Shown piece after piece: positions 1-64,000 of a stretch of DNA of 64,000 nucleotides (the first letter of the stretch is position 1; each line of letters opens with the position of its first letter). The notes under the pieces were generated by a model that did not search any database, was not told the DNA's origin, and saw only the letters and a list, made by a program, of their open reading frames with translations. This DNA is from Ascidia mentula. Its lineage: Eukaryota > Chordata > Ascidiacea > Phlebobranchia > Ascidiidae. The position numbers and the translations under genes were made by a program. The DNA lies in NCBI GenBank assembly GCA_947561715.1, contig OX387204.1, positions 4,779,001 to 4,843,000 of the forward strand, given 5' to 3'.

Positions 1-6744
<6,744 letters not shown>

Positions 6745-8395
6745 ATCCTTTTGTTTTGTCTTACTTGGTCGTCATACCTTTCATTATAGTGATCATATCT
6801 GTAACACGATTTGCAAGCGAGAAGTGGTATATGGACTAGCATAACAGTTGCATGTCTGCAAGCAGTGCTACATTGCTTTACTGGGTCCGTTATCCGTGTA
6901 CCGTACGCGCGCGAGTTATTTGTCACTTTTTACACTGTTTCTTTTTTGATCAATTTAATCAATTTTTAGTATTTATTTTACACGCGATGTCAGTTTTTAG
7001 CCAACCGGTGCTGCGACAAACCGACAACACAATCCGAAATGTACAGTGCTGCTGCCCCCGCTATGTCACATCATATTCACTGCTGCACATCCAAAAGCAG
7101 TTTTGATCTGTTTCACGAACACTTCTTCGTGTTTATTCAGACAAGCACGCCTTAAGCGCTTTGTATTTTTGGGGTGTACCGTACCAAGCTGATGATATGT
7201 GCCAATTCGTCTTGTGACACATCTGCGATCCATGCTAGTTATTACCTTGGCGTGCGAGGTATGCCTCCTTACTATTTGCTCACGTGTTATCACGCTGTTG
7301 CGACAATGCCCATCTGTGTTATGAAGTTTGTTGCTTTTGTGCTTGGGCACTTTTGTGCCAGCTACTTTCGGCGGGCGCAAGTTTTTGGACTTAAATTTGT
7401 CGCGGTTGTTCCATTTGGCAACACTGAACAAGCAACAAGTTCCACTTTACTGTCGTGGCATTTCCGATATGTGTTTAGTTGCTACCATGAGCCCATTTCT
7501 GTATTGATGGGTAATGCTTTTTCTTCTTCTGCTTTATAGACTGCTGCGCTATGTACACAGAGCACTTAAAAATGTTTTTTTCCTTCTCGTTTATTCATCG
7601 TATTCGCTATTCTTGTGGGCTTATGGTCGTTATTATTACACTTCGGCGATTCAAAAAAAAAAACAGTGTCAATTTTGAGTCGTATAGTTCAAGGTATTAT
7701 ATATGATTACCAGGAGAGATCATTATTGCGCATCAGATTAAGTACAAACGCAAAAAAAAACGAACTAAACAGCGTGAATGCCAATAAACAGAAAGAATAA
7801 TGAAACACATAAACATTATGGCCTAGGCTACAATATTCATTTTGCTTCCAAGGCCAACATCGTTTTCTATTCGCTGCCAGGCTTGTTTAATTGCTGAAAT
7901 ACTGCTCTTCTGGTAAAATAAACGGCGAGTCTGCCTACATTTGCAACAAAACTAAACATTTTTAATCGTGGTTGAAATTTCGGAATTTTATTTTGTTATG
8001 TCTATACTACTTGTGCCATAACTTTGTACTGTAGTAAATGGGTTAATTAAGTGACAAAGACGATTTTTTCTGATTGAAAATGCAAAAATATTGTTGGCAC
8101 TTGTGTATTTTCTTTGTATTTAATAAGGTTAAGAAATTGTAATCGTCTTATAGAGGTAAAGAGTTATTTAAAATCTTGCCTGGTGTAAAGAGATTTCGAA
8201 AATCCCCAACAAAATAGTTTTGAAATGGTTTATAGGTTTTCTATTTTTCTGCACTCAAAATTCGCATATCATGCGTGACGAAAAATCAGTCGGAAACAAA
8301 CAAACAAAGATACGTACGTCACAATCAAACATTTTCAGGTACATTTGGAATAAAGAATAATCCGAAGTAAACGTCAACGACACAAGTCAAAACAA
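6745..8395. other. KLF 3' UTR and intergenic spacer
   Basis: No supported gene. An AATAAA polyadenylation signal at 7783-7788 suggests a roughly 1-kb KLF 3' UTR. Open frames on both strands around 7066-7540 resemble nothing and overlap each other. A pyrimidine-AG acceptor (attttcag, ending 8338) lies 57 nt before the next start codon and may be a 5' UTR intron end or a spliced-leader acceptor. Confidence 0.6.
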
Positions 8396-10593
8396 ATGTC
8401 GGTAAACTATTCTGCTGGTTTATCCCCATATGACAATAAAGGAAAATGTGGACTTCCCGAGGTTGGTTTCAAACTTATGTTACAGTTCATGATTGTGATT
8501 GTTATAAAATATTCGCTTATATGTATTTTGTGACACATTTTATTCCTGAAGTAACCTTAACTTACCTTGACTTGTCAGAAACATGATGGTAAGGATGTTG
8601 TTCATAAAAAGGCGAAGCAGTTGGCAGACTTGATTAAAGAAAGCAAGACAGTTGTGGTACACACTGGTAAGTGTTATGCAAATCTCTATAGCTAGACCAG
8701 TACTAAATTCAATATATTTTGCAAATGTGTATAAAAATCTAAAATTTCATTGTTTAGGAGCTGGTTTAAGCACTGCTTCTGGAATTCCTGATTTTCGAGG
8801 GCCAGTTGGGGTTTGGACACTGGAAGAAAAAGGGGAAATACCCCAGTATGACATCACATTTGAAGATGCAGTTCCAACTTTTACCCATAGGCTGCTAGTT
8901 GAAATGGAGAAAAAGGGTGACTTGTTTTCCTTTTTCAAATCAGACAAAAAATATATTTTTCATGGCCATCACCTTCCTGTGTAACTGTCTGCAATTCTAT
9001 GACACACAGTGATTATCCATCACCTTTACTTGGGCACCTGACTCAATAACCTATATGGTTTTATCATTTGATTTTTTGATTTGAATATGCAATATACTCA
9101 TAAGTATATTGACATGGGAATATTTAACTTTATAAATGCATTAATCTTCCACTCACACTGAAGTGTATGTGGTCTTACTCCAAAAGTCTCGTCAAACTGA
9201 TTACTAGGACTAACCCAGGTCAAAATCATCCAAGGCACCCTATATTACCCCAAATCATTGGGATTGAAGATCCCAGTATCGAAGTTAAGGCAGAAAGAAC
9301 AACAGAGTATGTTTTAGGATAGCGGTTATTTGAACCAGGAAGGGATGGCTTGCAACCAGATGTTGGGTGGCCAAGACTGAAACATCTTATTTTGCTGTTC
9401 CTTTTTAATTCCGTGGCTTCTTTTCATGAACTCATTAAATAAAATTGGTTATTTCTTAGGCATGATACACTTCATTGTTTCACAAAATGTTGATGGACTC
9501 CACATCAGATCTGGATTTCCAAGAGATCGATTGGCAGAGCTCCATGGAAACATGTTTACCCAAAAATGCCAGCTGTGTGCCAAGTATTAAGTTAATATTT
9601 TATAATAATAACACATGATCTAATGTGATTTATATTTTAGAGAACAAATAATGGACCATGCCTCACCAACAATGGGACTTAAACTTACAGGGAAAAAGTG
9701 TGGTATGGTTAAGTGCCGAGGCAGGTTTGAGATTTTGTATTTTATGTGCATGCAGGGCAACATTTTCGTCTGATCTGTATTTCTACAGCTAACCATAAGC
9801 TAGTTGAAATTGATTTGAAGCCTAATGCTTGCTGGGGTTAATCACTCAATGTATTTTGCCTGTATATTTTAGAAGTAAATGCATCTTGTTTTCTATTGCA
9901 GAGAGTGCAGAGGATTGTTGAGGGATACCATATTGGACTGGGAAGATGCATTGCCTGACGATGAACTCGAAATGTCAGAAAATTTTTGTAAAACAGCTGA
10001 TCTGTCAATTGTTATGGGAAGTAGCCTGCAGGTGAAAGGAGTTTAATTGCTGCAATCTGTTGTTCCATGCTGGTTTATGTGTTTTTTTGTGTATGTCATA
10101 TTCAGATTTTACCTGCTGGCAATCTACCTATGCTTACAAAGAAGAATGGTGGAAAAATTGCAATTATAAATCTTCAAACAACTAAAAAGGACAAGACTGC
10201 TGACCTTCGAATACATGGGTAAGAACCCCACATTTGCATAGCTTTTATTGTGCAAGCAACAAAGATTGTTTTTGTAGATATCTGGATGAAGTTATGAAGA
10301 TTGTAGCAGAATATTTAGAAGTTCAAGTCCCTTTGTATCAAGGACCAGTTGTTTGTTTAAAGTCTTCAAACCCACTTCCACATTTTCTGATCCCATCAAA
10401 GCGGAAAAAATGTGCAGTTGGAAACAAACTAAAAAAGTCAGAGAAAAAAACAGATGTTTGTGCAAGTGTTTCTTCAAATCAAAATGTGGATGATGAAATT
10501 TCAGTTAAAAACAATACTGAGATTTCTGTTAAAATTGAAGAAGATGTTTTGCAGACTAATGTACATTTCTGTGCCAAAACCGAAATAGGATAG
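8396..10593 (+). CDS. SIRT6: NAD-dependent protein deacylase, SIRT6 type
   Basis: Chromatin sirtuin: SIRT6 removes acetyl groups from histone H3 and longer acyl chains from other proteins, using NAD+. Exons: 8396-8461, 8579-8666, 8758-8916, 9460-9583, 9641-9724, 9902-10031, 10106-10218, 10278-10593; total 359 aa against 355 in human SIRT6. The start is firm: [20 protein letters not shown] matches the vertebrate SIRT6 N-terminus. NAD-binding [15 protein letters not shown] is at about residues 52-66 (GAG split by an intron). SQNVDGLH is at 112-119 and the catalytic His in ELHG is residue 133, as in human. Zinc-site cysteines are CQLC and a C-x9-C pair near [16 protein letters not shown] and [19 protein letters not shown] follow. 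The C-terminal tail is Lys-rich and poorly conserved. The first donor (gttggt) is weak but the join is required by homology. Confidence 0.96.
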
Positions 10594-10748
10594 TTGATTT
10601 TGTGCAAGATTACGATTATTTTACATGGCATTACAACCTTTATCAGTGCATTCATCTTACCTTTCACTGGACTGTTTTATTTTTTTGTGTGCTAGTAACA
10701 TAGGGTGCTATTTGTAAAAAACTAGAAAAGCTCCTTTTGTCAGTCTTG
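10594..10748 (+). promoter_or_regulatory. Short intercistronic spacer with splice acceptor (possible trans-splice site)
   Basis: Only 155 nt separate the SIRT6 stop from the ALG13 start. No AATAAA or ATTAAA is visible on the + strand. A pyrimidine-rich acceptor, ccttttgtcag, ends at 10743, five nt before the ATG. In Ciona, downstream genes of operons are resolved by spliced-leader trans-splicing at such sites. Whether this one is used is inference. Confidence 0.5.
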
Positions 10749-11497
10749 ATGTCAGTGTTTGTTACAGTTGGCACAACATCATTTGATCCCTTAACAGAAG
10801 CTGTTACAAGTGATACTGTTTTAAAGGTAACTTGCCTAGTTTTAAATGTGATACATCTTCACATGACAAAACTTTTGAAACTTATATCGATGCTTGGACA
10901 GGTTTTTTGATAATGTACAATGGCAGCCTTTTGGGCTTTAATGTTTTGCGAGAGTTTTATTTCCATGCAGCTGCTGCACTCTAACACTTTGTTCTTTACT
11001 CCAGATCTTGGAACAGAAATCTTACAAATCCGTTTTAGTGCAGTATGGACGAGGACACTATGAAGTTGAAAAAGGAAACGTTTCAAATATCGCTGTGGAT
11101 GGGTATAGGTACAAGGATTCAATATCAAAAGACATAGCCGATGCAGACCTGATAATCAGTCATGCAGGTAATACTGGGCAAAAATCGCAACCTGTTTTGG
11201 AAGTGCTGGAATTATTGTGATATTGGATGGAACCAACTGTTTGTTTCAGGGGCTGGAACCTGTTTGGAGGTCATGGAAGCTGGTAAACCTCTTTTGGTCG
11301 TGGTAAATGAAAATTTAATGGACAACCACCAGTTTGAATTGGCAAAACAATTTTACAATGATGGTCATTTGTTGTACTGCACGTGCAGCACTTTGGCATC
11401 GGTACTAATGGAAATGGATGTTTCTTCATTGAAACCTTTGCCACCTCCACAAACCAAGGAGTTTGCTGTTGATTTACGTGAACATTTTCTGTTGTAA
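10749..11497 (+). CDS. ALG13: UDP-GlcNAc transferase catalytic subunit, ALG13 type
   Basis: Catalytic half of the ALG13-ALG14 enzyme that adds the second GlcNAc to the dolichol-linked oligosaccharide, on the cytosolic face of the ER, for N-glycosylation. Exons: 10749-10826, 11005-11167, 11250-11497; 162 aa, close to the short ALG13 form (about 165 aa). The start [15 protein letters not shown] matches the family N-terminus. [20 protein letters not shown], then SHAGAGTCLE (HAGAG split at the second intron) and [11 protein letters not shown] form the UDP-GlcNAc-binding core of family GT28. YCTCSTL precedes a short C-terminus. There is no membrane segment; ALG14 normally anchors it. No OTU or Tudor extension is present. 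The next polyadenylation signal is at 12028-12033. Confidence 0.95.
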
Positions 11498-12572
11498 CTG
11501 CCTTGTAAAGCTGCTGGGTTCGGTAAACGTGCACATAGAATTGCAGGGTAATTGTGTGTACTAAAACACCGAACAACATAATAGAAATGCTCCGAGTAAT
11601 CACAAGACAACTTTTGCCATAAGATTTTTTGCACTTTTCTTTGCGGATTCATTTCGCAATAATGAATCATATGTCATAATGCTCACCACAAAGTCCATAT
11701 TGCAAGGCAGCAACGTGCAGTAAGCTATTTTCGTTTCGTTATAAATTGTTAGTATGAGTATTGCAGTCAACTGACTTATTTTATCAATTTGTTGTACTGT
11801 GTACAGCTAACCAATTTTCGGTAGATTTGTATGTTGGCCTTTTGAGCATTGTTATGTACAGCGTATCTGATCATGTAGTTTGAAGTGGCTCAATTGCGCA
11901 TCTTGTGACCGTGAGTTTACTTTTGGTGTGACTGCCTGCTGATATTGCATATGTTCCCGATCACTGGTACTTGTTTGTGTTTTTTGGTGAACGCGTCAAA
12001 GTTTGTTTAACTGTGCCCGTGCCCCAGAATAAAGATATTTATATTTCTGGAAGTGCGGAACTCCAGTCACGAGATTAGCAGACTGATGAGCCTGAAAATC
12101 AAGCGTGTTACATTTGCCGTTGTAATTTACAAATATATATTGGAAAAAGTAAATTTTTGTTAGTACAAAACTTTACTGACCATTTTTTTTGTATGGACGT
12201 CTCGTAATTAGTCAACAATATGTGGCACCACGGTAGATAACAGCATCATCAACTTGCAGCACTATGGAACGTTAATAAAGGACTTAGCTCAAGTCATTGT
12301 TATAACTGGGAAACCAACGATGTGCGTTCATTGACAATAAACACTGGATTGGTCCAGAGGCAGTCACGAGAATATTGTGAATAGATTTTCCTGAGCAATA
12401 ATGAAGGAACGTAATCCAGTTTGGAGAGGTGTGACAACACAACCCACGCGGTTAAACCGGAAAACCTTGCTACGCCATCAGTTGCGCCATAATTTGGCTT
12501 TACTATACCTTGTGATGTTGGTGTGGGATAATACTTAGTTAAATACAAGCTGCTGTTATATTGTAAGCATAG
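11498..12572. other. ALG13 3' UTR and integrin beta upstream region
   Basis: No gene seen. AATAAA at 12028-12033 is the likely ALG13 polyadenylation signal. The remaining 540 nt to the integrin start is AT-rich, with no feature I can name. Confidence 0.55.
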
Positions 12573-15500
12573 ATGGCCAAGTTCTTTCCATTATCGGCTG
12601 TGATTGTGAGTCTTGCGTTGGGTAAGTAATCTAACAAATATACAACTATTATATTATTAGCATAACTATAAGTTTCTATCGATTTCAAAGCTTTGACACG
12701 CGTAACAAGTTTGTTGCAAACAATCCTACTTTCCAGTAGTAGGGTGTGTTTTCAAGATGCTTGTAACTTTTTTGTTTGCATTGTAAAGAAAGTTGTTTGC
12801 GTTTTTTTTTGTCCAAACGTGTACTTATTTTCTGTTTTAGCGTCAGTTGTGTCGGGGGCATGCGTCGACAATTCGCAATGTAGGGATTGCCTTAACCTGC
12901 CTATGTGCTCCTGGTGTGCCGAGATATCAACTTCTACTACAATAAAACGATGTCGTGATGTATCGTAAGTAGTCACTGGCTCTTTATGCATACACCAAAC
13001 TTTTAAAGCATAGACTAGTTCAACTGTCTCATTGATTTTCAGGGAAAATGCATCCTGCGATCCTAATTTTCTTTTTAACCCACGGGGTTCAAAGCAAGTA
13101 TCCATAAACCAACCGTTTAACACGTCCACGGATGAAATTGATCTAATACAGCTTAGCCCCCAGCTGATAAATGCCAAACTTCGTGTAGGTTCGTATCTAA
13201 ACATTTTCTTCTAGGATTTACGAAACGTTATATAGCGGTAACAATTACTATACAGGCGAGAGCCAGAAAATTAACGTCACTTTGAAAAAGCTTATTGACT
13301 ACCCCCTCGATCTCTATTACCTGTTGGACTGCTCTCTGTCCATGAAAGATGATCTGGAAATGCTCAAGGTAAGTTCATATGATTTTTCCTCTTTGGCAAC
13401 TTATTATCCATTTGATATCCATTTGATGAGATAAAAATGTACTGGCCTAAATAAACTACCGGTGTTAGTATTCTGCACACTAAATCAGGTTTAAAAAGCA
13501 AGTTATATATACTCCAACACTAGATATATTGTTTCTCCACCACCTAGCATGATTTTTGTATTATTAATATATTGTTTTTAATTTATCTCATTACCTCCCC
13601 TTGTGACTCGCTGCGATCCTAAGGAAGACTGTGATTTTGGTGAGGAAATCAACTTTACATGGGCGCCTGACTCGATAACCTTTATGTTTTTATCGGTGCC
13701 CATGTCATTTTATTTCTTTTGTGCATTGTTCATCTGCGTATTGTTTCTGTCGCGCAAAACACACATGATTTGATTTACATTTCACTGTAGATTCTCGGGA
13801 GCAGACTTGTAGACGAAATTCAGAGCAACGTAACAGAAAACGTCCAAGTCGGATTCGGAACTTTCGTCGACAAAGTAATCCTGCCGTTTGCCACCACTGA
13901 CCCGGACTGGTAAATTTTCATTGGCCCTTACGCGTTTTACCTATTATTCTCATTTGATGCTATTTATTCTTGTAACGCAAGTTATATAACAAAGACCGAT
14001 TTGTTTGTTATCTTTGTTCATTTACGCAAACACATTGTGTTTTTCTCATTAATAGGCTGAATTCAACTTGTAAAGGAGAGGTGTGTCAAAATACCTTCGG
14101 GTTTCATCACCAGCTCGCCATCACACCGGACAGCTCAAAGTTTCAGAAAACTGTAGACTCCACCATTATTTCAGCAAACATTGATAGACCAGAAGGGGGG
14201 TTTGATGCCCTCATGCAAATTTCTGTTTGTCAGGTCCGTGGAGTAGAAGTTACACCATAATATTTGTTGGCTAATTTTCCTTGCTTTATTTAGGATATAA
14301 TTAACTGGAGGAAAGAATCTCTACGGATGGTCATTTTAACTACTGATGCAGTGCCTCATCATGCTTTGGATGGAGCTCTCGTTGGTTTGTTGGAGCCAAA
14401 TGACATGAAATGTCATTTAGAAAAGGTTTTCGGTTGCTTTTATAATAGTTTTACATCACTATACATATTCCTATTGCGAACCAATTGCAGGTAAACTCTG
14501 CGAGCGAAATATATTTCTACACCGAAACTGTGAAACAGGATTACCCTTCGGTCGGCCAATTACGGGAGGTGTTTGCCCAAAACAAGATTCAAACTATTTT
14601 CGCAGTTACGCAGAACGTCTATAACATTTACAAGGTCAAGTTATTGCGAAAATGTACACGCGTTATAAGTTATAAGCCATCTTTTTTTAAAATAGGAATT
14701 GCCAAAAGTTTTGACAGATGCCTATGTGGAAGTCCTTAACCAAGATTCCAGCAACATACTTTCCGTTATTGCAGACGCCTACAACGTAAGAACCTTCGTT
14801 ACATGCATAACAAAACACAACCTTTTTTGTCTGTATCAGTTCCCTGTTAACAGCATAGTGGATATGGCCATTATATGGACTGCGTTTTAATTTCCAATTC
14901 AGGAGTTCCAAACCTTTGATGGCCACACCGCATGGCTTGCCTAAGGGTTGTCAGATTATCTTCAAGGGGCTCAAAAACGTTGCCAATCGCGTTTGCAAAA
15001 ATCACATTCTTGGTCATCAGATGAGTTAAATTTGGCAGAGAAATTAATATACATTGAAAAGACTTTAAGGGGTGGAAGACACAGAAAAGATTGCGGAGCA
15101 GCAATTGTCTAAATACACCCATGACTAATAAAGTTACACTTAGCAACATAATGTCTTCCTTTCAGGCTGTTAAAAGTCGCTTCAGTTTGGTTACCCCAAC
15201 AGCACCTCCTTTGGTCGATTTGTCCTACAGGGTCTTGTGCCCTGGCTCCGCTACGTGGGTGGAAAATTCTTTACAATGCAACAACGTAATAATATCGGAC
15301 GAGGTGACCCTACTTCAATATTGAATGTGTGGCAATATCATAACCTGTAGAGCAGTAGTTCTTAACCGGTGGGAAATTGTAATAAGAAACTAGAGGGTTG
15401 TAGGTGGGCATTAATCGGCACCAAAATGTACGAAAGTAGTTGTGATGTTCTGCATTCACTGTTTGTCATACGCTATATTGGCAATTGGTCACGCAATGCC

Positions 15501-18500
15501 GTCAAAAATGTTGTATAAGATATAATAGATATAGTGCAATAAGTCCAAGTATAAAAACTTAAATACCATTGGGAAAAAGGATTCCTTTTAAACCGAAAGT
15601 TGATAATAAGATACAAAAAGGTGTAGAACTACTGCTTTAGGGCTTTGCTCCGTTTTATAATGCAATACTATATAAATAAAAGTTGTTATTACACGTCATG
15701 GTTAAATGTCGCGTAGCATTTCGTTCCATTGCAAATGAAATTTAATGACGTACAAAATACATGTCGTTTCAGGTTGTGTTTCAATTCGAACTGAAAGCAA
15801 AGGCCTGCCCAAATGATACCACGCAAAAGGATCTGATTTCGATTGCCGCTAACATAATTCCGGATGTAGTAAACATAAGTATCGGTGAGTGCAGTGCTTT
15901 TCCCAAGTTGCAAGCCAACTAATTCGTTTGGCAAATCACTTCATAGAATACTTGTGCGGTTGTGATTGTGACTCCTACGCTGAACACAACAGCCAGCATT
16001 GCAGTGGCAGGGGAAGCTTGAAGGTAAATCATGTTACAAATCCGTGCTCAACATATTTTCGTGTATTAAATGCGTATTAAAAACACGCAGCCACTATCCA
16101 CATACACTTTTGATAATGTGCAAAGACAAATAAAGCCAAAGTAAAGAGTAACTTTATCTACAAAGCAACATTTTGTTATCGGTTCTTTGCGCATACGAAC
16201 CAAGCAGATTACTAATGGATTAAAGTGCAACCAAGGACGAATTTGGTGGAGCGAGGTGTATGCTGTCAGTTTGACACATTTGTCACATACCACTGCCACT
16301 CGCTGTAAATTGTATAAGTGTGTAATTTACTCAGTGTGATGGTAAGGACGTCAGCACGTATGGAGGCGTGAGCAAAGTTCGTCAACATGGCAGGTTATTG
16401 TGGGTATCAACGCTACGCAATATCCTCGTGGGTTTATTTTGTTTCTGAAATAACATACAACTCACACACACACACTCAGGGTTCTGACTTACCTTCGCAA
16501 ACAGCATGTTACTCTACAAATACCTATAGGGAGCATTCGATGGAAAAGTGGCGGTAACTTACATTATTGGCACGATAATCTGTTTCCTTTGATAAGCGTT
16601 GCCCACACAAATTACTTTGACTTTTATCAATATCAAATTAAATGATTTAGTGCGGAACATGCGAATGTAATGAAGGCTTTGCTGGCGTGTTATGCCAATG
16701 CGAGTCACACCTTACGTCCAGCAATCTCATCCAGCAATGTAGGGACAATAGCAGCGGCCGTAATGATCAAGTTTGTCAGTAAGTATTCCTTTTCTTACAA
16801 CAAACTCTTTTTAACTACGTCATCTTCACGTACGTATATAGCGGACGCGGAACATGCGATTGTGGAAAATGCAACTGCGAGACGGGATATATGGGAAAAT
16901 ACTGTGAGTGCGACAGAACCGGATGCCCTGTTTCATCCGACGGATCCTTATGCGGAGGTAAGAGGTGCCAAGATGCGCGTTGAAATTACTTTAAATTCAC
17001 ATCCTTAAACCACATATAGCGCACAGGCACAACAGATTGGCTCTATGAGGGTCGTGATTGTGTGGTATGTTGTCTTACCTATGTAGACTCGGGTTGTCAC
17101 ACTGAAATGTTTCTGCAGTAGATTTTAAATTGATTGAGTATAAAAGCTTATGTCCGACTCATATAATAGTTTTGACCCATTGAGACTTCACTGCTTAAAT
17201 CGCAAATAATTGGTCGAATGTGAAATGTGTGTTCATACAATTGCCAAATTTTCTTTGGATTGAAATATCAAATATATAGCGGAGAGAATACTTAAAAATG
17301 GGTAGGGTAAGACCTTACTTTTACTTCAAAATTGTGTATACAGTTTGGGTGTACAGGGTGTAAGATTTCATGTATACGCCAATCAATTTAATTTCGACTG
17401 TCGTTACTTATGTCTATTTGCCTATATTGACTTTTATAATCTTGCGCATTGTCAAGGACCAACCCGGGGATTGTGCGAGCGTTGCTACGACAATGCAAGG
17501 TGCCTATGCAACAGCGCAGCAGGGTGGACTCCTAACTCAGCAGGCTTATGTGCTTGCAACGAAAACTTGTGTAAGGCGACACCAAGCGGCGATTTGTGTT
17601 CTGGTCGGGGAACGTGTAATTGTCGTTCGTGCGTTTGTAACAACGGAACGGTAGGTAGCACTTTGGTAATACGCTTTATAAGTATAATCCTGAAATAGCG
17701 GGGTGTTCATACACTTCAAGTGTGAAGATGTGCTTACAATTTAAATTTTGTGTGTTCGCTCAAATGCTGTTGAATAATCAACATCCAACTTAAATAAAAT
17801 TTGGGTCAAACCCCAAAGCACTACAAAAAACAGCTCATATATGGTACTTGATTTTGTTGAAAGACTTGGACTGGGACTTACTGTGATACCTGTCTTCGTC
17901 CATCCTGCAACAACATTACTGCCACGTGCGCCGGAACCGAGTTGCAGAAATGCGCACTCTGCGTTTACGGATCGGTATGATGCACAAACTGTCATATCTA
18001 AGAAATATTTACCGCAAACTGTGATGTTTATCAACGGAATTGTCCGAGGAAAACACAATGTTTCTTGTTTGAGTTGAATCGTTAATTTTGTGCATTTTAC
18101 AAAAAAAAGGTCTTTGATTTGGCAGCAAGGAACTGCTGATTGTCAACAACAATGCCAAGCTCTTGGCGTTAACTTCAGAAGGGTTGTAAGCCTTCCTGAT
18201 TGCTCTGTTTGTGAAGATTACCACCGCACAACAACATGTTTACAATGCCAGAAATCTAACGTGTAAGTTACGTATTTTATAACTTGGCGTTTTGCCTTTG
18301 TCTAACCTATATGCGCTACTGCTGTGACACACTTGTTTCTGCTGCATATAGGGCGCTGTTTAAACCACTCGAATGCCCACTTGAAGATGCGAGTTCGTGC
18401 AAGTTCAAGTACAGAATAGTTTGGCACAGCGATTACAACAATTACTTTCTGTATGTGGAATACTACGATACTCTTGGTAAGTAAAGGCTGTAAACAATTT

Positions 18501-19345
18501 CAAATGCAATTTTCGTTTTGCATGTTAACTACAATTTAAATCATGTCTTTGCTCTAAGTTTTGTGCATAACAAACAGGATTTGTGCGCGGGTGTTGGGAG
18601 TCTATCTGCAGAATTTGTCCACATAACAGTGCTTTTGTTTTTTAGTGCTTCACTTTATTTGGTCTCCGGCATAGTTGTTTCGGTATTTCACGTAAATCGC
18701 AACGCCAGCATCTGTTTCACGTAAATGTGTGCCATGTGCAATTGAATTCTGGGCATAGAAATCAGTCTCTTCGTTTTGAGTAATTATTGTACGTGTAATA
18801 TTAATAAGACTGCTGGGTATGACGGGATGACCATACTCGATAAAGCAAAGTTTTCAGCATTAGCACACATTGTACCATACAGATATATTTTGACACAGAC
18901 TTAAGTGCTTTGATTCAATACCATATATAGCTAAATATGCTTTTCAGACTGTCCACAACCGCTTAACCCCCTGTATTACGTCATACCGATAGTTTCTGCT
19001 ATCGTGCTCGGTGGAATCATAGCCCTCATTGCGTGGAAAATTAGCAAACGATTATATTATAAACGCCAGTACAAGCAATTCAACCTGGAGCTGGAAAACA
19101 GGAAATGGACTCGGGTAAGCTATATGTGGCAAATATACAACAATAGAATTTCATATTTGCACTGAAGTTTAAATTACACAAAACGCTTCTCACTTTTTCA
19201 ATAGGAAAACAATCCTGGATATGTGGCTCCTATGACGGTTACATATAACCCTAAGTTTATTGGAAAAGATGATATAGACGAGGTACCTGGCGACGAGAAG
19301 GGGAATTTTAAAAATGCGACTTACACAAACGTTTATGACAACTAA
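12573..19345 (+). CDS. ITGB: Integrin beta subunit
   Basis: Single-pass adhesion receptor subunit that pairs with an alpha subunit. Exons: 12573-12621, 12841-12964, 13043-13188, 13256-13368, 13791-13909, 14056-14233, 14294-14425, 14491-14634, 14696-14785, 15166-15303, 15773-15884, 15947-16023, 16651-16778, 16842-16957, 17457-17650, 17864-17974, 18126-18262, 18352-18476, 18948-19114, 19205-19345; 846 aa, frame intact. Order: signal peptide (MAKFFPLSAVIVSLAL); PSI domain with CRDCLNLPMCSWC; beta-I domain with MIDAS motif DCSLSMKDD after YPLDLYYLL; FGTFVDK; RPEGGFDALMQ; LTTDAVPHHALDG; FAVTQNVYNIY. Cys-rich I-EGF repeats and a tail domain follow, then a transmembrane helix (VIPIVSAIVLGGIIALIAW). 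The cytoplasmic tail has NPGY and a second NPKF, plus about 30 further residues. The second site has Phe where many betas have Tyr. Which Ciona beta this is I cannot say. Confidence 0.95.
15353..15634. mobile_element. Non-autonomous hAT-like element in an integrin intron
   Basis: About 282 bp bounded by imperfect terminal inverted repeats: cagtagttcttaacc at the left, gtagaactactg at the right. Flanking 8-mers ctgtagag and ctttaggg match at 6 of 8 positions, as expected for a decayed hAT target-site duplication. The interior (aggtgggcattaatcggcac) recurs in the element at 36371-36647. No coding capacity. Confidence 0.75.
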
Positions 19346-20369
19346 ATATTTAACTAACTAGAAATTAAAAAAATATATGCGTTTAAACTTGTATCGTTTG
19401 TTGAAGCAGGGGTTCTGCAAATCGTGGGTCTCGACCCAAGTTTATGCCCTGTCCGCTTTGGACGCCTAAAATGTAAACATATCGACACAAGTTCATTGTC
19501 AACTACACAAGATTTACTGTACAAAGTTGTTTCCGTAATATTCTACGGTTTGCATTTTTAAATGTTTCAGTCGTTATGTGACAGATGTATTGTGTTAAGT
19601 TTCTCGCAAGCAGAAATAATTGGCACTGAAATTGCATGATTTGCACTTAACAGGGTCGCAAGACATTAGGAATATTTTTGTGGGTCGTGTCAAAAACTAT
19701 GCGAACGAACCCTTGCGTTAAAGGATAGATATGTCGATGCATGTGTTTTAACGTCTCACTGTACATTTTTACTTTGATTTTTACTGTAGACTTTTTTGAT
19801 ATATTTTTGTAAATGCACTATCGTGGAATAACTTTTAAAGTTTAAAGCAAGGCAATTGCGATGTGCAACTTTGTGTTTACCAGTGTCGTTGGGGGAATTG
19901 AACGTCACAGAAAACTCAAAACAACACAAACAATACCTTTAAAATTTTACTTTAGCGCGCTTGGTTTTAGATTGCTTTGTAAGAAAGTGTATCAAAACAA
20001 TTTGTTAATTTGTTTTTCTTCTTCTTTTCAATGAACTTAATCATCATGCTTCGCAAGCTTGTTTCCAATCATTAACCAAGGTTTGTTCACAAATTTGGTT
20101 AGTATGTGACTTTTTTAAACAGAAAATATATCGGAGAAGCAGTACAGGGGTATGTTTGGCTCTGCGTAGAGAATTGAATGACTTTCCTTCCGCCGTCCCA
20201 GCGATCCACTTGCACAAACTTAATTTAACCAGGTTGCGATGCGCAAGCTAAAACGTCATGCGGTCGAATTCTCGGCCGAATCACTTCGATAATCTTTCCC
20301 AAGCACGTCACAAAACATCCCGACGGCGGATGCTTCTCTCCACGAAACCACAAAATCACCAGAACACAG
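19346..20369. other. Convergent intergenic region
   Basis: Lies between the 3' ends of the integrin gene (+) and the kinase-like gene (-). A weak ATTAAA at 19364-19369 could polyadenylate the integrin transcript. No open frame with family resemblance and no repeat recognised. Confidence 0.55.
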
Positions 20370-22508
20370 TCATTTTCTCCAGTTTTCATCAAAGAAGCAA
20401 TCCTCGTAACTCGACCACTTGTGATCGTCGAAACCCCACTTTCGGGAGAACCATTCATCCGGCATATCGACAGTTAACCTGCAAAAAATGCACTGTGCAG
20501 GTTTCCTTTTTCGGACGACAAAGCACATTGATGAAACCTTAAACGTTATTGTACAAACAAAGTCAGTTTGGGATTGACGTCATTTGCGCAACAAACACTG
20601 TCTGCGACTCCGGTAAATTAACTAAGTATCGATTGTGGCCTTCCGAACTAAGTCAGCGGCATTCACTGGGACAATACATTGCGTGTTTGGATCTTTTTGC
20701 AGTAGTTTTGCAAAAATATACAAAAAATGGCAAAATTGAAACCGAAAAAATTAATTGCGGAATAATACGAAATTTCCTTGGCATTGTTCCTGAGGTTAAG
20801 TAAAAACGACTTACTCTTTTTTGCACACAACGCTTATGATCGATAGAGAGAGCCAATTAACGACTTGAAATTAATTTACCTCATGGTGGGGCCGTGTTGC
20901 AGAAGGTTCATAATTTTTTCTTCGAATGCCATGGTGAGCAGGCGATCCCGGGCGCTCCATACTCGGAATGAACTGAATACATTAGAAAGCGAAGATGACC
21001 TATCCCCTCGCAACACTTTCCGTGTCATTTTTCTTGCCAACATCGGACTGAGACTGTGCGACCTCCTGGCCGAGCGGATAAACCCCGTGTATTTGTGATT
21101 GTCGACCGAAGCATTCTCCCACGGTGTGGCACCCGTCATTACGTAAAGGGCCATAATGCCCAGAGACCAGTTATCAGAAGCTGGTGAAGCGACGTATCGA
21201 CTCGCGTTGAGAAGTTCCGGCGCTGTGAAGGCAGTGGAGAGGATTTCCGAGGTGATTTCACGCTTCACGTCCATCACTGTGTACTCGTGTACATCCGAAA
21301 GCAAGTTAACTTTTGAACTGGGCATTACAGAATGTCTTCTGAGTGATTGGGTCGCACGTCTGCCGTTCTGTGCTGCTTCGTCAACAGCGTTTTTGTTCAC
21401 CTTAAATTGCAAGTATTGCCATTTTGAATTGTCGGTATTTTAAGGCCTGTGCAAGGCGGAAACATATATTTTCCATTTGAAAGGTTTGACGCAGGTTAGA
21501 ATGTTTAACGAAAATCAATGACTGCAACACAACAACAAATTTGTCGTATGATCATAGCCTAACAAAACGTAAACAAACAAAATCATTAATGGCGGTTTCT
21601 TTTAAGATCGAATTAATGGGTTTTACTTATATTTAACCAGAAAACCTACCATAAATAAAGGATCTCTAGTGGAGGCCAGCATACTTTGCGGGGTAAGTGA
21701 GGAAGTTCGGTGAAGGAGAATCGATCGAAGGCGTTCCGTTCTCTCGTCGTTTCCTCGTCTTAAGAATTTCGACGAACCTTTCCTTTCGTTTTTCTTCACG
21801 CAAGCACCGATTGTGTAAGACTTGGCAAAACTGCACAGTTTGATGTGGCAGTGACTCATCGATGAAATAAGAACATGTTCGGGGCGCAGGTCGCCGTGGA
21901 TGATGTTTAACTTGTTATGAAGATGATCTAATGCATCCCGAAGCTGTGCAAAAATTTGCATTAGGCTTAATTGTTTATTCCTGACCAACTTTATATCTCA
22001 AGCAACCATGCATATATGTGGTTACTATTTACGGTTTTTTACACAATCTTATCGTGAAAGTCACGGGGATTCCACATGATTTATCTTAAAAGATTGTTTT
22101 CTGCGTGCTTTGTGCGGTTCTCTACGGTATATCATGCATACCCACTTGCATTATGATGTGCTTGCATGCCTGGTCGGGCAGACCCACGTTGGTGACCACA
22201 AGATTCAACAGATTTCCATCGGTCACGTGTTCCAGCATGAATTGAAAACAATGTGTGGACCTGGGAAGCGTTCCAAGGAATTGAACGAACAACTTTGAAC
22301 CGTTTAAACGCAAATGCACTCCGATTTGTAACTCGTACGCAGCCGCGTTAAGTTTAGAGACTCGCTTGGCCACCACATGGTCTTTTTTGAGTGAGTCATA
22401 CACGAGCAGAATTCCGCTGCCGAATCTTCCACGGGACAATTCGTTAATCGGTTCTAAAGCCTGGATGTTGCTGTAAGCCGGCACCGAATCGCATCCATGT
22501 TTGTCCAT
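20370..22508 (-). CDS. Diverged serine/threonine kinase-like protein, probable pseudokinase (SBK-like)
   Basis: Exons in transcript order: 22508-22146, 21988-21650, 21400-20880, 20478-20370; 443 aa. The N-lobe keeps a glycine-rich loop (SRGRFGSG, residues 25-32), the beta3 lysine in VVAKRV (K48) and the helix C glutamate (E59). The catalytic loop reads HGDLRPEHVL: Asp154 is kept, but the usual Asn is His159. The DFG motif reads SFA (174-176), losing the Mg-binding Asp. About 120 residues separate it from TAPE (293-296), against 20-35 in ordinary kinases; the insert is Arg/Ser-rich. ASDNWSLGIMALYVMTGATP gives helix F, and GPTMRLT near the end fits the terminal helix. The DNWSLGI...TGATPWENA stretch recalls SBK kinases. 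The exon 4 frame is forced by phase and restores the PxxR motif. Substrate and role unknown. Confidence 0.75.
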
Positions 22509-24563
22509 GGTAAATGTTGGCTGTTGATTTCGTCACAATTCTTCACCAAGCGCGCAATGCCATGTATTTTTTCAAATTTTTGCCGCTAAAACCTTTAGCA
22601 TGATAAAAAAAATTAACATTTAACATTACATGCTGCCGTTGTATGGTTGAGACCAATTTCATGTTGAAATCCAATCAAATCAATTTTATTTTTCTCAAGA
22701 AAACTTGCTCATAAACAAAAAATGCACAAAACAAGTTAAAATGGCATCAGCACCAAAAACGTTATCCAATCATGTGCCCATGTTCAAGGTAATTTGCTCA
22801 CGGCGCTCACTTCTGCCTGGTACGAATCACTACAGGCACAAAGCCTCTGCCAACTGCCTGAACTAGATTTCGATCCATTCGCACTAACGAAGCTTGTTTA
22901 AATTCTCGTCACAAGAGTCAATTAAGTTAAATCACAGGTAAGCTCGCACCTAAACTTCATTTCAACCCCATGTCGTCATAAGTTTAACAACCTAAATAAT
23001 TTATTTGATTCGCTCCGTTGTGATGGTGTGTATCTGAGAGGGAATTTCACCACACCGTTATTAAATATTCATCCGAAGGTGCTTGCTGGAAGCTGAAATC
23101 GATAAATCGAGCGGAACAGCTTCTGTGACGTAAAATCTTGACGTATTTTTTTTGCAAAACTTGACACATCAGTGGTAATGATTTTTGCCATGCACAATGC
23201 GTCAGCCGGTTAAGCTTCTTGTTTGTGTTTTTGCGATTGTTTGTTTGTTAAAAGGCTGAATTTCACTGCTTACATAAGAATTTTGGATAAGAAGATTTTG
23301 AACTAAAGAGAATTCATAATAATTAGCTGGATATTCAAGGGCGCATATTTCAGTCAGAGGTATATATACGCAGTAATAACTTGCATATGGGAATAATTTT
23401 TAATAAAGTGATTAATTACCCAGAGTTTCCATGCAGAACCACCAGACATGAAAGTCATCAATTTATTTACTTTTCTATTTTTCTCCCAGCACTTACAGCT
23501 TCTTTTGGTCCCCTAAGGTCATAACTCCAGCTCCAGCGGGTTTAATTAGCAACAGTTCTGCAGATCAATCCGGTTTTCCTGGAAATTTCCGTCCCTGTTA
23601 AAATGGGTACTTTCCAACCTTCTGTGGCATCTGGTTGCGAAATTTGTCCGCTATTGAGTTAACACCTTGCTACGTACTATTTGCTACATACACCATAGCC
23701 CGTGTTCGTACCAATATTGCGAAGCAAAAAATTTTAGGTTTTTATTTTATCTTGTGACTCGATAGTTGCTGTTTATTGCCCTGTATTTGTTTATTGCGTC
23801 AAAGAAATTTCCCCTAAAAATGATTTAAAGGTGCGCTGCACACGTTTTATTGAAGAACTTTTAACTAAACCAATGTGTTTTTAGCCAATCTTTACCTGCA
23901 GCCTTGTGATGTCAGGTCCATTCATGACGTTAATTCGGGCCCATAAAATTCCCATTCTATCGGTGAGACCAACAAAACATACAGCTTTGTTAAAACAGAA
24001 TACATTTTCCTGCCGTTTCGTTTGTTTAGTGGTAGGAATATTGCAGTTTACCACCGGAAGAACGAACGGATCTTTGACCTTAGGTCGAAAACTAATGGGG
24101 TAGAAAGTGAGTAAAAACCCTACGAAGCAGGACACGATTTGTGTGTTTAACGACAATTTATTCGGGAATTTCTGAGAAAACTTTCAAATCTTTGCCTAAC
24201 AAATCCGAGAGGGGTTATGGCCCCGTTGGTCCCTCCTTGACTGCACCAACCCAATTATCAAAGCCCGAAAACTGCCGTCCGCTATTCTGAAATATTTTTA
24301 ACGTCATCCGATTAAATTTCTTTGCGCGAAGGAGGAATTAAAAAACTTTCAGGCGTGTGTGTGTCCCAAAGGAAAAATGCTGTAATAATGTTGTTGTGTT
24401 ACATTTAGTTGTTCATTCTCCTCGTTTGTAGCCTAGTTGATTAGGGTTTAATGGCTCTTTGTTAAATTTGTAGATTTTAGCAGTCACCAGCTGCTTACAA
24501 AGCCCTCCGTTATGCCTGTTGTTTAATCCTGCATTAGGCGGTCTATACTTTCGTGCCTGGATA
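22509..24563. other. Divergent intergenic region between kinase-like gene and TPR
   Basis: About 2 kb holding the promoters of both divergent genes. A tiny + strand frame begins ATGGCATCAGCACC at 22741 and meets a gtaatt donor at 22789 (see findings). Otherwise I see only AT-rich sequence and short unassigned frames. Confidence 0.5.
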
Positions 24564-27500
24564 ATGACATCCGCAGTTCTGCAAGAGGTATTTTCAAATG
24601 AGGAAATCCAGACTATTTCTTCGCAAGTACTTAAAAAATTTGAACAATATGCTGAAAGAAAAAATGGAGCTATTCAAAACTTGGAGGGGGAGATTGAGAA
24701 AATAAAATCTGATTATGGTAACGAAAATCATACTTCACACTTGACACCATTTGGTTTTTGTGTTTTTAAACAAACATAAATAATAAACTAAAAAGTGCTT
24801 TATTAACATTATTTGTGCAGAACAAAAGTGTTACGAACTGGACAAGAAGCTAATTGAAAATGCAAGTCGCTTAGACAACGAATCTTCTCTGCATGAAAAT
24901 GCTGCTCAAAAATGTAACCAGCTAGGTAAAATTTATATCAATATTTGTACTTTTTTTCGCAGCTAACCATTTGTTGTGCTTTAGAAATTGAGCTGAAAGC
25001 TTGCCAAGATAAAATTTCCAGCATTGAATCATCTCTGCTTGACAGCCAACAGGAGAATATTGGGTTAAAACGCATTAGGGATACTTGGTCGGAAGAAAAA
25101 CTTAGCCTTCAACATATTGTAGAAAAGCGAGATCTTGAAATCTCAAGATTAAATGGTTTGTTTTTTGATGAAATTATGATCAAAAATTGTTTTATTACAG
25201 CTTTTTAGTAACCCATATTGTTTGCATTATTTTTTTTATATCGATATTGATAAACTGCTACCAAAATATTCATTTGGTTTTGCAGTTTTAATATCAGCAA
25301 AATCATATCATTTTACATACATTATAGCAACATACTTCTATTTGTTTTCTCTGTTTCAATGTTTTGAACATGAAAATATATATACTTATCCACTGAGTTT
25401 AAACTCGTATCATAAAATAATTAACAGTAACTTATGAAAAAGTGTTTACATGTGCGGTAAAATCATAATAATGCCATACCATGTAAGTGCTGGTATGTTA
25501 GTTACCACCACAGTTATTAATTAAACCAGGTTCGATGGAGGGTGCTTATTAAACATTTAGCCCTAAATTAAGACCATTTGTTCACCTAACAGTCCCATAC
25601 AAATCCAGATGTTCCAAACACTAGAGCACACATTGTTTATTACACTAGTATTATTTATCTGTAGTTTTCATTTGATCCTAAATTAAAAGAAAAGTATCTG
25701 ATGGTCCACAGACCGTATGAAGTTTGATATAATTATATATACCTAATTTTTTTTTATAATTTGCAGAGGAATGGAAAGTAGTGTCTGAAAGGTTAAGTGA
25801 TGTTACAACATCGAAAAATGAATTACAGGTGAATATTTTTAAATATACCATATTTACACATTGAAACAGCTTTTTAAAAAACACAGTCTCAAACCGAAGT
25901 TGCGCTTTTCCGTTACAGTTGAAACTTGATGAAGTCAGCAGTTCAGAGGTCTCAGCACATTATCACACAAAGCGTGTTGAGCAAGAGAGGGAACTGCTTT
26001 CACAACAGAATTCCACAATGACTGAGGAATTGAATGAAAAAACAAACTATCTTTTGTCCTACAAGAAGGAAAAGGTATGTTTTCTTTGTTTCTTTATTGC
26101 TACATTTTTAATCAAAATCATTTCAATTTTAGGAAAATGAGCTGGTATCACTAAGAAGCCAGTTTGAGTTGACTTGCAATGAGAACCGAATGCTAAAAGA
26201 AACAAATGAAATGCTGAAAAAGAGTGAAGCTGATTTGCAGGAGAAGCTTAATCAACTCCACGAAAAGTCTACCAAGGCAAAAAAAATTACTGTTAATAGT
26301 TTTCGATATGGATTTTATGCAAATATTTTCTTCACATTATACCAAATATATCTTCAATTATGGGCATTCTTGTAATGCTGTATAAATACTTTTATAAGAA
26401 TGCTTTTTCCCTTTAACATGAGCAACCAATATCAAAAACTAATATGCAGACTACAGACGACTATCATTCCATGGAAGAAATGCTTCGAAGTGAGCTCCAA
26501 TCACAGACAAGACTTGCAGAGCTTTATAAATCCTCAGCTGAAGATGCCGACAAGAAGTCTGAGGAGCTTATATCCGCAGTAGAAGAACTACAAACAATTA
26601 TAAAATCCAGTTCTGAGAGTAAGTGAAATCATAACTAATGATAAAGACCAGAGGTCGGCAACCCATGTCTGCCGTGTTACATGAGACTGTTTCAGTCTCT
26701 TAAGGTGCCATAGGAGGACAAGTACAAAAGGGAAAATACTAATGATGTCTTGCGCTGGATCCGGGTATCCGGACCAGGCCGAATAATACACTTAATTTTA
26801 CCGAATAGTTGGGAAAGATTTTTGTCCTAAAAACGGACAAACATTTCACAAATTACACGATCTGTTGTTAGTTATTAAGGTTTTTCGTGACGTGTTATAC
26901 CATATTAATAAATGCCCACGTTTATTTGTTCCACTCATGATAAGCTAACCTAAGATCCAAATTATCCAGCCGGATTTAATTGATAACTATCCGGCCGGGC
27001 CTGATAATTTGGAACTGGGAACATCACTAGAAAATACCATAAATAAACAAAATACATTTAAGACTTCTGACTGTATATACCGGGGGTTTTGCAAGTTTAC
27101 TAAAAATGTATAGTGACAGTTGATTTATTTTGTGTGGAATATTGAATCAATCCCTTCAAACTTACCTTTTTTTTTATCTCCAAGATTTGCGTTTTAGCCA
27201 TACTCAGTTTCATGGACCGACAAGGTAGTTTTTTCAGTACTGAAGAGTGTAATTGGCTCTTTGCAGGTTAAAGGTTGCTGATGTCTGGTATGGACATACA
27301 GTATACATATGTTTACATGTATATTTGTGTTTATTTTAGAACATGATGATCTTGTACTTCAGTTAAGTGAAGGAAATCAAAAATCTCATGAAAAGGATGT
27401 TGATATTGAGAGGTAAGCTTTTTTTTTATAAATATGGTGGACGACAAATGAAAAAAATATTTTTAAAAAAATTAAAATTTTAAAAATAAAAATATTTGCT

Positions 27501-30500
27501 TGTTTTAGGTATTTTGCTGGTTTTGGTTAAACTAAGTGCACACAGCGTAATGCCCTTTATCAAGGTACAAAACCTATTTAACATTTTTCTATGAAAAATT
27601 TTTTTCCATTTGTTTTAGATTAAAAAAAGAACTGGAGGGTGCAAATGATTTAATTGCAGCCAACAAGAAACAAGAATTAAGTGAGGAAGAACTGGCTGAT
27701 CTTTGTCCAACAGCTGCCATGACGAGCAAATTCATTAAATCAGGAATGACTCTTACTCAAGTATGATTTGGGCACTTTAATACTTTAGATCTGCAATAAA
27801 TGGAATCATTTAAACAAATTTTTGTCATAAATAAAGTTATTTTTGAGTTATTATGTTTGTTTATGGTCAAACGCATACCTGAGTTACTTACATTCACAGA
27901 TTTATTCGAAATATGTGGAGCAAACAGATGAACTGATAGTTGCCAAAGAAGAAAATAAACGACTGAATGAAGCAATGGACTCCATTCTAGAGGTAAAAAC
28001 ATTTGTGGTAATTTTTCACTTGTTTTAAAATAACTTATTCTGTGTGTTTAATGAAGGAATTTATTTTTGTAAAGGAATTGAATACAAAAGCCCCCTTGCT
28101 AAAGCGCCAGCGTGAAGATTATGAACGTGCACTCATCACTATTAACCAACTAACGTCACAAACTGATGAGGCAGCAACCAACTTTCAACATCTTCGTCAG
28201 GAGGCTGATGATGCTGTGAGACACAGTTCACACCTCACTAGGGAGCTGGAGCGTTACAAGAAGGAAAATGCTGACCTATCCAAACAGGTTTTTATTTGCC
28301 TATTTACTTTAATTTTTGGTGATGCATGAAAAGAATTTTTTTCTGTGACCAAAATGTACAGATTTTGTAAAAACCATCAACAGAGTAAATTCATATCAAA
28401 AGGTATGAGAGCCGAGATCGCCAAATATAAAGGGCCTGCACAGTGTTCCTGCCTTGCTATGCGAAAGCACAGTATTACTTCTGCATTGTCAGAATAAATT
28501 TATATTATATTTGCCTTTATAAATAAATTTATATTATATTTATTTATTAAACTAAAAAACCTGCAATATTACCCGCAACAATGCCTTGCTTAATGAAAAC
28601 ACTACATTGAAACAGCTGTTTGACTCTCAGGACTCTGTACGTTTTTAGGTCAGATTCTTACTAAAAGAGGTGGAAGAACTTCGAGGAAGACAAGTGCAGT
28701 TGTCACCAGCACAAGGAAGAGACAAATCCCTGTTGGTCGTCAATGAAGATGGATCGTGCAATGATGTAAGCAGCTCATCAGAGCTCATCACCCAGACATT
28801 GGTTACTTTTAAGGATATTGCAGAGCTTCAAGAACAAAATCAGAAACTGCTTGCTGTAAGTAGCTATAATAAAAAAAAAATTATATAAAAAAAGAAATAA
28901 AATATAAAAAAGCATGAAATTTTGCATCTTAGCATCCTTTGTTTAATTGTGCTATTTGAAGTTAAATATATGATAAATGTGTTTTTGCTGATGCAAAACT
29001 AACTTGCAGATAAGTTATTGGTTGTAGTGTGTATGGTTGGAAAAGACAGGGATTTTCCTTTTTGGATTCCGTGTTTCTTTCTTTTCCATTAATTTACTTG
29101 CAAAAGAAACTCCTTTGCCATCCAGGTAAGGAGAATAGTGCCATATACGAACAGTTCTTGGCACCAATACAACAAAAGTGTAACCATTGCCACAAAAATG
29201 AAGCTTGGTGTATGGAATACTAACAATAAATTAGTGTAACTGTTCATCACTTCTGTGCAGGTTATCAGACAACTGAGTGATGAACAAGAGCAAGCTGAAA
29301 AGGCTGGTATTGACAAACAGACGTTACAACTGCAAGCTCAACTGGAGGAGGCAAATGAAGAGTTGGAACGACTGCGAGAAGACAGAAGCAGACAAACTAC
29401 CATGGTTGAAGCGATTGTCCGACAACGAGACATGTACCGTGTCTTGCTTGCTCACAATCCACAGGTAAATGTAGTTAAGATCTAGCCAGTTTGAAAGAAA
29501 AAAAAAACAGTTTCTGCAATTAATTTTAAAAATCTATCATAATATATGGTGTTGATTGACCTGTTGAAGGTCTAAAACAATTTAATTTAGTTATAACTGA
29601 GAAAATTATAACCACGACATTTAACAGGGTGGAATCCCACCGAGTGTCATTGCAAACCCATCTATTCTTGGTGAATCAATGCTTAACGCAAGTGGTTTAT
29701 CTGTTGCTTCGGCAACCACCACTCCAAGCAAGCACTCCGAATCAATGACCAAAAGTCCCAGTGCAGTTGGGGGAGCTTCAGAGAAGAGAGCACTTCTTCA
29801 ATTAAAGGAGGAGTTCGAAGAATACAAAAATGATGTTCTTGCCAACAACAAGTTGGTTTCTTTTGTGGAAGATAGATATTAATTGTTATGTGGTATTTGT
29901 ACCACATTGGTATCGAAAATTCTCATATTTATTTAAGTTTTAATACACATTGTAACTATAAACACACTGCTCCATTTGAAAAAAGCAAACAAATTGTCAT
30001 TAACAATGAAATGGTGTTTTACCAAATGATGATTTATTAGAGAAAGGTAACCCTAACTGTGCCACAAAGGGAAAACTTAAGTGTTGAGTTATTGACATAG
30101 AGTGTAATTCATATGTAACAAAAATATTTTCAGGGTATTCGAGGAGAAAATTGAGAGTCTAAAGAGTGAATTGTCGCAACAAAGAACATCCTGTGCCAAA
30201 CTTGAAGCACAAGTCGAATTCTCAAAGGAAAGGTGTGAAATGATGAAAACTGGAATGGAAAGCACCAAAAAGGTGTGCATTAGTGTATTACGCAATTACA
30301 CCCACATGTATAAGTTGGAAAGGTGCATAAGCGTATAATTGTTTTATCCCTTTTTCTAAAAAATCTCATGTTTCAAAAGATGTTTCTCCTAAAAAATTTT
30401 TTGGTTTGATTGTGTTTGCTGAAACTAACATACAAAAATTGGCATTATGCAAACCCAGACCACAATTTTTATTTCAAAACTCATTTACCTTAATTTGTTT

Positions 30501-33500
30501 CAGGAATCTGATGCCCTTAGGATTCGTAATACTCAGCTTTATAGTATTGCCCAACAACACGAAAGGTCTGCAAGCAACCTGAACACCGAACTGGGTTCTC
30601 TGCGTGAAACTTGCACTAAACTGCAGGTAAACCTTGTTCTCGTTCAAATAATACAAAAAAACGCTGTACGTACGATTTACATTTGACAAGAGTTTGCTTG
30701 TGTGAAAGCGTCCATCTACAGATATATCCTTGACACAAAGCAGAAAAAGATTTTTGTTGTATATTGGCTGTGCAAGTATGTGCTTTACTACATGCAGAGT
30801 CGCCTCGACATCACGCGCAGTGAGTTGGACTTAAGCAAACGCGCCGAGGACCGACTTGCAACCGAGAACACTTCACTGCAGAGAGAACAGAGAAACCAAA
30901 CGGTGTTGCTTAGCAACCTGCAGAAGGTGCAGCAGAGCATGGAGAGGCAAGCCTTTGAGGTGTGGATGCAAATTAAATCTCTTTACCTGTAACCTGTAAC
31001 CTGTAACCTGCAACATACTTCAACAAATTCTTTGTTTAAAAGTTTTGGTAGATTTTTTCGTACGTCTCGTTTTTGTTATTATTTTAAATCAACGTTACAT
31101 GTGTCTAAAATTCATGACTTGAATTCCGAATTTTTGTTTCAGGTTCGTTCCCAACTTCACAGTCGCGTCGAGGCACAAGAGCGCGAGATCGCCACCTTGC
31201 GGCAAAACTCACACAATATTGCTCAGAGTAAACAGGATGCTATTCAGGTATATCGGCGGTCGCACCTGTCTTTGGTTATATTTACCGTCATTAACTGCCT
31301 TAGACTATATTTTACCATGATTACATTCGTTGCGCAACAAGCGTATAGCTTAATTAAACATGCGTCGTTTTTTTATGGACTCTGGTTGCATTTATCGATT
31401 ACCAAACCGTGTAGGCTTTTAAACAAAGACCACTAAACACCCTCGTCTAAAAGGGTATTTTTGACATTTGTTTCAGCATAGCGCATAACCGCACCAAACC
31501 GTTTTCCACAGTAAGGACATAACGTACATAGGTTCCTTATAGACAGGGTTGCCATCGGTCAGAACCAATAAATAATCACTCTGCATTTTGAGGCCAAAAT
31601 TTGATTTATTTCATAAACTTTGCTTAATATTAAATGACACTGTGTGGTTTGAATAACACCATGACCTTTTCTGAGGCAAACATCGATAATTTCTCCAAAA
31701 TCACAACATCACTAATAATCCGTATATTTAATAAAAAGTAGGTACCTGAAAATAAGCAAATTTATATTTTCTAAGACACTGCTCGTAACAAAAACCTCAA
31801 ATCTTGGGAATAAGTACGATATGGTGACCCTGTTTGTAGGCCCAGGTTCCATTGTTATTGCACCATTGCATTAGTCGCGACAAACCCTTCAACCTGCACC
31901 TAATGTTTCAGGCTGTGGAAAAGCAGTTGTACGCTGTGCAGCAAATGCTCGAAGCGGAGAAGTCGAGATGCGACAAGTTGTCAACCGAACTGAGTGAAAC
32001 CAGAACGCAAGTCAATATCCTGGAGATGGAAAAGAAAAAAGCCGAAGCCAAACTCACATCGGTTGAGGATCGTCTGACCAGACTCGGCGGTGGCGGCGGT
32101 CAAGAGGTTTTGAATTTAATTTGTCTTCCAATATTTGATTTAAATCAATTCAAACATTATGCAATTTTTACACAAAAATGGATACTTTTAAATCCAGTGC
32201 AACCTTATTAAAATCAGGAAAATTATGATTTCATCTAGTTCAGTGCTTTTCAACCTTTTTAAATTCTATCCGCACTTTTTTGTGGTACGAAAATTTCATC
32301 CGCACAATGCGGCCAAACCGCGCATGAAACGTTTGCGAACCCAAGGATGTACATAACTAATACCAACAGCCAGGCTTCGTGATAAATCTCCCTTTCTTGG
32401 AATTTTCGAAATTTAAACGATTTGAAACCTACCAACGATTAAAAGGGAAGGATTAGCGTTGCTTCTTGAAGCTAGTGTACGTAACCAAATATGAAAAATT
32501 CTTAGACTAAATAGTCTTTTATCGGGCGATTGTCATCCGCACTCATCCGCACCGTGTTGCCCATCCGCACAACAAATTTTCACATCCGCACCAGTGCGGA
32601 TGGTCCCACAGGTCCAAAAGCACTGATCTAGTTTTATGGTCAGATCAAATTGTCCTGAAAGTTTAACGCCGGACCTTGCGGATAGTTATCAGTTCACGAA
32701 AGCTTTTCACCCAAAGATTTGGCTTATATACTGGTTGGGCAAAACCATGAGAATCGTGTCTTTTTGTCGTGTTTTGTTTGCTTTATTGTTTCGTCCATGA
32801 TAATTTACTCTTTCCAGAGAACACAGGCTGCAAGCAGCGGAGATGAAGATTTGTTGAATCAATCCAAACAGGAGTTAAAGGAGAAGAACGAGGAGGTGTC
32901 GAACCTTGAAACAAGGTTGGAGAAAGCGAGGTTCCACGTTGAGCATTACAGGGAAGTGTCCGCGGCCGCCGAAGAAAGCCTCAAGCAGGTGAAAATGAAC
33001 AGAAGTGTTATCATACCAACTTATTACAAATTTGATACATGTGAAAAGTGGTGAAATATTGCTGAATTTATGGTTCACAATAGAAATGGCTTGTAAGTAT
33101 GTGATGTAATCAATTGCATTGTTTCCTCCTTGTGTTTTGGACTGCTATCAACCTTGGCTGGTCTTGTTGCTACTATGTTGGTTGCTTGTGGCAAAAACGG
33201 GCACGTTGTGAAGTTTTTTGTGCAGTTTGATAAATACTGATGTATCACGGTTAAAATTGTATTTGTTGACGACAGACGAATCAGGCGAACCGCGAGTTGA
33301 TGGACAGACTACAGGCAAGACTGGATGAAAGCAGTTGCCACCAGACCAACCTCGAACAACAAATCGTCAAGATCGAAGAAGAAAACAAATCCTTAAAGAA
33401 CGAGAAATACAAAGTAACCGGTGGGTATTCCCCAGTGTCGAATGAACTGTTCACCCATCTAAGCGATGCCATCAACGCAAACAACCGCTTTGCTATTTCA

Positions 33501-36500
33501 CTGTGTGAATGGGAAAACTACTCATTTGTTTTCAATATCTCATTTTTTTGCGTGACGTAATTCCAAGCATATGACAGGGGAGGTCGAACGCCAGACGTCG
33601 GATCTCCGCAGGCAACTTGATTCTGTCCAAAGCGAACTGGAAGTAGCACTAAGACGCACGCAGGAGGCAATTAAAAACGAACAGATGGCCAGAAACGATT
33701 TACAGGAGCAGGTGCGCCCCAAGATTAAAAATTTATGAACAGAACGTTCTCGCTTCAATGTAGTTTAACTTAAAACTATAAAGTAGGAAAAAAACATTTC
33801 GATAAAAGGTAGCAAAAATAATTCAAAATATTTAAACATTTGTTTCCTTCTGTGTTTTATTTCAAATAATTGTTTAGGTGACAAAAGCGGAAGAAGCAAA
33901 TGACAATTATCAGCGCGAAATGATCTTGCACGCAAGTGCAGTCCAACAACTTCGTGACTTGAAGGTAGGTTTGCAAGTTTTACATACCTGTTGTTCCACG
34001 TTGCGTATATACGCGGGCATGAACGACTGAAAAGTTTTACGGAAAATTAATTTAAGAACATTAATTTTTTTGTTTTTTTTCAAGGAAAATGCAAAGAACT
34101 ACGGCGACGGTCTTGACAAACTTAAATCAGAAAATCGCTCACTCGAACAGACGCTAAGTGAGAAGTCGGAGAGTTGGATGTCACTTGAAGAAAAACTTAA
34201 AACCGAAAATGACAAGCAGAAGAAGAGAATAGGCGGTGAGTCACGTGGTTCGTGTTCCTTTAACCGTTCTGTACACTTGACTCTTGCAATGCTATGTCTG
34301 GAAAGTTCCTGCAAGTCACGAAGGTCGAGTGATTAACATTGCTTTTTTCTGGACACTTTTGACAGAGATCGAAGAACAAAATGAGCTCCTGCATAGTCAA
34401 ATACAAAACCTGAGCAATCAGTTGGTGGATTTGCGCAGCAAGGAGCAGCCACCGACCGCCGCCACTTCACCATTCAAACTCTTCCAATCACGCGACCCCG
34501 TTGCCACAGCGGCCGCCGGAGGGAGCTCGGGAGATCAGGGTGACAAATCGACCGAGCAGCTTCTTGACGTCATAAAGTTTTTGCGTCGTGAAAAGGAGAT
34601 ATCTGATACGAAATGCGAGGTGGGGATAAAATCTTTGGACATTTCATGGAAAACCTTAAGTTTTTGATAATTCTCATGGCGATTTCTTTGTCACTATACC
34701 GTACTCCTGCAATCGTTGTTCTTTGTTGATATTTTAAGAAAGTGTGTAGTGTGTATTGTGTACACTACAGTATATGTATTTATATGTGGACCAGGACGAT
34801 TAAAAAAGAAAATTTGTACGTAAATAACCTATATTTGGATTACTATATCATACAACACCTTTTTCTATTTTTACCATAGTTAATATTTTAACGCTTGGCT
34901 TTTCCAGCTGCTTCAAACCGAGAATGGGCGCGTCAAGCAACAGCTGCAACAATCCAATAAACAAACCAAGGAAACCCAACATTTGCTGCTTGACGAACAA
35001 ACCAAAACTCGGGTATTTTTACCATCTCATTCGATCTGCTATCTCGTAAATATAAGAACAGACCTTTAGTCTATATGTAGGAAATAAACTACGCTATTTA
35101 AGTTGTGTTTTGGCTACAAGGGTCTTACTATTATTCCTCTCAGATATGGTGTAAATTAGTATTCTCGATTCATATTCATATTTACGTAAATCACACACGA
35201 ATGAGACGTAGTATACGTACACATAAATTAATATGTTGGTTTTGAAACTTGGTTATTGGTTAGTATTTGTATTAGTGATGCGATTTAAATAAATATTGTA
35301 GTTACACTACCATATAATGTAACGGTAACTTATATTGTTTTTTCCACAATTCAAAACTTTCATTTTTTCTGATTTCCCACAAGGAGAACAACGAGAAATT
35401 GGCCAAGATGAGTTCCATGGAAAATGAGTTAAGCGGGATGCATTCAATCAAAGCAGAAAACCAGACCTTGCGGGAGGAACGCGATCGACTGACGAACGAA
35501 GTTCGAACAACAAACGCCCGCCTCGCGCGTCTGCAGGAAGATCTCGCACCTTTGCAGACTAAGAACAGAGAAATGTCAGCTCAGTGTGTTGCCCTACAGG
35601 TGCGCATGTGTTTGACTGCGTGTTTTGGACGATCAAATGTTTCACAAACTTTCTGACCCTATTTTTTATTGCACTTCTACCAAAAGCCCCTTTTCGTTGT
35701 AGAAACTGTTAAAAACACCTGCATTGTTTCTTTGAATAATTCTATTACTATACAACACTACATGCTTTCTCCACTAACTTTAATTCCTTCGTCAGGCAGA
35801 GAAGAAGGCGATGAACGATGAAGTGGATCGGTGGAAGGAGCGAGTTCAACAGATGACGCAATCTCCACGACGACAAAATCCCGAGGAATACCGTCGTCTC
35901 CTCCAGGAAAAGACTGTGCTAACTAAACAGGCGGATGAGGCCAACAAAGAAATAGCGACGCTCAAGTAAGTTTTAGGCAAAACTGTATTTCACATTTTGT
36001 GCATTCAAATTTGATCAAAGTCGTAAAAAAGATGTTTTCTTAAAGAGTTAAGAATCTAAGTATTTAAGCATGAAACGTTTGGGATTCCCACATTCCCTTT
36101 CCGAAACTCTTTCCAGAAATCATGGATTACATAACTAAACCATTCTTACCAACGCCAGTTAGCTGCTGTTAATAATAAGAAGCAACTTGCAACAAAAATA
36201 ATTTCGGCGATAATAAATAGTTTGACCTCCCCAGGAAATCGTTCCTACTCCGTATAGTTAGTTTACCCACATTATAGACCACTGAAGCAATTAGTCGCTC
36301 CCGTGATTGATTCTACAACCTCTATGTTTCATTCAATGCCTTGCGTATATGCTTTGCCAACCCTTGAAGTTAGTGGTTCTTAACTGGTGTGAAATTTCCA
36401 ACTGGTGGGAAAATATAAGGTTGTAGGTGGGTAATTAATCGGCACCAAAATGTACAAAAGTAGTTGTTATGTTCTGTATTCATTGTGCGTCATACACTTA

Positions 36501-39500
36501 TGGCAATGCCTAAAATGTTCTAAAAGTATAACAGGTATAGCGCAAAAGCAATAAAAATATTCTAAGTTAAAAAACTTACCAGTGGGAAAAAAGGATTCCC
36601 TTTAAATTGAATATGGGAAATGCGAGAAAAAGGGTTAAGAACCACTGCTTTAACTTCATATTATTCATCAGATCCGAAGCTTCCACACTTAAGGGACAGG
36701 TGAGGGCGCTGGAGAGCAAAGTGCAGTCGACCACCTCTCAAGTGACAAGTCTCGAGCAGACGATGAGCGCGAAGGACAAAGAGATAGCAGACCTCAAAAA
36801 GGAAATGGAGGAAAAGATGCAGACTGTCAACAAGGTAATTTTGAGTGCAAAAAACTTGGAGTTTATCAATTAAAACAGAAAGCTGAAGCTAATTTGCTGC
36901 AATACAATATGTGCAAACGTTTCGACCAAATTGCACTTACGATTGACGCAGTCGTGTTCAAAATATTTGCACATAATGTATTGCACCATATTAGCTTTTT
37001 TTCTTGTTTAAATTAAGGTAATTGTAGTTCAACGTTTTTCAAACATAATTGTTGAAACGTATTTGATCGTTTATTTATTCATTATTCGTCGGTTGAAAAG
37101 TTTGGTAGATTTACCAGAAACAATATACAATTGTGCGCAGTTTCGTTTCGCTTACCACAAATAAGCTTTACATTCACACAACATGAAAACTTCATATTTT
37201 TTAACAATATCTGCACCGGAACTTTTTTGAAATGTTAGAAACCAAATTTGTTTTCTTCGCAGATTCGCCGTGTGGGCAGAAGATACAAAACTCAGTACGA
37301 GGACCTGGTTGCAAAACAAAAACGGGTAAAACCTTTCAGATAGACTATGTTTTATGATTTATATATGATTCGAATTTACTGATTTATACTGAATAGTTTT
37401 GCATGCGATAGTGATAACAGCCAGTAAAAGTACTTGGAATTCCTTTTGGTCCCATATATTTCAGTTGAGTTATTGGTTCAGTATAATCGCTTCTTTCTAT
37501 TCAGTCTAACCAGAAGCATTCAACATATAATATACTGCAAAATACCTTCATCAGTAGGCCTGCTTACCAAAAACCTTATGTTTTAGAGTTTGGTTCTGCA
37601 TTTAAAAAAATTATTTAGGCAATGTGGTAAAATCTCTATACTTTAATCCAGGAGGAAGAGCAGAAGAAAACGGAACAAGCAGCAAAAACAGCGGAGGAAG
37701 CTGGCGCCTCCCAGCAAGCGAGTGGTGAGAACGTGCAACAAGTGGAGGTCGCCAAGGCGTTGGAAGAGAAAGCAAGGCTTCAAGCGGAATTGAGTCGAAC
37801 CAACAGCGTCAATAAATCTCTATGTGACGAGAAGGCTGCCCTTGAACAAAAGGTCAGTGCTATATTGTTGTCATGACAATGCTGTGAAGGAATTGTTAAA
37901 TGAGCAGAACTGCCGTGTTGCATAAAGTGAATTTACGGACACGGATGCGAAAAACTAAATCCGCGACGTCTTTGCGCAATGCTTACTCAAACAAGTGTGG
38001 TAAGCTTTTGCAACCGAGCTAATTTGCTTTATATACTTAGAAACGTTAATTGGCCGATAATCCAATTCATATTTTGTTCCCTTCTGAAATGGGACAGATG
38101 TGATTATAACTTTGGCGTTTCAGTGTGGTATTTTTTTTCAGCTTGCAGAACATGAAGCAAAACAGAACGAAATAAATGGCGAAAATACCGCACTACGAGC
38201 ACAGCTAGAGGAATCCGCTAGAATTTCGGAAGATGCAAAGGTAAAAAAAAACACTAGTAAATACTCTTCATTCATTTATATTGTCTGCTTTTCACTGAAC
38301 CCCATGAAAAGGACTCATCATTGTAGGTAAAACTAAGGCCAAGTGATTTCTCTGTGGCTCGCTTTATCTTCACTGGTTATGAAAGTTGGTACTTGGTTAC
38401 ACATTTGTTCTGCGGCTTTACAGAAGCGTATGGATGAGATGACAGGAAAAGAAACTACGTTCAGCACTCTTCTCAAACACGCAAAAACCCAGATTGAAAA
38501 ATTGCGAAAGGAGAATCAGGTACCTGTCTATCTATATGTAGTATGGACATTTAATGAGAAGCTGATCAAATAAGTTTGTTATGCTTTGCGTTGCACAGGA
38601 AGCTGCGAAAGAACGAGAGCGATTCCAGGACGAGTTGAAGAATGAGACGGATTCGAAAGTTGAACTTCAGGCTCGGGTAAGTCACCGCATAAACCGACAT
38701 TTGCTGAAAGAAAGTTGACGAAATATTAATACGTAAATTAGTGGGAGACAACTTATTTCCTATTTGCTAATTTTTGACTATTGTGTATATAATTTTTTTA
38801 TATTGCCCTCAAATAGGACAAGATTTGGAAAATAATGAGCATTCTTTGTGCGACCTTAAAAATGAAGGTGTTACATTAACTTGTCCCAGGTTGAGGAATT
38901 ACAACAAAAACTTGACAGTCGTTCGGCGGCGATTCCAGGCTCGGAACTCCGCAAAGCTGCGACCGTTCGCGCGAAGCCGCAAACTCGAGTAAACCAAGTA
39001 ACGCCAATGAGAAAGAGCACAGCTCGCGTTAAACCCGAACCACAACAAGACAACCAAGAAACTGAACGACCAGGTATTTTTATTGCAGGTGGAAATCATA
39101 ACTTACCACGTGGTGTCCGGTTTCCAGGATCGATTCCCACGCAGTTAATGTCAACTTTTCTGTGTTATTTCCATTTTTTGTCCCCACTTGGCGTTGCTCT
39201 GGGATTTTATTTCTAAATCAAAGGCATCATATTTATTCTTCGCGTGTCTGGGTATTTGTTTGACGTCGCCTAAATGTTTGGAAACACTGCAAAGCTTACA
39301 CCTTTAGGTAAGTTTGTTTCGTTTTCGTGCAGGTCCTTCCAGTGTAGCGCAGGTCGCTTCTTCATCTACTCAAGCAGCAGGTAAAACATGTCGACCTACT
39401 TTGTGAGTGTGGAATTCACCATTTAACAAACATTTTCCCCTTTCTCAGCCGCGGTGTCCATCTCGCCTGTGACGTCACTGCCGAACCCGACGAGCGCCTT

Positions 39501-42500
39501 CGTATATCCAATGAGCCCTGCGCGGCAGCAACAGCACGTAGTAAGCTCGGGAACACCGACTCAACCCGTACAGGCACAAAGCCAGCAGCCGCAAGAGGCG
39601 ACAGTGCGCAGTTCTGAAGCGTCACCAAGTACTGATGCGACAGAAAACGATCAAGCTATCGTATCATCATCGGACGACCAGAATCTACAGGAAGAGGTTG
39701 GCATTTTACTGGATACATTAATACCCATTGTGGCAATTGTGGTTGCATTAGGCTACACTGCTTTATTAAAACGACCATTGCTCAGTTAAACGAATTGCCT
39801 AAGCTTTATTTTTTAACATCATGTTTACTGACTCTCTTTTTGTAAGGAAACAATTTACAAGTGTTTTCATGTACCTTTTGTTTATTAAGTTGGAACGTCA
39901 CCATTTAGCACCAAATAATCCCTCCAAAAATGTTTATTTATTGTAACCATAATACAATAACCTGCAATTAACGTAATTTTTCGCTCACTAGGCATCCTCG
40001 GCAAGAGCCACCCCGTCCTCGAGTGTATCTGTGAGTTCCGCGAGTACCGAGTCGGAAGCATCGTCGTCGAGTGCTGTTCGTTATTCGTCAACAGCCGGTG
40101 CATCGAGTAGCACGGGAACCAGTGCAGCTATAGCCCCTTCGTCTAGATCGTTTATACCGGTAAACGAACTGGTGTTAAAATGTTCCTTTTGCCTTTGATA
40201 CGAAACTTTCCAAACGGCTTTGAGTTGATTTTTAAACTAATTCTTAGTCAAAATCCTAAGAATTGCCTTAAACTTTTCAAAGAAAACTACCCAAAAAACG
40301 TAAGTAGGTTAAATTCCACATTGTAGAAAAGCCTCTCAGTTGCCAAGTTTCAGTGGAAACAAACAAATACCTGAATAGTTTTGTTACTTTTTTCTTTATT
40401 TTGATCACAGGGCCAGAAAAGAGCATATGATCAGATTGACGAGGTTCCGTCCAGAAGTGTGTCAGTGGCTGGAAGTAGCAGAGAAACTCCGGTAAAATCA
40501 AGTTTTTGAAACATTTCATATTGCCTGGGTGTACAACAAGTACAAATTCCTCAATGTTTTAACGTGCAAAAAAGTGGTGTTTTTGAAATACTAGCAGTTA
40601 CTTTACAACAACAACAACAACAACAACGTCCAGCACGCGACCAGATGGTTTAAACAATTCGTCCCGCATCCGCGATTCGAACGTTTTTTCGTCGGAACAA
40701 AATACATCAGTTTCATCATCGGTTCATATGTTTACAGGTTGTCGTTGCACCGCAACCTAAACGTCAGCGGGGAAGTCCCGACCAGTCGAGTGAGAGTGTT
40801 GCTGCTGTTACTCCATCATCTGACGTCCACAATGAGCCTGTTGCCACCGAGGTATTCATTGTTTGGCACACCTTGTTACGATGTATTTGAGAAAATTTAC
40901 TCGTGCTGTTGCAAATTTATCGAGCATGTTTATTTTCCGCGAATTCTCGTCAGAAAAGTATGCCGACACGTCAGAGGTGAACAAGACACGTGTGTGAAGG
41001 TTTTGTCCGAAAACTTTTTGTCAAGATGGATATAGTTGTTTAATATGTTCAAACCAGCTGCAGTGTTTATAAGGATTGAGTAAGAATACAGAGCCTGCAA
41101 GCCAGTTGCAAGTTTTTTGAAAGTTGCCGCAATATTTTCCCCTGGGAGCAGTTGGTTTTCGTCACTACAGTACAAGGTGGGAACGCACTTTTGTATTTAT
41201 CGTGCGTAATTTACAGCACGTGCGAACGAGGTCCCACCCCAGAGCGAGCAAGGGTTGGGGGGAATTACCCACGAAGCACGTGACCTTCCAAGATCACGTG
41301 AGCCAACGCAGCAAGGTAATTGACGTGAGAAGCGAAAGTGGAGATGACGTAGAGAGCGTTTGCAGCAGTGTGATTGTAATCAGCGACACCGACAGCAGTC
41401 TTACGCAGGTACAATATTAGTTTTTCGGCAGGAACGTTAGGTCATTTTGGGTTGTTACGCGGCAACCAATTTTTGAAGTATGCATACATTTGCACTCGTT
41501 TATTTCAGCACATGGTAAGCAGTGGTGGGAGACAACCTGACCAATCACAGCAAATTGACAGTGACGACTTCGCGTCACGTGCCACAAGCGAAGTGGAACC
41601 AGTTATCAACGAGCAAGGTAATAACTATGTGTTGTAATAAAGGCGTTGGTGCGGCCACCATGAGTTGTTTATGAACTTGTTGTTGTCAACAGCTTGTTTC
41701 TCACATCTACGGTATAAAACTTGGTGATAACCACGTCGATAAAATAGCGTGTTAATGACCTAGTTATGAGCACTGTATTTGGATATGCCGTAGTTTATTT
41801 GTAGCACGAAACTTAAAATATTTTTTTTATTCTTGTGACCCTTCAACAACGCTTTCATATCTAAATTGCATTGTATAACTTTGCAGCTTTCTTGTGGCTT
41901 GTTGTTTTTCATGTTTTTTTAATGAACGACCCATAATCTTTTTTCCTTCCTATATATTTATCTGTTTGGCTCCTTCAGTAAAGAGCCCAAAAAAACCACT
42001 GGTTTAGGGCTGTAAAAACCATCTCTTATTTCTCAATATCGTAAAACATTAAATGTGCAAAGCATTCAACATATAAAGCACAATATACAACCTGTTCAAC
42101 ATTTTACGACAGAAGAAAACCTGGGCGGTGACGTGGTTGATGCCGACAGTGGAATGCACTCAGCAGAAGCAAGCGCCTCTCAACAACTCAGCACGTACAG
42201 TGTTGACAGTCAAATGGAAACCCCCGATGACGTGGCGTCGTCGTCCATGGCTGAAAAAGATGACGTCATCGTGGTGTCCAGCGGAGAGTCAGACGGGGAG
42301 GTAACGTTTTTATGGATATGTTTGTGAAATTGGTGTATTTTGTATTTATATGTTGTAATGTCATGACTTTTGACGTTTTGTAAAAAAATATTGCATTTCT
42401 AAGGGCGACATGGAAGAGGACATTGGTGGCGATGTCGATGACGACGAAGATGACGTGGTCGATGACGAAGATGATGACGTGGGCGAAGTTATGGAAGGTG

Positions 42501-44802
42501 CTGAGAGTCCGGACGAGATGAGAGGTAAGAATCATTTTCTTGGAAAAACAAAAAAAAACTTTTATCTTCAACAACTTCCAAAACTTTTTTCTGGTATTCA
42601 CGCCAACTTAGCTTAATATCATTAACTGTCACACAGAGGAAGACATCGGCTCATCCAACATATCAGAAGTCCAACGCGTTTCTCCCCAAATTCCTGCGCG
42701 TCTGCCTTCCACCAGTTTCCCTCCATTCCTGGTCATTCAACCGAGCGACTCCATACCAAGACCTCGACTTCCCAGCCGACCCGCACCTCTCACACCTGGT
42801 CTTGTACCGACGGTACAAACACACCTTCACATATTTTAGTTTTCTGGCAGAGTTTTTTAAGAAAAAAAAAACAAACGATTTTCATGTATTTTTTTACGTT
42901 TTAGTCACTTTGTTTAAAAAAAACAAACAACAACAGTATAGAATAACCGTAAAACTTGGTTATTAAGAGGCCAATTTTTGCTGTAAAAAGTGTTTTAAAA
43001 GCAGCATCCATGGTTCAACCACGCTATGCTTCCACACCAGGAACTGTTAATTACGAGTTTATGCACTGGGTGGCGCCATTGTAACCATACATATATTGTG
43101 CAGTCGACTGAGGAGGGAGATGGGATTGTTCCATGTACTCCCACTTTCTTCCCAACTCGCCACGACGAAAATTATCATTCGATCAGCTCACCACGTGTTC
43201 CCCCAGTGTCACAATTCCAATTTGAAAACGTTTCGTCCGCTCAAAACTTCGCAGCTGTACCTGGAGGTAAAGTAGATATGACAGTTAACAATGCACAACA
43301 AAGAGGCTCATGGCAATCACTGTAATTGGAGATAACCACAAGAAAACAACGTAATACAAGTTTAACCGAAACACATACGTCACCAGAGGTTTTACAAACA
43401 CGTTTATATTTGGTTTAGTGGGTGAATTTTGTAAAAGTAGTTTATTTTTTGCTTCGTTTTGCTCGAAAAGAGGTTGCCTAAACCATTCGCTATACTATAA
43501 GTGGTTTCCAGTGAGCTAATACATGAAACTTCCTTATTTAACGCTTGTAAAGCAAGCATAGCTCGGTAGATATTATTCACATGTACCAAATTACTTCCAT
43601 GCCCAGTTATATCCTCTACAACTAACTCATGATCTATGTTGTGATGTCAGGTCTGGAGTCGGTGGACAATACAGTGGTGGACTTGGCCGATACGGGTGAT
43701 GATAATCTACGTAGTGTTCCCACTACACCTCTGCCATCTTCGACCACCATATTTTCCACAACTTCCACTTTCGCCCACATTGAAACAACTGACGTGGCAA
43801 CCACATCCGGGGTATAATTCACAAAATACATCTGCTAAATTAAGCCTATTGGTTTCATGGTTAGGTTTATTACATGGTAGGCAGTAGTGCAGACCTGTTA
43901 ACTGACCCCTTCGTGTTTAGCAGTCTAGTCGAGGAAAAGAAGGTTAAACTTATCTTTAAATCAACTTAACGTGCATTGTTTTCAACATATCATTATACCC
44001 GTCATGCAAAAAAAATGTTTAAACGGAAAGCGAATAGAACTTTGAAGAAAAGTAAACGATACCCATTTAAAGGAATAGGTAAGGTTAACAGAGGGTATAA
44101 TAACATATTTTCTCCCAAATTTTCTGATAAATAAAATCAAGCATTATTCTTTTCTTTCCAAAGCGCAAACTTTTGAACAAAATTACTTGTTATATGTAGT
44201 GTAGTAAAATAACACTGTAACGACTATAATTGTAACCTCAACGATACGTAATTTACAGAGCGGTGCTGTAAGCAGTAGCAGCAGCAACATGCAAGGAGAT
44301 GATGGGGTTGTTGACGCAGACGACACGGAGTAAGGATTTTAGTAACAATTTTTTCGTCACAATAAAGGAATTAGAGCTGTTTCAAAATCGTAAATGATTG
44401 CAAATTAAAATTTAGTGAAGCAAATTCGTGCGATTATGTGTTTATTTTAACGTGATTGGTTTGCGATGTAAATCGTTCTTGGCAAAGATTGGTTAATTTT
44501 AACTTTTTGTGTCCTATTTCTCGGCGTCGGTTAAAATCTAATTAAAAACGACCATATTGCTGTGGCAAACGCATGACATACTTTGCAGAGCGGACGCGAA
44601 TGCACAGAACGTGTCGGAAGTAAGCAACATCCGCAATGCAAAGAGAGGGAGACTTCGAATTCGGGGAGTGGGTGAGTCACGTGATTCAACCGACGTTCCG
44701 TTGTGTGACTGGTGAAAGTCGATAAAAATGAAAAATTTCGCAGTGCCGTCGCGGACGCGTCGTCAGGACCCGAATTCGCCATCCACGTCAAATCAGCCTT
44801 AA
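24564..44802 (+). CDS. TPR: Nuclear-basket nucleoporin TPR
   Basis: Coiled-coil scaffold of the nuclear pore basket. Exons: 24564-24717, 24821-24925, 24985-25155, 25767-25828, 25919-26074, 26133-26291, 26450-26618, 27340-27412, 27619-27760, 27900-27992, 28075-28287, 28649-28855, 29261-29464, 29628-29851, 30134-30272, 30504-30626, 30798-30959, 31143-31247, 31912-32106, 32818-32988, 33276-33420, 33578-33711, 33878-33964, 34085-34235, 34366-34619, 34908-35012, 35384-35599, 35796-35965, 36672-36834, 37263-37325, 37652-37852, 38142-38240, 38424-38519, 38599-38676, 38890-39073, 39333-39380, 39449-39696, 39992-40159, 40411-40491, 40738-40851, 41217-41408, 41509-41617, 42113-42300, 42404-42524, 42637-42812, 43104-43266, 43651-43811, 44259-44329, 44589-44671, 44744-44802. 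Total 2384 aa (human 2363), every join in frame. Matches to human TPR: MTSAVLQEVF start, RVEQERELLSQQN, CPTAAMTSKFIKSGM, APLLKRQREDYERA, VRQRDMYRVLL, RRVGRRYKTQYEDL, RSVPTTPL. Heptad coiled coil to about residue 1690, then a Ser/Thr/Pro-rich tail with an Asp/Glu block near 2108-2147. The donor of exon 6 (26291) is the least certain. Confidence 0.96.
26649..27287. mobile_element. Non-autonomous hAT-like element in a TPR intron
   Basis: About 640 bp. The left end is cagaggtcggcaaccc, a typical hAT terminal sequence; the right end ggttgctgatgtctg is its imperfect inverse complement. Flanking 8-mers ataaagac and gtatggac match at 5 of 8 positions, so any target duplication is old. No transposase frame seen. 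Confidence 0.6.
28430..28497. repeat. Dispersed repeat fragment, related copy at 53683-53745
   Basis: The two stretches share agggcctgc followed by cagtg, then a tgcgaaagca core and ttacttctgc, with scattered differences. One lies in a TPR intron, the other upstream of peptide copy 4. Family unknown. Confidence 0.5.
32241..32625. mobile_element. Non-autonomous hAT-like element with perfect 8-bp target duplication
   Basis: A 385-bp element in a TPR intron. It starts cagtgcttttcaacc and ends ggtccaaaagcactg, imperfect inverted termini. It is flanked on both sides by the identical 8-mer atctagtt (32233-32240 and 32626-32633), which is diagnostic of hAT insertion. The interior repeats the word atccgcac several times on either strand. 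No coding capacity. Confidence 0.85.
36371..36647. mobile_element. Non-autonomous hAT-like element, same family as 15353-15634
   Basis: A 277-bp element in a TPR intron. The left end reads tagtggttcttaac, the right end gttaagaaccactg, near-perfect inverted repeats. Flanks cttgaagt and ctttaact match at 6 of 8 positions. The interior ggtgggtaattaatcggcac matches the integrin-intron copy. Two copies within 21 kb suggest a family amplified in this genome. Confidence 0.8.
40608..40629 (+). repeat. CAA trinucleotide microsatellite
   Basis: About seven consecutive caa units inside a TPR intron. Likely polymorphic; no coding role. Confidence 0.8.
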
Positions 44803-44982
44803 GAGCTGTATTGGTGCCAATTTGAGACACAAATATTGTTGAGGAAGGACTTACGATTGTACAAAGCTATGTGGACTTCGAAGTCTGCCTTCCTGCTTTT
44901 GACACTGCCATTTATGTAAATACAAAAAAATTGCTTGCAAGAAACGCAGTGTGTCTTGTCTTTTACAAATATGTTAGATGTT

Positions 44983-44988
44983 TAATAA
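44983..44988 (+). terminator. TPR: TPR polyadenylation signal
   Basis: AATAAA 181 nt after the TPR stop on the + strand. It would end the transcript near 45.0 kb, just before the 3' end of the convergent peptide gene copy 1, whose own AATAAA (minus strand) is at 45344-45349. Confidence 0.65.
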
Positions 44989-45410
44989 ATGTTTTGGGCC
45001 AAATGGAAATCACTGCACACACGTATATGCAAATAGCTGAAAACCAACGGTTTGATGTTAAACTGGGAAGTATATGGAGAAGGGTTAAGAACGCAAATTG
45101 AAGTTTTAAAGTGCGGCTAAATGCGAAATACAAATCAGCAAACCCTAGTGATGTGAAAACGGATTTCGCATTTTCGAATGGGGTTAACTAAAAATACGAC
45201 AGAATACTAAATAGAGATATAGTTTATTTCTTGCGAAACAACCCCTAATTGCACCCCTATTAGATATTGCAAAATGCGTTTGGCTTCTGTTTTGTTAGTT
45301 TCACCTAGTTGTTTAAACCACACATATGTAAAGTTTTGCGTATTTTATTTGTCGATTCAAACGCACGCCCACAACATAATTGCAGTGTTGGTTCGTCAAC
45401 TCCTGAAGTT

Positions 45411-45871
45411 TCTGTGAAATGGAATTTGTTAAATAATGGGAAAAATGCTTAAGCTGTATGACTGTAGTTTTGAAAAGTTTTTTCAAAATCTTACATTCTT
45501 CAAAATCCTCGTCCTCTTCTGGCATGAAGTCTTCGTCATCAACCGCTAAAAAGAACCATGATTTGCTAAACTTAAACATGTACAATTGTGTTGAACAGAA
45601 TTGAGCACAAAAATGTTGAGTTTATCAGTCTCAAAACCACCAACATATTCAGTTGTTTCACATCTCGTCGTTTTAGGCATCGATAAACACTCGACCTTGT
45701 TTTAATCTCACCTTCATCACCCCTGCGAATCCAACGGTAACGACGGACCCAACGAAAGCGGCGATACTTTCGGATCCTCCTCCAAAATCGACGAGAGACT
45801 ATCGACTCAGCGGAGTCAGAAGCAAGAAGGACGAGTCCAAGAAGAAGAGCGAGAAGCAGAAGTTTATTCAT
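45411..45871 (-). CDS. Secreted cationic W/R-rich host-defence peptide precursor, copy 1
   Basis: Coding exons: 45871-45712, 45545-45495, and a last exon that supplies only the stop (T from exon 2 plus AA at 45411; an alternative acceptor gives TGA). Precursor 70 aa: signal peptide MNKLLLLALLLGLVLLASDS with AES (cleavage about residue 23); about 30 strongly basic, Trp-rich residues (SRRFWRRIRKYRRFRWVRRY); then acidic VDDEDFMPEEDEDFEE from the next exon. ATG lies directly after acceptor ttctttcag. Signal, cationic core and anionic tail match the layout of Ciona hemocyte antimicrobial peptide precursors (MAM/PAP type, from memory). The acidic tail probably neutralises the core until cleavage, perhaps after the Arg-Arg before GDE. 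Antimicrobial activity is inferred. Confidence 0.8.
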
Positions 45872-46200
45872 CTGAAAGAAAGATTACTGTCACGAAGAAA
45901 AGTAACGGCTCTTTTACCACTTTAGTTTTTATACAAGTAAATTATTGCCCTCTCATATATCTGAGTCAAAGAGTCATCTATGATTTTTCTGTGCTGAATT
46001 TACGGCTAAATAAAAAAAATTGGTTTGCAAATTTAATTGATTGTTGCTTATTGATTCGAAATTTCGAACCAAATTTTTTCAATCGCTTTAAACACTAAAA
46101 CATTAAACCCCGATTAAAATTTTGTGCTGGCTACGCCACCACTCTACCCCATAATCTACAATCATAATCGGAGACTTGTTACATACACAGTTGAGCTTAC

Positions 46201-46320
46201 CTTATATCCTTGCGTGTTCCACAAAGCAAATGATAATTCTCAATACGAATGCTCTCGGCTTTATAGAGAACCGACATCTGGTCTCTGAAATCGCTTTCTT
46301 CCCTTGACTCATTTCTTATC
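46201..46320 (-). promoter_or_regulatory. Promoter and 5' UTR exon of peptide copy 1
   Basis: On the minus strand a TATAAA box lies at 46265-46260. A 5' UTR exon ends at 46201 with donor gtaagctc, spliced to the exon starting at the ATG (45871). Upstream are an AP-1 consensus TGACTCA (46305-46311) and a GATAAG motif (46315-46320). The same arrangement recurs at copy 2. Confidence 0.7.
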
Positions 46321-46539
46321 ATATTTTTCTCATACAGAAAACCTAAACAAAATTAAAGATCTAAATGCTTCCTCAGCAAAATCAGCCACTATTAAAAAAA
46401 ATGATATCGGGTGATGCGTCAGATGCATATGTCGTTAGTCGACACGATTTGAGGAAGTATCGGAGATGTGTTTTAGCCGCCTCTTGGTCTGATTATCTTC
46501 TGCTATTAAAATAAGCTTTCACGACCAGGAAATTAACGA

Positions 46540-46640
46540 GGTATGATGATTACAGTATGTAAACATAAGCGAAGTGCCAAACAGTTTACGGTCGAGCATA
46601 ATAATTCAACAAAAAAATCATATTGGCAAGGTTTTCATGA
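46540..46640 (-). promoter_or_regulatory. Distal upstream block conserved among peptide copies
   Basis: A stretch including gtatgtaaacataag and cagtttacggtcgagc is retained upstream of copies 1, 2, 3 and 5 (about 46540, 49155, 51780 and 57095). It contains forkhead-like GTAAACA words. Retention at copy 5, where much spacer has diverged, suggests either function or a simple shared origin. Confidence 0.45.
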
Positions 46641-48025
46641 ATCGCAACAATAAACAACTTGGAGCATCAGACAGGAGGAGTCAAACTTTTTACCTTGTGA
46701 ATTCGCATGTTTAATAAAAGCATAAACTCCAAGTTGTCGGCATTATGGAATCCAGTATGTGACCCAAAATTGCAAAGACGTCCAAAATTAGATGATTTAA
46801 TTTCATTAGAAAACATCTCAGGATTGGACGAATGGGAAATCCATGCACACCCTAAATCTTTATGTGACCCCACAGTTTGCCCAGGACAATAAAAAAGGCC
46901 ACATTTTTGCATTCTTTAAGGTGAAGTACAAGTCGTGTCCCGCATATTCTCTAGGACCAAACATGTTTAACTGTGAAACTAACAACATATTTGATAGCAA
47001 CGACTGAATAGTTATGTGAGAATTCAGATATACCAGTAGAACCATATCACATCATTTAAACAATATTTTATACCAAAAACGCTTCGAGCTTTATCAGCTG
47101 GGCGCAAAGGAGTTTTGAAATCCCTTGTAAAGAAATACAGCCTTCTGTGGCCAGGTGGACATACAGTTGACTTTAACAAACTGAACATTACAAGCGCTAT
47201 TTTGTGCATTTTTGCAAAGCCGTCAATTTAATATCGATGACCAAAATATATCTCCTTTCGACCCTCCCTAGCTGCAGTGTTTACGATATTCTCTTGTTTC
47301 CCATATGTTTTACATTGGCACGAATTCAGGAAGGGTCGTAATATAACGCGCACTTTGTATGTTTTGTGTTTTCGGCTTCCTTTCGTGACCAAGGAAACTC
47401 TTATTGTTTTTGTAAGAGCATTTGTTTCATGTAAACTTCAGTACCGAAATCAAATGGAAAACTACATAGATACTGAACGCGAAGCCACACTGTAGCCCAT
47501 TTACAAAAATAGAGATGGATAAACTCACCAGTGATATGTGAATTTGCGGATTCAAAATTCCGCCCGGAGTTTTGAAAAAATGTGTCATGATACTCATTGT
47601 CGGAACTTTTTTATCCTCGAAAGCATACGAGTTCAAAACTGTGACTTCACAATTACAATGGATATCTAGATCTAAAATAAACTTAACTGAGCACTTACAT
47701 GTCCTAAACATCCAAACCATATGTTGTAAAACTCCAACATTCCTTGGTTTATACAGACCACGCAATAAGGGATTTAAAAATAATTTATTTCAATTTTCTG
47801 TCACCGCCTATCTAACTGACTAAAGAATTGCATTTCAATATCGGCCACTCTAAACTTGATTTACAAAATTGGTTTAAAATCTCATTTGTTATCTTGGACA
47901 TTAACTTTTGCAATAGAAACGTTCAAAATTAAACCACAAAAGTGTAAAGTTTTGTGTATTTTATTTGTCGATTCAAACGCACGTCCACAACATAATTGCA
48001 GTGTTGGTTTGTCAACTCCTGAAGT

Positions 48026-48486
48026 TTCTGTGAAATGGAATTTGTTAAATAATGGGAAAAATGCTTAAGCTGTATGACTGTAGTTTAGAAAAGTTTTTTC
48101 AAAATCTTACATTCTTCAAAATCCTCGTCCTCTTCTGGCATGAAGTCTTCGTCATCAACCGCTAAAAAGAACCATGATTTGCTAAACTTAAACATGTACA
48201 ATTGTGTTGAACAGAATTGAGCACAAAAATGTTGAGTTCATCAGTCTCAAAACCACCAACATATTCAGTTGTTTCACATCTCGTCGTTTTAGCATCGATA
48301 AACACTCGACCTTGTTTTAATCTCACCTTCATCACCCCTGCGAATCCAACGGTAACGACGGACCCAACGAAAGCGGCGATACTTTCGGATCCTCCTCCAA
48401 AATCGACGAGAGACTATCGACTCAGCGGAGTCAGAAGCAAGAAGGACGAGTCCAAGAAGAAGAGCGAGAAGCAGAAGTTTATTCAT
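48026..48486 (-). CDS. Secreted cationic W/R-rich host-defence peptide precursor, copy 2
   Basis: Coding exons 48486-48327 and 48161-48111, then a last exon supplying the stop near 48027. The predicted 70-aa precursor is identical to copy 1. All splice sites are kept. Its promoter has TATAAA at 48880-48875, a 5' UTR exon ending at 48816, TGACTCA at 48920-48926 and GATAAG at 48930-48935. If both copies exist in one haplotype, they would double the dose of one peptide. Confidence 0.8.
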
Positions 48487-48815
48487 CTGAAAGAAAGATT
48501 ACTGTCACGAAGAAAAGTAACGGCTCTTTTACCACTTTAGTTTTTATACAAGTAAATTATTGCCCTCTCATATATCTGAGTCAAAGAGTCATCTATGATT
48601 TTTCTGTGCTGAATTTACGGCTAAATAAAAAAAATTGGTTTGCAAATTTAATTGATTGTTGCTTATTGATTCGAAATTTCGAACCAAATTTTTTCAATCG
48701 CTTTAAACACTAAAACATTAAACCCCGATTAAAATTTTGTGCTGGCTACGCCACCACTCTACCCCATAATCTACAATCATAATCGGAGACTTGTTACATA
48801 CACAGTTGAGCTTAC

Positions 48816-48935
48816 CTTATATCCTTGCGTGTTCCACAAAGCAAATGATAATTCTCAATACGAATGCTCTCGGCTTTATAGAGAACCGACATCTGGTCTC
48901 TGAAATCGCGTTCTTCCCTTGACTCATTTCTTATC
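48816..48935 (-). promoter_or_regulatory. Promoter and 5' UTR exon of peptide copy 2
   Basis: Same elements as copy 1: TATA box, spliced 5' UTR exon, AP-1 and GATA words in the same order and spacing. Confidence 0.7.
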
Positions 48936-50641
48936 ATATTTTTCTCATACAGAAAACCTAAACAAAATTAAAGATCTAAATGCTTCCTCAGCAAAATCAG
49001 CCACTATTAAAAAAAAATGATATCGGGTGATGCGTCAGATGCATATGTCGTTAGTCGACACGATTTGAGGAAGTATCGGAGATGTGTTTTAGCCGCCTCT
49101 TGGTCTGATTATCTTCTGCTATTAAAATAAGCTTTCACGACCAGGAAATTAACGAGGTATGATGATTACAGTATGTAAACATAAGCGAAGTGCCAAACAG
49201 TTTACGGTCGAGCATAATAATTCAACAAAAAAATCATATTGGCAAGGTTTTCATGAATCGCAACAATAAACAACTTGGAGCATCAGACAGGAGGAGTCAA
49301 ACTTTTTACCTTGTGAATTCGCATGTTTAATAAAAGCATAAACTCCAAGTTGTCGGCATTATGGAATCCAGTATGTGACCCAAAATTGCAAAGACGTCCA
49401 AAATTAGATGATTTAATTTCATTAGAAAACATCTCAGGATTGGACGAATGGGAAATCCATGCACACCCTAAATCTTTATGTGACCCCACAGTTTGCCCAG
49501 GACAATAAAAAAGGCCACATTTTTGCATTCTTTAAGGTGAAGTACAAGTCGTGTCCCGCATATTCTCTAGGACCAAACATGTTTAACTGTGAAACTAACA
49601 ACATATTTGATAGCAACGACTGAATAGTTATGTGAGAATTCAGATATACCAGTAGAACCATATCACATCATTTAAACAATATTTTATACCAAAAACGCTT
49701 CGAGCTTTATCAGCTGGGCGCAAAGGAGTTTTGAAATCCCTTGTAAAGAAATACAGCCTTCTGTGGCCAGGTGGACATACAGTTGACTTTAACAAACTGA
49801 ACATTACAAGCGCTATTTTGTGCATTTTTGCAAAGCCGTCAATTTAATATCGATGACCAAAATATATCTCCTTTCGACCCTCCCTAGCTGCAGTGTTTAC
49901 GATATTCTCTTGTTTCCCATATGTTTTACATTGGCACGAATTCAGGAAGGGTCGTAATATAACGCGCACTTTGTATGTTTTGTGTTTTCGGCTTCCTTTC
50001 GTGACCAAGGAAACTCTTATTGTTTTTGTGGGAGCATTTGTTTCATGTAAACTTCAGTACCGAAATCAAATGGAAAACTACATAGATACTGAACGCGAAG
50101 CCACACTGTAGCCCATTTACAAAAATAGAGATGGATAAACTCACCAGTGATATGTGAATTTGCGGATTCAAAATTCCGCCCGGAGTTTTGAAAAAATGTG
50201 TCATGATACTCATTGTTGGAACTTTTTTATCCTCGAAAGCATACGAGTTCAAAACTGTGACTTCACAATTACAATGGATATCTAGATCTAAAATAAACTT
50301 AACTGAGCATTTACATGTCCTAAACATCCAAACCATATGTTGTAAAACTCCAACATTCCTTGGTTTATACAGACCACGCAATAAGGGATTTAAAAATAAT
50401 TTATTTCAATTTTCTGTCACCGCCTATCTAACTGACTAAAGAATTGCATTTCAATATCGGCCACTCTAAACTTGATTTACAAAATTGGTTTAAAATCTCA
50501 TTTGTTATCTTGGACATTAACTTTTGCAATAGAAACGTTCAAAATTAAACCACAAAAGTGTAAAGTTTTGTGTATTTTATTTGTCGATTCAAACGCACGT
50601 CCACAACATAATTGCAGTGTTGGTTTGTCAACTCCTGAAGT

Positions 50642-51105
50642 TTCTGTGAAATGGAATTTGTTAAATAATGGGAAAAATGCTTAAGCTGTATGACTGTAGT
50701 TTAGAAAAGTTTTTTCAAAATCTTACATTCTTCAAAATCCTCGTCCTCTTCTGGCATGAAGTCTTCGTCATCAACCGCTAAAAAGAACCATGATTTGCTA
50801 AACTTAAACATGTACAATTGTGTTGAACAGAATTGAGCACAAAAATGTTGAGTTTATCAGTCTCAAAACCACCAACATATTCAGTTGTTTCACATCTCGG
50901 CGTTATAGCATCTGCAAACACTCAACCTTGTTTTAATCTTACCTTCATCACCCCTGCGAACCCAAGAACGGTAACGACGGAACCAACGAATACGACGAAT
51001 CCGTCGGATCCTTCTCCAAAATCGACGAGAGACTATCGACTCAGCGGAGTCGGAAGCGAGGAGGACGAGTCCAACAAGAAGAGCGAGGAGCAGAAGTTTA
51101 TTCAT
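50642..51105 (-). CDS. Secreted cationic W/R-rich host-defence peptide precursor, copy 3
   Basis: Coding exons 51105-50943 and 50777-50727, then a stop-only exon near 50643. Precursor 71 aa. The signal peptide is almost unchanged and the acidic exon encodes the same VDDEDFMPEEDEDFEE, but the cationic core differs (SRRFWRRIRRIRRIRWFRRY): Lys/Tyr/Phe positions become Arg/Ile. Change concentrated in the mature part is usual for defence peptides. Its promoter keeps TATAAA (51500-51495) and the 5' UTR donor (exon end 51436), but the AP-1 and GATA words are altered. Confidence 0.78.
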
Positions 51106-51435
51106 CTGAAAGAAACATTACTGTCACGAAGAAAAGTAACGGCCCTTTTACCACTTTAGTTTTTATACAAGTAAATTATTGCCCCTCTCATATATCTGAG
51201 TTAAAGAGTCGTCTATGATTTTTTCTGTGCTGAATTTACGGCTAAATAAAAAAAAATGATTTGCAAATTTAATTGATTGATGTTTATTGATTCGAAATTT
51301 CGAACCAAATTTTTTCACTCGCTTTACACACTAACACATTTAACCCCGATCAAAATTTGTGCTGGCTACGCCACCACTCTACCCCATAATCTATAATTAT
51401 AATCAGAGACTTGTTACATACACAGTTGAGCTTAC

Positions 51436-51550
51436 CTTATATCCTTGCGTGTTCCACAAAGCAAATGATAATTCTCAATACGAATGCTCTCGGCTTTATA
51501 GAGAACCGACATCTGGTCTCTGAAATCGCGTTCTTCCCTTGACTTATTTC
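51436..51550 (-). promoter_or_regulatory. Promoter of peptide copy 3
   Basis: TATAAA at 51500-51495 and a 5' UTR donor after 51436 are retained. The words that are TGACTCA and cttatc in copies 1 and 2 read TGACTTA (51540-51546) and ctaatc here, suggesting a different response. Confidence 0.6.
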
Positions 51551-53449
51551 TAATCATATTTTACTTGTGCAGAAAACCCAAACAAAATTAAAGATCTAAA
51601 GGCTTCCTCAGAAAAATCAGCCACTTTAAAAAAAAAAGTATGTTATCGGGTGATGCGTCAGATGCATATGTGGTCAGTCGTCACGAACTGAGGAAGTATC
51701 GGAGATGTATTTTAGCCGCCTCATGGTCTGATTATCTTCCGCTATTAAAATAAGCTTTCACCACCAGGCGATTAATGAGATATGATGATTACAGTATGTA
51801 AACATAAGCGAAGTGCCAAATAGTTTACGGTCGAGCATAATAATTCAACAAAAAAATCATATTGGTAAAGTTTTCACAAATCGCAATAATAAACAACTTG
51901 GAGCCTCATACAGGAGGAGTCAAACTGTTTACCTTGTGTATTCGCATGTTTAATAGATCATAAACTCCAGGGTGTCGGCATTATGGAATCCAGTATGTGG
52001 CCCAAAACTGCAAAGACGTCCAAGATTAGATGACTTTTTTTTCGGAAAACATCCCAGGTTTGGACGAATTGGAAATCCATGCACAGTGACCCCAGTTCAC
52101 CCTGCACAATGTAAAAGGCCAAATTACTGCATTATTTAAGGTTTTAACGTTTCGATATTTATCCGTTGTGTGTGAAGGGGTTTCAAAATACTTGCAATGA
52201 CATCTAGCAAACTGTGGCGTAGCCATACAATTTAACATATTGTAATAAATAGCGTTTCGTTGTGCATTTTTGCAATGCCGTAAATTTACAACCAATTGCC
52301 AAAATATATCTCGGTGACACTTTTCGAAAAGTTAACAGTCAGTGGCGATGCCATCCCAAACTTTCCCCTTTCTAGCCTCCCTAGCTGCAGTGTTTACGAT
52401 ATTCTCCTTGATTCCCATATGTTTTACTTCGGCACAAATTCAGGAAGGGTCGTAATATAACGCGCACTGTATGTTTTGTGTTTTCGGCTTCCTTTCGTGA
52501 CCAAGAAAATGTTATTGTTTTTGTGGGAGCATTTGTCTTGTGCAAACTTCAGTGTAGGAACTGTGCTTTGCCACGAATATAAACGACTCGAAACTGTGAC
52601 GCCATAAATACGATGGATATTTCAATCTAAAAAATCTTGATTACCGATTGGCACTTTTGGAATTAAAAAAGTCCAAAGCCATATGTTGTGAAATTCAACA
52701 CTCCTTTGCATTGGTTCGCATCTGTCACGAACCGGTGACGTACTCATTCCTGACAAGATGTTGTAACGACGAACCCCGAAAAACGCTGAACCTTTTACAG
52801 GTTTTACAAATTGTGACTTCTTTTGTCGACGAATTCGAGAACGAAAAAGGTGATTTAGTTTTTTTACTGCAACAGCAGAAATGTCAGTTTGAAACAAAAT
52901 ACGCGAGGACTTTAAGTGAGCTTGCGACGCTTCCAACAATATTGAAAAGCATCACTAATGATGCGTCGCGGTGCACCATATAGGAATCGCTGCGTGACGC
53001 AGGCCACGCATGAACGTTATTACGATGAATTTTGTTACAATTTTTATTACCGACCTTCTAACGGAATAAAATAATAATGCATTTTATTTTCGACCATCCT
53101 GAACCTTGATTTACAAAAATTGTTTGGAAATACTTCTGTTATATTGGACGTTAACTTTCACAATCAAAAGTTAATTTAAACCACGCTAATGTAGAGTTAT
53201 GTGTATTTTATTTTTCGAATCAAACGAAAGCCCACAGAATAATTGCAGTTTTGCATTGTCGATCTGAAGTTTCAATGAGAGAAATTCGTGGATTAAAACA
53301 GTGCAAAACCGACACTTAGAGTTTCTAGTATTAGCATAGATGACCAAAATCGTCATTGGGCTGACGCGGACAAAGTTTATATTAAAAAAAAACGTTCACT
53401 AATAAAAACGGTTTTATAATATTCTTACATGCTTCAAAATCCACGTCGT

Positions 53450-54116
53450 CTGCAGGAATGAAGTCTTTCTCGTTGATGCATAAAACTCGTAATTATTATA
53501 TAACATATATTATGCATGAATACTTGGAATCATAGGTTATGTTAAAATATCATTGAGTGTAGCAACAGCTTTTTCAATTATAAATAGTTTTTAACAGCCT
53601 TGGGACAGCATATGTTGTGATTCGACACAAATTTAGAAAGTTCACAGGCTTTGCAGTCAAGGCATTGAATTTTTTTTGAGGGCCTGCGCAGTGGGGCGAT
53701 CCTGCCCTGTGCGAAAGCATAGTGTTACTTCTGCGTTGTCAAATTCAGAAAGATTCGAAACTACTAAATACTGTATTGTTTTGCATTTCCTTATCGGGTT
53801 TAACTGTTGTAGCGTTTTTGTCGATATTTAAGCATTAGCATTTGTAACCGAACCATAGCTGTGGTTAATACACATGTGTCAAAAACCTGGTATTAACAAT
53901 CTACAGACAAAAGTCACAGTTTAAAAATCCATAAACACTCCACAATAATTTAATCTAACCGTCATCGCCCCTGCGAACAATCCAACGACGCCACCAACGA
54001 CGATGAATCAAATGCCGGTTTTTCCAAATGTATCGACGAACGACTGTCGACTCAGCGGAGTCTGCAGCGAAAAGGACGAGTCCAAGAAAAAGAGCGATAA
54101 GCAGAAGTTTATTCAT
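53450..54116 (-). pseudogene. Degenerate cationic peptide precursor, copy 4
   Basis: The first coding exon (54116-53960) is open and keeps the family's phase: a signal peptide like MNKLLLIALFLGLVLFAADS, then a W/R-rich core (KNRHLIHRRWWRRWIVRR). A sequence like the acidic exon lies at about 53480-53428 (DFIPADDVDFE), but its acceptor region does not match the other copies. The promoter is cut off: similarity to the 5' UTR exon stops near 54260, and no TATA box is seen. The core differs from all other copies. Probably not expressed as a normal precursor. Confidence 0.6.
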
Positions 54117-54311
54117 CTGAACGAACGATTACTGTTATTATCATGCTTCTTGATTCGAAGTTTTGATCAAAATTTTGTGCTGGCTACGTCTTTGCACGAC
54201 GGCATAATCTATAATCACAGTCAGAGACTTGTTGCATACACAGTGGAGCTTACCTTATATCTTTTTTTAAACGCGATGTAATAACCCTATGTAATGAAAC
54301 AATCATAAGTA

Positions 54312-55110
54312 CGTAGGATACTTCCACCGCTGCTCGTCATGTTTTTGCAACACTTTAAACTACATCCAAGCGATAAAACATCGCTAGGTGACATTTCAAT
54401 TGTGAAATATTTTCTACGAGATCTTTATTTATTATATTTTTTAATTCGACACGAATCCAAGTAGAATTGTATCATAACGAACTCCTCTATTAGCACTCTT
54501 CTGTGATAATATAGCTGCTTTCTTTTGTTACTGACATGACATCGGCATATGCTTTGGATTGTTGGTCAATTATGAAAATTTACGCTGTAAACTTTATTGT
54601 CCGTGTGTATCCTAATTTCTACAAAAAACAAAAACAATCATTGACACTCGCAGTAACATAAATTAGAAAGGGAGACTTTTTTATGTGTTTTTGGTTCTTC
54701 CCTATGTGGTTAGTTTATTTTGTCCCTGTTGCCCCGTTGTGAAACTTGCAGGACGTAATCGAACATACCAGCTTTCTCAATCATATATCGTTTTCGTTAG
54801 TGCCGTGTGACAGCATATGTTGTGATTCATCACAAATTCCGGAAGATTGGGAGATTAAACGACAACGTTGTATGATCAGCTTCCCACAATGAAAACACGA
54901 AGAGGGCATTTTCCTCAATGCTGACAGCAACAAGCGCGATTAGCGTCCCTATCTATTTTCCAGGACTATTTTTTCTGAAATACAGATTCTACTCTCGTCA
55001 ATCACTGCGACTTCCGTACACCATCACTTGCGAGGAGCAGTTATTTTATTTCATTGCGCGCAATCGTGACCAATTTTATATTTTGATTGCTGAACTTTGG
55101 TTTCTGTCCC
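54312..55110. repeat. Approximately 800-bp block, direct copy at 57217-58020
   Basis: Begins gtaggatacttccaccgctg in both places and runs through tctattttccaggactattt to about gttttctgcccc-type sequence with few differences. It truncates copy 4's promoter at one site and lies upstream of copy 5 and downstream of copy 6 at the other. No gene recognised. Confidence 0.8.
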
Positions 55111-55123
55111 CATAGAATCTGAA

Positions 55124-55560
55124 AAGTCACGCGATTCAACCGACATTCCGTTATGTGACTGGCGAAAAATTTCGCAGTGCCTTCGCGGACGCGTCGTCTG
55201 TATTGGAGCCAATTTGAGACACAAATATTTTTGGAGGAACGCCTTACGATTGTACAAAGCTATGTGGACTTCGAAGTGTGCCTTCCTGCTTTTGACACTG
55301 CCATTTATGTAAATACAAAAATTGCTTGCAAGAAACGTATTGTCTTGTCTTGCACAAATATGACTACACAAACCTAAATGCATACAGTGAAAAACTAAAA
55401 TTTTCATGTTAAACTAGGAAGTGTATGGACAAGGGTTAAGAACGCAAAATTAAAGTTGTAAAGTTGACCTGCGCTGCTGCTAAATGCGAAATATAAATCA
55501 GCAAACCCTCGTGATGTGAAAACCAATTTTGCATTTGAGACCCGTGACGAAATATTTAAC
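55124..55560. pseudogene. TPR: Duplicated fragment of the TPR 3' end
   Basis: Matches 44672-45260: the last TPR intron (attcaaccgac, gtgactggc), the acceptor aatttcgcag, the first 20 or so bases of the last exon (cttcgcggacgcgtcgtc), then the 3' UTR (ccaatttgagacacaaatat, acgattgtacaaagctatgt). The rest of the last exon, including its stop, is missing here. The block continues into copy 5, so TPR tail and adjacent peptide gene were copied together. Confidence 0.85.
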
Positions 55561-55870
55561 TAGAGATATATTTTATTTTCCACGAAGCAACCCATAAACT
55601 GCAGAAAATTGAACGCAATGAACAGCTTTCGCTTAAAATAATCCGAAACGATTTTTTATGTGTTTTAAGAAATTCAACACCATTGTTGTAAAAATACAAC
55701 ATTCCTTCAGACCGGACAATTGCACCCCTATTAGACATTGCAAAATGCCTTTAGCTTATAAAACCTCGTTGTTTAAACCACTCAAATGTAGAGTTTTGTG
55801 TATTTTATTTGTCGATTCAAACGCACGCCCACAACATAATTGCAGTGTTGGTTCGTCAACTCCTGAAGTT

Positions 55871-56313
55871 TCTGTGACATGGAATTTGTTAAATAATGAG
55901 CAAAATGCTTAAACTGTATGACTGTAGTTTTGAAAAGTTTTTTCAACATCTTACATTCTTCAAAATCTTCGTCCTTGGGCATAAGGTCTTCATCATTAAT
56001 CGCTAAAAATCAGAATTGTTTGCTTTAAACATGTACAATTATGTTGCACAAAATTGAGCACAAAAGTGTTAAGTTTATCAGTCACAAAACCACCAACATA
56101 TTCAGTTGTTTCACATCTCGCAGCGTTTTAGCATCGATAAACACTCGACCTTGTTTTAATCTCACCTTCATCACCCTTGCGGCGAAGTTTCCAAAGAAGA
56201 CGACGAAAAAATCGGCCGCTTATCCAAAAGTATCGATTAGAGATCGACTCAGCGGAGTCAGAAGCGAGGAGGACGAGTCCAAGAAGAAGAGCGAGAAGCA
56301 GAAGTTTATTCAT
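55871..56313 (-). CDS. Secreted cationic host-defence peptide precursor, copy 5
   Basis: Coding exons 56313-56166 and 56002-55955, then a stop-only exon near 55871. Precursor 65 aa. The signal peptide is the same as copy 1. The core is shorter and less basic (SNRYFWISGRFFRRLLWKLR) with more aromatic and aliphatic residues, so an amphipathic helix is plausible. The acidic exon reads INDEDLMPKDEDFEE, one codon shorter. TATAAA at 56917-56912 and a 5' UTR donor after 56853 are kept. Its downstream flank carries the copied TPR tail. Confidence 0.78.
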
Positions 56314-56517
56314 CTGAAAGAAAGATTACTGTCACGAAGAAAAGTAACGGCCCTTTTATTAATGATATTTGTGCTCTTTCATCTAAAATTGAGAAGATAT
56401 TCAAACCACTGTAGTTTTTATACCAGTAAAATACTGCCCCTCCCATGCATCTGAGGTAAAGAGTCGTTTATGACTTTTTCATTAAATGCACAAAAACTAA
56501 ATTTAAAAAAAATGATG

Positions 56518-56712
56518 AGCAAAGTGGAGCCAATAATATGAATTGCGTAAACTTGCACCTAGTTTGGTGCCCAACGGATGACGGTGATTGTATAGTCACC
56601 GCAATGTGGAAGTCTTTGCTTGGCCGTTTGGTCAGCAAAGTCGTCTGACAGTCACATCAGCTGCACTGATGAGATCTTTTAGGACGAAACATCTGTCTGC
56701 AGCTTACACAAT
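56518..56712 (-). mobile_element. Inverted-orientation copy of the repeat at 59112-59475
   Basis: Contains cacctagtttggtgcccaac and atgacggtgattgta, the reverse complement of the core at 59250-59305, and ends atctgtctgcagctta like the other. It sits in the 5' UTR intron region of peptide copy 5. Non-coding; likely a small non-autonomous element. Confidence 0.65.
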
Positions 56713-56852
56713 AAACAAAAATATTTGCAAATTTTGAACCAAAAAGATTTAATCGCTTTAAACACTGAAACATTTGACCCCAATGAAAATTTGCGCCCCA
56801 ACCCATAATCTATAATCATAATCAGACTTGTTACATACATAGTTAAGCTTAC

Positions 56853-56917
56853 CTTATGACTTTGCGTGTTCAACAAAGCAAATGATAATTCTCAAAGTGA
56901 GTGCTCTCGACTTTATA
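56853..56917 (-). promoter_or_regulatory. Promoter and 5' UTR exon of peptide copy 5
   Basis: TATAAA at 56917-56912, and a 5' UTR exon ending at 56853 with a gtaagc donor. The AP-1 and GATA words of copies 1 and 2 are not recognisable. Confidence 0.6.
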
Positions 56918-57216
56918 GAAAATCTAACAACGTCCACAAAAAAATCATCCACTTTTTTAATACATACTGTTTTCGTGTAATGAGTTGAATGCATATGTCG
57001 CCAGTCGACACGAATTGAGGAAGTATCGGAGATGTGTTTTAGCCGCTTCATGGTTTGATAATTTTCCGCCATCAAAATAAGCTTTCATGACCAAGCGATA
57101 TCGATGATGATTACAGTATGTAAACATAAGTGAAGTGCCCAACAGTTTACGGTCGAGCATAATAATTCAACAAAAAATCATATTGGTAAGGCTTTCATAA
57201 AAGGAGGAGAAACTAT

Positions 57217-58020
57217 CGTAGGATACTTCCACCGCTGCTCGTCATGTTTTTGCCACACTTTAAACCACAGCCAAGCGATAAAACATCGCTAGGTGACATT
57301 TCAATTGTGAAATATTTTCTACGAGGTCTTTATTTATCATATTTTTTAATTCAAGTACGAATCCAAGCAGAATTGTATCATAACGAACTCCTCTATTCGC
57401 ACTCTTCTGTGATAATATAGCTGCTTTCTTTTGTTACTGACTTGACATCGGCATATGTTTTGGATTGTTAGTTAATTATGAAAATTTACGCTGTACTTTA
57501 ATGTCCGTGTGTAGTCTAATTTCTACACAAAAAAACAAAATCATGGGCACCCGCAGTAACATAAATTAGAAAGGGAGACTTTTTTATGTGTTTTTGGTTC
57601 TTCCCTATGTATGTGGTTAGTTGATTTTGTCCCTCTTGCCCCATTGTAAAACTGGCAGTAGGGCGTAATCTAATATACCAGCTTTCTCAATCATAAATCG
57701 TTTTCGTTAGTGCCGTGTGACAGCATATGTTGTGATTCGTCACAAATTCCGGAATATTGGGAGATTAAACGACAACGTTGTATGATCAGCTTCCCGCAAT
57801 GAAAACACGAAAAGGGCGTTTTCTCAATGCTGACAGCAACAAGCGCGATTAGCGTCCCTATCTATTTTCCAGGACTATTTTTTCTGAAATACAGATTCTA
57901 CTCTCGTCAATCACTGCGACTTCCGTACACCATCACTGAGGAGCAGTCATTTTATTTTATTGGGCGCAATTGTGACTAATTTTATATTTTGATTGTTTAA
58001 CTTTGGTTTCTGCCCCCAAA
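57217..58020. repeat. Second copy of the 800-bp block at 54312-55110
   Basis: Direct repeat with a few per cent differences and small indels (for example, an extra tatg near 57610). No coding content recognised. Confidence 0.8.
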
Positions 58021-58178
58021 GAATCTGCAAAAAAGCATAAATTATTTGGACGTGCAATGTTATGCATTATTATTAGCTTTAAAATCATACTGCATCAATA
58101 CAATTTACAAAACACGATAGCAGCTCCTCACTATAATCGTCCGGTAACAAACAAACTAAACTATGACTCACAAATTTC

Positions 58179-58604
58179 CTAATCCATGTCATCATCAAAA
58201 GAGAACTTCTCTGAATCCATTTCTAAAATCATGAAATGAACAAAATAATTTACACGAAATTTATACAAAAATCAAATTCAAGACACAAGCGTTATTTAAG
58301 TAACCTTGACGTCAGTCCGCAAGTCTGAAAAACCGCCCGGTTAGCACAAGCATTTTTTAATTAGTGAAAACACGCCAAACTTACAGAGAGCTTCTCGAAC
58401 ATTGTCACCAATTTTCGTTATCGTGTTAAACAACCGCCAGGCGATGTGCTTACCTTCATCCAGCTTGTGTTTTTTATTACGATGGCCCCATCGCACACGG
58501 CGCCTGACCACCCACCATTCACGGCGTAGATTCCCAGACTCCGCCGAGTCGAAAGCGAGAAGGACGAATCCAAGAAGGAGAGCAAATACTACAAATTTGT
58601 TCAT
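58179..58604 (-). CDS. Secreted cationic W/R-rich host-defence peptide precursor, copy 6 (most diverged)
   Basis: Coding exons 58604-58454 and 58222-58179; 64 aa with the stop inside the second exon. Signal peptide MNKFVVFALLLGFVLLAFDS plus AES, still clearly family. The core begins GNLRREWWVVRRRVRWGHRN, then KKHKLDE: Trp-, Arg- and His-containing. The acidic exon encodes MDSEKFSFDDDMD. Its layout keeps phase-1 splicing and a tttttttag acceptor right before the ATG, but it lacks the extra stop-only exon. It lies outside the 2.6-kb units and is probably the oldest branch. I found no convincing TATA box upstream. Confidence 0.75.
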
Positions 58605-61600
58605 CTAAAAAAAGAGGCATCCATTATGCAGTGAAAGGCAAAGATCGAACCCAGCTGACTCGCAAGCGGTAAACAAAGTCTCAATTGCGAGCTGGAGGTA
58701 ATGTATAGCAGTCAGTCATCATGTTTTGTGTCTTTCATAATCCCGACCATCTATTGCCTTCTTACAATTATATATTGTTCTTTTATTTGGTAGAACTACA
58801 ACATAAAGTACAACTAAATTAAAACACAAATTCAACCGCTACATAAAAGCAAACAACTCTTCAACAGTCTGAGCAACTATAGCGGATAAGCGAGATAATC
58901 GTGCCTTTTGTACATGCACGACTGACACAGTCAACGATAATAGCCAGAAAGAGCGATCTTTGCTTTAAAATAGCGTCTAATTGAGTTCGCTTATGCGTCT
59001 CATAATCGCTCCGTGTGGCGTTTCACTGCACGGCTATTTTTAAGCGTACCCCTTTTCAAGAAAAAAATAATTTGCACAATGAAGACAGTTTGAGAAACCT
59101 AAAAATAAAATAAGCAATGTGGAGCCAATAATATGAATTGTGTATAAGCTGCAGACAGATGGTCACTGTTTCGACCTAAAAGGTCTCATCAGTGCAGCTG
59201 GTTTGACTATAAGACGACTTTGCTGACCAAACTGCCAAGCAAAGACTTCCACTTTGTGGTGACCATACAATCACCGTCATCCGTTGGGCACCAAACTAGG
59301 TGCAACAAAAAACGGAGAAAACAAGGTGGAAACACTATGGCCAAGCAAAGCTCAACCAATAGTGCCGTCAGGCCCCGTGTCACAATAATCATATGATAAG
59401 CAATGTGGAGCCAATAATATGAATTGTGTATAAGCTGCATTTAGGTCGAAACAGTGGCCATCTGTCTGCAGCTATTACACTAAAAATAAAACTTTACATA
59501 TTTCTCCATACATCAATTTTAGCCAAATCGTATGTTAATCGCGAATAGGTTTTCTACTAAATGGATCGAACGCGATGCCGTCGGTCGATCGACGCGCACC
59601 CAACAGTTGCAGCTACTTATTTTCGAACAAGAAATATACAGCAATCAACGTTGGGAAGGAAAGACGCTGCTGTGACTGCAATATGCTCTGTGGTAAAATT
59701 GACAGTCACCCCACAAGCGGCAAGATCGATTAAAAACTTTTCGGAAATATAAACAAAAACAGAACGTTGTGGTCATCTTACTCGAACGTGATCTTCGTGT
59801 TTCTTATTATAGCTTGCTATTTCGCTTCACAATCATTGAGTGTTCTGCAGGAGTGTTGTTCAACAAAGATTATGTGTAGAATTTATCTATGCATTTGTTT
59901 CTCATCTGTACAAAAATATTTCTGTTCGGAAAACCTTTACCTTTGTACTACAGATTTCATGTGTCATTGTTAACAAAGTGGACTCATTCCCAAAATAGAT
60001 AAATTAGTTTTTTAATTTTTATTTCTATTTCTGGCTTGGTTTTCTCTATTTTTTTCTCATGGTGAAGAGATTTTTATAGATAGATTCCGAACATGTTTCG
60101 TGTTGGGTTCTTTAGCCGTTTCACATACGTCTTACCACCTTATTTTTGGATCGGTACATTTCACGAAATGAGCTGTATATAATGATGGTAAATCGTAAGA
60201 GTTCCATGAACAATATTTTCAAAATAGAGAATCTATATAAAAGCGAATCATTTTGTAATTAATTCCTTGTGCAACGGTGCTAAATTTACCCAACTGTTTT
60301 CAATAAACACTAATAATTGAGACAATATTTAAAATAAACTACACCTCCTTCCAAAGTTGCCAGCTGAATATCGAGGCAAAGGATTCTACATTGTGGTGAC
60401 TATATGCAGTCACCGACATTTGATGCATGGTCACAAAACTATAGGTTTAAACCACTGTCGACGAACCTATAGGTTGAACTTACCATGTCCAACCTTATAA
60501 AACCAATCGCGCCTCAGGCTGTTTGTAATAAAAATCATTAGTGAACAATTGTGAGGTTTGGTAAATATTGGTTGTAGTATACTAAATCAAAATGATAATA
60601 CTTAGAGAAAGTGTTATGTTTATGTCGCACCATATGGACAAATCATAGCATAAATGTAAAGCATTTTGTTTGTGCTTCATCGGTGCCGAACAACCATTAA
60701 ATGACGACGTCCCATATGCTGTGTTTCGGCACGAACTCTGTCAGCCACCATCATGTCGGTATAATGTATTCTGGCACAACCTTCCACATTCTGTCAGCTA
60801 TAAAAGTTTTTGTTTTTAAAACTTGTTTGCACAAAAACAAGGAATATTTTTCTTAATTAACTGTTTGAAAATACAACATAAATATCAGGTAAACATTATG
60901 ATTGAACAAAATTACGCCATTATGCCAAAAACAAGTAGGATCCACGTAAAACGTATGCAAGAAAAAACAAGGAGAATTAGTTAATGATACAGCGATGTTA
61001 CAGACGTGGTTATTAGAAACCTCTCACAAAAAAGTAAATTTATTTTGCATCAAAACAATTACGAGTAGATACGTTCTCGTGTACGAGCCACATAAAGCGT
61101 AACACGTCGAGAATAAACGCAATAAAATTTTTTTTCGAAAAAATGTGCTTGCCAAGAATGGAACTTGCGTTCCATCGCATTGCCTAAACATCGTTTGATG
61201 ACAGCCGTATACATCAGTGACTCTCAACCTGTGGTACGCGAGAGCCTTTCGGATCGTATATGAAGCTACATGTGAAAAAACAAAAATGTTAGTAATAAAC
61301 AAATCCAATTATTACAAGTCTGCACAACTGAATATCCGCATCTTTAACATCCCCTGGCTTTCCCCCTGGAATATCCGCCTTACACTGTGTTTACGGTATA
61401 TGTTGTATGTGTTTTGCGCATCATTTTGTTTTCAACTTTGGCCAGGAACCAGGTAGGTGGCACTCGATAACAGTAAAACATTTTAAAAATGTATGGTCTA
61501 AATATTAACACCTTCTCAATTTCATATGTTTTGCATCGGCACGATTTCAGGAAGGGGTATCAGCTTCCTATTTATTAAATCCATCGTGGTGTGATGTGGC

Positions 61601-63631
61601 TCCCAACATCCTCAAGCGCTTCTATAAAGAAAATTCCAGAAAACTGATTAATCGCAGGCTAAAAGCAATTACTTCCACCGCCGCGACTTCGCAGGTTCTA
61701 ATTTCAACGGCTGACTCAAAATCTTACTTCCACAGTAACATATGTTATTGTCATACGTTTGGGAGAGCGAACGAGCACTTTTGTTCAGTGCTTTTTTTCA
61801 GTGAAATTTACACTCTGATATTATCCTGTTCTTTGCTTATTTTGCCAAACAAATTGCAAGAGTTTCTAAAACCTACAGCGCCATGCACGAGTTATGCAGT
61901 TGCAATGTTTTTCTACCAAACCCACGTTGACAAATTTATTATTATTTGACTTTTGAAGCCCTTTGAATAATGGGCATGTTTGTTTGACATGTTTTTTCGG
62001 AAAACTAAGACGGGAAATTACTTTCGTCAGTATTTTCATTGTTTGTTCAACAAATTGTCAAGATAGTATTTTTTTCTTGTACAGACAAGTAAAAATATAC
62101 AACCGTTCACACATAAAGTTGTTAGGCCTACTTTCCTGGAACGACGGAAAGTTGTGCAAAATTTGATCCGTAAACTTATACTCGTTTGCCACCTAGCGGA
62201 TTTAAATTTTCGCACCATAAAATAGCCAGATGTGTGATAACTGCTAACATAAATATAATACATCTAGAAACTGCCTATATTGTCTAGGTATATGTCAAAA
62301 GGGTGATTAATCTTTGTATGATGAATATATGCATTACAAACAGCAAAACAAAATCAATTACTGTAAGTTTTTTGTAGTAAACTTTTCGGATTACGCAACA
62401 CAACTGTGGTAAGAAATTAAACAAGTTTGAAATGATTTTAAACATGTTGAATAGGTATAACGTTACATGAAATAGATTTTTCTGTCAGTTTAACGTTAAT
62501 TAATTTTATGCACGCAAAACTATTTAATGCGAAGTATCGGCTTGTTTGCGTGAGCAAATTGTCGTAATTCGGGACTACAGCTTTTGAATGTTTTACTTGA
62601 TGCTGCCATGACTGGACTAGAGTCTGCTTTGCGTGTTCTTTGCTACTAAATTTGACTCCGTGATGAGACTTATTACTTTATTGAACAGAAAGACACGTTG
62701 CAATATCTGGTGGCGTAACTGTTCCAAGCGCTATTGACTGAGAGAGTAACTTATACCGCGTGCCAGCAGTTGATTTTTAGTTAAGTGTCAGAGACTAGTT
62801 AGGTGGCTGAGAATGTCAGAATGAATGAATTGCGAACGGGAAACACGTATTTAACAAGTTAAGATGAAAAAAAAGGTTTGTCGTCGAGCCGGATGCTAAA
62901 AAAGCTGTGCAAGTTATGCAGGAAAGCCTAACTCCGTCTGCATCCTTCGTTCTGTCTGCGTTCCATTTGTGTGATGATTAAAGTCATGCAAAATGCGTGG
63001 TTCTACAAGTACACACCGGTTCATAGGCATCACAGCCAAGCTGAATCAGACTAGTCACAGATAGATCAGAAAATCTCTCTCTAAAGTAGGCTAAATATGT
63101 GCGTAACTCTCCTTTAGATAATTAACTCAAACATATGTAACATTATTTGTTAATATATAATGAGGTAGGGACGATTTTGAATGTAAGTGTAACTATCAAT
63201 TTTTCTAAAAATTTTGAAATATCTTTCTGAAATAAAATTGCTCCTTCCTCATTACTGCTTACGTCACGGCTGGTTACGTTCCTGGGTGACGTTAGGTTCT
63301 GGTTGATAGCTTCGGTAGTGGTAGTGGGTGTCCTGTTCTGTTGTTGGCACTTGTAATTAGCCTAATTTTTAATCAAACTTTTGCTGACAACAATGCAAGC
63401 TCACTTCTCGAAAAATTAGTATGTTGTAAGTAATTTTTTTCCGTCTGCGAGTTTTATTGATTATCTTCTCATCATGTTTGGTTTGAAAACTATTTTTAAA
63501 TGTTTTTTTTTTTTTGTGACATTTCAGAGTTGCACAAAAAAACGATTTTTTAACAGAAATGAGTACATAAAGCTATCAAAATAACCGTTCATTGTTTATC
63601 AATCTGTACTGCTTGTTTATGATTTTGGAAA
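58605..63631. other. Gene-poor region with repeats and array relics
   Basis: No supported gene in 5 kb. It contains the inverted-repeat element at 59112-59475, a related fragment at about 60355-60480, relics of the peptide-array spacer near 60713 and 61523, and a lone hAT-like terminus (cagtgactctcaacctg) near 61215. The longest frames (94-117 codons) have no family resemblance. A pyrimidine-rich acceptor ending 63527 belongs to the next gene. Confidence 0.55.
59112..59475. mobile_element. Inverted-repeat element (non-autonomous, family unknown)
   Basis: A 42-bp segment starting aagcaatgtggagccaataa occurs at 59112 and again at 59398. Within it, gcagacagatggtcactgtt (about 59152) has its near-perfect inverse complement at about 59440-59471. 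The core carries ggtgaccatacaatcaccgt, itself partly palindromic. A reverse copy lies at 56518-56712 and a diverged one near 60355. No coding potential; a MITE-like element is the best guess. Confidence 0.65.
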
Positions 63632-64000
63632 ATGTTGCCTTCCAAGAGTGTCTTCAGGGGAATCAACCTCTGCCTGTTTGTTGTGTTTTTCTTTGTTGCC
63701 CCTGCACTTACTCAAGCAATTGCTGTAAGTATTATATCTACACAAATCTGTTTTTTACACAGTACACCAATTACATATTTTTGTAAACTTCTACAGAATG
63801 AAGGAACAATGAGACATACTCTTGCAATTGAGGAAAAGGATGAAGGTGTTCAAGACGAAAGCAAGAATTCTGATATTGAAAAAGATCCAAGTATGAACCT
63901 AATGTCACTAAGAAGATATGTAACATTGGTACTTTTACAGTAAAGTGTTAGTATCAATTTCAATTGGTAGTACTATCAATGTTCTAATCATCATTGCTAT
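63632..64000 (+). CDS. Unidentified secreted or membrane protein, N-terminal part
   Basis: First coding exon 63632-63724 starts MLPSKSVFRGINLCLFVVFF and continues to VAPALTQAIA, a clear signal peptide of about 28 residues. A gtaagt donor follows. The second exon begins at 63797 after acceptor cttctacag and encodes an acidic segment (HTLAIEEKDEGVQDESKNSD), then a possible donor at 63890. Reading on instead gives a stop at 63943. An acceptor ending 63527, in a run of T, fits a 5' UTR splice or spliced-leader site. I do not recognise the family; the rest lies beyond the window. Confidence 0.6.

Follow-up and report, generated by a model that had tools for sequence, protein, structure and literature searches.

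An array of predicted cationic/acidic antimicrobial peptide precursors in the ascidian Ascidia mentula belongs to a genome-wide family

What six neighbouring genes in the genome of Ascidia mentula encode, and what purpose their products serve, is the question raised by a 64,000-nucleotide stretch of contig OX387204.1 (positions 4,779,001 to 4,843,000; hereafter the window, to which coordinates refer). A preliminary description had read the locus as an array of six host-defence peptide precursors built on a modular exon plan, with conserved signal peptides and very different cores. Open reading frames starting with MNK lie on the minus strand at 45871, 48486, 51105, 54116, 56313 and 58604 (M1 to M6), each immediately preceded by a splice-acceptor AG. 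All encode a 23-residue signal (counted up to the cleavage site predicted by eye; MNKLLLLALLLGLVLLASDSAES and variants) and an R/W-rich core, and in 6/6 genes a phase-1 donor after the core is followed downstream by an in-frame exon for an acidic tail. The six minus-strand genes are thus real and the plan of signal-core exon, phase-1 donor and acidic exon is confirmed, but M1 and M2 encode one peptide and M4 is a doubtful member. The plan was also incomplete as first proposed, in that M1, M2, M3 and M5 have a TATA box and a 5' UTR exon upstream as well as a 3' intron, the junction of which would create a TAA stop.

In M1, exon B (45712..45871, minus strand, as are all exons below) encodes the signal and the W/R-rich core and ends GDE|G at the phase-1 donor GTGAGA, exon C (45495..45545) encodes the acidic tail AVDDEDFMPEEDEDFEE and ends T|GTAAG, and exon D (45330..45411, 3' end approximate) is 3' UTR, with an initial AA that would complete TAA and an AATAAA at 45349. 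Upstream, TATAAAG at 46265 precedes a 5' UTR exon ending at 46201 (46201..46265), the start site being putative. The corresponding signal-core exon, acidic exon and TATA box with 5' UTR exon are at 48327..48486, 48111..48161 and 48816..48880 in M2, at 50943..51105, 50727..50777 and 51436..51500 in M3, and at 56166..56313, 55955..56002 (tail AINDEDLMPKDEDFEE) and 56853..56917 in M5. The most divergent member, M6, has its signal-core exon at 58454..58604, with a core ending KL|DE, and its acidic exon, encoding EMDSEKFSFDDDMD, at 58179..58222 with a TAG stop inside the exon. M4 (53960..54116, donor GTTAGA) has a possible acidic exon at 53429..53485, reached via a shifted acceptor. The possibility that M1 and M5 are read far beyond the end of exon C was ruled out, because M2, M3 and the relative C67a have early stops there, while all five genes retain GTAAG and ACAG.

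The local array is present as described, but the family is genome-wide, the array being one of approximately 15 family locations. Reading these yielded 34 open signal-core exons and five more that are broken or partial, whereas pattern matches read at C1:18.79 and C52:8.47 Mb contained no family exon. The related branches outside the window include Tyr- and Arg-repeat cores. Pfam assigned M1, M5 and M6 to no family and matched two relatives only below the curated cut-off, and a PDB search with M1 returned chance matches only (best E=0.56). The suggestion that several of the peptides are uncharacterised holds insofar as no published description of the array genes was found in the open-access literature, although peptides of this kind have been known from Ciona since 2020. 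The array and its family are a sizeable new branch of that peptide type, making Ciona-type cationic/acidic precursors a large multi-locus family in a second ascidian, with 34 candidate genes.

The acidic exon was more acidic than shuffled sequences in 33/33 genes tested (p at most 0.02), comprising 18 genes picked for a visible tail and then 15 of the remaining 16, with C2c, for which no donor was found, left out. Within the window, none of 300 dinucleotide shuffles was equally acidic for M1, M2, M3, M5 or M6, and p was 0.02 for M4. Core charges reach up to +18, and core and tail charge are inversely related, with r=−0.76 across 22 precursors and r=−0.60 across 26, a relation that weakens as members are added and that omits 8 of the 34 genes, namely copies or near-copies (M2, C70c, and two of the trio at C70:12.39) and genes with uncertain tails (C69b, C2c, C1a, and C1b).

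The boundary between core and tail is likewise conserved. Cores end in Gly|Asp in 23/26 genes outside the RRRR-tyrosine branch (three with weak donors), the exceptions being M6 and C69a, which have no Gly, and C2c, which is unsettled; in the RRRR-tyrosine branch the boundary is Tyr|Asp in 8/8 genes and Gly|Asp in none. Gly precedes the predicted acidic cut site in 5/6 window genes. One exon of the genome, within C69:6900-8100, matches solved structures of PAM (PDB, E=3e-21); the match was checked against PDB because PF03712 alone cannot tell PAM from related oxidases. In Ciona, cleavage at Gly|Asp followed by amidation has been inferred for CiEMa, a haemocyte peptide identified by MS/MS (PMC10888236). 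The conservation of Gly|Asp makes it directly testable whether ascidian haemocytes release and amidate their peptides there.

The claim that the signal is conserved while the mature part changes was borne out in part. Fisher tests over all 15 pairs showed more nonsynonymous change in the core than in the signal (p<0.05) in 8 pairs, but no excess at this threshold in the other 7. Core nonsynonymous changes exceeded intron-2 changes (p<0.05) in only 3/15 pairs, and the pair M4-C67a showed a deficit instead (p=0.007); synonymous change in the core was raised too in 3/15. Since core dN/dS, proposed earlier as a check, was approximately 0.3-1.7 in the 13 pairs for which it could be calculated and undefined in the remaining 2, positive selection on the core was not demonstrated by these tests. 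Describing the cores as very different was overstated: five are distinct, but those of M1 and M2 are identical and that of M3 is close to both. Neighbouring cores nevertheless differ in both length and sequence. An amphipathic helix was rejected as the organising principle, the hydrophobic moment, taken at 100 and at 170 degrees, exceeding that of shuffles (p<0.05) in 0/14 cores, as was regular spacing of hydrophobic residues, for which, of 14 cores tested, M4 and four of the RRRR type alone fell below p=0.05.

Among known ascidian peptides, Ciona antimicrobial precursors have the same signal-cationic-acidic plan; five novel peptides proved active when assayed, cleavage ahead of an acidic residue was put forward as the processing step, and four segments, including the Arg-block KH.L63.9 and KH.S1007.2, were weak or inactive against E. 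coli (PMC7387483). The second linear cationic family of Ohtsuka and Inagaki (2020) from Ciona intestinalis type A, which has six members including KH.S921.1 and the signal consensus MNKSALLXLLXXGLXVLXEXXXA, appears to resemble the array in the MNK start, the 23-residue signal, a W-rich cationic core (as in KH.S921.1) and highly variable cores. The array cores are, however, Arg-rich rather than Lys-rich, the acidic tail is long rather than short or absent, and a helix is unsupported; the signals were compared with the published consensus only, and signal peptides resemble one another through their composition. An exact pattern for a Ciona-like MNK-S/T-A/V signal gave 3 matches versus 3 in the control. 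C67a and C70b each aligned with KH.S921.1 better than all 500 whole-sequence shuffles, a weak control among 143 comparisons, and the lowest p for M1 against Ciona peptides was 0.028, among the best four matches listed per Ciona peptide.

The RRRR-tyrosine branch aligns with KH.C1.640, an active and LPS-induced peptide (PMC7387483), and 3 and 5 of 2000 shuffles did as well when core and tail were shuffled separately. With KH.C1.640 the branch has the RRRRYDQ boundary in common, and with KH.C1.640 and KH.C7.94 the RRR blocks separated by aromatic residues. Both Ciona peptides are active in synthetic form, but this likeness lies in branches outside the window, and cores inside it are not of the RRRR-block type. 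Ci-MAM and Ci-PAP of Ciona have the same order of signal, cationic and anionic regions, but the Ci-MAM signal, MDRKIVFAL..., differs from those of the window, and the sole sequence compared, a 19-residue Ci-MAM-A fragment, matched M5 best (p=0.07). The styelins and clavanins of Styela clava are said to be cleaved before D and DD, respectively (PMC7387483), as predicted for the Asp boundary of the array, and carry a C-terminal amide according to PMC10608444; being cecropin-like or His/Phe-rich, they are set apart by description rather than by precursor sequence.

Taken as predictions from sequence, these features make it probable that the six genes encode acid-masked antimicrobial precursors like those of the second Ohtsuka-Inagaki family. 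The host-defence reading is partly supported: it is backed by the plan that these genes and the antimicrobial precursors of Ciona have in common (PMC7387483) and by core change exceeding signal change in 8/15 pairs, and opposed by helical amphipathicity above shuffles in 0/14 cores and by the weak or absent activity of some Arg-block Ciona peptides. The signal would direct the precursor into secretion, with haemocyte granules as the probable destination. The acidic tail, its negative charge roughly equal to the positive charge of the core, may keep the basic R/W-rich core inactive. A protease cutting before Asp would then separate core from tail, PAM would convert a Gly preceding the Asp to a C-terminal amide, and the released core would bind and disrupt negatively charged microbial membranes. 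Tandem duplication would supply new copies, the cores of which change by substitution and by gain or loss of codons while the signal, boundary and plan stay. More tentatively, and with the balance rather against it, the whole family might be a one-cassette arsenal in which a near-frozen signal exon, a hypervariable basic core, a charge-offsetting acidic exon and a cleavage site fixed as Gly|Asp or Tyr|Asp allow one Asp-directed protease (plus PAM for Gly forms) to activate every member, clusters evolving different core builds, namely Arg/Trp cores, seven-residue RRRR-YY(A) repeats and Cys-bracketed Arg blocks. The family lends itself to the study of how antimicrobial cores diverge within retained surroundings.

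An unlikely alternative is that the peptides are amidated haemocyte signals acting on pharynx or stomach receptors rather than microbe killers. CiEMa, which shares the Gly|Asp boundary kept in this family, is present in granular haemocytes, is C-terminally amidated and alters gene expression in the pharynx, and its proposed role is that of a signal rather than an antimicrobial (PMC10888236); its sequence, however, is not R/W-rich, the varying length and sequence of neighbouring cores would be unusual for a receptor ligand, and core charges are as high as +18. Marginally less probable is that the cores, rich in Arg, Trp and Tyr, serve the tunic as structural or wound-sealing peptides, cross-linked after oxidation of Tyr, a role that is compatible with an antimicrobial one. 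The Tyr- and Arg-repeat cores of related branches are consistent with it, as are the oxidised residues of styelins, such as dihydroxyphenylalanine (PMC10608444), but window cores contain only 0-2 Tyr and the genes are laid out like those for antimicrobial precursors.

M1 and M2 lie in two tandem 2.6-kb units, 99.5% identical (45313-47928 and 47929-50544; together 45313..50544), with identical exon-B peptides and acidic tails, and a third, older and clearly distinct unit begins at 50545. M4 has lost the AG at the acceptor positions of the acidic and last exons that its neighbours keep, and may use other splice sites or be decaying. Least probable of all is that the array is partly artefactual or dead, with M1/M2 duplicated by the assembly alone and M4 being a pseudogene, as the near-identity of the units, the two lost acceptors and three broken relatives (C70:4950828, 4964763, and 4966035) might suggest, since 13 differences in 2615 aligned bases and two gaps separate the M1 and M2 units, the distinct third unit adjoins them, and M3, M5 and M6 retain open frames and intact splice sites. 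The GC content of the window is 39.3%, and the reading of mitochondrial AGR as Gly in this genome, the tunicate code, supports its ascidian origin.

The preliminary description had proposed a six-member array of minus-strand cationic peptide genes. These genes were indeed present at 45.3–58.6 kb of the window, where signal, core, phase-1 donor and acidic exon could be read. The array is real and ascidian and, judging from its sequence, most likely encodes antimicrobial peptide precursors that would be activated at a Gly|Asp site. In all 6 genes (M1 to M6, numbered by rising coordinate), the start ATG lies immediately 3' of a splice acceptor and opens a 23-residue signal beginning MNK (its length taken up to the cut site predicted by eye), followed by a basic Arg/Trp-rich core, the boundary motif GDE or a variant of it (GDD in M4, LDE in M6) and a phase-1 donor. 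The in-frame acidic exon 3' of the donor reads AVDDEDFMPEEDEDFEE in M1 to M3, AINDEDLMPKDEDFEE in M5 and EMDSEKFSFDDDMD in M6, which carries its stop codon within this exon. A TATAAAG box, a short 5' UTR exon that ends in ATAAG|GTAAGC and an AATAAA signal are common to M1, M2, M3 and M5; their acidic exon ends in GAAGAAT|GTAAG, and its predicted joining to ...ACAG|AA further on would create a TAA stop. Both splice sites are also retained in a relative at 14.81 Mb of contig C67. When the most acidic exon within 730 bases 3' of the donor was scored against 300 dinucleotide shuffles, it exceeded the shuffles in 33/33 family genes tested (18 + 15; p ≤ 0.02), M4 being the weakest; C2c, a gene on contig C2, was left out of this test, its donor being absent from the expected place.

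The boundary between core and tail is conserved. Gly|Asp ends the core in 23 of 26 genes (34 exons read by eye), 3 of the 23 having weak donors (C70l, C1a and C1b); it is missing from M6 and C69a, and C2c is the remaining gene. In the RRRR-tyrosine branch, Tyr|Asp takes this position in 8/8 genes. For CiEMa, an amidated Ciona haemocyte peptide, a cut at Gly|Asp is inferred (PMC10888236); for Ciona precursors, a cut before an acidic residue has been proposed, with such cleavage cited for styelins and clavanins (PMC7387483). The genome carries an exon of the amidating enzyme PAM (E = 3e-21). Core and tail charges were inversely related (r = −0.76, n = 22 precursors), with net charge within 3 in 19/22; the relation weakened with 4 later RRRR-type members (r = −0.60, n = 26; 19/26 within 3), and rho was −0.54 in a less redundant set of 19. 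Since the members are related and acceptors were picked by acidity, the charge relation is supporting evidence only.

Across 2615 aligned bases, the 2.6-kb units of M1 and M2 show 13 differences plus 2 gaps, the third unit is approximately 93% identical to both across its first 1.6 kb, and blocks upstream of M4 and M5 (54312–55125 and 57217–58031) share 94.3% identity. Thus, the array originated by repeated local duplication. The upstream pair is a block duplication in addition to the gene units. Inverted repeat copies near M5 and M6 (56553–56710 and 59141–59305; 89% identical) could represent a short mobile element. In M4 (53429–54116), the acidic tail is reachable solely via a shifted acceptor, AG is absent from both acceptor positions that the neighbours retain (acidic exon and last exon), and no TATA match was found within the scanned stretch; the acceptor loss is apparent decay next to open relatives.

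The family extends across the genome (195.8 Mb in 79 contigs). With M1 as a protein query, 19 matches were obtained. A 20-letter pattern for AG-MNKLLL matched 28 times, against 2 for the reversed pattern, and 25 of the 28 encode a family exon (one of them broken); relaxing the pattern yielded 37 against 16. Across all searches, the open signal-core exons numbered at least 34, spread over about 15 places on 8 contigs, these counts being lower bounds. Three members are broken (C70:4950828, 4964763 and 4966035), and another 2 exons, at C2:7.76 Mb, are incomplete or ambiguous. The branches comprise Arg/Trp cores (C72, C67, and C70 near 4.9 and 9.4–9.7 Mb), mostly short cores (C69 and C1), Arg blocks bracketed by Cys (C2 near 7.2 and 7.6 Mb) and RRRR blocks spaced by aromatic residues (C70 near 12.4 Mb, C73, C52, and C2 near 5.4 and 15.6 Mb), the extreme of the last being the near-perfect ARRRRYY repeat at C52:22.83 Mb. 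At this locus (C52:22825900–22826800), and in relatives at C2:15557800–15561400, the cores are near-perfect seven-residue ARRRRYY repeats that end in RRRRYDQ, resembling the Ciona peptide KH.C1.640. The gene starting at C70:4944285 (within C70:4935001–4945000) has a much shortened core and GG, not AG, at the acceptor that serves its neighbours' acidic exon.

The core had been predicted to change more than the signal, which held at nominal p < 0.05 in 8 of the 15 mutually dependent pairs (all pairs computed) and failed in 7, including near-identical pairs and 3 pairs involving C67a, a relative on C67. The M1-M5 pair has 21/60 nonsynonymous changes in the core and 0/49 in the signal. Because core synonymous change also exceeded that of the signal in 3/15 pairs, part of the contrast may stem from homogenisation of the flanks or exchange of cores. 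Faster-than-neutral core change is backed in few pairs: the core exceeded intron 2 in 3/15 (M1-M5, M3-M5 and C70b-C70g; nominal p < 0.05) and fell below it in M4-C67a (nominal p = 0.007). Core dN/dS of approximately 0.3–1.7 in 13 pairs, undefined in 2, does not establish positive selection.

Two signal classes were described in Ciona by Ohtsuka and Inagaki (PMC7387483), the second having 6 members and the 23-residue signal MNKSALLXLLXXGLXVLXEXXXA. The Ascidia mentula family has a similar start, length and overall plan, but the acidic region of the Ciona class is short or absent. In their study, all 5 novel peptides synthesised were active and 2 novel genes were LPS-induced; 4 other segments, each failing one criterion, had no or weak activity, and 2 of these were Arg-block peptides, so that Arg blocks by themselves do not guarantee killing. 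Two loci of the RRRR-tyrosine branch, C52 and C2:15.56 Mb, carry genes that align with KH.C1.640 via RRRRYDQ, and 3 and 5 of 2000 shuffles scored at least as well (core and tail shuffled separately, in a test chosen after the best matches had been seen). Window cores matched Ciona peptides only weakly, and searching the genome for an exact pattern close to the Ciona signal returned 3 matches against 3 for the control. Helical amphipathicity was not supported in the cores; thus, the window peptides are not classed as linear helical peptides, although they may act similarly. No published account of these genes was found in the open-access literature, and they form a new, large branch of a type previously described in Ciona.

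Contig C79 holds COX1, in an open frame with 18 AGA/AGG codons, 16 of them within COX1. Many of the latter presumably occupy conserved-glycine positions (e.g., IGGFGNW, LPGFG and FTVGMDVD). AGR codons read as glycine correspond to translation table 13, the mitochondrial code of ascidians, and this reading is not known outside tunicates. The window also contains exon-like pieces of ordinary genes: a C2H2 zinc finger (2945–3277, below cut-off), a SIR2 family protein (8652–8984), a glycosyltransferase 28 C-terminal domain (11162–11497), an integrin EGF (17345–17698, below cut-off) and a protein kinase (21623–21988).
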